Source: Oscillospiraceae bacterium
GTDB lineage: Bacteria > Bacillota > Clostridia > Oscillospirales > Oscillospiraceae
Direction of reading: 5' to 3'
Assembly (NCBI GenBank): GCA_017412765.1
Contig: JAFPWN010000060.1
Location: 1-55,811, forward strand
Length of the DNA: 55,811 nucleotides
The stretch's first letter is position 1. Every line of letters begins with the position of its first letter. Shown here in pieces: positions 1 through 55,811 of the stretch. A model generated the notes under the pieces. The model was not told where the DNA came from. It was given only the letters and a program-made list of their open reading frames with translations, and did not search any database. Made by a program: the position numbers and the translations under genes.

Positions 1-297
1 CTCATTTCCGTTAAACTTCACAACGGCTGCGATAGCGGATTGTGAAGCCGGTGCTTTAGCAGGCGTTATCTCCGCGAAGACCGGGTTATCTATTTTTGCG
101 AGCTCAGCCTCTCCGGCTTTCTTAAGCGCCTGCCGGGACAGACTCAATATCTGACGCTCCCAGCGGTAGTACGTTTTGTAGCCTATGCCTTCACGTTCGC
201 ACCATGCCCTCACGGTCATACCACTTGACCGGCACTGTGCCACCTTGTCGTTCCATTCGGCGAGCTGCACCTGGTGCTTTGCCTCCCACGCCGTCAT
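1..297 (-). CDS. tnpA: IS66-type accessory protein TnpA, partial
   Basis: The frame is open from an ATG at 297 to the window edge (99 codons, C-terminus missing). A GGTGGTG ribosome site precedes the ATG. The protein starts MTAWEAKHQVQLAEWNDKVA and continues with SSGMTVRAWCEREGIGYKTYYRWERQ. This helix-turn-helix pattern (aromatic-rich 'YKTYYRW' after a Cys/Glu-rich turn) is typical of the small IS66 OrfA/TnpA protein, an accessory factor for IS66 transposition whose exact role is unclear. TnpB and TnpC would lie to the left, outside the window. It lies outside the 509-21692 element. A second, decayed copy of the same gene type is at 1090-1277. Confidence 0.75.
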   Translation of the reverse strand, partial: MTAWEAKHQVQLAEWNDKVAQCRSSGMTVRAWCEREGIGYKTYYRWERQILSLSRQALKKAGEAELAKIDNPVFAEITPAKAPASQSAIAAVVKFNGNE

Positions 298-318
298 TCA
301 CATCACCACCAAAGAAAA

Positions 319-368
319 GTCCTGAGAATTCTCAAGACGTCTTACGACTTCTCGAGATTTCTCAGGAC
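319..368. repeat. Long imperfect inverted repeat upstream of tnpA
   Basis: Arms 319-341 and 346-368 pair at 20 of 23 positions around a 4-base loop (342-345). The structure lies just upstream of the IS66-type tnpA start. It could be the 5' leader hairpin or subterminal structure of the IS66 copy; nothing else explains it. Confidence 0.6.
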
Positions 369-395
369 ATTGTCTCATATCTACTCAGATTTTTA

Positions 396-447
396 TATAC
401 GTCGGTATGGTTTACGGTTACTATACGTCGGTATGGTTTACGGTTAC
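396..447. repeat. 26-bp perfect tandem duplication, possible IS66 end
   Basis: Two identical 26-bp units, 396-421 and 422-447, each ending GGTTAC on the plus strand. Read on the minus strand each unit begins GTAACCGTAAACC. IS66-family ends commonly start with GTAA, so the outer unit may be the insertion sequence terminus. That reading is inference. Confidence 0.6.
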
Positions 448-460
448 TTTATCAGAGTAT

Positions 461-500
461 AAAAAATCCCCGGAGGCCTTGATTTACAAGGCTTCCGGGG
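461..500 (-). terminator. Intrinsic terminator, probably the displaced guaA terminator
   Basis: On the minus strand a 13-bp stem (arms 488-500 and 468-480, one G-U pair) with a 7-base loop is followed by ATTTTTT. No minus-strand gene ends immediately upstream of it here. It sits 8 bases beyond the left copy of the guaA 3'-end repeat (509-523). It therefore looks like the terminator that served guaA (21680-22663) before the element inserted between them. Confidence 0.8.
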
Positions 501-508
501 TTTGGTGC

Positions 509-523
509 TATTATTCGTATTCT
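509..523. other. Attachment site, left copy (attL)
   Basis: The 15 bases TATTATTCGTATTCT are identical to 21678-21692, where they overlap the stop codon and last codons of guaA. One copy inside a gene end and one copy 21.2 kb away beside that gene's apparent terminator is the usual footprint of tyrosine-integrase insertion. Confidence 0.82.
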
Positions 524-621
524 TTTTCCGGAGCTTAACTTAACGCATTTTGTTTATCGTTTATTGCTCTGGATGCTTTGATTATCTAATGTCTCCGTAT
601 TATCCTGAGTTAAAAAGCTAC

Positions 622-640
622 TGTTATCATTTCGTTATCA
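622..640. repeat. Subterminal repeat, left copy (possible integrase arm site)
   Basis: TGTTATCATTTCGTTATCA matches 21603-21621 with a single difference. It lies about 100 bp inside the left end of the element and contains two GTTATCA half-repeats. An inverted TGATAAC follows at 645-651. Integrase arm binding is the natural reading; not proven. Confidence 0.6.
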
Positions 641-729
641 GGGGTGATAACTCCGATAGTTGCACCGTGGATAATACTCAAGTGGTTTGTGAGTATTATA
701 GCGCTTTTCACCTCTAAAAGCAAGCATTT

Positions 730-772
730 TTGAAATCTACACGCATTTTTTGAAAAAGCGTGTAGATTTCAA
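730..772. repeat. Perfect 15-bp inverted repeat hairpin
   Basis: Arms 730-744 and 758-772 are exact complements around a 13-base A/T-rich loop. The surroundings (541-1089) contain no convincing gene; apart from this hairpin and the subterminal repeat nothing was identified there. It may be a terminator, a recombination or protein-binding site of the element, or a remnant insertion sequence end. Confidence 0.7.
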
Positions 773-1089
773 CTGGATATCCGTCTAACTCCGGCATTAA
801 AAGTCGGCTGCCTCCAGCATGCTATGTGTCCATATGCACCGAGTTATAGGGCCATCGTCACGGATGCAAAGGCCACTTTTATAATGAGCCTGGAACACAA
901 CACGTGTGACTTTGTTCGTGAGATGGCCTTATAATTTGCTATCGTGAGATTCCGAGGCTCAATACCTCGGAAAAAGTCAGCGTAACATCGCCAAAGAACC
1001 GATTTTCAGTAGACTTGTTAGCGATAGGCGAGTTTAGCCAAACGAGTGTACGGACAAATCTTTGGACTTGAGGCTAAATTCGCCCGCCA

Positions 1090-1277
1090 TTAATAACGCT
1101 GCGCGAGCATTGCGGCTAATACCTTCTTCTGCCAGTTGTAATAGGTTTTTGGATTTATGCGTGCTCTGTGTATATTCGCGTCACCAAAAGGCCGATACTA
1201 CAGCAGTCTGCCATACGCCTGCTCCACTCCATAAGGTTCCGCTGCAACTGTGTCCTGCTAATTGTAATCTCTTCCAT
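1090..1277 (-). pseudogene. Decayed IS66-type tnpA remnant
   Basis: An ATG at 1277 with a GGAGGGATC ribosome site starts MEEITISRTQLQRNLMEWSR, but the frame stops early after the CCSIGLLV stretch. A shifted frame then resumes the IS66 OrfA pattern with RINPKTYYNWQKKVLAAML and stops at 1090. Intact relatives join the two parts, so this is a frameshifted copy. It lies between the left end of the element and the 3' end of the giant surface gene. The stretch 1278-1394 holds nothing else recognisable. Confidence 0.65.
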
Positions 1278-1394
1278 GATGATCCCTCCGTGTCTGTGAG
1301 ACTTCCAGTAAGTCTGTGTAACTGCATGGCACAATTGCTAGGACTACCATAGACTCGCACCTACTCAGCGGAAGCTTGAAGGAGATTTTTTGGG

Positions 1395-4300
1395 TTATGA
1401 ACCTGCTGTGGAGAAAAACTCAGGATATACTCTCGCGTTGGTATAAATGATATGCGGATAGTCTGTTCCGCTCGAGAGCTCAACACACACAGCTGAGCTT
1501 CGGAGAAGCTTCACGTTCAAAATAACTTGGTAATTCGCGTATCGGAATTCCGAATCCTCAAAGCCTCCCGCTGCTCCCGTTTTGCCTGTTTTTACGACAA
1601 AATCGATTGGAATCTCGATCTCGTCCTCGCTGTCGGACAGCCAGCCGCTACCTGCAAACGTTGTTTTCGGCACAGTAACCGTAATCGCATTGTCAAGTGA
1701 AGCGCTGTAGTATTCAGTTCCACAGATTTCGAGTGAGGTCATAAGATCAGAAATATCAGCGTCCTGATAGCCGTTTTGCTTTTTCTTGAAGCTCCACGTT
1801 ATCTGCGCGTAATCCCAGCCCTCAGCCTCAGTTTTAACGTCCGCGAAGTTGAACACTCCGATGGTCTCGATTTTCGCCGTCGTCATATCTTCGTTATCCC
1901 ACGGGTTTACGCCAAGCTGCGCCATATCCCCGTTTTCAATCTGCGTTACTGGGTTATAGCTTAGCCTCGCCTTCTTTATGGTTACTCCGCTGTAATACCT
2001 ATTATTGTTTTCGTCAGTCTTCGTATTAAAGGAGTTGCTATAGGTCGTTCTTTCCTGCGTAGATCCGATGCTCGACCTAACATTTACCACTGTTCCGTGA
2101 GAAGAAGTTGCGTAATCGTTCGGAAGCAACGGGAACTGTGCGCTAATAGCGTCCTCGTTGTCGTAGCTCAAGGTTACAACGGCGTGAACAATATGGCTTG
2201 AACTACCCGAAGTTGTGAAATCAAGCATATCCTTCGTAATAAACTCTGCAAAGGACTTCTCGACTGCGCCAGTTGACGACGGCTCTTCATAGCTTCCCTT
2301 TGATACTCCGTCAACCGAGTATGTCGCGGATACAATCTTCGGTGCGCCGGTAATTCCCGTTATACTGCCACCCGCATCGGTCCTCAGCATATTTATCATA
2401 AAATTCTGATAAATCGGGAGCTTGTAGTATTTCAAATTTGAAAACATAGACGGCACCATTGAAACAGTTACGGTCATATCAACAGTTATTGTGTTTTGGA
2501 GTTTATTGAGAACGTAAAACCCCACATCAGGGTTTTGCCCCGTTGACGTTGTTTTCATTGTGAAATTAGACAGCGTGTAAATATCGCCCTCGTACATTGT
2601 AGATTGTCTGCCAAGAACGGCGCCATCACCGCCCCCCGTATCGTGAACGGCGGGCATAAGATTCCCGCGGTCAAGGCTGTTTGGCTCGCTCAGCGTATAA
2701 TCTACAACGCCGTTTATGTCGCCCGTGTAATAAGTCAAGAAGTACTTTTCAGTTGCTGGTGTTACGCCTTCAATCTCATATTTTGTTACTTCTCCGTCCG
2801 TAGCAGAGTTATACGGTCTGAGCCATTTATAATCGACACCGACCTTCGCCCTGACAGTGGCTTCGGTATCAGGACATTCAACGAACTTGGTGACGTCAGC
2901 GTCGGTCGCTGCTTTAGCTGTGACCTCCAGAAGCTCGCTCAGTGAAATCGGCTTGAAATCTGTCCCGCTGCCGTCAATCTCTGTATTGAACTTCGAAAAA
3001 TCCAATTCGCCCTCAAGTGAACCCTCGCTGGCGGGGGCAAATGCAGCTCCGAACGTCGAATAATAGTGCTGTCCTGTCTGAACATCAACAAGGCACAGTG
3101 GCGTATCGTTCGGCAAATCTTTGTAGCCCGAGCCCTTCACCATTCTGAGCGTTTTATTGTAGTTTTCGGTAAAGTCGATTCCCGCATTAATTGAACTTTT
3201 CCACGAGCTTTCGCCAGCGTCATAGCCGTATTCAATATGCGCAGTTATCGGGGTATTGTCGTTTTCGCAGACGAGCCTGTCTGTGGCTGTGTAGCCACCA
3301 CTCGAAGCGTCGTAGGATGTACCCGCTCTCAGCCTGACATCTACCGTGAACTTGAGAACCTTTTTCACAAGCACGGGTACATAGAGATGATACGCGATTT
3401 CGGCCGGATTTGACGGATTTTTGTACTTCACGTCTATTACGGTGAACGTGGTATCGTCGTTATCGACGTTCGCGTCGCTGACAAAGAAATAGCTTTCTTC
3501 CATATTCGTTAGAAACGGTACAATCTCTATGCTTCGATCCGAGGTTGACGCTGCACTAAATGAACCGTCGGCATTAAGCTTCACCTTATAGATTTCAAGC
3601 TCGTAAATAGCTGTTTTATCTGTATTCGCATAATTGTAGTCCGTGTTCGACAGGAGCTTGATATAGTTGTTAATGTATGTATTTGGATCCGAATTATTCG
3701 TCTCGAGGACGAGTATCGGGAAATCCGGTCCACCGTAGGTAACGCCGGACTCGGCCATCTCCGCACCGAAGGTCGAAAACTTTCCGTCATAGTCAGATCT
3801 AGTAATATTTTCCCTTGCAAGCTTGTAATAATCGTACTTGTCGCTTGTGCTGTCTGCCATATCGGAAAGGATCTGCTCTGCAACGGTAGTATAGACCCTG
3901 CCAGACTGCTCGTAACCCACGCCGTCGCTCATCAGGTGAAGCTTTGCAAGCACCCCCTCAGGATTCGTTGTGACATACGGGGCGGAACCCATTGGGCTTG
4001 TTTCAATAAGCCTATATTTTACAACATCCGCAAAGCTATCAGTATACTGGTTATATTTCCTATATGTAACCCCATCTCGCGTAATATTTTCACCATCAAA
4101 AGTATACTCTATGAGTTCTCTATCATTATTATTCTGACCAGACAAAACATGTGAATAAGAGTTACTCACTATCAATGTATACTTGTCACCCGCGTTGCCA
4201 TCTTGATACAGTCTAAATTTCGTATCTACGTTATTAAGCTTTGCTGTAACAAAATCTAACGCATCATTCTCGGCAATTACATATAGTCCATTGGCATTGT

Positions 4301-7300
4301 CTACGACTGCTGTTATATCATTTTGTTGCTTGTTGGCATCTAAATTCATTTTCACATTACCGGTATCGCTTAGAATGTACCAACCAGCTTGATTATTGCT
4401 TGTATCTATTGCTTGAATGGGTACATTTTCAGGCACCTTAATTCTTACATAATCACCCGTTTCATAGCTTCCTTCACTCGCAATTGCAGGCCACCATTTA
4501 TTTTTTAGTTTAATTGGGTCTCTATAAAGATTATACCTCATTGCTCCTTCATCTGTATCCGGATTATATCTTCTGAGCCACATAAGATCGACAGAATTAT
4601 ATAAATCACCTTTATTATGCCTTGCATGCAAATCGGTACTATAGCCGGTAGCATATTTTTCATACTTAACTGCAACAATTGTTCCATTATACTTTAACTC
4701 AACGTAGTCGTTTGAATGATCCGAGCTTAAATCATTGACAACAAATGCTTCAGTTGTAGCTACATCATTATTTATATCGTAGTCGCCAAGTGTCAGCCAA
4801 TCTTCATTTTTGTCATTCGTTGTGCATATTCCGTTATAATCGGCAAAGACGACGTAGCCACCGGAACCGTAAGGACTTAAAGTATCCTCTATATTGCCGA
4901 CTTTTTTTACTGGCGTTGTGTTCTGAATAGATACTCCGACGAGCTTGATTACTTTGCTATTATTATTTCCTGCAATAGAACCAGTCTTATTTGTTCCTCC
5001 GAAGACAGATATATCAGTATTGCTAATCAGTATATTATATCCGTTAATGCCTGACGAATTGTTTATTTTTCCAACTATTCCTCCCGAACCAACAATATAG
5101 GTATTTGAATTACCTCCATCAACAGTTTTTCCGTTGTCATCCGGTTCCGTCGCTGTTAGTACTGCTATTTCACAGTTTTCAATAGAAACATTTTTAATAT
5201 CAAACTTATAGTTGGATGCATCTATAAAACCTGCCAATCCGCCTGCCGAGCCCTTATCATTGTTGCTTTTCATTGTCTGCGAAGTTATTGAGTAATTGCG
5301 AATTATAATATTGCTGGCAGAAACAGCACCGGAGACCTTACTGAATAATCCTCCCGCGAGACGATATCCGAAAATAGAATTTTTGTCCGCTTTGCCTATA
5401 ATACTTATACCGTCAAGAACAGGAATAGTACCCGTTACCGTTCCCGCTATTCCAGCCGCAAACGATGCCTTGGGGCTGATCCTGATAAGATCAATATTGC
5501 TGATTATCCCGTTGCTCTGACTGTTATGAGCAATACCTACAAGACCTCCCGCGTTCAAGTCATCGTTCTGATTGTTTTTTGTTTTTATTATTGCGTCTTG
5601 TATAAGGTAGTTCTTAATAGTGATAACTGCGGTTTTAACGCCTCCGATGAGACCGCCTGCTGAAACCTTGTTGAAATTGGCACCTCTTGCTCCCAAAAGT
5701 CCCTTAGTTCCAATTTCTCCGATTTTTAGTTCAGTCTTGGAGGCAGCATTTGAGCCAACGATCGACAGCACCTTGCTTTGTGAACTATTGGAACCATTGT
5801 TTATTTGTCCTATTAGTCCTCCGGCCTGAATTCCGGCTGATACCGAAATATTTTCGCTGCTTTCAACGTCCGTAATATAAATGTCCCATCCCGAAGAGTA
5901 GCCTATTAAGCCTCCTGCGTAAAGTGGTGCTTCAATACTTGTACTCTTTAAGTCAATATCAAAAAACCTTGAAGTTGCCTTTATGACCCCGGCAAAGCCA
6001 CCGACTGTCAAAACGTTTTTGTTCTGTGTATCTGCTTTAGATGAGTCAGATGCATACTCAGCCAAGTAAAGATTCAACGAGCTTGAATAAGTCTCTTCTG
6101 TTAGGTTTCTCCACCAATAATTTACCTTTTCTCCGTCAGAGATATTATAAATATCGTAGCTGATATTCGCAGTCAGAGAAAAATCGTGTACCGAGCAAGC
6201 CTTTTCATCTGTCCCGCCACTGCTCAATTTGAGACGGTTGAAAAGTCCAAGGCCATTTGCTTCTTCCACCGCTGGATAGTTTTCTTTTGAGAAAGTTGCA
6301 TTCTCACTTGGATTATAGCCATATTCATTATACTTTATCGAAAGCGCAATTTCGTTTTCCCGACCATTAAATTCTTTTATTATCATGTAATTGCTAGAAC
6401 TGGTATAGAAGCTTCCTATTCCCCTGAATCCCTCCGGAACAACGCAGTCGCCTGTTATATTCACCGTCCAACCAGTTGAGGCGGCGCCGAGAGTACGGGC
6501 ATTGTAGCTTGTTCCTACCGGATTCGTATATGCTTTTACTATATACGGCGTCTTGCCGTCGGCTTCTCCGACTTCTGCGTCATAATAATCGCTGCTTCCG
6601 TCTCTCGCAACGCAGTAATTGCGCCACCCCTGCCAGGCTGTGCCGCTGAAATCAGAGTATGCTCCGCTCACCCCGGTAGCCGCGCCCGCGCCGGAGTTGA
6701 CTATTGCCGCAAGCACCCACAGTGCCTGACCGTTAGGGACGGTGATTGTTGTGCCGTTAACCGTGAGCTTGGATTCCTCGTTTGGGTCAAGGACGGGGAT
6801 ATCGTAATTCTTCGTGCCGTTTACGAGCTTGTAATCCGCCGCCGTTCCGCCTGACGGCACCTCACTGAAAACGTGTCCCGCGATAACCCTTCCGACTATG
6901 GGATTGACGTAGAGATATCCCGACTCTGCGATGGGAGTCTCCGTATCGCCGGCCACGCATTTCGTTGCAAGATCAAGACCCGACTTCTCTACGCCGAGAC
7001 CCATATTTCTGAAAACGAGAGATCCGTTCAGCACCACGCCGACGTAGCCGCCGACTGCCATAAGGCGGGTATGTGTTCCGCTTCCGAAGTGTATAGTCTT
7101 ATTGAACTCCACACTTACGCCGTCTATGAAGTTATCACCGCCCATAACCTGACCGATAACCGCGCCGTAGCCGTAAACGGTAGCTTCGCTGAATTTGTAT
7201 GCAAAATCTGCTGTTGCGGTTGAGTCTACCGTTATTATTGAATCTACCTCTCCCGTTTCCAGCTGAACGTCAATAGTTATGTCCTTAACGACAGCGCCGT

Positions 7301-10300
7301 TCGCATTGGCGATCAGCGGGTTTTTGGACTTATTCACTATCTCCGTATTATTCCCGTAAATCACGCCTCTGAATGCGTAAGGGCTGAGATAACCGTTATT
7401 GTTTGTAGTATTCTTGTCAATTCCGAGCCCCGCAAAATCCTTGTCAAGCGTGACGGTCTCTGTGACGTTATAATACGCCCCCGCAAGATATTTGCGAACG
7501 TCATCTCGATCAATTTTCTTATCACCGTTTTCAAATTTGTCGCTTGACGAGTTATATGTATATTCCGAATGATACGCCGAAGTATGTGCGGGATCTACAG
7601 GCTGAGTCGGCTGTGTCAATGGATTTGCCTCTGATTCAGCAAGCGCATCCGGCAGCGTAATCTTATACGTATTGTCAAGATCTTCTCCGTTAATGATTTT
7701 GGCAACCGTTTTAAGAAATTCACCGCCAAAATCGTGATACGGATCGTCATATCTTCCGCAGCCTTCAACTGAGTATTCAACCATTACGTTGACCTTCAGC
7801 TCATGATATTTTCCTTCTTTTGCCTGTTTTACGTAGCGGAGGAAGCCTGACGAGAAGTTGTAAGGATTATTATCGTTAAGCGGGGTTGTGTATTTTCTGT
7901 CTCCAATCGCCTGTTCCGCATAGGTGTAGTATTTATTCTCTTTTCCAGCATACTCAAGTGAGTTATAGACCTCCGCGCCGTAGGTCACCTGATGCTTTGG
8001 GCTGCTACCGTCGGTGGGGTAATCCTCGAGCTCGTTATAGTTGTATTCACTGTCGGCACTCTTTCTATCGTACTGAAAGCTGAGCATCAATGTCGCATCC
8101 TTGAATATCGAGCGCGGCGTTCCGTATGCAGTTTTGAGTTCTTCCTTAATACCAGTATCGGTAATGACATCTTCCGTTTCGCGCGCGTCCAGAACGATAT
8201 TTGAGAGGTGAAGGTCGATTCCGTAAGCGGACTCAGAGCCGACGTGTCCGATTAAGCTCGTCGCTGCATATTTGAGTGGATTATCTCCGACTTTTGCAAG
8301 CAGTGTATTATAGCTGTCCGCTTTTGTCTTCACCGTCGTTAGGTTTGCGGTCGTATTACTCCCGATAGCGTTGATAACGAGCGCACCATAACCCATTAGC
8401 GTGGGATTTCCCTCGGTTTCGGTATCCGTTCCGGCATTAAACGCACCGTCGAGCTCGAGACCTGTCAGATTCAGCGTCGTCTTACTCTGGTCGCCGCCGA
8501 GAGTACCGCGAACGAGGAAGCCCGAGTTGTCAGAAACCTTGCCCGAATTGCCGCTAAGCGTTACTGTGTTTACGTTGAGCGTCGCGGTGTCCTCGGTTTT
8601 ATTCACCGAATCATAATTTCCGCGGAAGTCGTCCAAGAGTCCGCAGTGCATAAGGTAGTGCTGCGACTTATAGCCGTCCGCCTGTCTGCGTGTGGAGCGG
8701 CAGAACTCATCAGTGTTGCCGCTGCCGGAGACGACCTTCTCGCCGTTCTCAATCTCCTCATTGTAAAATTTAATCGTGCAATACTGAACCGTCAGCTCCT
8801 CGCCGTAGAGGCTGACAGGGTAGTAGGAGTAGCCGCACATGTTATAGTCTATCTCGCTTCCACTCGTTCCGCCAATGGTATTGTTAAGCGGATCGGTCGT
8901 AAAGTCGCTTATCGTGCCGTGCGCATATTTATGGAGGCTCCAGAGCATAAGCCGTTCAGCGTTATAAGCGTCCGCGCTGCTGGGGTCGCTGGGGTGGTCA
9001 TGTATCTCGGCGACGTTGTAGTAATAGCGCGTGTTGGGATTGAAATTTTTGCTATTGCTTGACGCGGTTTTGCCGTAGGTCGTCTGATTCTGATAGGTAT
9101 TGCAGGCATCACCGCTCATTTTTACGGCAGCGTCAAGCTCAAGCGTGACGATTGCCTGTTTCATATCCTCAATCACGGTACCGTCGCGGCGTGAATAGGC
9201 GGCAACCTCGTCAAAAACGTCGAAATCGCTTCCGGTGAACGACAAACCGTCTATGTCGTATGTATAGCTTGCCCCGCCTACGTTTTTGTTATTAACGATG
9301 AGGTACAGCGCAGACTCAGTCTTTGTGTGCCCTATGTTGGTGATATCATGTATAGCATCGTTCACCGTGAAGCCGAAGGTGCTTCCCGTTCTCTGATTTA
9401 CGGTCATTTTATTGACTTTGACAGAATTTATCGTCCACTTTCCGCTTCCCATGTAGACGAGCCCGCCGATATTGGCATTAGCTGTCGCGGTAAGCGACGG
9501 TCCGTGTGTCAAATCATCTGTGCCGACCTTAAGGCCGGTAACGGTCGCCGTGGTGTTCTCCCAAGAGTAGCCGAGAACGCCTCCTATTCCGTTGTTTCCT
9601 CTTCCGGTCTCGGCAGAAGTCTTGGCGTTGATGGTCAGCTCGCCGAAGGTTACGTTGTTCGCAGTAACAGTCGCTGAGGTGGAAATAGTGCCGACAAGCC
9701 CTCCGAAGCGCGACTGAGCACCGTTGTTTTCCTTCGTATAGCTCCCCGCAACGGTGGTGGAGGTAAAGCCGAAGGTCTGTCCGCCGCCGTAAGCCGCCGC
9801 AACGGCACCGCCGCAGTAAACATTTTCGCTGCGGTTTGCATCTGTTTTGTCCGTAATCTCCGCCTTGAAAACGGACGAAGTATCGGTCACGCTTCCGCCC
9901 GCCGTCGACAGTCCGACCGCACCGCCTGCATATAGAAACAGCTCTTTGCCGTCGGTGTTAGCCGCCTTAAAGTTCACCGCCTCGTCAGCTGTAACGGTAT
10001 TTAGGGTCAACGGCTCTGTAACCTCAGCGGCAATGCCTCCGATTTTCCAGCCTGCATTATATGCCGTATCGCCCGACGCAACCACGTTTATTACGCCCGA
10101 TACGGTGAGATTTGATATACTTGCGTTTGCTCCCGTTTTTCCGAATAGTCCCGAGTTCTTGTGCGCGAATATCTCACCGTTGCCGCCGGTTGTGTTATAG
10201 TTCACGGAAACTGCGTTATTGGACGTATCAACACCGTAGCCCTCGCCTGTGGCGAGGGTGATGGTATTATTTTTGCCGTTGAGCGTACCTTCGAAGATCT

Positions 10301-13250
10301 GCGAACCGTCGTCGCGCGTGAAGCCTGTGAGACCTGTTCCTGAAAGTTTAATGTTTGTATTCGTGCCGCTGATTGTAAGCAGTTTGGAGGCTAGCAGCGT
10401 CGTACTCTTGTTTTCGTTTCCGCTAGTAAACTGAAGCGCACCGTCGGCAGGCTGATCCGTTATGTTTAGTTGGATATTGAGCGCGGTTCTGGCAAAGTCC
10501 GTGACCGTTTCCATCGAGGTCACGGCGGACTGAATGGTAACAGTATGAGCGGAAGAATCATATTTAAGTACGATACCATCTGAGCTATCATCGCCATGTT
10601 CTCCAAGTGCTCCAGAGCGAACTACCTCGCCCCAGTCGCCGATGTCGCCGTAGCGAGTGCCGCCGCGGACAAGCTTCCACCCAGAGGAAGTCGTGCCGGT
10701 ATTTCCGTCACCGAGTGCATAGACAAGACCGTTTTCTCTTTTGGATACAATTTGCCCACTGGTTGTGCTTGCTGTAACAGTTGTCACTCCGGCAAGGCGC
10801 AGTACGCCCGCATTCATTTCGTAAATAATACCGCCGGTAAACGTACTGCTGACGATCTTAACCTCATTGGAAACGTCAAGGAAGCTGCCGGCTTCGCCGA
10901 GGTTGCCGACTATTCCTCCGCTAACCGTGCCGGTAGTCTTCGCCGCCGCTTTATATACCTTAATGTAAGCGGGATATTCGTCTACCCTGGCAACGAGACC
11001 TCCATCGCCGCCGCTGCGGATTTTGGTCTTTATCTCTGTTAGCTCGAGAGTATTTGCGAGACTGCTCGTTTTAAAGAGTCCGATTACTCCTCCCCTGTTA
11101 GTTCCGCCCGAAAAGCTTGGGGAAACTTCTTGAGCTGTGTCTGAATACTTGGTTGGGCCCTGGGTAATTATGTAATCACGGCAGGTTTCGAGCATACCGA
11201 ATACGCCTCCGCAATACTTTCCTGCGGTGATTGTAGGCAAAAGCGTGTATTTTGAGAGATCATACTGATTCGGTGCAATGTCATCGTCATCCGTTGCAGT
11301 TCTCTTATAATATCCGAAAACGCCTCCTGCTCCACCGCCGGTCGTGACACCCGTCATGCTCGTGCTGTCAATCGTGACTGTTTTGCCGTTGGGAACGACG
11401 ATTTCCGCGTCGATTCCGTAGCCTACAAGTCCCCCGACAAACCCTGTAACATCGGGCGAAAGTGTCAGATTTTCAGGAGCCACCATCTTCAGAATCGGCG
11501 GAACGAGCGTAAGTGCGCCCTTTGCTCCGTTACCGACGGTGGCGGGTTCTTCGGTATTCTCTTCCTCGTTTTCGCTCTTCTCGACTGGTTCTTCGCCCTC
11601 CGAGGGTATGGCTTTGCCGCCCTCGTTGTTTACATCGTCGGAGGCGGGTTCTTCGGTATTCTCTTCCTCCTTTTCGCCCTGCTCGGCTGGTTCTTCGCCC
11701 TCCGAGGGTATGGCTTCACCGCCCTCGTCGTTTTCCTCTTCGGGGGCGGGTTCTTCGGTATTCTCTTCCTCGTTTTCGCTCTTCTCGACTGGTTCTTCGC
11801 CCTCCGAGGGTATGGCTTCGCCGCCCTCGTCGTTTTCCTCTTCGGGGGCGGGTTCTTCGGTATTCTCTTCCTCGTTTTCGCCCTGCTCGGCTGGTTCTTC
11901 GCCCTCCGAGGATATGGCTTCGCCGCCCTCGTCGTTTTCCTCTTCGGGGGCGGGTTCTTCGGTATTCTCTTCCTCGTTTTCGCCCTTGTTTTCTTCCTCT
12001 TTTTCTTCCTCAATGGCTGGCGGCTTATCTTCTCCCTCACCGTGTTCTCCAATCGCTTCTTCTTCGGGTTCTTCTGACAATTCTTCGGAGGGTTCGGAAG
12101 TCGTCTCTTCTGCAGATCCATCTGTCGGTTCTTCTGACGGCTCTTCAGCGGATACGTCTGTCAGTTTCTCTATCGGTTCTTCCGTTGCCTCTTTTGACTG
12201 ATCTGCAGTCTGTTTTGCCGTCAGTTCTTCCGAAGTCTCCTCTGCTGGTTCTTCCGAAGCCTCTCCTGCTACATCTAAATCATCGGGTCTGAACGCAATA
12301 AGTGAGGCTGGTCCGGAAATCGACGCGCCCAAGGACGGCGAAGGAGGTGTAGGCTGCTCAAGACTTATTCCACCGTCAATTTTTACGATTGTACCAGTTA
12401 TATCGTCATATCCGTTTAGTAACTCAAGCTTCGCTCCGTTGAGCATAAGTCCAACAAGTCCGCCAGCAGCGCCGGATTTGCTTACAACCTCAAATGCGCC
12501 TTCTGTCTTCGTAAGAGAAGCTACTTTCAACTTCGAGTTTTCTCTCATAACTCCGCAGAGTATGCCAACGTTATTATTGCTCTCAACCTTTGTCTTGTGC
12601 GACTTGTCGGTAAAGCTAAGCGTTACAACGGCATTCTCTCCAAGCTCACCGATTACTCCGGCATATACGCCGTCCGTCTTACCGTCATCCTTTTCTGAGT
12701 TGCAGATAATTTCCCAGTCCGCCTCGTAATAGCCGCCCTCGCCGTTAGAAACGGCGGTAACCTTCTCAGCAAGTAGAGGCGAATCAATCAATTTAGCGGA
12801 AGTTCTCGTAAACTCGAGCGCCTTTTTTTGGGGCACTTCGTCCGTCGTCTCGAAGCGTACGTTCGTTCCTAAATTTTTAAAAAGCGCCTTTGTCCCCTCA
12901 AAAACCGTTGCGCCGATGACGGCAAACCTTATTTTTCCGACAAAAGGTGAGTCGTCACTTCCGAGCTGGTTGTAACTGTCTTTCATTTCAAACTTTGCAT
13001 CTAAAGACGTAGAGATAAAAGTAATATTGTCGCGGGGATCGATTGTCCTCGTCATAAGCTCCTCAAACGTCAGCGAATTTGCATAAGTTGTTGCATCCCT
13101 TTCTGAAGCGCTACCGTAAACCTGCCAATCCACGGGAACGTATTGCTCACCCTCTGCATTAGCGGAAGGGAAAACAACGTCAGCCGTGTTCAAAACGCAC
13201 ACAAGCGCAAGAATTGCAGAGAGAATCCTAATTCCCATCTTTCTTTTCAT
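1395..13250 (-). CDS. Giant exported GLUG-repeat surface protein (~3950 residues)
   Basis: The chosen start is the ATG at 13250, which follows a GAGGTGG ribosome site; a GTG nine bases earlier is possible. An N-terminal signal peptide (basic MKRKMG, then a hydrophobic stretch ending near SANA) precedes a region with 'GGLVG'-type motifs. Next comes a Glu/Pro-rich low-complexity stretch (about residues 325-575) containing 34-residue tandem repeats. A very long beta-rich part follows, with many GLUG-like motifs (VGGLVGYG, AGGLIGYSSG, AGGLIGQIN, GGVIGLF) that suggest a beta-helix. No LPXTG, membrane anchor or recognisable enzyme domain was seen; the C-terminus ends in FFSTAGS. It is the last gene of a tight five-gene operon. 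Adhesin or matrix function is inference from architecture. Confidence 0.85.
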   Translation of the reverse strand: MKRKMGIRILSAILALVCVLNTADVVFPSANAEGEQYVPVDWQVYGSASERDATTYANSLTFEELMTRTIDPRDNITFISTSLDAKFEMKDSYNQLGSDDSPFVGKIRFAVIGATVFEGTKALFKNLGTNVRFETTDEVPQKKALEFTRTSAKLIDSPLLAEKVTAVSNGEGGYYEADWEIICNSEKDDGKTDGVYAGVIGELGENAVVTLSFTDKSHKTKVESNNNVGILCGVMRENSKLKVASLTKTEGAFEVVSKSGAAGGLVGLMLNGAKLELLNGYDDITGTIVKIDGGISLEQPTPPSPSLGASISGPASLIAFRPDDLDVAGEASEEPAEETSEELTAKQTADQSKEATEEPIEKLTDVSAEEPSEEPTDGSAEETTSEPSEELSEEPEEEAIGEHGEGEDKPPAIEEEKEEENKGENEEENTEEPAPEEENDEGGEAISSEGEEPAEQGENEEENTEEPAPEEENDEGGEAIPSEGEEPVEKSENEEENTEEPAPEEENDEGGEAIPSEGEEPAEQGEKEEENTEEPASDDVNNEGGKAIPSEGEEPVEKSENEEENTEEPATVGNGAKGALTLVPPILKMVAPENLTLSPDVTGFVGGLVGYGIDAEIVVPNGKTVTIDSTSMTGVTTGGGAGGVFGYYKRTATDDDDIAPNQYDLSKYTLLPTITAGKYCGGVFGMLETCRDYIITQGPTKYSDTAQEVSPSFSGGTNRGGVIGLFKTSSLANTLELTEIKTKIRSGGDGGLVARVDEYPAYIKVYKAAAKTTGTVSGGIVGNLGEAGSFLDVSNEVKIVSSTFTGGIIYEMNAGVLRLAGVTTVTASTTSGQIVSKRENGLVYALGDGNTGTTSSGWKLVRGGTRYGDIGDWGEVVRSGALGEHGDDSSDGIVLKYDSSAHTVTIQSAVTSMETVTDFARTALNIQLNITDQPADGALQFTSGNENKSTTLLASKLLTISGTNTNIKLSGTGLTGFTRDDGSQIFEGTLNGKNNTITLATGEGYGVDTSNNAVSVNYNTTGGNGEIFAHKNSGLFGKTGANASISNLTVSGVINVVASGDTAYNAGWKIGGIAAEVTEPLTLNTVTADEAVNFKAANTDGKELFLYAGGAVGLSTAGGSVTDTSSVFKAEITDKTDANRSENVYCGGAVAAAYGGGQTFGFTSTTVAGSYTKENNGAQSRFGGLVGTISTSATVTANNVTFGELTINAKTSAETGRGNNGIGGVLGYSWENTTATVTGLKVGTDDLTHGPSLTATANANIGGLVYMGSGKWTINSVKVNKMTVNQRTGSTFGFTVNDAIHDITNIGHTKTESALYLIVNNKNVGGASYTYDIDGLSFTGSDFDVFDEVAAYSRRDGTVIEDMKQAIVTLELDAAVKMSGDACNTYQNQTTYGKTASSNSKNFNPNTRYYYNVAEIHDHPSDPSSADAYNAERLMLWSLHKYAHGTISDFTTDPLNNTIGGTSGSEIDYNMCGYSYYPVSLYGEELTVQYCTIKFYNEEIENGEKVVSGSGNTDEFCRSTRRQADGYKSQHYLMHCGLLDDFRGNYDSVNKTEDTATLNVNTVTLSGNSGKVSDNSGFLVRGTLGGDQSKTTLNLTGLELDGAFNAGTDTETEGNPTLMGYGALVINAIGSNTTANLTTVKTKADSYNTLLAKVGDNPLKYAATSLIGHVGSESAYGIDLHLSNIVLDARETEDVITDTGIKEELKTAYGTPRSIFKDATLMLSFQYDRKSADSEYNYNELEDYPTDGSSPKHQVTYGAEVYNSLEYAGKENKYYTYAEQAIGDRKYTTPLNDNNPYNFSSGFLRYVKQAKEGKYHELKVNVMVEYSVEGCGRYDDPYHDFGGEFLKTVAKIINGEDLDNTYKITLPDALAESEANPLTQPTQPVDPAHTSAYHSEYTYNSSSDKFENGDKKIDRDDVRKYLAGAYYNVTETVTLDKDFAGLGIDKNTTNNNGYLSPYAFRGVIYGNNTEIVNKSKNPLIANANGAVVKDITIDVQLETGEVDSIITVDSTATADFAYKFSEATVYGYGAVIGQVMGGDNFIDGVSVEFNKTIHFGSGTHTRLMAVGGYVGVVLNGSLVFRNMGLGVEKSGLDLATKCVAGDTETPIAESGYLYVNPIVGRVIAGHVFSEVPSGGTAADYKLVNGTKNYDIPVLDPNEESKLTVNGTTITVPNGQALWVLAAIVNSGAGAATGVSGAYSDFSGTAWQGWRNYCVARDGSSDYYDAEVGEADGKTPYIVKAYTNPVGTSYNARTLGAASTGWTVNITGDCVVPEGFRGIGSFYTSSSNYMIIKEFNGRENEIALSIKYNEYGYNPSENATFSKENYPAVEEANGLGLFNRLKLSSGGTDEKACSVHDFSLTANISYDIYNISDGEKVNYWWRNLTEETYSSSLNLYLAEYASDSSKADTQNKNVLTVGGFAGVIKATSRFFDIDLKSTSIEAPLYAGGLIGYSSGWDIYITDVESSENISVSAGIQAGGLIGQINNGSNSSQSKVLSIVGSNAASKTELKIGEIGTKGLLGARGANFNKVSAGGLIGGVKTAVITIKNYLIQDAIIKTKNNQNDDLNAGGLVGIAHNSQSNGIISNIDLIRISPKASFAAGIAGTVTGTIPVLDGISIIGKADKNSIFGYRLAGGLFSKVSGAVSASNIIIRNYSITSQTMKSNNDKGSAGGLAGFIDASNYKFDIKNVSIENCEIAVLTATEPDDNGKTVDGGNSNTYIVGSGGIVGKINNSSGINGYNILISNTDISVFGGTNKTGSIAGNNNSKVIKLVGVSIQNTTPVKKVGNIEDTLSPYGSGGYVVFADYNGICTTNDKNEDWLTLGDYDINNDVATTEAFVVNDLSSDHSNDYVELKYNGTIVAVKYEKYATGYSTDLHARHNKGDLYNSVDLMWLRRYNPDTDEGAMRYNLYRDPIKLKNKWWPAIASEGSYETGDYVRIKVPENVPIQAIDTSNNQAGWYILSDTGNVKMNLDANKQQNDITAVVDNANGLYVIAENDALDFVTAKLNNVDTKFRLYQDGNAGDKYTLIVSNSYSHVLSGQNNNDRELIEYTFDGENITRDGVTYRKYNQYTDSFADVVKYRLIETSPMGSAPYVTTNPEGVLAKLHLMSDGVGYEQSGRVYTTVAEQILSDMADSTSDKYDYYKLARENITRSDYDGKFSTFGAEMAESGVTYGGPDFPILVLETNNSDPNTYINNYIKLLSNTDYNYANTDKTAIYELEIYKVKLNADGSFSAASTSDRSIEIVPFLTNMEESYFFVSDANVDNDDTTFTVIDVKYKNPSNPAEIAYHLYVPVLVKKVLKFTVDVRLRAGTSYDASSGGYTATDRLVCENDNTPITAHIEYGYDAGESSWKSSINAGIDFTENYNKTLRMVKGSGYKDLPNDTPLCLVDVQTGQHYYSTFGAAFAPASEGSLEGELDFSKFNTEIDGSGTDFKPISLSELLEVTAKAATDADVTKFVECPDTEATVRAKVGVDYKWLRPYNSATDGEVTKYEIEGVTPATEKYFLTYYTGDINGVVDYTLSEPNSLDRGNLMPAVHDTGGGDGAVLGRQSTMYEGDIYTLSNFTMKTTSTGQNPDVGFYVLNKLQNTITVDMTVTVSMVPSMFSNLKYYKLPIYQNFMINMLRTDAGGSITGITGAPKIVSATYSVDGVSKGSYEEPSSTGAVEKSFAEFITKDMLDFTTSGSSSHIVHAVVTLSYDNEDAISAQFPLLPNDYATSSHGTVVNVRSSIGSTQERTTYSNSFNTKTDENNNRYYSGVTIKKARLSYNPVTQIENGDMAQLGVNPWDNEDMTTAKIETIGVFNFADVKTEAEGWDYAQITWSFKKKQNGYQDADISDLMTSLEICGTEYYSASLDNAITVTVPKTTFAGSGWLSDSEDEIEIPIDFVVKTGKTGAAGGFEDSEFRYANYQVILNVKLLRSSAVCVELSSGTDYPHIIYTNARVYPEFFSTAGS
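11542..11990 (-). repeat. 102-bp tandem repeats in the giant surface gene
   Basis: Units start at 11542, 11644, 11746, 11848 and 11950 (the last partial), exactly 102 bp apart, so each encodes 34 residues. The units are nearly identical and encode an acidic Glu/Pro/Asn-rich motif with a GGEAIPSEGEEP core. In-frame repeats like these change copy number by slippage or recombination and usually form an extended stalk or spacer. Confidence 0.92.
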
Positions 13251-13295
13251 CCCATCCACCTCACTTTCTCAAAAACTTTATTAAGGGGCTTGCGG

Positions 13296-14276
13296 TTATT
13301 CGCCCCCACTGGGTTCAGACTCGGTAAATACACATTGAATGGCAATATCATTTGCCGTCAGTGGTGTCGTATATTCGGTATTGCGGTAGAACTGTATGCT
13401 GTAGGAATTCCCAGTCGTGACTGAGATTACAATACTGCTCATATTGTCGACTGTCGTTTCAGAAAGGCCTTTATTACTTAAAAATATTTTGCTGATCGTT
13501 ATCTTTGTTGAGTCCCAAGTAAGTTTTACGGTTCCGTTACCAGATCCGCTCACGAGATAATTAAAGCCGTATAGATTATCGAGCTTCTCCTGCGTTGATG
13601 CGTCGTCCGTAAGAGTCGCCGTCCATCCAGAATGGAGAATTACCGGCTTTTCCGTAACATCTATATAAACTCCGAGCTTCGTGGGAAGGTCAGAAGCGCT
13701 GTTCTTCGGAGTCGCTTCCAACTTAAGGAAGAAATGCTCCGTAAACATCGCACCCGGCAAAACAAGGTGATAGACATCGTCGGACTTAACTCCTCCCGTC
13801 AGCGTTTTATCACTCGTTATAGTAGTTGGACTTCCGCTGACTGCAACGTCGCCGACGATAACCGTCGCACTGCCCGTATATGCAGCCTCGTTTCCGCTTG
13901 AATCAAAAGTAATTAACTGCCCTGTCAGGTCGTAGGTTATATCCCTATTGTAGAACCATGTAGGATTTCCCTGCGGATAGTTGGATACCGTTACGGCATT
14001 ATTAGCGTTGTTTATTGTAATCGGTTCACCGCCATCAAGTTTTTCCTTTTCTTCAACGCTGAGATATATGCTCTTAAACGGGTACGTTGACTCGTTTGAA
14101 AGCATCCAGTTAGACGAAAACCTGCGCCCCGGAGAGCTGTACGCCGCTACGACGCGCTTTGCCCTAGTGGACTTTGTATATTCGGCGTATACCGTAAATC
14201 CCGTTGAAATCACAAGCGTGAGCGCGACGGCTACGATAAAGTATCTTCGCAAAAAATCAAGTATTTTCTTTTCCAT
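13296..14276 (-). CDS. Membrane-anchored exported protein of the surface operon
   Basis: 326 residues; ATG at 14276 with a GGGAGG ribosome site. One N-terminal hydrophobic segment (about residues 12-32, YFIVAVALTLVISTGFTVYA) is followed by a beta-rich extracellular part with no recognised domain. It lies 45 bp upstream of the giant gene start and 23 bp after the previous gene, so the genes are surely cotranscribed. It resembles its two upstream neighbours in layout (short basic head, single membrane segment, ~250-residue outer domain). A minor subunit or assembly partner of the giant protein is plausible but unproven. Confidence 0.8.
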   Translation of the reverse strand: MEKKILDFLRRYFIVAVALTLVISTGFTVYAEYTKSTRAKRVVAAYSSPGRRFSSNWMLSNESTYPFKSIYLSVEEKEKLDGGEPITINNANNAVTVSNYPQGNPTWFYNRDITYDLTGQLITFDSSGNEAAYTGSATVIVGDVAVSGSPTTITSDKTLTGGVKSDDVYHLVLPGAMFTEHFFLKLEATPKNSASDLPTKLGVYIDVTEKPVILHSGWTATLTDDASTQEKLDNLYGFNYLVSGSGNGTVKLTWDSTKITISKIFLSNKGLSETTVDNMSSIVISVTTGNSYSIQFYRNTEYTTPLTANDIAIQCVFTESEPSGGE

Positions 14277-14299
14277 TCCGCGCTCACCTCCCTTTTTCT

Positions 14300-15082
14300 T
14301 TACTGACCGGCCGCAATATACAGTATGTCGGTTTCTCTGTCGTTAATCCTATCCGATTTCCATTTTACGCGGAGGATATAGTAATTCGTAAATGCATCGT
14401 TGCCGTTGCCTATTTCCGCATATTGAGTCCTGCAGTAAATCGGTACAGCGTATTTATCAACGGATCCGTTTTCTGCGTCCCCCGTGTATCCGTAGCCCTC
14501 GTATGTTTTGCTGTAATACTCGTTTGCTTTTGCGGGATCTCCAAGCTTTTCCGCGCCATTATCAATCTCGTTTAGCTTAGTCATACTGATGCTGACACCA
14601 GTGGTCTTGGAATATTCCCACTGTTTGCCTGACGTATCTACAAATGAAACAAAGCTCTCCTCGTGAGGTGTATCCATCGGTTGCTGTGTCGCGTTATATA
14701 GCTCATATTCAAACTGGTTATTCGTGGTATATGCAAGTTGGAGATAGTATCTCTCAAGGTATTCACCCCTTACGCAGAATACGAAATCCTTGTAGAGCTT
14801 GGGATTCGCAAGTGGCGCACCCGTCGAATCTAATCTGTCCTCAGTTCTCTCAACGTCGATATCGGAGAGATTTAGGTAGACGATATCCTCCTCATGTCCC
14901 GCATTTATGTAGAGTGAAATTGGCGTATCCGTAGGTATAATTGCGGCAAGCTTCCTGTTGTAAAAAAACCATGCGTTTACCGGTATTGCCGTTATCAGCG
15001 CCACGGTGGCAACTGTCAATGCAACAAGCCTGACTGATTTCAGTCCTTGCACAAGTTTTTTCACTTTATCGTTTTCCTTCAT
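14300..15082 (-). CDS. Membrane-anchored exported protein with AWFFYN motif
   Basis: 260 residues; ATG at 15082 preceded by AAGGAGG. A basic head (KKLVQGLKSVR) and a hydrophobic segment (about residues 18-37) run into NAWFFYNRKLA. The upstream gene has the equivalent MAWFASN at the same place. Many exported Clostridia proteins, including fibre-forming TasA-like types, carry an aromatic motif right after the membrane segment; whether this one belongs there is uncertain. The rest is beta-rich and acidic. It lies 26 bp after the upstream gene and 23 bp before the next one. Confidence 0.8.
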   Translation of the reverse strand: MKENDKVKKLVQGLKSVRLVALTVATVALITAIPVNAWFFYNRKLAAIIPTDTPISLYINAGHEEDIVYLNLSDIDVERTEDRLDSTGAPLANPKLYKDFVFCVRGEYLERYYLQLAYTTNNQFEYELYNATQQPMDTPHEESFVSFVDTSGKQWEYSKTTGVSISMTKLNEIDNGAEKLGDPAKANEYYSKTYEGYGYTGDAENGSVDKYAVPIYCRTQYAEIGNGNDAFTNYYILRVKWKSDRINDRETDILYIAAGQ

Positions 15083-15108
15083 TATGCCGCCTCCTTCCCG
15101 ACGGGTTT

Positions 15109-16098
15109 TTACGTTTCTTTCTTTGTTGCTGCAATTACAGTTTTGCCATCCACACTCTCGGAATACGCATCAATATTCAGCTCCGATATAACGTAATATA
15201 TATTGTCGCCTATTGTCTGATCGCCGTTGTTGTACCCCTCTGAGCCGGTCGCGGGAGTATCAGCAGTTCCCTCCGTTATACCGTCAAAAAGAAAATCGAC
15301 TAACTCAGGTTCATCGACTTTGTAATTAGTCTCGGAACCCGGCACCTTGCCCAGCATTTCTTTTAGCTCGTCGTAGGTTCTAACCCACACCCAGTATAAC
15401 GTTACTTCATAAACCTCTCCTTTTTCGCTGGCTCCAGTTATGTAAATGGAGCTGTCCTCACCCTCTCCTAAGTGGACTATAGGGTTATTGATTTGATTGG
15501 AGTAAGAAACAACGCCGGCTGATTCAGTACGATTTGCATAAATTACAACGTGCCCGTTCAGCAGCTTGAAGGCTTTTAAGACCTCCTCCTGCGTGGCTGA
15601 ATCAACATTAGTGTAATCTCCGTTAACAAATTCAAAGCTGCTCGCACCGCTTTTTCTGATTCCCGCGATTGAAAGATTTGCCTTGAAAATGAGGTTATCC
15701 CTTTTTGGAAGAATTTTGAAAATCAGCTTTCCATAAGAACCTGGACGAATTTTTGTCTCTTTTTCGCCCTTGTAATACGAATCTATCTCAAGCTCGCAAA
15801 AAATGCCCGATTTATTAGAGTTCGTCTGCAACGGATCTATGTCGTTATAAAACCCCGCATTATTGAGCGGCGAAACCAAATTAGAGCCTAATGAAATGCG
15901 CTTATCAGATCCGATCTCAAACAATTCCGCATCGACTGTCACGGACGCGTCTGTGCCTGTGACATCTTTATTTGACGCAAACCACGCCATTGAGATGACG
16001 GCGGCGACGGTGACTGCGCCGGCTATCAGCGTCACGATGATCGTCGTTATTAGGTCTATGCTCAGCTTTGTCGATTGCTTCATCTCTTTTTTATTCAC
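15109..16098 (-). CDS. Membrane-anchored exported protein with AWFASN motif
   Basis: 329 residues. The start is a GTG at 16098 placed 7 bases after GGAGG; the ATG five codons later lacks good spacing. One hydrophobic segment (about residues 16-40) is followed directly by MAWFASNKDVTG. The outer domain is beta-rich and ends without an anchor. The motif and single membrane segment recall TasA/camelysin-like subunits, but no accessory signal peptidase or sortase is encoded nearby. It is the second gene of the five-gene operon. Function unknown; structural subunit is inference. Confidence 0.8.
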   Translation of the reverse strand: MNKKEMKQSTKLSIDLITTIIVTLIAGAVTVAAVISMAWFASNKDVTGTDASVTVDAELFEIGSDKRISLGSNLVSPLNNAGFYNDIDPLQTNSNKSGIFCELEIDSYYKGEKETKIRPGSYGKLIFKILPKRDNLIFKANLSIAGIRKSGASSFEFVNGDYTNVDSATQEEVLKAFKLLNGHVVIYANRTESAGVVSYSNQINNPIVHLGEGEDSSIYITGASEKGEVYEVTLYWVWVRTYDELKEMLGKVPGSETNYKVDEPELVDFLFDGITEGTADTPATGSEGYNNGDQTIGDNIYYVISELNIDAYSESVDGKTVIAATKKET

Positions 16099-16121
16099 AC
16101 CGTCACCTCCTTTTGGTTTAT

Positions 16122-16997
16122 TCAGTCTCTCGCCCTCAGAAAACGCTGCGGGTCCGGCTTGTAATTCTGTATGAAATCTCTGTCACGATGCCATTTTATC
16201 CTTGCTTCTGTATCCTTGCTCTTATTATGAGATAATATGAGGAAATCCAGAAAGCCGATCACAACATCCGCCGGAAGTATCTCAAGGTCAACTATCTCGG
16301 CAAGCAGCTCCTGACGCGCTTCGTCCTCTATGGAATATATTTTGTTTACACTATAGCCATAACATTTCAGTACAGATTTTGGGTTCAGCTTCGTCTCGAT
16401 CGCGCTCTTGTTAGCGTACCCCGTATTATCGTCAAATGTTGGCGTCAGCGCTGGTCTGCCGTATTTATGTACAAACTCCCTGTATAGGCTTACATCCACA
16501 TATGGAGGCAATCCTGCTCTGTCCCGAGTTGCGCGAATAACCTCGTACCTGCTCGTGCCAAGCGAATATAACAGCGATTCTATAACATTGTCGTTTGTAT
16601 GGCACTTTGAGTACTTGTATATATGACCACCATTTGGGCTGATCCTCAGGTCATTCCGAATTACAAACTCGCTTATTCTGCTGTCCTTCCATAATGGGTA
16701 TTTAACAGCGATCACCTTGAAGCTTCTTCCGCCGAGGCTTCCTTTCTTTCTGCGCTGTTTTGCGTATGCCGCTGAGAGGAGTTCTTTGCCAGTATCGGAG
16801 AGATAGAAAACCTTCTCGGCTTCGTTTGCGTCGGTTTCATCCGAAACTATGATATACTCGATTATTTCACTCTCATCAAATTCCGCTTTGATCGCAACCT
16901 CGGCGGACTGGGTTCTTCTTTTTCTCTCACTCTTTTTTATATCCGCTTGTTTGCCATTTCCGCAGTTGGCGTCAAGAGGAATAATCGTGTATTCCAT
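16122..16997 (-). CDS. Unknown cytoplasmic protein, first gene of the surface operon
   Basis: I chose the ATG at 16997 (291 residues) because GGAGAG lies 9 bases before it; an in-frame TTG at 17063 falls inside the 11-bp inverted repeat and has no ribosome site. There is no signal peptide or membrane segment. The N-terminal part is basic (KKSERKRRTQ, QRRKKGS), the middle contains ISPNGGHIYKYSKCHTNDNV, and the C-terminal ~60 residues are helical (ADVVIGFLDFLILSHNKSK, then a charged WHRDRDF segment). I do not recognise the family. Its place at the head of the operon and basic character would suit a regulator or assembly factor, which is only a guess. Confidence 0.75.
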   Translation of the reverse strand: MEYTIIPLDANCGNGKQADIKKSERKRRTQSAEVAIKAEFDESEIIEYIIVSDETDANEAEKVFYLSDTGKELLSAAYAKQRRKKGSLGGRSFKVIAVKYPLWKDSRISEFVIRNDLRISPNGGHIYKYSKCHTNDNVIESLLYSLGTSRYEVIRATRDRAGLPPYVDVSLYREFVHKYGRPALTPTFDDNTGYANKSAIETKLNPKSVLKCYGYSVNKIYSIEDEARQELLAEIVDLEILPADVVIGFLDFLILSHNKSKDTEARIKWHRDRDFIQNYKPDPQRFLRARD

Positions 16998-17049
16998 ATC
17001 GTCTTTCTCTCCGTTTGCTTTGTCGACGATAAGGCGTAGTCCGTGGAGC

Positions 17050-17156
17050 AAAGTAGACTTCAATCGCCTTGTTTACATACTACTTCTACTATATGGAATA
17101 TACCATTTTTGTCACAAAAAAGCAAGAGGAAAATAGTGATTCCAAAAGTCTACTTT
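17050..17156. repeat. Inverted 11-bp repeats flanking the operon promoter
   Basis: AAAGTAGACTT at 17050-17060 and its exact inverse at 17146-17156 enclose 85 bp containing the putative operon promoter. Each copy contains a small dyad, AAGT-AG-ACTT, with a central non-palindromic dinucleotide, as expected of a serine-recombinase crossover site. The right copy begins immediately after the stop codon of the truncated serine recombinase. This is compatible with a small invertible segment; inversion itself is not shown by a single sequence. Confidence 0.65.
17097..17125 (-). promoter_or_regulatory. Promoter of the surface-protein operon
   Basis: On the minus strand TTGCTT (17120-17125), a 17-base spacer and TATATT (17097-17102, with TGG just before it) form a good sigma-A-type promoter. 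Transcription would start near 17090 and read a ~93-base leader into the ATG at 16997. It lies inside the 11-bp inverted repeats. Confidence 0.65.
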
Positions 17157-17157
17157 A

Positions 17158-17730
17158 TTACACACCCTCCTCTTTCATCCATTTCAGAAACGTTTTGTGC
17201 GATACACCACTCATAATTGACGCATTTCTCGATGAAATTGTACCTTTTCGCCATTTATCTCTGATGGCAGAATAGTTTTCCGGCTTTTCCTTTGCAATCC
17301 TGCCGAAATGAACTCCTCTCGCCTTCGCCGCCGCGATACCCTCCGCCTGACGCTTGCGGATGAACTCACGTTCGGTCTGCGCGACGTAGCTGAGAAGCTG
17401 GAGAACAATGTCCGCGATAAGCGTTCCCGTCAGGTCGCGGCTCTGCCGCGTGTCGAGAAGCGGCATATCAAGGACTACTATCGCCGCCTGCTTTTCCTTT
17501 GTTATTATTCGCCGCTGCTCCAGAATTTCATCATAGTTTCGCCCGAGCCGGTCGATGCTCTTTACTATGAGAGTGTCGCCGGCTTTTAGCTTTTTGACGA
17601 GCTTTTTACAGTTAGCTCGCTCAAAGTCCTTGCCGGACTGCTTATCCAAGAAGATGTTTTTCAGTAAAAGCTGTGAATTGGTGTATAAGGTAAAAAGGTG
17701 CAGAAAGCAGAGCGTCCCCTTAGGGCGCAC
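17158..17730 (-). pseudogene. Serine recombinase lacking its N-terminal catalytic part
   Basis: From about 17658 onward the frame matches a resolvase/invertase: IFLDKQSGKDF, then SIDRLGRNYDEIL (conserved arginines), a long helix with QTEREFIRKRQAEGI, and a C-terminal helix-turn-helix (ISSRNASIMSGVSHKTFLKW). The first ~30 residues of such enzymes, which carry the nucleophilic serine, are absent. They are replaced by an unrelated reading frame (MRPKGTLCFLHLFTLYTNSQ) derived from the IS110 end. It cannot be active alone. It lies directly beside the inverted repeats at 17050-17156, so it may once have inverted that segment. Confidence 0.8.
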
Positions 17731-18077
17731 TGAGAAAGATGTTGGGCTGGCTGGAAAGCCTTGCCAAATGTCTGTAACACAAAGATGAGCCGCACAAGTT
17801 TCATTGCATCGTAAGATATTGCAACGTTGTAGTGCTTGCCCTCAGCCCGCTTCTTGGCGAGATATGCGGCAAAGGACGGCTCCCAATGAGAGACGAATTT
17901 AGCAGCACCGAATAGCGCGTATCGCAGGTAGCGTGAAACTCGCTTCTCCATGTGGGCGTAAGCACCGGTTGCCTTGAGCTTGCCGGATTCATAGGTATGA
18001 TAGCCCACAACCTTTGCGTCAATCTTTTCGTCGCCGTATCTACGGCAGAACGTGCAGTGTTCAAATTTCATTCTCAC
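17661..18077 (-). pseudogene. C-terminal fragment of an IS110-family transposase
   Basis: The stretch YESGKLKATGAYAHMEKRVS, then YLRYALFGAAKFVSHWEPSF, then YLAKKRAEGKHYNVAIS is the conserved C-terminal (transposase_20) part of IS110-family transposases. The N-terminal DEDD catalytic domain is missing. The fragment starts at the 3' end of the MobC-like gene and ends inside the truncated serine recombinase. An IS110 insertion followed by deletion probably removed both the relaxase expected after mobC and the front of the recombinase. Confidence 0.75.
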
Positions 18078-18634
18078 TCATCGTGTGCTTCCTCCTTGAC
18101 CAGATATGCCTCCCTGATTTTCCGGAAGACAGCTTCGGTTTCCTCCAACGCCTTGTGAAGCTCCGGCCCGTCAATGAAGCCGTGTTCATTCGCCCTGATG
18201 AGGATTTGGTTGAGGTAACTGCCGGCACGCCTCAGCTCCGCAATAAGTTGGGAGACGTTTACGACCGGAGCCGGTCTGACCTTTGCCGCTCTGATCTTTG
18301 CGCGGATGTACTTGGAGCAGTCGAGCCCGGCTTCTGCTGCCTTACGTTTTACCTCAGCCAGTTCCTCCGGCGTAAAGCTAATCTTGATGCGGAAGTCCCG
18401 ATTCTGACGGACGGGCTTGCTCTCTGTCGGAGCAGGGGTCTCAGGGGATTCCCCCTGACAGGCTGTCTTTGGTGTCAAATCCGGATTTGTACCCCACAAG
18501 ACGTTGCTTGCAAAGATTGAGTTATCCAATTCTAGCGGGTCAAGGCCGGGCGAAGTTTTCGCCTCCGGTTCGGTCTTTTTTACTTTGCTGAAAGAAAACA
18601 GTTGGTTCGCAATGTCTTTTAATCTGAGCTTCAT
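18074..18634 (-). CDS. mobC: MobC-like relaxosome accessory protein
   Basis: 186 residues; ATG at 18634 after CAGGGAGAA. Residues ~78-185 read as MobC: FRIKISFTPEELAEVKRKAA (ribbon-helix-helix part), YIRAKIRAAKVRP, then LIAELRRAGSYLNQILIRAN. MobC proteins bind near oriT and help a relaxase open the DNA for transfer. The first ~75 residues are low-complexity and polar. A relaxase gene normally follows; here only the IS110 fragment does, overlapping the mobC stop by 4 bases. The protein could still act with a relaxase supplied in trans. Confidence 0.75.
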   Translation of the reverse strand: MKLRLKDIANQLFSFSKVKKTEPEAKTSPGLDPLELDNSIFASNVLWGTNPDLTPKTACQGESPETPAPTESKPVRQNRDFRIKISFTPEELAEVKRKAAEAGLDCSKYIRAKIRAAKVRPAPVVNVSQLIAELRRAGSYLNQILIRANEHGFIDGPELHKALEETEAVFRKIREAYLVKEEAHDE

Positions 18635-18745
18635 TTTTCAATTCTCCCTGTTTCCAGTTAATTACCGCCGCCCAATCAAAACAGTGGGCATTTTTTGCTG
18701 AAATAACGGCCATTGTCAGAGCAATCCGAACCGTTCCGCCGAGAT

Positions 18746-18890
18746 GGTGGGTCCATTTTTCCGAAAAGAGACCCCACTTTTGTGGCTTGGCTCTGTCTCC
18801 TTACGGTGACGATGATGACGATGATTTTGACACCGTCACCGTACCCGTATTCATCGTCACCATCGTCACCTATCGTCACCCGCTACCCTG
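18746..18890. repeat. Repeat-rich intergenic region, possible oriT or iteron cluster
   Basis: This region lies upstream of mobC. It contains GTGGGTC (18747-18753) facing GACCCCAC (18770-18777), the small palindrome CCAC-TTTT-GTGG (18774-18785), and an inverted repeat TACGGTGAC/GTCACCGTA (18802-18810 and 18835-18843). At least four further GTCACC units occur between 18834 and 18890. Dense inverted and direct repeats beside mobC fit an origin of transfer or a replication iteron set. I see no recognisable nic sequence. Confidence 0.5.
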
Positions 18891-18891
18891 C

Positions 18892-19050
18892 TCAGGCGTG
18901 GTCTGACTTCAAATTCCCGGTCAATTCCTCAAAATCCTTGTTTTCTGCGTCTTCATCGGTTATACTGTTGTCAGTAGACTTTTTGAGTGATCGCCCGTCA
19001 TCTGCGCCAACAGATGTGTTCAGGGCGGTCATTTCTTTTTCATCAGTCAT
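18892..19050 (-). CDS. Small hypothetical acidic protein
   Basis: 52 residues, ATG at 19050, overlapping the end of the RHH reading frame (ATGACTGA), which suggests translational coupling. The sequence MTDEKEMTALNTSVGADDGR is polar and acidic throughout, with no membrane segment or motif. A gene of this size between the RHH gene and the MobC-like gene is plausible in such elements, but coding is supported only by the overlap and a GGAGAA ribosome site. Confidence 0.4.
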   Translation of the reverse strand: MTDEKEMTALNTSVGADDGRSLKKSTDNSITDEDAENKDFEELTGNLKSDHA

Positions 19051-19372
19051 TCTGTTCTCCTTTCATTCCGTATAGCGTAACGGTGATCAGCTCGATCAGC
19101 TTCAGCAGTTCATTGGTTACGCCGCCTGCGTTTTCAATTCGCTGTAATTCAGTTAGCACGGCGGCGAGCTGATTTCTGAGAGCCTAATACACTCTTGGAT
19201 TTCCCTGCACGACGATGTCCCGGTTCATGCACCGGCGATAGCAGTATTCCTGCTTTGGAAGCCCGGAGAGCTTCACCGCTGCATTTATCGCTTCGTTTTC
19301 TTTGGGTGACACCCGAAACCCTACGGTTATATTTCTCCAGCGGTTGTGATTATCGACATTTTTAGCAGACAT
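19043..19372 (-). pseudogene. Ribbon-helix-helix protein gene interrupted by an in-frame TAG
   Basis: ATG at 19372 overlaps the end of the integrase gene. The first 62 codons (MSAKNVDNHNRWRNITVGFR) parallel the intact 109-residue protein at 42326-42655 (MSAKNVDRHNRSRSRTIGFR) nearly residue for residue. A TAG at 19184-19186 then stops it. Beyond the TAG the same frame continues for 46 codons (ALRNQLAAVLTELQRIENAG) and matches the C-terminal half of the intact relative, ending at 19043. This is therefore one gene with a nonsense codon. The relative is a DNA-binding, MobC-like relaxosome or regulatory protein. Confidence 0.75.
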
Positions 19373-20450
19373 CTTCTATTTCCTTCCTTTCATATCCTAA
19401 TTTCCTTGCCATTTCTTCCTGCTTTGACGGGAAGAGATGAGCGTAACGATAAGTGATTTCGATACTTTCGTGACCTACCCGGTCCGCGATTGCCACCGCT
19501 GAGAAGCCCATATCAATCAGAAGTGATATATGGCTGTGACGGAGGTCGTGAATTCTGATGCGTTTTACTCCGGCTGCCTTTGAGCCTCGTTCCATCTCTC
19601 TGCCGAGATAGTGCTTTGAGATATTGAAGATACGGTCATTTTTACCGACGCCGTACAGCATACCGAGGTAATCCTGCATCTCCTCGCAGAGAAAGACCGG
19701 CATCTTGATCGTGCGGTTGCTTTTCCTTGTTTTTGGAGTAGTAATGACATCTTCACCGTGTAAGCGCTGATAGGATTTGTTTATCCGAAGCATACCCTTA
19801 TCGAAATCGAAATCCGACGGCGTAAGCGCCAGCAGTTCGCCTTCACGGATGCCGCACCAGTAGAGGACCTCAAACGCGTAGAAGGAAACGGGCTTGTCCA
19901 TCATTTCATCGGAAAACTTCTTGTATTCTTCCTTTGTCCAGAACTTCATTTCCTTGCGTTCTTCCGTTCCCATATTACCTACCTTTGAAGCAGGATTGGA
20001 GCGCAGACCGTAGTGCCTGACTGCGTGGTTTAATATGGCGCTGAGTTGGTTGTGAACCGTTTTCAGATAGGTCTGTGAATACGGCTTGCGCTTTTCATCA
20101 CGGTATGCAAGCAGCTCATTTTGCCACGCCATAATATCCTTGTTGCTGATTTCGCTCATACTGCGCTTCCCGAAATAGGGCATAATCTTGGTTTCCACGA
20201 TATGCTCCTTGGTCATCCACGAGTTTTCTTTCAGCCTCGGTTTCATATCCTTCCTATACAGCTCATAGAACGTCTCGAAGGTCATATCCATATCGGAAGC
20301 GTTCTGCTGTTGAAAAGTTCGTTCCCAATCAAGCGCTTCTTTCCTTGTGGCAAAGCCCCGCTTGCATTTCTGCTTACGTTCGCCTTTCCAGTCAAGGTAT
20401 CTGGCAAGCACATACCAGGTGCCGTTTTCGTTATTCTTATATACCGGCAT
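19362..20450 (-). CDS. int: Tyrosine integrase of the first element
   Basis: 362 residues, Tn916/phage-type. An N-terminal arm-binding domain (YKNNENGTWYVLARYLDW, about residues 1-45) and a SAM-like core-binding domain (about 55-160) precede the catalytic domain. Catalytic residues are visible: R202 in CGIREGE, K240 in TTPK, H301 and R304 in HDLRHSH, H327 in VGHES, and Y336 in RYAHLF. Its stop overlaps the RHH gene and its ATG directly follows the excisionase stop codon, giving an xis-int-rhh operon. By position it should recombine the 15-bp sites at the guaA 3' end. Confidence 0.95.
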   Translation of the reverse strand: MPVYKNNENGTWYVLARYLDWKGERKQKCKRGFATRKEALDWERTFQQQNASDMDMTFETFYELYRKDMKPRLKENSWMTKEHIVETKIMPYFGKRSMSEISNKDIMAWQNELLAYRDEKRKPYSQTYLKTVHNQLSAILNHAVRHYGLRSNPASKVGNMGTEERKEMKFWTKEEYKKFSDEMMDKPVSFYAFEVLYWCGIREGELLALTPSDFDFDKGMLRINKSYQRLHGEDVITTPKTRKSNRTIKMPVFLCEEMQDYLGMLYGVGKNDRIFNISKHYLGREMERGSKAAGVKRIRIHDLRHSHISLLIDMGFSAVAIADRVGHESIEITYRYAHLFPSKQEEMARKLGYERKEIEDVC

Positions 20451-20639
20451 TCAGATCACCGCCTTTCCATTGTGATATACTCTTTCATTGAAATACTCTC
20501 TGTTGATGCGCCCTGCGATTGTGATATATCCTTTTGCTTTAAGCTCACCGTTGAGCTGGCGGATAACCTTGTAAGCAAAGGAGGTAGATACCTTGAGGAC
20601 TTCTGCTACTTCTTCAACTCGCATAAACTTGTTGTCCAT
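20451..20639 (-). CDS. xis: Excisionase-like helix-turn-helix protein
   Basis: 62 residues; ATG at 20639 after a GGTG-type ribosome site. RVEEVAEVLKVSTSFAYKVI is a MerR/excisionase-type winged helix-turn-helix, followed by GYITIAGRINREYF, the usual small wing. It is immediately upstream of and translationally adjacent to int. Proteins of this type bend the attachment DNA and steer the integrase towards excision. The second element has a related protein at 43784-43993. Confidence 0.85.
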   Translation of the reverse strand: MDNKFMRVEEVAEVLKVSTSFAYKVIRQLNGELKAKGYITIAGRINREYFNERVYHNGKAVI

Positions 20640-20790
20640 TTTTTCACCTTCTTTCTCTTTAGATAGTTTTGTTGTTTAATGTCGGAGAACTTTCTGACCG
20701 CATTCCGATTTGCCCGAGCGGATACGTCATTACCGTGGCGTATAACGGCTTTCCATCGTCGCATTAAGCGCATTTGTTTAATGTTCTCTT

Positions 20791-20819
20791 ATTATACTAA
20801 GCTTATTTGTTTATGTCAA
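20791..20819 (-). promoter_or_regulatory. Promoter of the xis-int operon
   Basis: On the minus strand TTGACA (20814-20819), a 17-base spacer and TATAAT (20791-20796): a consensus promoter. ATTTGTTTA-type repeats at 20772-20780 and 20804-20812 may be operators. It is divergent from the regulator promoter at 20861. Confidence 0.85.
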
Positions 20820-20860
20820 GGGTTTTTGGGAAAATGTTTAACTTTTTTGTTTTAGATTTA

Positions 20861-20890
20861 TTGACAAAGCCATAGCTTATATGCTATTCT
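20861..20890 (+). promoter_or_regulatory. Promoter and likely autoregulatory operator of the Cro/CI gene
   Basis: TTGACA (20861-20866) and TATTCT (20885-20890) are 18 bases apart. The dyad ATAGC-N6-GCTAT (20872-20876 and 20883-20887) overlaps the -10 region. A further GCTAT lies just before the start codon (20921-20925). Overlap of dyad and promoter suggests self-repression. Confidence 0.7.
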
Positions 20891-20923
20891 ATATTCACAG
20901 TTCACAGACGGGAGATAAAAGCT

Positions 20924-21454
20924 ATGGCAATCGGTGAAAGAATCCGTTTCATTCGCAATTTGAAAGGTATGACACAGAAGTGGCTCGGCATCGCCGTCGG
21001 TTTCCCGGAAAAGACAGCCGACATTCGTATGGCGCAGTATGAATCCGGCTCAAGAACTCCCAGAGCCGATCTGACAAAAGCTCTTGCCAACGTGCTTGAG
21101 GTATCTCCGTTAGCTTTATCCGTACCGGATATTGATTCTGAGCTCGGTCTTATGCACACTTTCTTCGCGCTGGAAGATCGTTACGGCTTGAAGATTGATA
21201 AGGTCGATGAAGAGCTCTGCATTCGTCTTGATTCTCACAGAGGAAGCAGCAACGCCTTTTTGGTTGATTTCTTTGCAGCTTGGCAAAAGCAGGCTGAGCT
21301 TTTCAAAAACGGTGTAATATCCAAAGAGGAATATGATCGCTGGCGTTACAACTATCCGAAGTTTGATACCGAAAGCGGATATGTCAAGGTGCCTTCTCAG
21401 GCGCTCAGTGATGCGCTGGTGGATGCTTTCAAAGACCGCCTGAAAGAAGAATAA
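20924..21454 (+). CDS. Cro/CI-family regulator of the first element
   Basis: 176 residues; ATG at 20924 with GGGAGA upstream. The N-terminal helix-turn-helix (IGERIRFIRNLKGMTQKWLG, then AQYESGSRTPRADLTKALAN) is an XRE-type domain at about residues 3-60. The remainder (FFALEDRYGLKIDKVDEELC, WQKQAELFKNGVISKEEYDR) is a helical C-terminal part seen with such regulators in Firmicutes elements; its role is not known to me. It is divergent from xis-int and probably controls excision. A terminator follows. Confidence 0.85.
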   Translation: MAIGERIRFIRNLKGMTQKWLGIAVGFPEKTADIRMAQYESGSRTPRADLTKALANVLEVSPLALSVPDIDSELGLMHTFFALEDRYGLKIDKVDEELCIRLDSHRGSSNAFLVDFFAAWQKQAELFKNGVISKEEYDRWRYNYPKFDTESGYVKVPSQALSDALVDAFKDRLKEE

Positions 21455-21464
21455 AAGACGACAA

Positions 21465-21501
21465 AAAGCCCGTAACTGTTTTATCCACAGTTACAGGCTT
21501 T
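21465..21501 (+). terminator. Terminator-like stem-loop after the Cro/CI gene
   Basis: Arms 21465-21478 (AAAGCCCGTAACTG) and 21488-21501 (CAGTTACAGGCTTT) pair with one internal mismatch, followed by a T-containing tail. It lies 11 bases after the regulator stop codon. Confidence 0.7.
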
Positions 21502-21602
21502 CTTCGTCTTATAATACGGTTACATTAGTTCCAAAGCCACACCGATTTTATTCTGATAACCCCAAAACCACTCGGGGTATAGAATAAAGGTGCTTCAATG
21601 GA

Positions 21603-21621
21603 TGTTATCATTTTGTTATCA
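21603..21621. repeat. Subterminal repeat, right copy (possible integrase arm site)
   Basis: TGTTATCATTTTGTTATCA differs from 622-640 at one position and lies 57 bp inside the right end. Same orientation on the plus strand as the left copy. Confidence 0.6.
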
Positions 21622-21638
21622 AAGCGGGTGGTCGAAGC

Positions 21639-21666
21639 TCGGAAACCCTTGAAATTACTGGGTTTT
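21639..21666 (-). promoter_or_regulatory. Subterminal motif shared with the second element
   Basis: Read towards the interior of the element from guaA, the sequence beginning AAAACCCAGTAA and continuing through GGTTTCCG matches 42114-42142, the equivalent place in the second element, at about 24 of 29 positions. Both lie 13-24 bases after a guaA stop codon. It is probably part of the attachment-site complex. Confidence 0.55.
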
Positions 21667-21677
21667 CGGGCAATTTT

Positions 21678-21692
21678 TATTATTCGTATTCT
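21678..21692. other. Attachment site, right copy (attR) in guaA
   Basis: Identical to 509-523. It includes the guaA stop codon (21680-21682) and the three codons before it, so integration keeps the coding end intact while moving the terminator 21 kb away. Confidence 0.82.
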
Positions 21693-22663
21693 ATGGTTGC
21701 GGGGGCTTTGGGGGTGAGGTCGTAGAGCACGCGGTTGACGCCCTTGACCTCGCCCGTTATACGCTGCGTTATCTTGTGAAGCAGCGCGTAGGGGATCTCC
21801 TCGACCGTTGCGCTCGTTGCGTCAACGGAGTTGACGGCGCGGATGATCACCGGCCAGTCGAAGGTGCGCTTGCCGTCCGTAATACCGGTGGACTTGAAGT
21901 CCGGCACGACGGTGAAATACTGCCATACCTTGCCCTGAAGTCCGGCTGCCGCGAACTCCTCGCGGAGGATCGCGTCGGACTCGCGGACTGCCTCAAGTCT
22001 GTCGCGCGTGATCGCGCCGACGCAGCGGACGCCGAGACCGGGGCCGGGGAACGGCTGACGGTAGACCATGCTGTCCGGCAGGCCGAGCGCCTTGCCGACG
22101 CAGCGGACCTCGTCCTTGAAAAGAAGCTTCACCGGCTCTACGAGCTGGAAATTCACGTCCTCCGGCAGACCGCCGACGTTGTGATGTGCCTTGAGACCCT
22201 TGGACTCGAGGATATCGGGGTAGATCGTACCCTGCGCGAGGAAGCCGATACCGTTGAGCTTTGCGCTCTCCTCGTCAAAAACGCGGATGAACTCGGCACC
22301 GATGACCTTGCGCTTCTGCTCGGGGTCGGAAACTCCGGCGAGCTTATCGAGGAAGCGGTCGGTGGCGTCGATGTAAATGAGGTTAGCGCCCAGCTCCTTG
22401 CCGAAAACGTCGATGACCTGCTGGCTTTCACCCTTTCTCATAAGGCCGTGGTTGACGTGGATGCAGGTGAGCTGATTACCGATCGCCTTGATGAGAAGCG
22501 CTGCGACAACGGAGGAATCCACTCCGCCGGAGAGCGCCAGGAGCACCTTTCCCTCTCCTACCTGCGCGCGGATCGCCGCGATCTGCTCGTCGATAAAAGC
22601 GGCGGCAAGCTCGGGGGTGTTGATTCTCTGCATGGATTCGGGTCTTACATTGGTATCAGGCAT
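21680..22663 (-). CDS. guaA: GMP synthase lacking the glutamine amidotransferase domain
   Basis: 327 residues from the ATG at 22663 (AAAGGAAC ribosome site); a longer open frame upstream is rich in Arg/Ala with no homology. [10 protein letters not shown] is the ATP-pyrophosphatase loop, followed by [22 protein letters not shown], the [12 protein letters not shown] signature and the C-terminal dimerization domain ending IEYE. GMP synthase aminates XMP to GMP; this chain has only the synthetase and dimerization parts. It needs free ammonia or a separate glutaminase subunit, which is not nearby. A full-length paralogue is at 40557-42089. Its 3' end is the integration site of the first element. 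Confidence 0.92.
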   Translation of the reverse strand: MPDTNVRPESMQRINTPELAAAFIDEQIAAIRAQVGEGKVLLALSGGVDSSVVAALLIKAIGNQLTCIHVNHGLMRKGESQQVIDVFGKELGANLIYIDATDRFLDKLAGVSDPEQKRKVIGAEFIRVFDEESAKLNGIGFLAQGTIYPDILESKGLKAHHNVGGLPEDVNFQLVEPVKLLFKDEVRCVGKALGLPDSMVYRQPFPGPGLGVRCVGAITRDRLEAVRESDAILREEFAAAGLQGKVWQYFTVVPDFKSTGITDGKRTFDWPVIIRAVNSVDATSATVEEIPYALLHKITQRITGEVKGVNRVLYDLTPKAPATIEYE

Positions 22664-22736
22664 ATATATGTTCCTTTCGTAAAAGAGTTTCTTAAAAACT
22701 GCAAGTATTTTATCACAATGAAAATGGCATTTCAAC

Positions 22737-22777
22737 AAAAATCGCCGTGAACTCGCAAAAAGTCCACGGCGGATTTT
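22737..22777 (-). terminator. Terminator of the atp operon
   Basis: On the minus strand a long stem (arms 22762-22777 and 22737-22752, a few mismatches) overlapping the atpC stop codon runs into a T stretch. It separates atpC from guaA. Confidence 0.8.
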
Positions 22778-23175
22778 CACTTTTTGGCAACGCTTGAGCG
22801 CACGAGCGCACGGTGAAGCTTCGCTATCGCAATCTTCTCCTCCTGCACGCTCTTTTTCTGCGCAAGCAGAGCTTCCGCGCGCTCCTTGGCTTTGAGCGCG
22901 CGCTCGCGGTCGATATCCTCTGCCCACTCGAAGGTGGTCGGCGCAAGGCGCACCTCGTTATCGGAAACGGAGAGAAGCCCTCCGATGCAGGCGGCCTTAC
23001 GCACACCGCTCCCGGTGAAAACCTGCGCCTCGCCCATACCGAGGGCTGTGACGTAGGAGATATGGTTCGCCATTATGCAGACGTCGCCGTCGATCGTGCG
23101 GACTACGAGCTTTTCGCACTCGCCGTCAAAGGATACGCCGTCAAGCGTGACTATAACGAGATGAAAGGTGTTCAT
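22777..23175 (-). CDS. atpC: F1 ATP synthase epsilon subunit
   Basis: 132 residues from the ATG at 23175; a GTG three codons earlier overlaps the atpD stop and is an alternative. The N-terminal beta-sandwich (FHLVIVTLDGVSFDGECEKL, then GDVCIMANHISYVTAL) and the C-terminal two-helix domain (DIDRERALKAKERAEALLAQ) are both present. Epsilon forms the central stalk with gamma and damps ATP hydrolysis. Last gene of the operon. Confidence 0.95.
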   Translation of the reverse strand: MNTFHLVIVTLDGVSFDGECEKLVVRTIDGDVCIMANHISYVTALGMGEAQVFTGSGVRKAACIGGLLSVSDNEVRLAPTTFEWAEDIDRERALKAKERAEALLAQKKSVQEEKIAIAKLHRALVRSSVAKK

Positions 23176-23180
23176 CCCGA

Positions 23181-24569
<1,389 letters not shown>

Positions 24570-24580
24570 TTATTTACTCC

Positions 24581-25426
24581 TTAATCGCCTGCACCGGCGA
24601 CGATTTCGGTGATCTCCTGAGTTATCGCGCCTTGTCTTGCGCGGTTGTATTTGAGGCTCAGGTCCTCGATCATTTCCTCCGCGTTCTTGGTCGCGGAATC
24701 CATCGCGTTGCGGCGAGCCGCCTGCTCGGAAGCCTCGGAATCGCAGATGGCGCCGTAGATAATGCCGCCGATGTACTCGGGGATTATGCGGTCAAACACT
24801 GTATTGCCGTCCGGCTCGTAGAGCGTATCGGAATTGTCGTCATCGACGTTCTCAACCGGTGTGAGCGGCAGTATCCTGCGCATTGCCGGAGTCTGCGTCA
24901 GCATCGAGGCATAGTGCGTGTAGACGATGAACACCTCGTCAAACTCGCCCGCCAGAAACCCGTCGCAGACGAGCTTTGACATCGAGAATGAATCGGAGAT
25001 ACTCAGCTCCGCGGCAACGGGATATGCGTCGGTGTAGACTTCAAAGCCGTGGGCGCGCATATTCTCAAGCGCACGCTTGCCGATTGGCAGAACTGCGCTC
25101 GGCTTGCTTCTCAGTTCCTCCTCCGCCATCATAAAGACGTTGTGGTTATAGCCGCCGGCGAGACCTCTGTCACCGCCGATGACGATATACAGGCTCTTCT
25201 TTATCCCGCGCTCGATGAGGTAAGGCGAAGAAAACTCGCTGTCGCGCGCGGCGATCTCCGCGGCGGTCTTGTAGATGATATCGAAGTACGGTCTTGAGCG
25301 ACGCACGTTCTCCTCCGCCCTTCTGAGCTTGGAGGCGGCGACCATCTCCATGGCCTTTGTTATGTGCTTCGTAGACTCCATTGATCGGATGCGAAGCTTT
25401 ATGTCCTTCATGGATACTCCCGCCAT
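24581..25426 (-). CDS. atpG: F1 ATP synthase gamma subunit
   Basis: 281 residues; ATG at 25426 with AAGGAGAG upstream. The N-terminal helix MKDIKLRIRSMESTKHITKA, then MEMVAASKLRRAEE, the GDRGLAGGYN motif and the C-terminal helix (NAEEMIEDLSLKYNRARQGA ITQEI) that fills the alpha3beta3 core are all present. It is the rotating central shaft that couples ion flow to catalysis. Confidence 0.97.
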   Translation of the reverse strand: MAGVSMKDIKLRIRSMESTKHITKAMEMVAASKLRRAEENVRRSRPYFDIIYKTAAEIAARDSEFSSPYLIERGIKKSLYIVIGGDRGLAGGYNHNVFMMAEEELRSKPSAVLPIGKRALENMRAHGFEVYTDAYPVAAELSISDSFSMSKLVCDGFLAGEFDEVFIVYTHYASMLTQTPAMRRILPLTPVENVDDDNSDTLYEPDGNTVFDRIIPEYIGGIIYGAICDSEASEQAARRNAMDSATKNAEEMIEDLSLKYNRARQGAITQEITEIVAGAGD

Positions 25427-25438
25427 GGCGATCTCTCC

Positions 25439-26974
<1,536 letters not shown>

Positions 26975-26985
26975 TCATGGCAGAC

Positions 26986-28833
26986 TTATTTGACTCTGAT
27001 TACCTGCCCGATATAGATAAGTCTCGGATCGCTGATCTCGTCAGCGTTCAGCTCGTAGAGAACGCCCCACTTCGTGCCGGTGCCGTAGTATTTCTTTGCG
27101 ATAGTCCAGAGGCAGTCGCCTTCTACGACTGTGTAATACTCGGCGTCGGCAGGCTTCTGCTCCTCAGGCTCTTCCTTCTCGGTGATAATGGTCAGATCGC
27201 CTCTCGGCTCAGAATACTTCTCTGCGGAGATAACGCCGCCCAGCTCCTCGGTAATGTAGTTCATAACCGCCTCGTCAAGAGGAATACCTGTGTCAAACTG
27301 ATCGGACGCGCTCTTGAATACGTAGTATGTATCTCCGCCGACAGCGCAGAAGTTGTTTGTAACGACAGCGTAGGTATCGTTCGGATCGAAAGCCTTGCCG
27401 TTTATGCTCTCGATCGTTACGCGCTGAATGGATTTGGGGCCGTAATATGTGGATTCGGGATAGGTCTCCTCGTTAGCGTCGTATGCCTTGGTCGTGTCAA
27501 GAGTCCACTTTATTCCGGCTGTCTGCGGGTATCCGCCGATCGGGAGCGAGAACGTGGAAGCCTCGAGCGCCTCGAGAAGCTCAGAGCCTCTGACGTAGAT
27601 GACCGCGAGAGTGTTGCCGAAGGGCAGCACCGAGTTGACGTCCTTCATGCTGACGTCGCCGGGGTTGATGGCTGCGCGGATTCCGCCGCCGTTCGTGACC
27701 GCGACAACGTGGTCGGTGTCAACCTTGAGAGAGCCCTCGACGTTGAGTACGTTCCAGAGCATGGCGTCGGTAATGAGGTTGCCGTTGTTCGTTTCACTGT
27801 CGCGGTTGCCCGGATTGGCCTTGTTGCCGTTGAGAGTTACCTCGCTCTTCGCAAACGGAGCGCCGTAGGTGGCGTTGACCTCGTCATTGATTTTGTCGCT
27901 GACAGCCTTGACCTTTTCATCCTTTTCAAGACCCTCAGTCTCGATGAGGAAGTTGGACTCGATCTTCTTCTCGGCGCTGTCAATAACGATTACGCCGATG
28001 GCCTGGAACTTGGTTCCGGTGGACTGGATGGGCTTGCCGTCCTCAGTACCGGTCATAACGGTGTGGGAGTGACCGTCGATGATGAAGTCAATGCCGCTTG
28101 TCGCGTTATAGACATCGACAGAGCGGTGGCGGTCGGGCGCGGACTCGTCATAAAGACCGAGGTGGAAAAGTCCGATCACGATGTCGCTTCCCTCGGCCTT
28201 GAGAGCGTCGATCTCTCCCTGGGCGCAGTCGGCAAGCTCGGTCTTTCCGTTGGAATTGGACGCAAAATGCAGCTGCGTTACATAGCCCGGCATAACTTTG
28301 GTAAGGGTTTCGGGGGTCTCCATTCCGAAGAAGCCGATCTTAAGACCGGACTTTGTGGTATAAACGTCGTGCGGGGTGAAGATCGGTTCGCCGTTATCGA
28401 AAACGTCGGCGCAGAGGACCTTGAAGTTTGCCTTGGAGATGTTCTCCTTGAGCGACTCATAGCCGTAATCGAACTCGTGGTTGCCCAGCGTGCCGTAGGT
28501 GTATCCGACGGCATTCATAAGCTCAACGGCGGTAGCGCCCTTGTAGATGCTGACGCGGGGATCGCCCTGTGAAAAGTCGCCGGCGTCAACGATGATAACC
28601 TCGGCGCCCTTGGCTTCAAAGGCATCTCTCAGCGCGCTGACATAGGCATAGCCGTCAAGCGCGCCGTGAACGTCGTTTGTGTGGAGGATCACTACCTTGC
28701 CGGTGAGATCCTCGGGAAGCTCGTCGAGAGTTTTGATATCCGCTTTAACGTCATAGGCAAATGCTGAAATGCTGAGTGCGAGAGAGAGAATAAGTACGAG
28801 CACTGTGCTGAAAAATAACTTCGTTTTTTTCAT
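26986..28833 (-). CDS. Secreted 5'-nucleotidase/UshA-family phosphatase with LysM domain
   Basis: 615 residues from the ATG at 28833 (AGAAAGG ribosome site 9 bases away). A signal peptide ends near ISAFAYD. The metallophosphatase domain carries VVILHTNDVHG, DAGDFSQGD, LGNHEFDYG and IDGHSHT. The 5_nucleotid_C domain follows (GNRDSETNNGNLITDAMLW and NGGGIRAAI). After a Glu/Pro linker, one C-terminal LysM (YTVVEGDCLWTIAKKYYG, then DPRLIYIGQVI) would hold it in peptidoglycan. Such enzymes release phosphate and nucleosides from extracellular nucleotides. It sits between atpH and atpA with 28 and 32 bp gaps, on the same strand, so it is embedded in the atp operon. Confidence 0.93.
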   Translation of the reverse strand: MKKTKLFFSTVLVLILSLALSISAFAYDVKADIKTLDELPEDLTGKVVILHTNDVHGALDGYAYVSALRDAFEAKGAEVIIVDAGDFSQGDPRVSIYKGATAVELMNAVGYTYGTLGNHEFDYGYESLKENISKANFKVLCADVFDNGEPIFTPHDVYTTKSGLKIGFFGMETPETLTKVMPGYVTQLHFASNSNGKTELADCAQGEIDALKAEGSDIVIGLFHLGLYDESAPDRHRSVDVYNATSGIDFIIDGHSHTVMTGTEDGKPIQSTGTKFQAIGVIVIDSAEKKIESNFLIETEGLEKDEKVKAVSDKINDEVNATYGAPFAKSEVTLNGNKANPGNRDSETNNGNLITDAMLWNVLNVEGSLKVDTDHVVAVTNGGGIRAAINPGDVSMKDVNSVLPFGNTLAVIYVRGSELLEALEASTFSLPIGGYPQTAGIKWTLDTTKAYDANEETYPESTYYGPKSIQRVTIESINGKAFDPNDTYAVVTNNFCAVGGDTYYVFKSASDQFDTGIPLDEAVMNYITEELGGVISAEKYSEPRGDLTIITEKEEPEEQKPADAEYYTVVEGDCLWTIAKKYYGTGTKWGVLYELNADEISDPRLIYIGQVIRVK

Positions 28834-28861
28834 TTTTCTCATCCTTTCTGCGTCAAAAGCA

Positions 28862-29401
28862 TCATAATACCGTGTTTTTGAGGATATTATCTATTTCGGC
28901 AAGCTTCGCGGCAACGGTGCCGTCGAACAGCTTTCCGCCATAGCTGAGCTTTACTCCGCCGAGCAGAGCCGGATCCGTTTTTTCTGTAAGTATGACCTTT
29001 TTGCCGTTTTTTTTGCTGACTGTTTCGATAAGGCTCGCCCTCTCCTCCTCGGAGAGCGCGACGGCGCTGACGCACTCAACAGGCAAAATGCCCTTTTCTT
29101 CATTATATCGCGCGGTGTACGCCTCCGAAATGCCGCGAAGCTCATTCAGTGTGCCGTTATCGATCAGAATCTTCAGAAAATTCATAAGATACCCGTCGAT
29201 CCTGCCCTCAAACGCCTCACAGAGCGCCTTTTTGCGCTCATCCTTCGTAAGCGCGGGATTAGAGAGGAGGCGCACGTACTCCTTCGTGCCGGCGAAGATA
29301 TCGCAGACAGCGCGAAGCTCGGACTTTATAGCGTCCTCCCTCTTTTCTTCGGAGGCAAGCTCATAAAGGCTCTCGCCGTAGATCTTAGCGGTAGCCGTCA
29401 T
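28862..29401 (-). CDS. atpH: F1 ATP synthase delta subunit
   Basis: 179 residues; its ATG overlaps the atpF stop (ATGA). The N-terminal helical domain (AKIYGESLYELASEEKRED) and the C-terminal conserved end (LLGGVKLSYGGKLFDGTVAA KLAEI) are typical OSCP/delta features. It ties the peripheral stalk to F1. Normally atpA follows; here the nucleotidase gene intervenes. Confidence 0.95.
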   Translation of the reverse strand: MTATAKIYGESLYELASEEKREDAIKSELRAVCDIFAGTKEYVRLLSNPALTKDERKKALCEAFEGRIDGYLMNFLKILIDNGTLNELRGISEAYTARYNEEKGILPVECVSAVALSEEERASLIETVSKKNGKKVILTEKTDPALLGGVKLSYGGKLFDGTVAAKLAEIDNILKNTVL

Positions 29402-29904
29402 GACGCCTCACCCATCTTATTGACGAAATCCTCGATAAGCGCACGGTGTTTACTCTCGTCGATCTCCTTTTCGCACACCTTCTCGGCGATGTCGAGCGAT
29501 ATGCCGGCGATAGAGGATTTTACCTCGTTCATCGCCTTCTTCTTTTCCTGCGCGATATCTCTCTCAGCCTTTTCTCTGATGGCGTCAGCGTCGCGGCGAG
29601 CCTCGGCTACTATCTCGTCAGAGCGCTTGCCGGCGGTGACTACCGCCTCCCTGATGATATCGTCGCGCTCGGATTTGGCGGAGTCGAGGTGGCGCTGGTA
29701 CTCTGTTTTCAGCTCCTGCGCGTCGCTCTTTGCCTTGTCCGCTTCTGCGTATGCGTCGTCGATCTCCTTCTGGCGGTCGTCGATCATCTTTTTTACGGGC
29801 TTGAAGAGAAACTTTCCGAGGATCAGAAAGGTTATGATCATATTGAGGAGGGTAAAAAGCGCTGTCCACGGATTTACGCCGATTATGGCTTCAAAACCAT
29901 CCAT
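29398..29904 (-). CDS. atpF: Fo ATP synthase b subunit
   Basis: 168 residues with one N-terminal membrane segment (ALFTLLNMIITFLILGKFLF) and a long charged coiled coil (DDRQKEIDDAYAEADKAKSD and onward), the standard peripheral-stalk layout. A Shine-Dalgarno AAAGGAGC precedes the ATG at 29904. The final bases overlap atpH. Confidence 0.95.
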   Translation of the reverse strand: MDGFEAIIGVNPWTALFTLLNMIITFLILGKFLFKPVKKMIDDRQKEIDDAYAEADKAKSDAQELKTEYQRHLDSAKSERDDIIREAVVTAGKRSDEIVAEARRDADAIREKAERDIAQEKKKAMNEVKSSIAGISLDIAEKVCEKEIDESKHRALIEDFVNKMGEAS

Positions 29905-30102
29905 ATAACTTTTTTGCTCCTTTCCCTATTTTATAAGCAACGGCCCGGATGAATATGCCTCGGTGAATATGCGGGATATTTTTTGCAGCAGTGACGACGG
30001 ATTTTTGCAGGAATACTTTGTGCATTTCAAAAAATCCGGCTAAGCTGCGGCGAAAAGCAGCCGCATAGGCGCGAGGATTCATTCATTCGAGGTATTGCCA
30101 GA
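29905..30102 (-). promoter_or_regulatory. 198-bp untranslated gap between atpE and atpF with stem-loop
   Basis: All other gaps in this operon are short or negative. Here GCTGC/GCAGC arms around 30041-30062 form a stem whose minus-strand continuation reaches a T6 tract at 30030-30034. A weak attenuator or an mRNA-processing element that raises c-subunit yield is possible. A short open frame here lacks a ribosome site and any homology, so I call no gene. Confidence 0.4.
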
Positions 30103-30354
<252 letters not shown>

Positions 30355-30385
30355 TTATTCCTCCAATAAATTATTAACAGATTGA

Positions 30386-31255
30386 TTATTTCGTCTCCTC
30401 TTCGGGCGGCGGGCACGCCATTCCCACGTAGACCATGGTCAGAAGCGAGAAAACCAGCGCCTGAACGAAGCCGGAGAAGAGATCGAAGTAAATGCTGAGA
30501 ACGCCGGGAATACCGAGCGCAAGCACCGGCATACCGGTCACGGCGCCGAGCACCTCAAGCGTCGAGGCAAGCCCGAGAAGAGCGATGAGCGCGCCGAAGA
30601 TCTTTGCGGCGAGCTTCTTTCTGAGAAATCCGAAGGACGCGAGCGCAACGCCGATTGCGAACACAACGATGCTCACGATAAGTCCGTTTGAGCGGATAAG
30701 TCCGATAACGATAGCGGAAATGCTCGAGAGCGCCATATACAGAAGGCTCGTCAGGACGCCGCCGCCCATGATGTTTCCGAAGTGACGAAACGCCATGCTG
30801 ACCGGCTGAGCGATATCGGAAATGATGTTCATCGGGTTTATGTAGTTTTTGAGGAAGGCTCCGAGACCCGCGTTTTTAATCGTGCAGCCCCAGCAGAGAA
30901 AGCTCGTCATGACCGCCCACGTGAGCGTCGTTGAGAGGTCGGAGGTGGTGCTTCTCAGAAAGCCCGTCATTCCGATGAGCGTTCCGAGAATGCTCGAGAG
31001 GAAGAGCGCGCCGATGTACGGCGTCCAGTAGGAGTTGTGCTTTCCCATCGTGCTCTCGACGAGGTCGTACAGCATGCCGACCCCCTTTTCTGTGAGTACC
31101 TGCATCCTGCCCGGGCGCTTTTTGAGGTTTCTGCCGAGCAGAACGCCCGCAACGCACAGAATGAGCGTCACGAGGAATGAAGAAACGGCGGTCGCTGTGA
31201 TCGGTATGCCGCCGAGTATGGGAATTGTGAAGTATATCTTCGGGCCGTTGATCAT
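30386..31255 (-). CDS. atpB: Fo ATP synthase a subunit
   Basis: 289 residues, multi-pass. The essential arginine is in SMAFRHFGNIMGG (family usual: SLRLFGN). KHNSYWTPYIGALFL and the C-terminal FVQALVFSLLTMVYVGMA, the last helix, are conserved. It forms the ion half-channels against the c ring. Its start overlaps the upstream atpI-like gene (ATGA). The tail ends with CPPPEEETK. Confidence 0.95.
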   Translation of the reverse strand: MINGPKIYFTIPILGGIPITATAVSSFLVTLILCVAGVLLGRNLKKRPGRMQVLTEKGVGMLYDLVESTMGKHNSYWTPYIGALFLSSILGTLIGMTGFLRSTTSDLSTTLTWAVMTSFLCWGCTIKNAGLGAFLKNYINPMNIISDIAQPVSMAFRHFGNIMGGGVLTSLLYMALSSISAIVIGLIRSNGLIVSIVVFAIGVALASFGFLRKKLAAKIFGALIALLGLASTLEVLGAVTGMPVLALGIPGVLSIYFDLFSGFVQALVFSLLTMVYVGMACPPPEEETK

Positions 31256-31656
31256 TTACCGGCACCGTCCTTTCTGAAAAATCCTACAAGTCTTATTACG
31301 GCCTGCATTAAGATCAGAGGTAAAAGCGAGGCTATGCGGTCGAGCGTCGTAAAGCGCAGAACGAGAAAGTATAAGGCGAGCAGAGCAAAAAGCCTTATCG
31401 GGGTCGAAGCCTGGATCATTTTTTGCGCCTCGGCCGCGTTGCCGGTCTCCTCCGCCCTGTCGGCGGCGTTCGACACGACGACCGTCAGCGCGAGGAAGTT
31501 TCCCGCGGCGGCTGCATAGCCGAAGGCTGCGCCGAGCAGAACGTCGGGCGAGAATCTGCCGAGAACGGCGTAAACTCCGACCATCAGCGCGCACAAAGCA
31601 AAAAGCACTGCGGCGCAGACTGCGAACTGCCGTATCGCATCTCTGTTATGAAGCAT
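31252..31656 (-). CDS. atpI: AtpI-like membrane protein of the ATP synthase operon
   Basis: 134 residues with four hydrophobic segments (about residues 12-32, 36-60, 85-103, 106-126). GAAFGYAAAAGNFLALTVVV is typical of ATP synthase subunit I, which helps c-ring assembly and Mg/ion uptake in some species. It lies between the AtpZ-like gene and atpB and overlaps atpB. Confidence 0.8.
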   Translation of the reverse strand: MLHNRDAIRQFAVCAAVLFALCALMVGVYAVLGRFSPDVLLGAAFGYAAAAGNFLALTVVVSNAADRAEETGNAAEAQKMIQASTPIRLFALLALYFLVLRFTTLDRIASLLPLILMQAVIRLVGFFRKDGAGK

Positions 31657-31664
31657 CTTTCACC

Positions 31665-31919
31665 TCATATATGTTCGTTGAATTGGGACTTTTCTTCTTC
31701 CCTTTTCCCGCTCTTCGCCATTCTGCGGAGATTTGTGACAAGCCCGCCGACGGCTCCGAGAGCGCCGAGAAAGGCGCCGACGGCAACGACCCACGGAGGA
31801 AGCGAAAAAGCGTCCCTCAGCCAGACCGCGCCGACTATAAACACCACGAGAGGCGAAGCTACGCTGAGTCCCAGCTCCGTTATCCAAACGAGGTCTTTCA
31901 GAAACGAAAAATCCTTCAT
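31665..31919 (-). CDS. AtpZ-like small membrane protein
   Basis: 84 residues with two hydrophobic segments (ITELGLSVASPLVVFIVGAV and VVAVGAFLGALGAVGGLVTN) and a basic tail. This is the usual layout of the AtpZ/F0F1-ATPase_gene1 family that opens many Firmicutes atp operons next to atpI. First gene after the promoter at 31949. Confidence 0.7.
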   Translation of the reverse strand: MKDFSFLKDLVWITELGLSVASPLVVFIVGAVWLRDAFSLPPWVVAVGAFLGALGAVGGLVTNLRRMAKSGKREEEKSQFNEHI

Positions 31920-31948
31920 CCTAAAGCCCCCAAATTAGTTCAGGTTAC

Positions 31949-31977
31949 AATATACCATTTTTCGGGTATAAAGTCAA
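31949..31977 (-). promoter_or_regulatory. Promoter of the atp operon
   Basis: On the minus strand TTGACT (31972-31977), a 17-base spacer and TATATT (31949-31954, preceded by TGG). It drives AtpZ onward and is divergent from the DUF421 gene. Confidence 0.8.
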
Positions 31978-32039
31978 CAATAGTTAAATGAATAACTTTA
32001 GGGCAAACCGGCAAAAATAAGCGGAAAGGAAGTGATCTG

Positions 32040-32534
32040 ATGGCAGTCAGCTTTGTGAGAACGCTCATCGTTTTCGTGCTTCTTCTCACCTCGACGCGAA
32101 TTATGGGAAAGCGCCAGCTCGGTGAGATAGAGCCGATCGAGCTTGTGACGGCGGTTCTCATCTCGAACCTCGCAAGTCAGCCGCTGAGCGACATCGGGAT
32201 CCCCCTCAGCTACGGGGTCGTGCCGGTTCTGACGCTCCTTGCGGTACAGCTCATCATCAGTCAGCTTACCGTCCGCTCAAAGCTCTTCTCGCGCCTCATT
32301 TCCGGCGAGCCGAGCGTAATTATCCGCGACGGCGCTCTCGTCGAGCCGGAGATGAAGAAAAACCGCATAAGCCGCGACGAAATACTCATCTCCCTGCGCC
32401 GCAGCGGAATAAAGGATCTCACCACCGTCAAGGAAGCGACGCTCGAAATTGACGGCACGCTCTCCGTTATTCCTTACAACCGCTACTCCCCCGTAACGCC
32501 GGATATGCTCGGAATGGAGGTCGAGGAGGATTAA
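32040..32534 (+). CDS. DUF421 (YetF-like) membrane protein
   Basis: 164 residues. The N-terminus has hydrophobic segments (FVRTLIVFVLLLTSTRIMGK RQLGE, then IGIPLSYGVVPVLTLLAVQL) and the C-terminal soluble DUF421 domain follows (LISGEPSVIIRDGALVEPEM, SLRRSGI KDLTTVKEATLE). This matches the YetF/DUF421 family, of unknown biochemical role and often linked to spore or envelope functions. It overlaps the DUF4363 gene downstream, as these two families commonly pair. Confidence 0.88.
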   Translation: MAVSFVRTLIVFVLLLTSTRIMGKRQLGEIEPIELVTAVLISNLASQPLSDIGIPLSYGVVPVLTLLAVQLIISQLTVRSKLFSRLISGEPSVIIRDGALVEPEMKKNRISRDEILISLRRSGIKDLTTVKEATLEIDGTLSVIPYNRYSPVTPDMLGMEVEED

Positions 32535-32910
32535 AAAGGAAATATTCGCTCTCGCTCTTATAATCGCGCTCTCGGCGTTCTCGATCTGGAACACTTATCA
32601 TATCGCTTCCGTCACGGACTCGATCAGCGAAGAGCTTTCTCTCTGCGCCTCGCTTGCGCAGCGCGGAGATATAACCTCTGCCGAGTCTCACTCAAAGCTT
32701 GCGAAGGATATCTGGGACAGCCACAGAGTCTATTTTGAATCCGTACTGCGCCACACAGAATTCGATACCGTCTGCGAGGACTTCTACAACGTCGAGGAAA
32801 AGCTCCTCGACGGCGACGCAGTGAAGGTCGCGCTCTACGCGAATCACGCGGTCGAGCATCTGAAAACCGTCGCAGATATGGAAAAGGTGCGGATAGGAAC
32901 GATATTTTAA
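32530..32910 (+). CDS. DUF4363 protein, apparent ATT start
   Basis: 126 residues: one N-terminal membrane segment (IFALALIIALSAFSIWNTYH) and a helical outer domain (LAKDIWDSHRVYFESVLRHT EFDTVCEDFYNVEEKLL), the DUF4363 layout. There is no ATG, GTG or TTG between the in-frame stop upstream and the membrane segment or for a long way into the gene. The ATT at 32530-32532 overlaps the DUF421 stop (ATTAA) and has GGAGG (32516-32520) 9 bases ahead, so I take it as the start. The frame is otherwise intact. Confidence 0.75.
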   Translation: MKKEIFALALIIALSAFSIWNTYHIASVTDSISEELSLCASLAQRGDITSAESHSKLAKDIWDSHRVYFESVLRHTEFDTVCEDFYNVEEKLLDGDAVKVALYANHAVEHLKTVADMEKVRIGTIF

Positions 32911-32917
32911 GCGCAAA

Positions 32918-32945
32918 AAGACCGCTGCGAAAATGCAGCGGTCTT
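32918..32945 (-). terminator. Terminator between convergent genes
   Basis: An 11-bp perfect stem (32918-32928 and 32935-32945, loop GAAAAT). On the minus strand it is followed by TTT at 32915-32917, ending the zinc-ribbon gene; it may also stop the DUF4363 transcript. Confidence 0.85.
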
Positions 32946-32962
32946 CAGGCTGAAGTATTGAA

Positions 32963-33463
32963 TTATTTGAGGAAGCTGAGGCTCTTGATGATAGCCGGCT
33001 CCTTTGCCTTTCCGCCGCAGACCTGGAAGAAGCAGATCAGGCTGATGACCTCGAGGACTGCGATAGCGATAGCCGCGGCGATGGGAACGATGACAGTCCA
33101 GAAAAGGAACGCGGTGATGATACCGACGAGCATCTGCGCGACGGTGATCTTGATACACTGGCGGATGTGGAACTGGACGTAGGGACTATCCTTCGCGCAG
33201 ATGGCGGCGACGATAATTCCGATGAAGCTCATGAGATAAACGAGCATCGCAAAGGGCTTGTTATCCGAGATATCCTTGGGATCAAATTCCGCGGTGTGAT
33301 CGGCGGGATCGACCGCGGGCTGGGGAGCATAATACTGTGGCTGAGCCTGATACTGGGGCTGCTGGGGCTGCTGGTTTGCTTGAGCGTTCATCGGCGCGCC
33401 GCAGCTGACGCAGAACGCAGCGTTGTCTTCAAGCTGAGCGCCGCAATTGGGACATACTTTCAT
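32963..33463 (-). CDS. Zinc-ribbon membrane protein
   Basis: 166 residues. N-terminal zinc ribbon CPNCGAQLEDNAAFCVSCGA with two CxxC pairs, then a Gln/Pro/Tyr-rich linker (about residues 30-60), then a C-terminal part with three hydrophobic segments (FAMLVYLMSFIGIIVAAICA; VAQMLVGIITAFLFWTVIVP; IAIAVLEVISLICFFQV) and YVQFHIRQCIKI between them, as in DUF4870-like proteins. Role unknown. Single gene between gdhA and a terminator. Confidence 0.8.
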   Translation of the reverse strand: MKVCPNCGAQLEDNAAFCVSCGAPMNAQANQQPQQPQYQAQPQYYAPQPAVDPADHTAEFDPKDISDNKPFAMLVYLMSFIGIIVAAICAKDSPYVQFHIRQCIKITVAQMLVGIITAFLFWTVIVPIAAAIAIAVLEVISLICFFQVCGGKAKEPAIIKSLSFLK

Positions 33464-33542
33464 AGCAGTACACCTCCATATATTTTTGATATACTGAGAT
33501 TTTAACCCCGTTTTTGCGAAATGTCAACCGTTTTGCGCGTTT

Positions 33543-34948
<1,406 letters not shown>

Positions 34949-35071
34949 GAAACTATGTAAATAAAATTCCTTCATATTCGCAGCTTTTTTATCGGTGTTT
35001 TGCCGAATACTGCATAATTCTCCGCTCCCGACTTGCGAAATCTGCCGCAAAATAATGCTGTCCCTTCTCAC

Positions 35072-35100
35072 TTGATTTTTTCGCGGCATTATTATATAAT
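35072..35100 (+). promoter_or_regulatory. Promoter of the c-di-GMP gene pair
   Basis: TTGATT (35072-35077), a 17-base spacer and TATAAT (35095-35100), 53 bases before the ATG at 35154. Confidence 0.8.
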
Positions 35101-35153
35101 ACATAAGTTAAAGATGTTCCATTTCCCCAAAATACTTTTTTCGGAGAATTCTC

Positions 35154-37694
35154 ATGGAAAAATACGTCTTCAGCTCTGAGGAGCGCGCACTCTACGAGGG
35201 TATGGAAATACCCTTCGCAATATACGAGTTTTTAGACAGCCGGGTCGTGACGGCTGTGCTGAGCGCCGGCTTTATGCGTCTGTTTGGCTATACCGACAAG
35301 GCGCAGGCATATTACGACATGGATCACGATATGTATAGGGACACGCATCCCGACGACAGATCGCGCATAGCGAGCGCCGCCGTCCATTTTGCCACCGAGG
35401 ACGGGGTCTACGACGCCGTCTACCGCACGCGCGACCATGAGACCGGCGGCTACCGCATAATCCACGCCATCGGCAGGCACGTAGTCAATTCCGACGGAGT
35501 GCGCCTCGCCTACGTCAGCTATACCGACGAGGGCGAATACAGCCAGGACGGCGAGGGAGACGAGCTTTCCCGCGCTCTCAGTCACCGTATCCGCGAGGAG
35601 AACGCGCCGCGCGGCGCGACCTACGATAAGCTCACCGGGCTTCCCGTAATGAGCTATTTCTTCCGTCTTGCACATTTCAGCAAAGCGAAGATAATCGCAA
35701 AGGGAAGTCAGCCCGCTCTTATCTTCCTCGATCTGAACGGGATGAAATTCTTTAACCAGAAATACACCTTCACAGAGGGCAATAATCTGCTCCGCTCGCT
35801 CGGCGAGCTGCTTTCCAGGTATTTCGGCGCCGAAAACTCCTGCCATATGGGCGCCGACCACTTTGCCGCCATAGCGGAAGAAAAGCACCTCGGCGTTATC
35901 CTCAGCGACTTTGTAAGCGATTGCGACAAGCTCAACGGCGGCATCAATCTGCCCGTCAGGATCGGCATCTATCAGAACAGCATGGAGGACGTTCCCCTCG
36001 AAACGGCGTTCGACCGCGCGAAGCTCGCCTGCGATACGCTCAGAAAAAGCATATCCTCGGCTTATTTCATCTATGACACGGCTCTCAAAAAACGAGCCGA
36101 TATGCGCCAGTACGTGCTCGAAAACATCGACACGGCCCTCGCCGAAAAATGGATAAAGGTCTACTACCAGCCCATAGTCCGCGCCGTAAACGGCAGAGTC
36201 TGCGACGAGGAGGCGCTTGCGCGCTGGATAGACCCCGAGCGCGGAATAATGCCGCCCTGCGACTTCATACCATACCTTGAGGAGTCCGGTCAGATATATA
36301 AGCTCGACCTCTACGTTCTCGACGAAGTGCTTGAAAAGCTCCGCATACAGAAGGAAAACGGGCTCTATCTCGTTCCGCAGTCCATAAACCTCTCCCGCTC
36401 CGATTTCGACGTCTGCGATATGGTCGCTGAGATCTGTAAAAGGGTCGACGCCTCCGGCATTGAGCGCGAAAAGATCACTATCGAGCTTACAGAGAGCGTT
36501 GTCGGCAGCGACTTTGAATTCATCAAGGTGCAGGTCGAGCGCTTCCGCGACGCGGGCTTCCACGTTTGGATGGACGATTTCGGCAGCGGCTACTCCTCTC
36601 TCGACATGCTTCAGAGCCTCAAGTTCGACCTTCTGAAGTTCGATATGAGCTTTATGAAGAAGCTCGACGAGGGCACGAGCGGCAAGATAATCCTCACAGA
36701 GCTTATGCGAATGGCGACGGCGCTCGGAGTCGATACCGTCTGCGAGGGCGTGGAGACGCTCGATCAGGTGCATTTTCTTCAGGACATCGGCTGCTCGAAG
36801 CTCCAGGGCTACTACTACACGAAGCCCATCCCGCTCGACAGCATACTCGACCGCTACAAGCGCGGGATCCAGATCGGATTTGAGAATCCGGAGGAGTCCG
36901 GTTACTACGAGACGATCGGAAAGGCCAACCTCTACGATCTCAACGTCATTACGAACGATACGGGCGCTAGCATACAGAATTTCTTTAATTCCATCCCGAT
37001 GAGCATTATCGAGCTCGGCGGCGGAGTCGTCTCCTTCGCCCGCTCCAACCACACATTCCGCCAGTTTATGCTGCGCTTTTACGGGTTTGACTTCGGCGGC
37101 GGCGAAAAGGCGCTCAACGACCATCCGGTCGGAGCCGGCTCGAGGTTTATGGACAACGTGCGCCAGTGCTGTGAGAGCAGCACAGCCATGTTCTTTGACG
37201 ACGAGCTGCCCGACGGCTCGGTTTCGCACACCTTCGCAAGAAAGATAGGCTCAAACCCCGTGACCGGCACTAACGCTATCGCCGTTGCCGTGCTCTCCAT
37301 CTCCAAACCCGACTCCGGCGCCACCTACGCTGAGATAGCCCGCGCTCTCGCCTCGGACTACTACAACATCTACTGCGTCGATCTGGATACGGAGCGCTTT
37401 ATCGAGTATTCCTCCCCCGTCGGCGGCGAGGAGATCGCCTTGGAGCGCCACGGCGAGAATTTCTTTGACGAGTGCGTCAAGGCTTCCGCGAGGATATATG
37501 AAGAGGACAGAGATCGCTTCTTTACCGTTTTCAGCAGGGAAAACATCATCCGCGCCCTTGATACAAAAGGCGTATTCACCACATCATATCGTCTGACCGA
37601 TCGCGGGGAGCCTATGCGCGTCAATATGAAAGTAACGCGTATGCAGCCGAACGGCAGGCGAATAATCATGGGCATCAGCATAGAAAATGCCTGA
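35154..37694 (+). CDS. c-di-GMP phosphodiesterase (PAS, degenerate GGDEF, EAL, PAS-like)
   Basis: 846 residues, no membrane segment. Residues ~1-130 look like a PAS sensor. The GGDEF domain (from DKLTGLPVMSYF, about 155-310) has MGADHF in place of GGDEF and is probably not a cyclase. The EAL domain (about 330-580) has every expected motif: DEEALARW, SINLSRSDF, ITIELTES, MDDFGSGYSSLD, LLKFDMSFMKK, VCEGVET and LQGYYYTKPI, so it should hydrolyse c-di-GMP. The last ~240 residues hold one or two PAS-like sensor domains. The next gene, 15 bp away, is a cyclase. Confidence 0.93.
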   Translation: MEKYVFSSEERALYEGMEIPFAIYEFLDSRVVTAVLSAGFMRLFGYTDKAQAYYDMDHDMYRDTHPDDRSRIASAAVHFATEDGVYDAVYRTRDHETGGYRIIHAIGRHVVNSDGVRLAYVSYTDEGEYSQDGEGDELSRALSHRIREENAPRGATYDKLTGLPVMSYFFRLAHFSKAKIIAKGSQPALIFLDLNGMKFFNQKYTFTEGNNLLRSLGELLSRYFGAENSCHMGADHFAAIAEEKHLGVILSDFVSDCDKLNGGINLPVRIGIYQNSMEDVPLETAFDRAKLACDTLRKSISSAYFIYDTALKKRADMRQYVLENIDTALAEKWIKVYYQPIVRAVNGRVCDEEALARWIDPERGIMPPCDFIPYLEESGQIYKLDLYVLDEVLEKLRIQKENGLYLVPQSINLSRSDFDVCDMVAEICKRVDASGIEREKITIELTESVVGSDFEFIKVQVERFRDAGFHVWMDDFGSGYSSLDMLQSLKFDLLKFDMSFMKKLDEGTSGKIILTELMRMATALGVDTVCEGVETLDQVHFLQDIGCSKLQGYYYTKPIPLDSILDRYKRGIQIGFENPEESGYYETIGKANLYDLNVITNDTGASIQNFFNSIPMSIIELGGGVVSFARSNHTFRQFMLRFYGFDFGGGEKALNDHPVGAGSRFMDNVRQCCESSTAMFFDDELPDGSVSHTFARKIGSNPVTGTNAIAVAVLSISKPDSGATYAEIARALASDYYNIYCVDLDTERFIEYSSPVGGEEIALERHGENFFDECVKASARIYEEDRDRFFTVFSRENIIRALDTKGVFTTSYRLTDRGEPMRVNMKVTRMQPNGRRIIMGISIENA

Positions 37695-37709
37695 TGACGA
37701 GGTAATTTA

Positions 37710-38930
37710 ATGTACTATTTTTCAATAGGGCTTATCGCCGCCCTCGTGCTTGTAATCGAAAACCGTGAGCTTATTTTCAGCTTCGGCCGCAGAAAGCTCG
37801 AAAACAAGTCCGAAAAGGCTTACATAACCTTTCTTTTCAGCGTTCTCTTTTACTACATAACCGATTCTCTCTGGGGCGTTTTCGACGTTCTCGGTCTGAG
37901 GACAGCCCTCTACGTTGACACCATAATCTACTTTATCGCCATGGGCGCCGCCGTCTACTTCTGGACGGCATACGTCGTTACTTATCTCGACCGCAGCAGC
38001 TTCTTCGCGGGTATGTTGAAAATTGCCGCGATAGTTTTCTTTATCGCGTTTATGGTCGTGCTTGTTATCAACTTCTTCCATCCCATACATTTCTTTTACG
38101 ACGAAAGCGGCAATTATCAGACGGGGATCGTTCGAAATATTCTTCTCATCGTTCAGATACTCATGTTCTTCGTGAGCTTCGTCTACGCGATCTATGAGGC
38201 GACCCGCTCGAGCGAGAAAATGCAGAGGCGGCATATTGCGATCGGTCTTTTCGGACTTATTATGGCTGTTCTGCTGACCTTCCAGTACATTGATCCGCTG
38301 CTCCCGCTCTACTCGGTCGGATATATGCTCGGTACCTGCCTCATTCACTCCTTCGTTATCGGCGACGAGAAGGAGGAGTCAAAGCGCGAGCTGGAGGAAT
38401 CTCTCGAGCGCGAAAAGCGCCAGCGCGAGGAGCTTAAGAGCGCATGGAACCTCGCCTACACCGACCCTCTCACCGGCGCGAAGAGCAAGCTCGCCTACGT
38501 TGAGGCCGAGGAGAAGATGGATAGGGACATTCGCAGCGGCAAGGGGCACGAGTTTGCCGTCGCGGTTTTCGACCTTAACGATCTGAAGCACATAAACGAC
38601 ACGCAGGGGCACGAGATCGGAGATATGCTCATAATCGACGCCTCGCGCAAGATCTTCGACGCATTCAAGTGCAGCGACGTTTTCAGAATAGGCGGCGACG
38701 AATTCGCCGCGATCATCGAAGGCATAGATTTTGAAGGCAGGGTCGAGGCGCTCGACGGCTTCAACGCCATAATGGAGGAAAACGCAAAAAAAGGCAGCGG
38801 CGTCGTTGTCAGCGCCGGCATGAGCGACTTCGTGCCATCGTACGATCATTCGATCATTGACGCTTTCGAGCGCGCGGATCAGCGTATGTATGACCGCAAG
38901 CGCGCCCTGAAAGCTATGAAAAGTGCATAA
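37710..38930 (+). CDS. Membrane diguanylate cyclase (GGDEF)
   Basis: 406 residues. Six or seven hydrophobic segments fill residues 1-215 (for example YFSIGLIAALVLVIENREL; IAAIVFFIAFMVVLVINFFH). A short Glu/Lys/Arg coiled coil (SKRELEESLEREKRQREELK) then leads to a GGDEF domain starting at AYTDPLTGAKSK. The active-site motif RIGGDEFAAI is intact near residue 327. The usual inhibitory RxxD site is KCSD here, so product inhibition may be lost. It makes c-di-GMP and is in an operon with the phosphodiesterase upstream. Confidence 0.93.
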   Translation: MYYFSIGLIAALVLVIENRELIFSFGRRKLENKSEKAYITFLFSVLFYYITDSLWGVFDVLGLRTALYVDTIIYFIAMGAAVYFWTAYVVTYLDRSSFFAGMLKIAAIVFFIAFMVVLVINFFHPIHFFYDESGNYQTGIVRNILLIVQILMFFVSFVYAIYEATRSSEKMQRRHIAIGLFGLIMAVLLTFQYIDPLLPLYSVGYMLGTCLIHSFVIGDEKEESKRELEESLEREKRQREELKSAWNLAYTDPLTGAKSKLAYVEAEEKMDRDIRSGKGHEFAVAVFDLNDLKHINDTQGHEIGDMLIIDASRKIFDAFKCSDVFRIGGDEFAAIIEGIDFEGRVEALDGFNAIMEENAKKGSGVVVSAGMSDFVPSYDHSIIDAFERADQRMYDRKRALKAMKSA

Positions 38931-38941
38931 GGAACAAAATA

Positions 38942-38964
38942 CCGCTGATGAGCAATTTCAGCGG
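38942..38964 (+). terminator. Terminator of the c-di-GMP operon
   Basis: CCGCTGA (38942-38948) pairs with TCAGCGG (38958-38964), followed by a T5 run. It lies 12 bases after the cyclase stop. Confidence 0.8.
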
Positions 38965-39011
38965 CATTTTTATTGCGCTTATATTTTAATTGTGCTATAC
39001 TGATATATTAT

Positions 39012-39168
39012 ACTAACCCCTAATCAAAATCTTCAATTCGCGCTTGCCCTTTTCGCGTCATACTTCGTTATCCGGCTTGATAATACACAAAGTATTGTCT
39101 GCACCGGACGCCTCGTATGACGCAAAAAATTCTGCGCGCTCGGTTAAAGCTTTTAATCAGGGATTAGT
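39012..39168. repeat. 157-bp near-complete hairpin, MITE-like element
   Basis: Successive inverted segments share one centre near 39089: ACTAAcCCCTaAT with its inverse at 39156-39168, GCGTCATAC (39055-39063) with GTATGACGC (39115-39123), TCCGG (39071-39075) with CCGGA (39104-39108), and AATAC (39082-39086) with GTATT (39092-39096). The pentamer TATTA flanks both ends (39006-39010 and 39168-39172). No coding frame is inside. This is the shape of a small non-autonomous insertion. Confidence 0.7.
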
Positions 39169-39191
39169 ATTATGAAAAAAGAGAGAGTATA

Positions 39192-39899
39192 ATGGACATT
39201 AACAGGGAAAACAAAATAAGGCGCTTCTCGCTCTGCGTCTTTACGATCTTCTCGCTCTCCTGCGCTGTTTGGAGCTTTACCGCGGGAGGCGAAGGCTACG
39301 GGCTTGCCGCTGCGACGGTCGGGATCCTCTTCTCCCCCTTCGTGCTTGAAAAACTTCTCGGAGTGCGTTTTTCGCTCGGCTTCGTCATATGGGGCTTTAT
39401 CTACGCGATCGGTCCCATGCTCGGCCACACGCTGAAGCTCTACTACGTTCTGTCGTGGTGGGACGGGCTTCTCCACTTCTTCGGAGGCATCGCCTTCGCC
39501 GTTGTCGGCTGGATACTCCCGCGGCGCATGGGCGTTAAATGCTCCCGCGCGTTCAACGCGCTCTTTGCCGTCGTCTTTTCAATGGCAATAGCGCTCGGCT
39601 GGGAGTTTATCGAGTACGCAGCCGATACCTTTTTCGGCAGGGATATGCAGTCGGACGCGTTTATTACGAGCATAACGAGCTTTCTCCTCTCTCCGGACCT
39701 CGGCAAGATGGGCTCGATAGAGCACATTGATTCCGTTCTCATAAACGGCACCATTGAGCTTCCGGGGCTTATCGACACCGGCATACGCGACACCATGAGC
39801 GATACGCTCGTCGAGACTCTCGGCGCACTTATCGTCGCCGCGGGGCTTTCGATTTTCGGGGAGAACATCCTATTCAGGGAGAATGACAATGGACAATAA
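39192..39899 (+). CDS. YjdF/DUF2238-like multi-pass membrane protein
   Basis: 235 residues with about six hydrophobic segments. WWDGLLHFFGGIAFAVVGW and LGWEFIEYAADTFFGRDMQS D are the pattern I associate with the YjdF/DUF2238 membrane family, whose function is unknown; the assignment rests on these motifs alone. It begins a three-gene operon with a TVP38-type gene and guaA and lies just after the MITE-like hairpin. Its final bases overlap the next gene. Confidence 0.65.
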   Translation: MDINRENKIRRFSLCVFTIFSLSCAVWSFTAGGEGYGLAAATVGILFSPFVLEKLLGVRFSLGFVIWGFIYAIGPMLGHTLKLYYVLSWWDGLLHFFGGIAFAVVGWILPRRMGVKCSRAFNALFAVVFSMAIALGWEFIEYAADTFFGRDMQSDAFITSITSFLLSPDLGKMGSIEHIDSVLINGTIELPGLIDTGIRDTMSDTLVETLGALIVAAGLSIFGENILFRENDNGQ

Positions 39900-40560
39900 G
39901 AAAAAGCGCGCGATAGTGATACTGATCGGCACCGTCGCGTTTCTCGTCGCGCTCTACTTTATGGCGCGGCCGATGATAGATATGGTATCTGACCCGGACG
40001 CCATCAAGGCGTATATCGAAAGCACCGGAGCGTGGGGGCTTGTCGCCTTCTCGCTCATGAATATGATGCAGGTGCTGATCGCATTTATCCCCGGCGGGCC
40101 GTTTTCGTTTGCGGCGGGCTATGTCTGGGGCGTCTGGCTCGGAACGCTCATCTGCATAGTCTCGACGAGCATAATGAGCGTCATCGTGTTCCTCATCGTC
40201 AGAAAATTCGGCAGGGCGTTCGTCGATCTCTTTATTCCCGAGTCGGAGAGTCAGAAATTCAATAAGCTCCTGCGCTCGGACAGAGTAAGGCAGCTTCTCT
40301 TCATCATTTACCTCGTACCGGCGTCGCCGAAGGATCCCCTCGCCTACCTCGCGGGGCTCACGAATATCACCGTGCTCGACTGGGCGGTCATAAACCTCAT
40401 CGGGCGTTTCCCGGGCACTTTTATCACAGCCCTCGGCGCCAAGAGCATCGAGGAGGGCAATCTCGTCCTCGCCGGCGCTGTCTTTGCTGCGGCAATAATA
40501 CTCTACCTGCTTGGTCGGAGCTTTTACAATAAGAAAATCAAAAAGGAGGCCGAGGAATGA
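39889..40560 (+). CDS. TVP38/TMEM64-family membrane protein
   Basis: 223 residues from the ATG at 39889 (AGGGAG 7-8 bases ahead); an ATG two codons earlier is possible. [24 protein letters not shown] is the re-entrant SNARE-associated (DedA/VTT) motif, followed by [20 protein letters not shown] and [15 protein letters not shown]. Members move or scramble lipids in other organisms; the role here is not known. Its stop overlaps the guaA start. Confidence 0.88.
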
Positions 40561-42089
40561 GAGAAAACGTAGTCATCCTCGATTTCGGAGGTCAGTACAA
40601 CGAGCTGATCGCCCGCAGAGTACGCGAGGCGGGAGTTTACTGCGAGGTCGTGCCGTACACGACCCCGCTCGAAAAGATCAGAGAGCACGCGCCCATCGGC
40701 ATAATCTTCACCGGCGGGCCGAACAGCGTCTATCTGCCCGGCAGTCCTCAGGCAGACCCCGGGCTTTTTCGGCTCGGAGTGCCTATCCTCGGCATCTGCT
40801 ACGGCTGCCAGCTCATCGCGCACACTCTCGGCGGCAGAGTAACCGAGGCGCAGGACGATTCTGCGCGCGAGTACGGCAAGACGGTTACATATTTTGATAC
40901 CTCCTGCCCGCTTTTCAAGGACATTCCCGAAAAGAGCGTGACCTGGATGAGCCACGGCGACTATATGGAGCGCGTGCCCGAGGGCTTCAGGCTCGTTTCT
41001 CACTCCGACGCGTGTCCGAACGTCGGCATCGCCGACGAGGCGCGCGGCTTTTACGGCGTGCAGTTCCATCCCGAGGTCAACCTCACCGAGTTCGGCAAAG
41101 CTATGCTCCGCAACTTCCTCTTTGAAATATGCCGCGCAAAGGGCGACTGGCGCATGAGCGACTATAAAAACGAGGCTATCCGCGCGATCCGTGAAAAGGT
41201 CGGCGGCGGGAAAGTCCTCCTCGCCCTCTCCGGAGGCGTGGACTCAAGCGTTGCCGCGGCTCTGCTTGCCGAGGCAGTCGGCGATCAGCTCACCTGCGTT
41301 TTTGTCGATCACGGCTTTATGCGGCTTAACGAGGGCTACGAGGTCGAGCGTGCGTTCAGTAAATGGAACCTCAATTTCGTCCGCGTTGACGCCGAGGAGC
41401 GCTTTCTCACGAAGCTCAAAGGCGTAGAGGAGCCGGAGCGCAAGCGCAAGATAATCGGCGAGGAGTTCATCCGCGTATTCGAGGCTGAGGCAAAGAAGAT
41501 CGGCAGGGTTGATTTTCTCGCGCAGGGTACGATCTACCCCGACGTTATCGAGTCCGGCGCCGGCAACGCCGCCGTAATCAAGAGCCACCACAACGTCGGC
41601 GGTCTGCCCGACTACGTCGATTTCAAGGAGATAATCGAGCCCTTAAGAATGCTCTTCAAGGACGAGGTGCGTCAGCTCGGCCGTGAGCTCGGGCTTCCCG
41701 AATATCTCGTTTCGCGCCAGCCGTTCCCCGGCCCCGGGCTTGCGATAAGGGTCATCGGCGAGCTGACAAAGGAAAAGCTCGACACGCTCCGTCGCGCCGA
41801 TTTCATCTTCCGCGACGAGGTCGCAAAGGCAAACTGCGAGGCAAGCCAGTATTTCGCAGTTCTGACCAACACCCGCTCCGTCGGCGTTATGGGCGACGGC
41901 AGGACTTACGACTATACTCTCGCTCTGCGCTGCGTCACCACCTCCGACTTTATGACCGCCGAGTGGACGCGCCTGCCCTACGATCTTCTCGACAGGGTCA
42001 GCACACGCATCGTTAACGAGGTCGCGGGCGTGAACCGCATTGTCTACGATATAACCTCCAAGCCGCCCGCAACCATCGAGTGGGAATGA
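40557..42089 (+). CDS. guaA: Full-length GMP synthase
   Basis: 510 residues. The class I amidotransferase domain (residues ~1-195) has the nucleophile in [15 protein letters not shown] and the His-Glu pair in [13 protein letters not shown]. The ATP-pyrophosphatase loop [44 protein letters not shown] and the dimerization domain ending IEWE follow. It converts XMP to GMP using glutamine. It is the second guaA in the window. The second integrative element begins directly after its stop codon. Confidence 0.97.
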
Positions 42090-42142
42090 ACCCGCTTGGC
42101 TTAGATGAGTCAAAAAACCCAGTAAAATCAACGGTTTGCGGG
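42073..42142. other. Probable left attachment site of the second element
   Basis: The end of guaA (42073-42089, ATCGAGTGGGAATGA region) is a known class of integration target, and element genes start right after it. The motif at 42114-42142 (AAAACCCAGTAA onward) matches 21639-21666 of the first element. The partner site lies beyond the window, so the exact crossover cannot be fixed. Confidence 0.6.
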
Positions 42143-42166
42143 TTTGGCAATTTATGGTAATCTGTT

Positions 42167-42214
42167 TTTGCAACACTTTTGCAACACGCTTTCCCGAAAT
42201 AGTGTTTTGCAACA
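42167..42214. repeat. Three TTTTGCAACA repeats, possible integrase arm sites
   Basis: TTTTGCAACA at 42167-42176, 42177-42186 and 42205-42214, all in the same orientation, 80-125 bp after the guaA stop. Direct decamers beside an attachment site are typical integrase arm-binding sites. Confidence 0.6.
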
Positions 42215-42291
42215 GATGGAATAGTACTGGGTGGCTTTGGCGTTCTTTCTCTGGATAGTCTTTTTGCTGTCATTCTAATTATATATGAAGG

Positions 42292-42321
42292 AAGCCCGAC
42301 TCCTCAAATGGAGTCGGGCTT
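42292..42321. terminator. Stem-loop after the RHH gene
   Basis: A 12-bp perfect stem (42292-42303 and 42310-42321, loop TCAAAT). It lies 5 bases beyond the stop of the minus-strand RHH gene. Neither side has a strong T run, so termination strength is uncertain. Confidence 0.6.
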
Positions 42322-42325
42322 GCCT

Positions 42326-42655
42326 TTAGATACTTGTCTTAATGTAGAGCTTATCGACCAGATTAGAAATCAAAGTTATGTTTGCCGTGAGTTCGGAGTC
42401 AACTTTTTTCTCACCGTCAATACGCCTCAGTTCACCTAAAACCTCTGTGAGTCTGTCATAAACAGCTCGATGCACTTTACAGTTGCCTTTCACATTGATA
42501 CTCCGATCAAGGAGTTTGGCGACGATGTAATCCTGCTTAGTCATACCTGACAGGGAAACTACCATATTGATTTGTTCATCCTCCTCCGGCGATACTCTGA
42601 AGCCAATTGTTCTTGAACGAGATCTGTTATGACGATCAACATTCTTGGCCGACAT
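42326..42655 (-). CDS. Ribbon-helix-helix MobC-like protein
   Basis: 109 residues. MSAKNVDRHNRSRSRTIGFR VSPEEDEQINMVVSLSG and MTKQDYIVAKLLDRSINVKG are the RHH core (about residues 15-60), followed by a helical C-terminal part (VYDRLTEVLGELRRIDGEKK). The same gene in the first element (19043-19372) has a nonsense codon. Its position after int in both elements suggests a role in mobilization or attachment-site binding. Confidence 0.78.
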   Translation of the reverse strand: MSAKNVDRHNRSRSRTIGFRVSPEEDEQINMVVSLSGMTKQDYIVAKLLDRSINVKGNCKVHRAVYDRLTEVLGELRRIDGEKKVDSELTANITLISNLVDKLYIKTSI

Positions 42656-42660
42656 TGGAT

Positions 42661-43767
42661 TTACCCCCTTCTGATGTTATCCAGGTCATTTGCTATGGTC
42701 TTCTGAACATCATCAAACAGATGACCGTAGATGTCCTGCGTGGTTTTAATCGACTTGTGCCCGATACGCTTTGATATCTCGAAGATGTCGTACTTCTTGC
42801 TGATAAGTAGTGAAACGTGAGAATGCCTTAATCCATGTACGGTAATCCGTTTCAATCCAGCTTCCTCAGCAAATTTGTGGAATTTCTGTGCGAGCTTTGA
42901 CTTTGACACCATGAAAATCCTATCGTCGGTCTTAGGCTCATAGAGCATATCAATATACTCTTGGAGTTCATCGCACAGAAAAGCCGGCATGCTCACAGTC
43001 CTAACGGAGCTTGGCGTTTTTGGGGTAGTTACGACATCTTGTTTCTTTACCCGCTGATAGGTCTTGGTAATTGAGATTGTAGCTCCCTTCAAGTCAATGT
43101 CCCCCAATGTCAGTGCAAGCATTTCTCCTTCTCGGAGCCCGCACCAGTATAGAACCTCATAAGCGTAGTAGTATTCTGGTGCGTTCATGGCGCAGTAGGC
43201 GAAGCGTTCGTATTCCTCAGCAGTCCAAAACTCCACTCGCTTGTCTTTAACTCCCATGTTCTTTATGTCCGCAAGAGGATTGTGGTGCAGATAGCCTTTG
43301 CTGAATGCATAATTGATAATCGAATTGAATTGGCTCTGAATTGTACGAAGATACGAATCAGAAAAAGGCTTTCCGTTTGGCTTCCTTAACGCTTTAATCT
43401 CATTCTGCCAATTAGCGATATCGTCATCAGTGATTTCATCTACAGGCTTATCGTGGAATGTCGGAAAAATGTGATGCTCGAAGATGTTGTATTTCGTTCC
43501 CAGGGAGGACGCCTTTATATCTTCGTGTTTGTGGGAAGCAAGGTACTCATGGAAGACATCGCCAAACGTCGGTTCGTAAAAGCTCTCTTCTTCCTCTTCG
43601 GTCTCTGTTAGCTTCTCTAAAAAAGCTTCCTCGTATTCTTTCGCCTCTCTTTTGCTTGTGAAGCCGCGTTTGTACTCTGTGTTCGTTTCTCCTGTCTTCG
43701 GGTCCTCATAATTGAATTTCGCCATCCACTTGAGTCCCTTGGCGGTTTTGTACTTATACTGCGGCAT
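42661..43767 (-). CDS. int: Tyrosine integrase of the second element
   Basis: 368 residues. The N-terminal arm-binding domain (KTAKGLKWMAKFNYEDPKTG), an acidic linker (ETEEEEESFYEP), the core-binding domain and the catalytic domain are present. Catalytic motifs: CGLREGEMLAL (Arg), TTPK (Lys), HGLRHSH (His-x2-Arg), GHKSIKTT (His) and DIYGHLF (Tyr). It is clearly related to the integrase at 19362-20450, sharing the layout and motifs such as VLYWCG and FWTAEEY. It transcribes towards guaA. Confidence 0.95.
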   Translation of the reverse strand: MPQYKYKTAKGLKWMAKFNYEDPKTGETNTEYKRGFTSKREAKEYEEAFLEKLTETEEEEESFYEPTFGDVFHEYLASHKHEDIKASSLGTKYNIFEHHIFPTFHDKPVDEITDDDIANWQNEIKALRKPNGKPFSDSYLRTIQSQFNSIINYAFSKGYLHHNPLADIKNMGVKDKRVEFWTAEEYERFAYCAMNAPEYYYAYEVLYWCGLREGEMLALTLGDIDLKGATISITKTYQRVKKQDVVTTPKTPSSVRTVSMPAFLCDELQEYIDMLYEPKTDDRIFMVSKSKLAQKFHKFAEEAGLKRITVHGLRHSHVSLLISKKYDIFEISKRIGHKSIKTTQDIYGHLFDDVQKTIANDLDNIRRG

Positions 43768-43783
43768 GTTTATCCTTCCCTCC

Positions 43784-43993
43784 TTAACTATTCTCCGCTT
43801 GGATCATGTTCTGCTCTGGGAAAAAGCGCTTTTGTAAATAAAGAGAATCAACTTTCCCGTTTATCGTCAGGTATCCCGCCCCCTCCAATTCACGGTTGAG
43901 TTGTCCAATTACTTTGTAGGCATAAGAAAGCGAGATGCCCAAGAGCTCTGATACCTGCGCAGCCCCAATTAACTGTCGTTTGCTATAATCCAT
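43784..43993 (-). CDS. xis: Excisionase-like helix-turn-helix protein
   Basis: 69 residues from the ATG at 43993, which has GGAGG 7 bases ahead; the frame extends to 44017 but without a site there. IGAAQVSELLGISLSYAYKV is the winged helix-turn-helix, followed by GYLTINGKVDSLYLQKRFF. It resembles the first element's Xis. It lies 16 bp ahead of int. Confidence 0.85.
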   Translation of the reverse strand: MDYSKRQLIGAAQVSELLGISLSYAYKVIGQLNRELEGAGYLTINGKVDSLYLQKRFFPEQNMIQAENS

Positions 43994-44116
43994 AATGTCC
44001 TCCAATTTTTTTAGCATCGCCCGTCACTTGGATTGCGATGCACATTTTATCCGATCCTCATTCAATAGACAAATGTGTAAATCAGTATAATCTATCCGAT
44101 TCGTACACTTGACAAC

Positions 44117-44647
44117 TTATCTGAAGCTGTTCCTGTCATATACGATGTAGTCATAGCCCCTACCATTACACTTGTCGCACGGTTCTTTTATTGAACGGAA
44201 CGGTTCAAAGCGTCTAACGATATAATCGGAATTGCTCATATAGTCTTTTAGGCAACGGGGACACAGGCAGCGGATATCCGCTGTTCTTCCCTTAGAACGG
44301 CAAGCCCCCAATGTGATCTTGATACCTCGGTTTATTCTCTCCCAGGTGAGCGAGTCCTTCAGTCTTCCTATATGGTTCAGAAGCTCTGATTTGCTGATTG
44401 TGCGGACCTGCTCAAGAAGAACTATAGATTCTTCTGTTAAGCCTGTGCCATCAGGAAGAATGACGTGGGAAGGGAAATATTGATTTTTGATTGCTGTAGT
44501 GATCGGGGCAACTGTAACAGTGGGGGCTCTTTCATTCAGCAGATTCGTCTGCAAGATCAGCACAGGCCTCCGGCCAGCTTGAACCGAGCCCGTATTCTCG
44601 CCAAAATCGTAGTAGTAAATATCTCCACGCCTAATACTCATTTTCAT
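44117..44647 (-). CDS. MazF/PemK-like toxin with C-terminal zinc-finger extension
   Basis: 176 residues. IRRGDIYYYDFGENTGSVQA and RRPVLILQTNLLNE begin a PemK/MazF barrel, with TVTVAPITTAI, SHVILPDGTGLTEESIVLLE QVRTISK and IGRLKD as the standard RNase-toxin motifs. After residue ~120 an unusual tail has CRSKGR, CLCPRC and CDKC, probably one or two zinc sites. No MazE-type antitoxin is beside it; instead its ATG overlaps the stop of the sigma-like gene. Sequence-specific mRNA cleavage is the family activity, untested here. Confidence 0.8.
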   Translation of the reverse strand: MKMSIRRGDIYYYDFGENTGSVQAGRRPVLILQTNLLNERAPTVTVAPITTAIKNQYFPSHVILPDGTGLTEESIVLLEQVRTISKSELLNHIGRLKDSLTWERINRGIKITLGACRSKGRTADIRCLCPRCLKDYMSNSDYIVRRFEPFRSIKEPCDKCNGRGYDYIVYDRNSFR

Positions 44648-45291
44648 AACACCTCTCCATTTTTTGATTTATCAGAAGAGGTGATTGCGCCCGACATTGA
44701 AATAACCCCTTCACTATGTTTGGACAAGGGGGTGCCATTTAAGAAGTCTTTTCTCCAAAATTTCTGAAATTTCTTTCTTGCGGCCTGGATAGAGAAGCCA
44801 ATGGCTCGGTCGGATCTGCCTTCATCATCGCCAATCTCTTTCCATGTCATTCCATGAACGTAGTGTTTTATTAACCGACGTCTTTGAACGGTAGAGAGCT
44901 TAGACAGTGTCCATTTGACCCGTTTCTGGATGTCGTTTTTCTCACGATTGGCGGTGATAATATCGTCGGCAGAGGGAACGCTTAACTCCGTATGGAGTCG
45001 CTCAGCTTCTTCGTCAATCGCAAACAATCCAGTATTCCGAATCATTCTCTTTTTGTGCTTATCTTCGTTCCTGTTGTACTCATCTATGGCGTCCTTAATC
45101 GTCGTAGGCAGGACAAGGAACGGATGTAGCTGCTGGAGAAGGCTGCTGTATTTTTTTTGGACTTCTTGTTCTGAAAGGTCAGTAAGGATCATGCACTTGA
45201 TTTCTTCGGAATATCCTGGATATTCATGTGCCATGTAAATGACTTTGCAATCCTCCTTAAATGCGAGCTCAAGTTCTGTTTTTGCATCCAT
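44644..45291 (-). CDS. Sigma-70 region 4-like transcription factor
   Basis: 215 residues from the ATG at 45291 (AAAGGAATCAC ahead); the longer frame lacks a ribosome site. Residues ~120-190 (LSKLSTVQRRRLIKHYVHGM TWKEIGDDEGRSDRAIGFSI QAARKKFQKF) form a sigma-70 region 4-type helix-turn-helix. No region 2 is recognisable; the N-terminal part is helical and acidic. Such proteins are common in phage-like and integrative elements of Firmicutes as late or regulatory factors. Coupled to the MazF-like gene by a 4-base overlap. Confidence 0.7.
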   Translation of the reverse strand: MDAKTELELAFKEDCKVIYMAHEYPGYSEEIKCMILTDLSEQEVQKKYSSLLQQLHPFLVLPTTIKDAIDEYNRNEDKHKKRMIRNTGLFAIDEEAERLHTELSVPSADDIITANREKNDIQKRVKWTLSKLSTVQRRRLIKHYVHGMTWKEIGDDEGRSDRAIGFSIQAARKKFQKFWRKDFLNGTPLSKHSEGVISMSGAITSSDKSKNGEVL

Positions 45292-45346
45292 GTGATTCCT
45301 TTCCGCCCGGATGCGCAAGGCGAAGAAATCACATGACAGAAAACAA

Positions 45347-45379
45347 AGTGGATCTGCCAGAAGTACACGCAGATCCACT
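45347..45379 (-). promoter_or_regulatory. Stem-loop upstream of the sigma-like gene
   Basis: Arms 45347-45357 and 45369-45379 are an 11-bp perfect inverted repeat. On the minus strand the stem is followed by TTTGTTTT, so it resembles an attenuator in the leader of the sigma-like gene. No leader peptide was identified. The remaining ~190 bases to 45570 show nothing else. Confidence 0.55.
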
Positions 45380-45570
45380 ACACAACCTGATTTGAGCATA
45401 GGGTATCATTGGGTACTTCCAACGGAACACCATTGGAAAAGTCCCGTGTCTATGTATCCTTCGCCCTATTGCAAATCAGGCTAACGATATTGAATTCAAC
45501 TCAGCCGGTGTTCCGGCCTCGTTGTGTCTTCATATTAACCTGAGAAGCGGAAAAACAACAGGTCATGGGG

Positions 45571-45705
45571 TGACACCCCCAAAAATGAAGAATCAAGGAA
45601 TTATGCGGGCTTTCTGGCCCATACCCATGCAGGTAAAACTCTCATCAAAACCGCTAAACCCTTGATATTCCTACAAAAAATGGGGGTGTCATGGCATGAC
45701 ACCCC
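45571..45705. repeat. Inverted-repeat module with terminal palindrome
   Basis: TGACACCCCC (45571-45580) is inverted at 45682-45691, and the similarity continues inward for ~20 more bases (the AATCAAGG segment near 45591 against CCTTGAT near 45660). The right end is itself a palindrome, GGGGTGTCATG-G-CATGACACCCC (45683-45705). No gene is inside. It may be a small mobile repeat or a binding site cluster. Confidence 0.55.
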
Positions 45706-45726
45706 AAGCAAAAAAAATTAAAAAAA

Positions 45727-45752
45727 GGAGGAATAACTCTTGTTACTCCTCC
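45727..45752 (-). terminator. Terminator of the SOS/mutagenesis operon
   Basis: An 11-bp stem (45742-45752 with 45727-45737, one G-U pair) followed on the minus strand by T7-AA-T8. It lies just after the last gene of the operon (45771). Confidence 0.92.
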
Positions 45753-45770
45753 GCCATAAATCGTATTTGT

Positions 45771-45950
45771 TTATTTGGCTTGGTCTCTGCGTTCACTCCA
45801 AAGCAGGGACAGACGATCTTCACTTTCCGGCGTCAGGTGCCATCGCTCCAAGGTATTGTCGCAGTTATAGCAGTCCTCATTTTCATCTCCATTAGCCATG
45901 CACCGGATACATACCTCCGGTAGCGGGCTGACTTCATAGTATTCCAGCAT
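45771..45950 (-). CDS. Small zinc-finger-like protein
   Basis: 59 residues from the ATG at 45950, placed 7 bases after GAGGAG. Two CxxC pairs (CIRCMANGDENEDCYNC) suggest one zinc site. The rest is acidic (LTPESEDRLSLLWSERRDQ). It overlaps the end of the YolD-like gene's region and ends the operon. Function unknown. Confidence 0.65.
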   Translation of the reverse strand: MLEYYEVSPLPEVCIRCMANGDENEDCYNCDNTLERWHLTPESEDRLSLLWSERRDQAK

Positions 45951-45954
45951 TTCA

Positions 45955-46410
45955 TCACTCCTCATCCGGGGCCCAGAACTCACGCATGGCGTCAAAGGCG
46001 GTGCAGTCGATTTGTGTAATGTCCTCTATGAAAATAACCTCGCCGCTTTCGAGCGTGATGCTCTGCTCATACTCGTCATAGCGTATGGCCCTGCCTGTGA
46101 TTGCGACATGCTTTCCTCCGCCCTTTTTGCCATCGGGTACAAAGACCGTAAAAGTTGCCTCTGGCGTTTCTTCCTGCTGAAATAGAAACACCAGCTTGTA
46201 GTTCATTTCCTCAATCTTGTTCTCATCCGGAATCTGTCGGCACTCGGTCTCTCGTGCAGATTCGTGAATCAGGTCGTCATAGCCGGTGAGCGCGGCAAAG
46301 GGGGCAAACTGTGCTGCGCGGTTAAGGCGGGACATCTGTGGACGCTTAGAGGAAACATGGTGTTCTCGGTCGATGATGTCCCGGTATTCTGTTCTTGCGT
46401 CAGGCATCAT
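45955..46410 (-). CDS. YolD-like protein
   Basis: 151 residues; GGAGG precedes ATGATG at 46410/46407. RPQMSRLNRAAQFAPFAALT GYDDLI is the N-terminal YolD signature. ESGEVIFIEDITQIDC is near the C-terminus. YolD-like proteins accompany UvrX-type Y-family polymerases in Bacillus and are viewed as UmuD-like partners without the protease part. It lies 9 bp after the polymerase gene. Confidence 0.85.
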   Translation of the reverse strand: MMPDARTEYRDIIDREHHVSSKRPQMSRLNRAAQFAPFAALTGYDDLIHESARETECRQIPDENKIEEMNYKLVFLFQQEETPEATFTVFVPDGKKGGGKHVAITGRAIRYDEYEQSITLESGEVIFIEDITQIDCTAFDAMREFWAPDEE

Positions 46411-46419
46411 GGCACCTCC

Positions 46420-47952
46420 TCAGTCTCCGGCTCGGTGGCCTCCCACTTGCTTATTGCGCTCCATCGCGGTGGCCCCTTCCTGCATATTGAGACCCTTGAC
46501 GATGGCATTTTTTCCAAAGCGATCCCGGATGGTAAGCAGTGCATGCTGCATCCTGCGCTCTCGTTCCAGTTCCGCTTCTTCCGCTTGTCTTTGCCGCTCC
46601 AAATCCTCATAATCTGTGAACAGATCGAGCTGCTCCGGAGTATCGTCCCTCTTGATTTCCTCCTGCTGCAGAAGATGAGTGACTGCAACATTGAAGCGCC
46701 GCACAAGAAGATTCTTGTCAACAATCCGGTCATAGATGGCTGCCACAGCGTCCATGATGCGGGTCGTGGAGCTGGTATGGCGTCCGAGATTCTGTGAGCC
46801 GTGAACGCCCTTCGGCGCTTCGCGGCCATAATAATCCGCTTCAATCGGGCCTTTGTAGTTGGCCGCTCTCTTCGGGTCCTTTAGATTCTCAATATCATAG
46901 GCAACGTCCAGTACCACCTGGTCAGTGAACAGTCCCTTACGAACCAAGTCCATGGAGAGCTGATCTGCCATCTCTCTGACGATGATTCTGCCTTCCTCTG
47001 CCGTATAGGGGCGGGATAATACCTGGCCCTGGCTGAGGCTTTTCGTTTCCGGGGTATATGCTTTGCAGTCAGCAATCTCGGTCGGTTCCCAGCCCCAGGC
47101 GTGGTCGATCAGGAGTTCGGCATTGACACCGAACAGCTTGTACAGGAAATCCTCATTATAGAGGGAATTGGGAGGGCCTTCCGAGCATCGTGCCACATCG
47201 CCCATTGTAAACATGCCGTTGCTCTCCAGCTTCCGGGCAATGCCTTTACCGACGCGCCAGAAGTCAGTCAACGGGCGATGGCACCACAACTGTTCCCGGT
47301 AGCTCATTTCATCCAGTTCTGTGATCCGCACACCGTCCTTGTCAGCCAGCATGTGCTTAGCTACGATGTCCATTGCGATTTTTGCCAGATACATATTGGT
47401 TCCAATGCCAGCAGTTGCGGTAATCCGCGTTTCCCGCATCACGTCCCGAATCATGGTCATGGCCAGTTCGTGTGCCGTCATCTTATAACTGCCAAGGTAG
47501 TGGGTAGCGTCGATAAAGACCTCATCCACGCTGTAAACCAAGATGTCGTCCGGTGAAATATAGCGCATATAAATCTCCACGACGCTGCGGGAGTAGTCCA
47601 TGTAATACCTCATCCGGGGCTGTGCGATTACCATGTCAAGTTCCAGAGAAGGATCTGCCGCAAGCTCCGAGGCAAAGACGGATTTCCCGGTGAATACATG
47701 ACCCGGTGCATTTCTCAGCCTCTCCCGGTTGACCTCCTTGATGCGTTGCTTTGCCTCAAACAGTCTGGCGCGGCCTGAGATGCCGAGCGCCTTGAGCGCC
47801 GGAGACACAGCAAGGCAGATGGTCTTGTCTGTGCGGCTTTCATCTGCTACAACAAGATTCACATCCAACGGGTCATAGCCTTTTTCTGCCGCCTCCACGG
47901 AAGCGTAGAAGCTCTTAAGATCAATCGCTATGAATTGTTTTCTGTAGGCCAT
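46420..47952 (-). CDS. Y-family DNA polymerase (UmuC/UvrX-like)
   Basis: 510 residues; ATG at 47952 after GGCGGTGA. QFIAIDLKSFYASVEAAEKG has the first catalytic Asp, and ILVYSVDEVFIDATHYL the Asp-Glu pair. The little-finger region and a Glu/Arg-rich tail (RQRQAEEAELERERR) follow. It copies damaged DNA with low fidelity. Together with the YolD-like and LexA-like genes it forms an inducible mutagenesis cassette carried on mobile DNA. Confidence 0.93.
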   Translation of the reverse strand: MAYRKQFIAIDLKSFYASVEAAEKGYDPLDVNLVVADESRTDKTICLAVSPALKALGISGRARLFEAKQRIKEVNRERLRNAPGHVFTGKSVFASELAADPSLELDMVIAQPRMRYYMDYSRSVVEIYMRYISPDDILVYSVDEVFIDATHYLGSYKMTAHELAMTMIRDVMRETRITATAGIGTNMYLAKIAMDIVAKHMLADKDGVRITELDEMSYREQLWCHRPLTDFWRVGKGIARKLESNGMFTMGDVARCSEGPPNSLYNEDFLYKLFGVNAELLIDHAWGWEPTEIADCKAYTPETKSLSQGQVLSRPYTAEEGRIIVREMADQLSMDLVRKGLFTDQVVLDVAYDIENLKDPKRAANYKGPIEADYYGREAPKGVHGSQNLGRHTSSTTRIMDAVAAIYDRIVDKNLLVRRFNVAVTHLLQQEEIKRDDTPEQLDLFTDYEDLERQRQAEEAELERERRMQHALLTIRDRFGKNAIVKGLNMQEGATAMERNKQVGGHRAGD

Positions 47953-47973
47953 CAACGCTCACCGCCTTTCCCA

Positions 47974-48219
47974 TCACCCGAATTTTGCTTCGACAAACCA
48001 GCGACCGTTTTCTTCATCATAGAGGTTTGTCTCAGCGCGTCCAATCCTGATCCTGTATCGAATGCCGCGACCGCCGACCACGGAGGCGCTGCGGCTTACC
48101 TGCAATATCTTGTCGATCTCGTACTTGCTGCCATTGGCAAGACGAATCTCCCTTGGGCGGCAGCTTCCGTCGGACTCATGCTCCGCACTGACCGCAACAT
48201 ACACTTTTCTTCGCGTCAC
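47974..48219 (-). CDS. Small conserved-looking protein of the mutagenesis operon
   Basis: 81 residues; ATG at 48219 with GGGAGGAG ahead. RRKVYVAVSAEHESDGSCRP REIRLANGSKYEIDKILQVS continues into RYRIRIGRAETNLYDEENGRWFV. It reads as a small beta-rich domain of the DUF-type often found beside such polymerases. No catalytic motif seen. Gaps of 16 and 21 bp to its neighbours show cotranscription. Confidence 0.7.
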   Translation of the reverse strand: MTRRKVYVAVSAEHESDGSCRPREIRLANGSKYEIDKILQVSRSASVVGGRGIRYRIRIGRAETNLYDEENGRWFVEAKFG

Positions 48220-48235
48220 GAAGATTTCTCCTCCC

Positions 48236-50386
48236 TTAGCAATCCAATTCAGATACGCACCGACTCAAGGGCGGGTAGCCGTGCTCCGTCAACTGCGCAT
48301 TAAATACGGAAATCGGTTGTTTGTATAGGCTGACCATTAAAAGTTCATAGAACATATCGGTTGGATTTATGCCGAAGCTAAAACCAAGCTTAGCTATCAA
48401 GTCCTTTTGGAAAACAGGCTCTAATTGCAGCCCGATACAAAGCGCTATGGCGTTTTCTCTTGTTGTGCGATAATTTGGATCATTGCGAAGACGTTGAAGT
48501 GTTCGCTCTGAGATTCCTGTTTTAGATACAAGCGTTTCAATCGTGATCCTTTTCCGTTCCATATGCGCTTTCAGCGTCCCGCCAGGAGAGCCCGGCAGTT
48601 CACTCATGATTTCAGAGAACCGCTGAGCCATCGCAAAGAAATCCGTTTCATGTCCGGTTCCATCGAAGTCGGCAAGGACATCTGCTTTGCTGACCTCTTT
48701 CTGAAGAGTACCTTCGCGGTAGAGATAAATTGGGCCTGTGCTTCGTAAAGAGAATACCAGGCAGCACTCATCCATATGCGCTTTGGCATAGGAAGTCAGA
48801 TGGAGCGTGCCATTCCTGCGGTAGACATACCTGGCGTCTACGCGGCAGAAATGGTCATCGATGTATTGGTAAAGACCACTGCCTATGCATTCACGGAAGT
48901 TGCTGTCTCTTTGATACAGCTCGACTGCTGCAGTAAAGTCGATTGTGAAGGTCTGGCTTTGCCCAAGGCTTCCGGGAGAAAAGGCATAGTCGATGGCATA
49001 TCTCCCGTTCACATAGTTCAGAACGCCCTTTGCCTCCGTATAGCCGAGTTCAATCATGCGCTGTTTTGCACTCTGCCTTGAAACACCGTAAAAACTTGCA
49101 AGGTCGCTGACCACTCTCGAATACAGCCTCGGTGTCGTAATCATGGGATACCGTCGCCTGTGCTGATAGAGCAGCTCGTTGATCTTCATTTCGGTGGTCC
49201 GTGCCGGCATTCGGATTCGCGGTGTGGCTCGGTTTGACTGCCATTCCATCCAGTCAACCGGGGTCTTCCCGTCAAAGCAGTTTGCCGCAAGATACATTTC
49301 CTCCGCAGAAGTTCTGCCCTGGAGGTCAAGATCGGAGTCGATCATCGCTCCGATCTGCTGTCCTACAATCGTACAGGACAGACAGCACAGCTCACTGTTG
49401 TAAAGCCGTTGGCCTAGGTAAAACAGTCTGTGCCGATGGAAGTGGTAGCACTCATGGATGATGGTGTCGTTCAGCTTGTCCTCGCTTACCGTCCCGTCAT
49501 CAGAGAGGCAGGCATTGATATTCACGACGATGGTATTCGCGGGGATTCGATGGAGGACTTTTTCACCGAAATCATTTAGAATCTCCGTTTCGTTTGCCTC
49601 GAAGTAGATTTGCCCGCGTATTCCATCTGAAGCAAAGAGCCGAAGCAACTCCACACGGAGACCCATACGGTTTGCGAGAATCCTGCCGTCAACCCGGCAA
49701 GGTCTTTCCAACGCTTCGGGATAATAGATGGACAGAATGCCGGCGCACTCGCCGTCAATCAGCGACTTGCTGGTGTAGGGAACCAGATACTCGTCCAAAG
49801 GGGTTCCGGGGGCGGGCTCCTGCCTGTCGTAAACCTTGATGCACTCCAGATTGTTGAAGCTCAGCGCTTCTTGATTCAGGTCGGAGTAGGTTCTGATCCG
49901 AAACCATTGCGTCAGCCGGTCTTCTCTGTAAGTCCCATCACGCTCAGAGGAAACGCGGATCTTGGCGCTCATGATGATATCCGCATAAACCTCTTCAGCT
50001 GATTTGCGGTACAGATTGATTCGCTCCACCTCGTCCTCGCTGACCAGCGCCGTATCCGGCTGTGGAACGATATGGCTGCGCTTTCCAATGTCCAGCGTAC
50101 CATCTTCAATCTTCGCCTTGAGATAGTCTGTATAATCGGAATAGAAGCGCCCCATCAAAAACTGCTTGAAGGAGCCGATGCGCTCAATGTTGTTGTGATA
50201 AGGATTTGCACAGATAATCTCGAACTCGGGATTGAAGGGGTCTCGCATGGAAACGATCGGCCCCATAGCGTCCAGCGGAAGGTAGTCCAGCTCTTTTGCC
50301 AGGAAGAACGGAGCGCACTCATCCAAGGACGGCTCATCCGGAGGCTTGTCCGGAATCAGCGCCCTGCTATATTCTTTTTTCGTCAT
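48236..50386 (-). CDS. ImmA/IrrE-type metallopeptidase with helix-turn-helix
   Basis: 716 residues, long for the family. The zinc-peptidase motif is NDTIIHECYHFHRHRLFYL (HExxH as HECYH, near residue 311), followed by ADSDLD-type residues after a helical stretch. A winged or Cro-like helix-turn-helix ends the protein (GTLKAHMERKRITIETLVSK TGISERTLQRLRNDP). ImmA/IrrE proteases cleave or inactivate partner repressors after DNA damage; the LexA-like gene next to it is the obvious target. That partnership is inference. Confidence 0.82.
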   Translation of the reverse strand: MTKKEYSRALIPDKPPDEPSLDECAPFFLAKELDYLPLDAMGPIVSMRDPFNPEFEIICANPYHNNIERIGSFKQFLMGRFYSDYTDYLKAKIEDGTLDIGKRSHIVPQPDTALVSEDEVERINLYRKSAEEVYADIIMSAKIRVSSERDGTYREDRLTQWFRIRTYSDLNQEALSFNNLECIKVYDRQEPAPGTPLDEYLVPYTSKSLIDGECAGILSIYYPEALERPCRVDGRILANRMGLRVELLRLFASDGIRGQIYFEANETEILNDFGEKVLHRIPANTIVVNINACLSDDGTVSEDKLNDTIIHECYHFHRHRLFYLGQRLYNSELCCLSCTIVGQQIGAMIDSDLDLQGRTSAEEMYLAANCFDGKTPVDWMEWQSNRATPRIRMPARTTEMKINELLYQHRRRYPMITTPRLYSRVVSDLASFYGVSRQSAKQRMIELGYTEAKGVLNYVNGRYAIDYAFSPGSLGQSQTFTIDFTAAVELYQRDSNFRECIGSGLYQYIDDHFCRVDARYVYRRNGTLHLTSYAKAHMDECCLVFSLRSTGPIYLYREGTLQKEVSKADVLADFDGTGHETDFFAMAQRFSEIMSELPGSPGGTLKAHMERKRITIETLVSKTGISERTLQRLRNDPNYRTTRENAIALCIGLQLEPVFQKDLIAKLGFSFGINPTDMFYELLMVSLYKQPISVFNAQLTEHGYPPLSRCVSELDC

Positions 50387-50397
50387 TGACTCTGCCC

Positions 50398-51003
50398 TCA
50401 GCCTTTCTTGACGATGAACCTGACAACGCCCTGAACGGTCAGTTCATCTACGTAGATGTCCTCCATCGTACGGTTTTCAGGATGAAGGTAAAATCTGGAC
50501 TGTTCCTCGTCATAAAGCAGAGTCTTGAGTGTGCTGTCTTTGTTCTGGTCAAGTGCTACGACTTTATCTCCGATGCTCGGCTCCTTGTCGGCGTCGATGA
50601 TGATCATATCGCCGTCATCAATGCCGGCCTCAATCATGGAATCGCCCCTTGCATGGATCACATAAAGGTTTCCGTCCCCGAAAAGCGCCGTCGGGAGCAT
50701 GACATACTGGTCAATACCAGCCTCGACGGTTTCAGGCGCTCCGCATGGAATCGCACCGTAGAAGACGCTGGCAGCGGTCATGCCATGCTCAGCCAATGCT
50801 GTCTTCTTCGTAGAGACAGTCCTTCCGTCGTAGTTGATCATGCCCTTTTCAGCCATATCGACAAGGTATCTGTGTACCGTTACCTTGGTGACGCCGACAA
50901 CCGTGCTGATCTCGGCGGTGCTGGGAGACCGGCCATGTTCAATATAGAACTGTTCCGCAAATTCACGGATGCGCCTCATCAGTTCTTCGTCCTTATGTCT
51001 CAT
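50398..51003 (-). CDS. LexA-like repressor
   Basis: 201 residues from the ATG at 51003 (GGAGG 7 bases ahead). The N-terminal winged helix-turn-helix (MRRIREFAEQFYIEHGRSPS TAEISTVVGVTKVTVHRYL) is LexA-like. The C-terminal S24 domain has the cleavage-type Cys-Gly in YGAIPCGAPE, the nucleophile in ARGDSMIEAGIDDGD, and the lysine in NKDSTLKTLL. It should repress the downstream IrrE-like, polymerase and YolD-like genes and self-cleave on RecA activation. It is the first gene of that operon. Confidence 0.9.
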   Translation of the reverse strand: MRHKDEELMRRIREFAEQFYIEHGRSPSTAEISTVVGVTKVTVHRYLVDMAEKGMINYDGRTVSTKKTALAEHGMTAASVFYGAIPCGAPETVEAGIDQYVMLPTALFGDGNLYVIHARGDSMIEAGIDDGDMIIIDADKEPSIGDKVVALDQNKDSTLKTLLYDEEQSRFYLHPENRTMEDIYVDELTVQGVVRFIVKKG

Positions 51004-51027
51004 GGTCATACCTCCCACGGCTTATAT

Positions 51028-51044
51028 GTTACGGGTCGTTACGG
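51028..51044. promoter_or_regulatory. Likely operator of the LexA-like repressor
   Basis: GTTACGG occurs twice, at 51028-51034 and 51038-51044, with 3 bases between, directly downstream of the -10 box of the promoter at 51050-51078. This is the best candidate binding site; it does not resemble the usual Gram-positive CGAAC-N4-GTTCG SOS box. Confidence 0.55.
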
Positions 51045-51049
51045 ATAGG

Positions 51050-51078
51050 ATTATAAATCAGGCAGAGGCAAAAATCAA
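51050..51078 (-). promoter_or_regulatory. Promoter of the LexA-like/mutagenesis operon
   Basis: On the minus strand TTGATT (51073-51078), a 17-base spacer and TATAAT (51050-51055). Confidence 0.8.
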
Positions 51079-51083
51079 GAGGC

Positions 51084-51115
51084 AAAAAAGAGACCTGCAT
51101 TTTTGCGCAGGTCTC
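51084..51115 (-). terminator. Terminator (repeated hairpin, copy 1)
   Basis: GAGACCTGC (51090-51098) and GCAGGTCTC (51107-51115) form a 9-bp stem. On the minus strand six T follow (51084-51089). It ends the gene at 51139-52002. A near-identical hairpin occurs at 52662-52687. Confidence 0.85.
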
Positions 51116-51138
51116 ATTTGGAGGCAGAGCTTGGTTCA

Positions 51139-52002
51139 CTATATGTTGAGGTAATCTGTTCCCGCGGCGGTAAATATAGAAATCACGTTCTCTGAGCTGT
51201 GAGTCAGCTCCGGAGAGATGCCAAGCGACTTTGCCAGTAGCGCCATTCCATCATTGAGACCGGCTTGCTCTCTCACATTGTGCGAAGCGGCATATACGGG
51301 ATGGTGCTTCCAGATAGCGTTCATCATGGACAAAGGGTTGATTCGCCCGGACTGCTCAATCTGTTTGTGCATCTCCCACAGCTCAAACAGGGCAACACAG
51401 GCGCTCGTTTCCGGGAAGAACAGATACCCCTCCGTGTTTTCTATGCCGCATAGCTGATCATATGCGAACTTTTCTCCCTGGATCCTGGCATAATCCGAAA
51501 GTTCGCTTTGCCAGATCGGATAGCACACAGCAAGGACCGTTTCGAGCCTGTCTGTTTCGATGAGAAATATACCACTTGACAACCTGACATATCGCATCGT
51601 CAACCCCCTGGAGGTAGCCAAAGGAGCTGGGTAGTCACCAAAATACTCCGGCTCATGTTCCCGGCCATAATCTGCAATGGTCAACAGACGGTCTCCTTCC
51701 ATCGCTGGTAGCCCGTGCTTTTTCAGGTAGCGGTTCACTTCATATTCAATGACCATTCTGCCATACTCCGGTGTGTCTGCGACAAAGCAGATATACTCCG
51801 GATTGTGATCCAAGGGCTTCCCATATTCCTTGGCGTCTTGGGAGAGCTCAGGGCAGTCCTTTTCAGCTATGTAGTATTCGTTGGAGGCAACTGCGTCTTC
51901 GCCGATGGTGGCGACATAGCAGATACTTGGCGTGATCTCCTGAAACATCGTGACTTTTCCGATATCCTCCTCTAAGGCAATCTCTAGTCTTTCTTTCTCC
52001 AT
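51139..52002 (-). CDS. Hypothetical protein of the second element
   Basis: 287 residues; ATG at 52002 after AGAAGGAA. No signal peptide or membrane segment. The sequence has ITPSICYVATIGEDAVASNE, CFVADTPEYGRMVIEYEVNR and ETSACVALFELWEMHKQIEQ. Nothing matches a family I can name. It has its own promoter/operator region (52042-52064) and terminator, and follows a Cro/CI gene that may control it. Confidence 0.7.
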   Translation of the reverse strand: MEKERLEIALEEDIGKVTMFQEITPSICYVATIGEDAVASNEYYIAEKDCPELSQDAKEYGKPLDHNPEYICFVADTPEYGRMVIEYEVNRYLKKHGLPAMEGDRLLTIADYGREHEPEYFGDYPAPLATSRGLTMRYVRLSSGIFLIETDRLETVLAVCYPIWQSELSDYARIQGEKFAYDQLCGIENTEGYLFFPETSACVALFELWEMHKQIEQSGRINPLSMMNAIWKHHPVYAASHNVREQAGLNDGMALLAKSLGISPELTHSSENVISIFTAAGTDYLNI

Positions 52003-52041
52003 CTTTATTCCTTCTTTCTTATCAACTACTAATTGCTGTTC

Positions 52042-52060
52042 ATAACGCTATTAGCGTTAT
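52042..52060. promoter_or_regulatory. Palindromic operator at the promoter of the 51139-52002 gene
   Basis: ATAACGCTA-T-TAGCGTTAT is a perfect 9-bp dyad. On the minus strand it directly follows a TATAAT box at 52059-52064, so a bound protein would block transcription. The half-site AGCGTTAT recurs at about 52574-52581 upstream of the Cro/CI gene, which suggests that regulator binds both. Confidence 0.7.
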
Positions 52061-52111
52061 TATATTAGCATAGTATATTTGTCGAAAGCTGTAGAAACAC
52101 GGAGAACCAAC

Positions 52112-52145
52112 AAAAAAACACCCCTATGGTTATGACATAGGGGTG
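52112..52145 (-). terminator. Terminator of the Cro/CI gene
   Basis: CACCCCTATG (52119-52128) pairs with CATAGGGGTG (52136-52145). On the minus strand the stem is followed by T7. It overlaps the region just after the stop at 52148. Confidence 0.88.
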
Positions 52146-52147
52146 AA

Positions 52148-52480
52148 TCACATCTGGTCTTTTGCCTCGTTGATCAAGACTTGGATGACCTTCATAATTC
52201 TTCTTTGTTCACTTGCCGGGAGTTCGGCCAGAGCCTTTGAAATCTGCCCACTCTCCTGTGTAGTCGTCGCATCGACCACATCCGCCAGCAATGCATTCGC
52301 GTCACACTGCAGGGCGTTCATGATTTCAACGAAGGTATCAAGCTTCGGCGTTTTCAAGCCGGTCTCGATGTTGCTCAGGTAGTTCGGAGAAAGATCCACC
52401 ATCTGAGATAGCTGCTCCTGTGTCAGCCCTCGCGCCTTCCGAACTGCCTGGATGCGTTTTCCTACAAGCCGTGCATCCAT
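52148..52480 (-). CDS. Cro/CI-family regulator
   Basis: 110 residues. A canonical XRE helix-turn-helix (VGKRIQAVRKARGLTQEQLS QMVDLSPNYLSNIETGLKTP) fills residues ~5-62. The C-terminal half is helical (ALAELPASEQRRIMKVIQVL INEA), as in small dimerizing repressors. GGAGTGG precedes the ATG. Its likely operator is 52042-52060. Confidence 0.88.
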   Translation of the reverse strand: MDARLVGKRIQAVRKARGLTQEQLSQMVDLSPNYLSNIETGLKTPKLDTFVEIMNALQCDANALLADVVDATTTQESGQISKALAELPASEQRRIMKVIQVLINEAKDQM

Positions 52481-52661
52481 AGTACCACTCCTATCGGTTT
52501 GTATTCTGCCTGATAGAAGTATAATTGGATGGCACCGCTTTTATAATAAGCCAGAGGAAGTAGGTACTCCTACCAGCGTTATTTCCTCTAATTTTTTCTG
52601 ATTTGCTTTTAAGGCGGCTAAAAGCTCCATGAAGGAAGCTCAAATGATGCTGAAATTGACT

Positions 52662-52687
52662 GAGACCTGCGTTTTTGCGCAGGTCTC
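52662..52687. repeat. Repeated hairpin, copy 2
   Basis: GAGACCTGC (52662-52670) and GCAGGTCTC (52679-52687), with the same T5 loop as copy 1 (51090-51115) and one base different. It follows the WYL gene's stop by about 10 bases but lacks a T run on the minus strand. The rest of 52481-52661 shows no gene. Confidence 0.75.
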
Positions 52688-52696
52688 AAACCATTT

Positions 52697-53665
52697 TCAT
52701 CTGGAATCGGAATAGCTGTCTATGATATAATAGAATTCATCCTTGGCTTCCTTTGGGTTTAGGATTTTGATTTTTCCCTTTGAAGCAAAGAGCCATCCAT
52801 AGAAGGTAGGACTTAGACCAACTGTAACGTAGACTTTGAAATGTCCTTCATCTACGACTTCCGTTTTCACTCGCTCTCCGAAGTGGTCGATGATGTTGTT
52901 CATGAGATTGTTTTCGACGAGGAGTTCCACATCCGTCTCTTTACCGCTCATCATGGAGAACTCCTGGGAGAAGAAATCTCCAACGTTGTAGTCCTTTGGC
53001 GGTTTGACGCGAGGCTCATCAACCATGGAAAGGTGGTCGATTCGGTCCACGCGGAACTTTTGAATCTTATCCTTTTCCTCGGAATGCCCCACCATATAGT
53101 AGTTATCTCCGTTCCAAATCAGAGAGTACGGAGAGACCACATAGAAAGCGCCGTCGTGTCTGGCTACCTTTTTCTTTTGCGGAGAGTAATCATAATACTG
53201 GAACGTGACCTTGGTTTTTGCGGCGATAGCATCCTGAATGGAGTCCACGATCCGCATGATTCCTTCATTGGTTGCCTTGAAACGCTGCTCCACATAGAGC
53301 TGCCGTTTGATGATACCAGCATCCTGCGGGCCAACAAATGAGGAGAGCTTCTTAATCAGTGCTTTACTCTTCTTCTGGCTGATAAACCTCGAAGACTGGA
53401 CGGCATCCACGAGCAGCTTCACCTCCGGAACCTCAAAATGCCGGGTGCCGATGCTGTACTCGTAATGCCGGGAGCGATCTTCAACAATGTCGATACCCAT
53501 GGCGGTCAGATCTGCAATATCTGCTTGGATCGCGCGATAATCCTTGACAGTAATACCCTGCGTTTCCAGAAAAGCAATGATCTCCGCTATGGTAGCAGGA
53601 TGCTGATCGTCTGTGTTTTCCCATAAATATTTGAACACCCATAGGGTGCGGTTTGGCTTTCTCAT
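52697..53665 (-). CDS. WYL-domain transcriptional regulator
   Basis: 322 residues. An N-terminal winged helix (TLWVFKYLWENTDDQHPATI AEIIAFLETQGITVKDYRAI) is followed by the WYL domain (VTFQYYDYSP; YVVSPYSLIWNGDNYYMVGH; KIQKFRVDRIDHL) and a WCX-type C-terminal domain (TDVELLVENNLMNNIIDHFG). WYL regulators often control phage-defence loci through a nucleic-acid or nucleotide ligand. It is divergent from the type I restriction operon and may govern it. Confidence 0.88.
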   Translation of the reverse strand: MRKPNRTLWVFKYLWENTDDQHPATIAEIIAFLETQGITVKDYRAIQADIADLTAMGIDIVEDRSRHYEYSIGTRHFEVPEVKLLVDAVQSSRFISQKKSKALIKKLSSFVGPQDAGIIKRQLYVEQRFKATNEGIMRIVDSIQDAIAAKTKVTFQYYDYSPQKKKVARHDGAFYVVSPYSLIWNGDNYYMVGHSEEKDKIQKFRVDRIDHLSMVDEPRVKPPKDYNVGDFFSQEFSMMSGKETDVELLVENNLMNNIIDHFGERVKTEVVDEGHFKVYVTVGLSPTFYGWLFASKGKIKILNPKEAKDEFYYIIDSYSDSR

Positions 53666-53712
53666 TGCTGTCCCTCCATGGCTCTTGGAACGTGAAAATA
53701 ACGATTATAGTC

Positions 53713-53741
53713 ATTATAGCAGAAGACGATTTAGCTTTCAA
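53713..53741 (-). promoter_or_regulatory. Promoter of the WYL regulator
   Basis: On the minus strand TTGAAA (53736-53741), a 17-base spacer and TATAAT (53713-53718). Confidence 0.78.
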
Positions 53742-53769
53742 TCGCAATCCTTGTAATCAAAAAATATTG

Positions 53770-53784
53770 CTTGAACTCTTCAAG
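53770..53784. promoter_or_regulatory. Palindromic operator between the WYL and restriction genes
   Basis: CTTGAA-CTC-TTCAAG is a perfect 6-bp dyad in the divergent region, upstream of the small XRE gene that starts the restriction operon. It may bind the WYL or XRE protein. Confidence 0.5.
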
Positions 53785-53882
53785 AATGTCTGGAATAATC
53801 GCCATTGGTATGATATACTTCTAACAATGAGGATTAACGACCATTATGTTAGGTGGTTTACCTTTTGACAGGAGGTAGCGCG

Positions 53883-54104
53883 ATGGCGGTCAGCTACAAC
53901 AAGCTTTGGAAGTTGTTGATAGACAAGAAGATGACCAAAACCCAATTATGTAAGAAAGCGAATGTCAGCACCAACGCTATGGCCAAGCTTGGTCGTGATG
54001 AAGACGTGCGCGTTGAAGTCCTGATCAAGATATGCTCAACTCTCGGCTGTACAATGGACGATATTATGGAGATCGTTCCATCGGACAGCAAGGTAGACGA
54101 CTGA
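53883..54104 (+). CDS. Small XRE regulator, first gene of the restriction operon
   Basis: 73 residues from the ATG at 53883 (GGAGGTAGCGCG ahead). AVSYNKLWKLLIDKKMTKTQ LCKKANVSTNAMAKLGRDED VRVEVLIKICSTLGCTMDDI is a compact Cro-like helix-turn-helix of the YozG type. Such proteins frequently head type I restriction operons as controllers. It is 30 bp before hsdM. Confidence 0.85.
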   Translation: MAVSYNKLWKLLIDKKMTKTQLCKKANVSTNAMAKLGRDEDVRVEVLIKICSTLGCTMDDIMEIVPSDSKVDD

Positions 54105-54134
54105 TTGCCCTATTTCAAGGTAAGGAGTAGCACT

Positions 54135-55679
54135 ATGATTACTGGCGTTATCAAAAACAAGGTCGATAAAATATGGACTGATATATGGGCTGGAGGTATT
54201 ACTAATCCCCTTACGGTGATAGAGCAGCTTACCTATCTCATGTTCATTCGCTCCCTGGATGAAAAGGAATTGGAGACGGAAGAGTTTGAGAACATGACTG
54301 GCGAAACGCTGCCGAAAGTTTTCCCTCAGTCACAGAGCGGACAAGCTATGCGCTGGAGCCGCTTCAAAGACAAGGATCCCCGTCAGATTTACGATCTGAT
54401 TTCTCAGCGCGTATTTCCGGCAATCAAAAATCTGAAATACGGTCGCCTGCCTGATTTTACGGAGCAGGGAGAAATGATCGGCATTGCGGAGGAGCCGGAC
54501 AAGCCCGATGATGGCAACACTGCCTTTGCCCGATATATGAGCGACGCAATGTTCTTGATTCCTACGCCGCAGGTGCTTCAGAAAATAATCACCGGTCTGG
54601 ACGACCTTTATGAGCATGACATTGCTGACCTTGATATGCAGGGCGATTTATATGAGTATATGCTGGGCAAGCTCTCAACTGCGGGTCAGAACGGGCAGTT
54701 CAGAACCCCCAAGCACATCCGCGAAATGATGGTGGAGCTGGTGCAGCCCACACCGGACGATACGATATGTGACCCTGCCTGCGGTACAGCCGGGTTCCTT
54801 GTTTCTGCCTCGGAGTACATCCGCCGTCACTATGAGGCTTCCATGACGCCGGAACAATGGGAACACTTTTCCGGCTCTGCTTTCACGGGCTATGATACAG
54901 ACCGAACAATGCTCCGTATCTCTGCCATGAATCTGATGCTGCACTCCATTCGGACGCCGGATATTGATTATAAGGACAGCGTATCCAAGCAAAACCAGAT
55001 CAGTGACAAGTTTACGGTCTGCCTTGCCAATCCCCCGTTCAAGGGAACGATTGACGCTGAAAGCATCCATGACAACCTGAAGGCTGTTACCAACACCAAG
55101 AAGACCGAGTTGCTGTTCGTGGCGCTGTTTCTGCGTATGATGAAAAAGGGCGGGCGCTGCGCCTGTATCGTGCCCGATGGGGTTCTGTTCGGCTCGTCCA
55201 CAGCGCACAAGGCCCTTCGACGTGAGCTGGTCGAAAATCACCACCTTCGGGCTGTGATTTCCATGCCCTCCGGAGTGTTCAAGCCCTATGCCGGGGTTTC
55301 TACTGCCGTTCTGGTTTTCACCAAGACCGGCGCGGGAGGAACAGATAAGGTCTGGTTCTATGATATGAAGTCCGACGGCTTCTCTCTCGATGACAAGAGA
55401 TCGGAACTGTCGGACAGCGACATCCCGGATATCATAGAGCGTTTTCACCATCCGGATGCTGAAGAAGACCGTTCCCGTACTGAGCAGAGCTTTTTTGTAA
55501 CGAAGAATGAAATCGTCGCCAACGATTACGATCTCTCTATCAACAAGTATAAGCAGACAGAGTATGTACCGGTGGAGTATCCTCCGACCAGCGAAATCCT
55601 GCAGAAGATTGATGATCTGGAGGCACAGATTCAGAAAGAATTGGCCGAGCTGAAGGTTTTGCTTGGCTCAGCAAATTGA
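54135..55679 (+). CDS. hsdM: Type I restriction-modification DNA methyltransferase subunit
   Basis: 514 residues from the ATG at 54135 (AAGGAG 7 bases ahead). The N-terminal helical HsdM domain (VDKIWTDIWAGGITNPLTVI EQLTYLMFIRSLDE) is followed by the methyltransferase fold. Motif I is DPACGTAGFL (near residue 213), motif IV CLANPPFKGT (near 297), typical of N6-adenine enzymes. It methylates the target recognised with HsdS. hsdR is expected downstream, outside the window. Confidence 0.96.
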   Translation: MITGVIKNKVDKIWTDIWAGGITNPLTVIEQLTYLMFIRSLDEKELETEEFENMTGETLPKVFPQSQSGQAMRWSRFKDKDPRQIYDLISQRVFPAIKNLKYGRLPDFTEQGEMIGIAEEPDKPDDGNTAFARYMSDAMFLIPTPQVLQKIITGLDDLYEHDIADLDMQGDLYEYMLGKLSTAGQNGQFRTPKHIREMMVELVQPTPDDTICDPACGTAGFLVSASEYIRRHYEASMTPEQWEHFSGSAFTGYDTDRTMLRISAMNLMLHSIRTPDIDYKDSVSKQNQISDKFTVCLANPPFKGTIDAESIHDNLKAVTNTKKTELLFVALFLRMMKKGGRCACIVPDGVLFGSSTAHKALRRELVENHHLRAVISMPSGVFKPYAGVSTAVLVFTKTGAGGTDKVWFYDMKSDGFSLDDKRSELSDSDIPDIIERFHHPDAEEDRSRTEQSFFVTKNEIVANDYDLSINKYKQTEYVPVEYPPTSEILQKIDDLEAQIQKELAELKVLLGSAN

Positions 55680-55698
55680 CATTTGTGGGGATGATGGG

Positions 55699-55811
55699 AT
55701 GACCGAATATAGGCTTGAAGAACTGTTTGATCTTCAAATGGGTAAGACTCCTGCACGAAACGAGGCCGCCTATTGGGATTCGGGCGATTACAAATGGATT
55801 TCTATTGGGGA
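55699..55811 (+). CDS. hsdS: Type I restriction-modification specificity subunit, 5' end only
   Basis: The first 37 codons are in the window. MTEYRLEELFDLQMGKTPAR NEAAYWDSGDYKWISIG is the start of an HsdS target-recognition domain (the GKTPAR..YW..G...WISIG pattern). The start at 55699 is the first ATG not followed at once by a stop. HsdS determines the DNA sequence recognised by the complex. Confidence 0.85.
   Translation, partial: MTEYRLEELFDLQMGKTPARNEAAYWDSGDYKWISIG

Follow-up and report, generated by a model that had tools for sequence, protein, structure and literature searches.

A putative short invertible promoter, probably frozen in the ON orientation, beside a truncated serine recombinase at the head of a clostridial operon

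The stretch of DNA analyzed here (the window) comprises 55,811 nucleotides of an Oscillospiraceae bacterium (contig JAFPWN010000060.1), and carries a pair of inverted repeats between a serine recombinase gene and an operon on the same strand. These repeats are quite likely the two crossover sites of a short invertible promoter that once belonged to the adjacent recombinase, and that would now be frozen, probably in the ON orientation. As judged from its sequence, the locus is of the kind "serine recombinase plus short invertible promoter", or a descendant of that kind; it is assigned there because of the paired sites of the recombinase relatives, their inverted segments, the spacing, and a site at a fixed distance of 25 bp behind a conserved codon. 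Comparison with these relatives places the repeats in a family, yields rules for position and spacing, and shows other members in opposite orientations.

The locus has the following features:
1395..13259, minus strand: P1, 3954 aa, the last operon gene
13296..14276, minus strand: P2, in the same operon as P4
14300..15082, minus strand: P3, in the same operon as P4, with an AF2 model
15109..16098, minus strand: P4, first gene of the conserved four-gene operon (operon conservation), with a hydrophobic N-terminal stretch
16122..16997, minus strand: P5, 291 aa, first gene after the putative switch, with GGAGAG before its ATG
17050..17060, minus strand: site 2, the operon-proximal crossover-like site, an exact inverted copy of site 1
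17061..17145, no strand: the 85-bp segment between the arms, predicted to be invertible from the arms and their spacing
17115-17088, minus strand: promoter-like site GTGACA-16-TATAGT, 10/12 consensus match, facing the operon (ON)
17109-17137, plus strand: weaker, opposite promoter-like site TTGTCA-17-AATAGT, 9/12 consensus match
17146..17156, minus strand: site 1, the recombinase-proximal crossover-like site, reading A-AAGT-AG-ACTT on this strand
17158..17730, minus strand: small serine recombinase, N-terminally truncated, with family homology spanning 17161-17673
17661..18077, minus strand: ORF with the C-terminal fragment of an IS110-type transposase (NCBIfam NF033542), abutting the recombinase fragment

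The left arm AAAGTAGACTT and the right arm AAGTCTACTTT form an exact 11-bp inverted repeat, and each contains an AAGT-NN-ACTT dyad with AG as its center, as an earlier sequence-only reading of this DNA had described. The core-to-core distance is 95 bp. That reading had also placed the right arm directly against the recombinase stop codon, which holds to within a single base (17157), but had overlooked the truncation at the other end of the gene. By itself the arm pair is unremarkable and weak evidence, since eight exact inverted repeats of 11 bp, their arms 20-200 bp apart, are present in the window, compared to 2.8 ± 2.2 in 100 dinucleotide shuffles. This abundance, together with the poor quality of site 2, would suit a chance repeat, an explanation that is nevertheless barely credible: not one of 20,000 shuffles contained such a pair with the dyad or the family motif in place, and both the 25-bp position of site 1 and the spacing fit the recombinase family. 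Without the dyad or motif, a repeat at the place expected from that family arose in 40 of the 20,000 shuffles. An 11-bp inverted repeat with an inner dyad occurs once in the window, and at least once in 5 of 100 shuffled windows.

The sequence AAGTAGACTT has three occurrences in the genome, the third inside an ORF that presumably resembles dapA. The locus is known in one orientation, with no match to the switch region in 59 relatives, and an exact pattern scan of viral contigs for the switch gave 0 matches. The arms were also considered as transposon ends and rejected as such, the 107-bp unit being without a target-site duplication (GGAGC and ATTAC flank the arms). A second inverted repeat (16980-17002 / 17088-17110, 19/23 bases), longer than the arms, joins the -10 region of the promoter-like site to the start-codon region of P5, and is one of the points that speak against the crossover-site reading.

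Relatives of the recombinase came from 34 genomes of the genus, 20 of which (window included) have a match, and from a scan of genome contigs, of which the best 80 of 583 confirmed matches were used; the taxa among the matches listed are uncultured Oscillospiraceae, uncultured Lachnospiraceae, Oscillibacter, Blautia, Merdimonas, a Selenomonas and others. This set holds 110 loci in all, 104 of them at least 55% identical to the query, and 93 are distinct with enough flanking sequence, window included. The loci include near-copies of each other, so that the counts below are not independent; L080, from the same genus, is identical to L052 of G025 over the compared 650 bp. From -120 to +330 relative to the recombinase stop codon, exact inverted repeats of at least 10 bp were found in 60 of 93 loci, compared to a mean of 5.0 of 93 in 10 shuffles, and those of at least 12 bp in 42 of 93 loci, compared to 0.3 in shuffles. 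Control 450-bp stretches upstream of the recombinase contained repeats of at least 10 bp in 10 of 89 cases and of at least 12 bp in none of 89.

The sequence-only reading had staked itself on repeats also standing beside intact homologous recombinases, and they do: an inverted GTGTAC/GTACAC pair lies behind the recombinase in 69 of the 92 loci other than the window, compared to 1-4 of 92 in ten shuffles. Two of the 69 pairs, those of L147 and L155, are weak, and 23 of the 92 loci, among them L010, are without the pair. The main family type has GT in the first core. At five loci (L056, L059, L062, L063 and L064) the reading frame of the recombinase itself contains the first crossover site, and inversion would therefore alter the C-terminus of the enzyme. 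The genes downstream of some family loci look, in our estimation, like pilus, flagellin, lipoprotein or phage-defence genes. Those of L101, L105, L103, L104, L106 and L119 are presumably DNA methylase-, helicase- and other defence-like genes, and most of these loci have the site pair. A defence-protein library gave no match to the window recombinase or to P5.

In the recombinase tree, the window falls in an 11-row clade with a support of 100/100, on a branch of 0.37, the bootstrap not being settled. Its neighbor in the tree is L010, with weak support (83/30), and L007 is its nearest relative by identity (71%) among the loci listed. Other clade members stand before what we take to be prepilin-like genes or a Tad/Flp pilus-like set, and the seven that have a scored pair carry AC in the first core. 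In 10 of the 11 rows, window included, [AG]TA[CG]AC starts exactly 25 bp after a conserved Trp codon, and no site was found at that position in L010. The wording of this site is GTAGAC in the window, ATACAC in L071 and GTACAC in the eight others.

Scored without its core on the family matrix, site 1 reaches 13.4-15.3, compared to a family 5th percentile of 13.0 and a median of 23.9. The best scores in 300 shuffles have a 95% point of 10.1 and a maximum of 16.9, which is above site 1, and a stretch within the recombinase gene scores 10.0. Site 2 scores -1.5; it resembles the family only over the central 11 bp, short of the family match of ~24 bp, and by its sequence appears to have either diverged or decayed. 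The window has the cores AG/CT where its relatives have AC/GT, and site 2 shows the corresponding exchange (CT for GT). A serine recombinase needs matching cores in its two sites, so that this paired change is what such an enzyme would demand.

The core-to-core distances of the family cluster at 106, 113-117, 125-128, 134-139 and 146-147 bp, with three above 200 bp. For 66 pairs, with one identical pair dropped and the window and L007 left out, the Rayleigh R is 0.795 at a period of 10.4, and none of 5000 jittered sets is as high; this signal is inflated by shared ancestry, as all seven pairs from the clade of the window measure 116 or 117 bp. Among the pairs shorter than 180 bp, 59 of 63 lie within 2 bp of a 10.5-bp lattice. 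The 95 bp of the window, 21 bp or two turns shorter than in its clade, is 0.27 bp off the family lattice at a period of 10.5; the peak is broad (R 0.75-0.79 over periods of 10.25 to 11.5), and the window fits only for a period of ~10.4-10.5. The best-scoring pair of L007 is also 95 bp apart, with only 14 of 24 bases alike.

Near-palindromic 10-mers on either side of a promoter match, 95 bp or about nine turns apart, could also be operators at which a transcription factor folds the promoter DNA into a loop, a purpose that the spacing would then serve. This is very unlikely, since site 1 occupies the crossover-site position of its clade, and its two dyads stand in inverted orientation, like the site pairs of the family, in which segments of both orientations are known. 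Crossover sites of a recombinase thus remain the preferred reading of the two dyads.

Opposite orientations are observed between different species of the family. In three locus pairs the flanking sequences run the same way, and the stretch enclosed by the sites matches its counterpart in inverted orientation. With the arms trimmed, the inner segments of L101 and L105 are 48% alike as they stand and 81% when one is inverted (flanks 92 and 93%), those of L132 and L148 are 48% and 84% alike (flanks 77 and 90%), and those of L148 and L153, the weakest pair, are 54% and 68% alike (flanks 75 and 74%). As L148 occurs in two pairs and L148/L153 is the weakest, we count at least two independent cases. 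All three pairs are of the main family type and lie outside the window's clade, within which the blast comparison gave no inverted segment match. Contigs end within 300 bp of the recombinase on its downstream side in 8 of 104 loci and on its upstream side in 3 of 104, and the contig of L073 ends inside the site; these contig ends near the sites fit mixed orientations, weakly. With position and spacing matching the family, and both orientations present in other members, the earlier assignment of the window to invertible promoters with serine-recombinase sites holds.

The claim that the segment encloses the only good promoter of the operon, facing it, survives in part. GTGACA-16-TATAGT is the top minus-strand match across 12.8-19.4 kb, but eight further minus-strand matches there reach 9/12, one of which shares its -10, and TTGTCA-17-AATAGT lies on the plus strand inside the segment, where it would face the operon after inversion. 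The ON orientation accordingly rests on 10/12 versus 9/12, the opposite match being almost equal, and is probable at this level of sequence matching. The promoter scan found 13 promoter-like sites, compared to 8.3 ± 3.1 in shuffles, so that the match is not strong evidence by itself. In the family, 29 of 67 segments contain a promoter-like match of at least 10/12 between their sites, compared to 3.75 in mononucleotide shuffles. The better match points toward the downstream gene in 13 of these 67 segments and toward the recombinase in 40, with 14 ties.

The adjacent recombinase had been taken as functional, which its sequence does not support. The A1 model matches the ORF with an E-value of 3e-91 from model position 29 to 199 of 203, and the Pfam match (PF00239, Resolvase) begins only at model position 36. 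The GY-x-RVS segment, present in 16 of the 16 other rows of alignment A1, is absent. The catalytic serine is presumably the serine of the RVS motif, and is missing with that segment. The N-terminus was sought in three frames over the junction and was not found. Upstream of the recombinase homology lie unrelated sequence, then the IS110 C-terminal fragment, then a NikA-like mobilisation gene. The match of that fragment to NF033542 has an E-value of 9.7e-6, covers model positions 263-337 of 343, and at 24.9 bits is below the curated cut-off of 140. The mobile-element debris, which extends over 17661-20450 and also includes a tyrosine integrase, is possibly linked to the truncation.

The switch could still be active if other cells or strains held an intact recombinase, if a recombinase acted in trans, or if the truncation were an assembly error; we consider this unlikely. 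The arms have kept their identity over 11 bp despite the broken recombinase, the genome is a single draft assembly of 74 contigs, and it encodes five other Resolvase-family proteins, one of which is truncated close to the end of a contig. These five are, however, placed outside the family, because the family model finds only one other match in the genome, with an E-value of 0.024; the genome, which is 98% complete, thus yielded no further member of the family. Moreover, the junction stretch occurs once in the genome, besides a piece of the mobilisation gene that is 70% identical, and thus offers no obvious template for a repeat-driven chimaera. Site 2 is also weak for an active switch. With the catalytic N-terminus lost and no relative found that could act in trans, the switch is most likely frozen, and the present-day phase switching proposed for this genome is left without support.

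Downstream of the putative switch, the gaps between P5, P4, P3, P2 and P1 are 23, 26, 23 and 36 bp. P3 is found in 9 of 394 genomes of the order, this one included. All four genes P4-P3-P2-P1 occur in this order in seven of the eight other loci, and the remaining one, L041, has P4-P3 at the end of its contig. The AF2 model of P3 shows a long N-terminal helix and a β-rich body (mean pLDDT 67), and a PDB profile search with P3 gave no convincing match (best E-value 0.0098). The hydrophobic stretch of P4 may anchor it in the membrane, and P1 is probably a giant surface protein; its Glu/Pro-rich repeats lie at 11500-12300 of the window. From the hydrophobic N-termini and the size of P1, we infer that the operon products are surface proteins.

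P5 was considered as a further member of the conserved operon and rejected, with no P5 match at an E-value of 1e-3 in the eight other operon loci. Of the 393 other genomes of the order, 4 contain relatives of P5, and the scan of genome contigs found none; in the stretches read around these four, nothing matched the window's operon or recombinase. In L290, a resolvase-like ORF (1970-2740, labelled by eye) lies ~3 kb from a P5-like piece (5646-5882). The predicted structure of P5 has a mean pLDDT of 37, too low for use. Inheritance of the switch together with the operon was rejected as well: in eight other genomes, the 450 bp upstream of P4 contain neither an 11-bp inverted repeat (spacing 50-250) nor GTGTAC/GTACAC. 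A promoter-like match is present upstream of P4 in seven of these eight and absent in L044, with start codons of our choosing. Since P4-P1 occur elsewhere without the repeat pair, this lineage probably acquired the switch and P5 in front of an operon that was already present.

As for the mechanism, an intact recombinase of ~200 aa in the family would attach to both AAGT-NN-ACTT dyads and pair the two sites in helical register. Cleavage at the two-base core and religation would then invert the segment, leaving its promoter to face toward or away from the downstream operon. The two window sites would once have recombined in this way. The recombinase of this genome has lost about its first 30 residues, including the catalytic serine, next to the IS110 fragment, and the switch, now presumably locked, would leave a promoter predicted to work facing P5 and the surface operon. 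A fuller account remains tentative, and rather doubtful as a whole: a widespread clostridial family of switches of ~95-150 bp would work in helical register, and in this lineage the paired core change from AC/GT to AG/CT would have given the switch a private specificity before loss of the recombinase fixed a phase-variable surface operon in the ON state.

The combination of the recombinase family, a site just behind its gene and a partner at whole helical turns amounts to a sequence rule, which would find such switches without reads in many gut Clostridia. The window itself may be a switch caught after the loss of its enzyme. If so, it would open the question of how frequently phase variation disappears, and in which state such loci then stay.

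Hin/Gin-type DNA invertases are serine recombinases that act on inverted dyad sites with a two-base core, and the Hin sites are ~1 kb apart, with a Fis-bound enhancer. The window resembles them in its serine recombinase and inverted dyads, but its sites are 95 bp apart, compared to ~1 kb for Hin. Mpi of Bacteroides is a serine recombinase that inverts many surface-gene promoters in trans; against its model (NCBIfam PRK13413), the window recombinase scores 41, compared to a cut-off of 272. RecV of C. difficile is a tyrosine recombinase. Groups of clostridial invertons have been described, the most significant of which is linked to tyrosine recombinases, and the word serine is absent from the main text of that report (PMC11892184); the report on the RecV switches describes short invertible segments in Clostridia (PMC5903667). 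As far as these texts go, both systems share short invertible segments with the window, and differ in having a tyrosine instead of a serine recombinase. Our literature search returned no description of the GTGTAC-site serine-recombinase family, and an overlap with another inverton group of PMC11892184 is possible, to go by its main text. The closest comparison is thus with the clostridial GTGTAC-site switches themselves. In these, site 1 lies immediately behind the recombinase gene or within its 3' end, the inverted partner is mostly 106-147 bp away (63 of 66 pairs) with a promoter-like site inside, and the downstream genes are surface-like in many cases. The window shares with them the place of site 1 and the adjacent recombinase in the same orientation, whereas its recombinase is truncated, its cores are AG/CT rather than AC/GT, its spacing is 95 bp and its distal site is degenerate.
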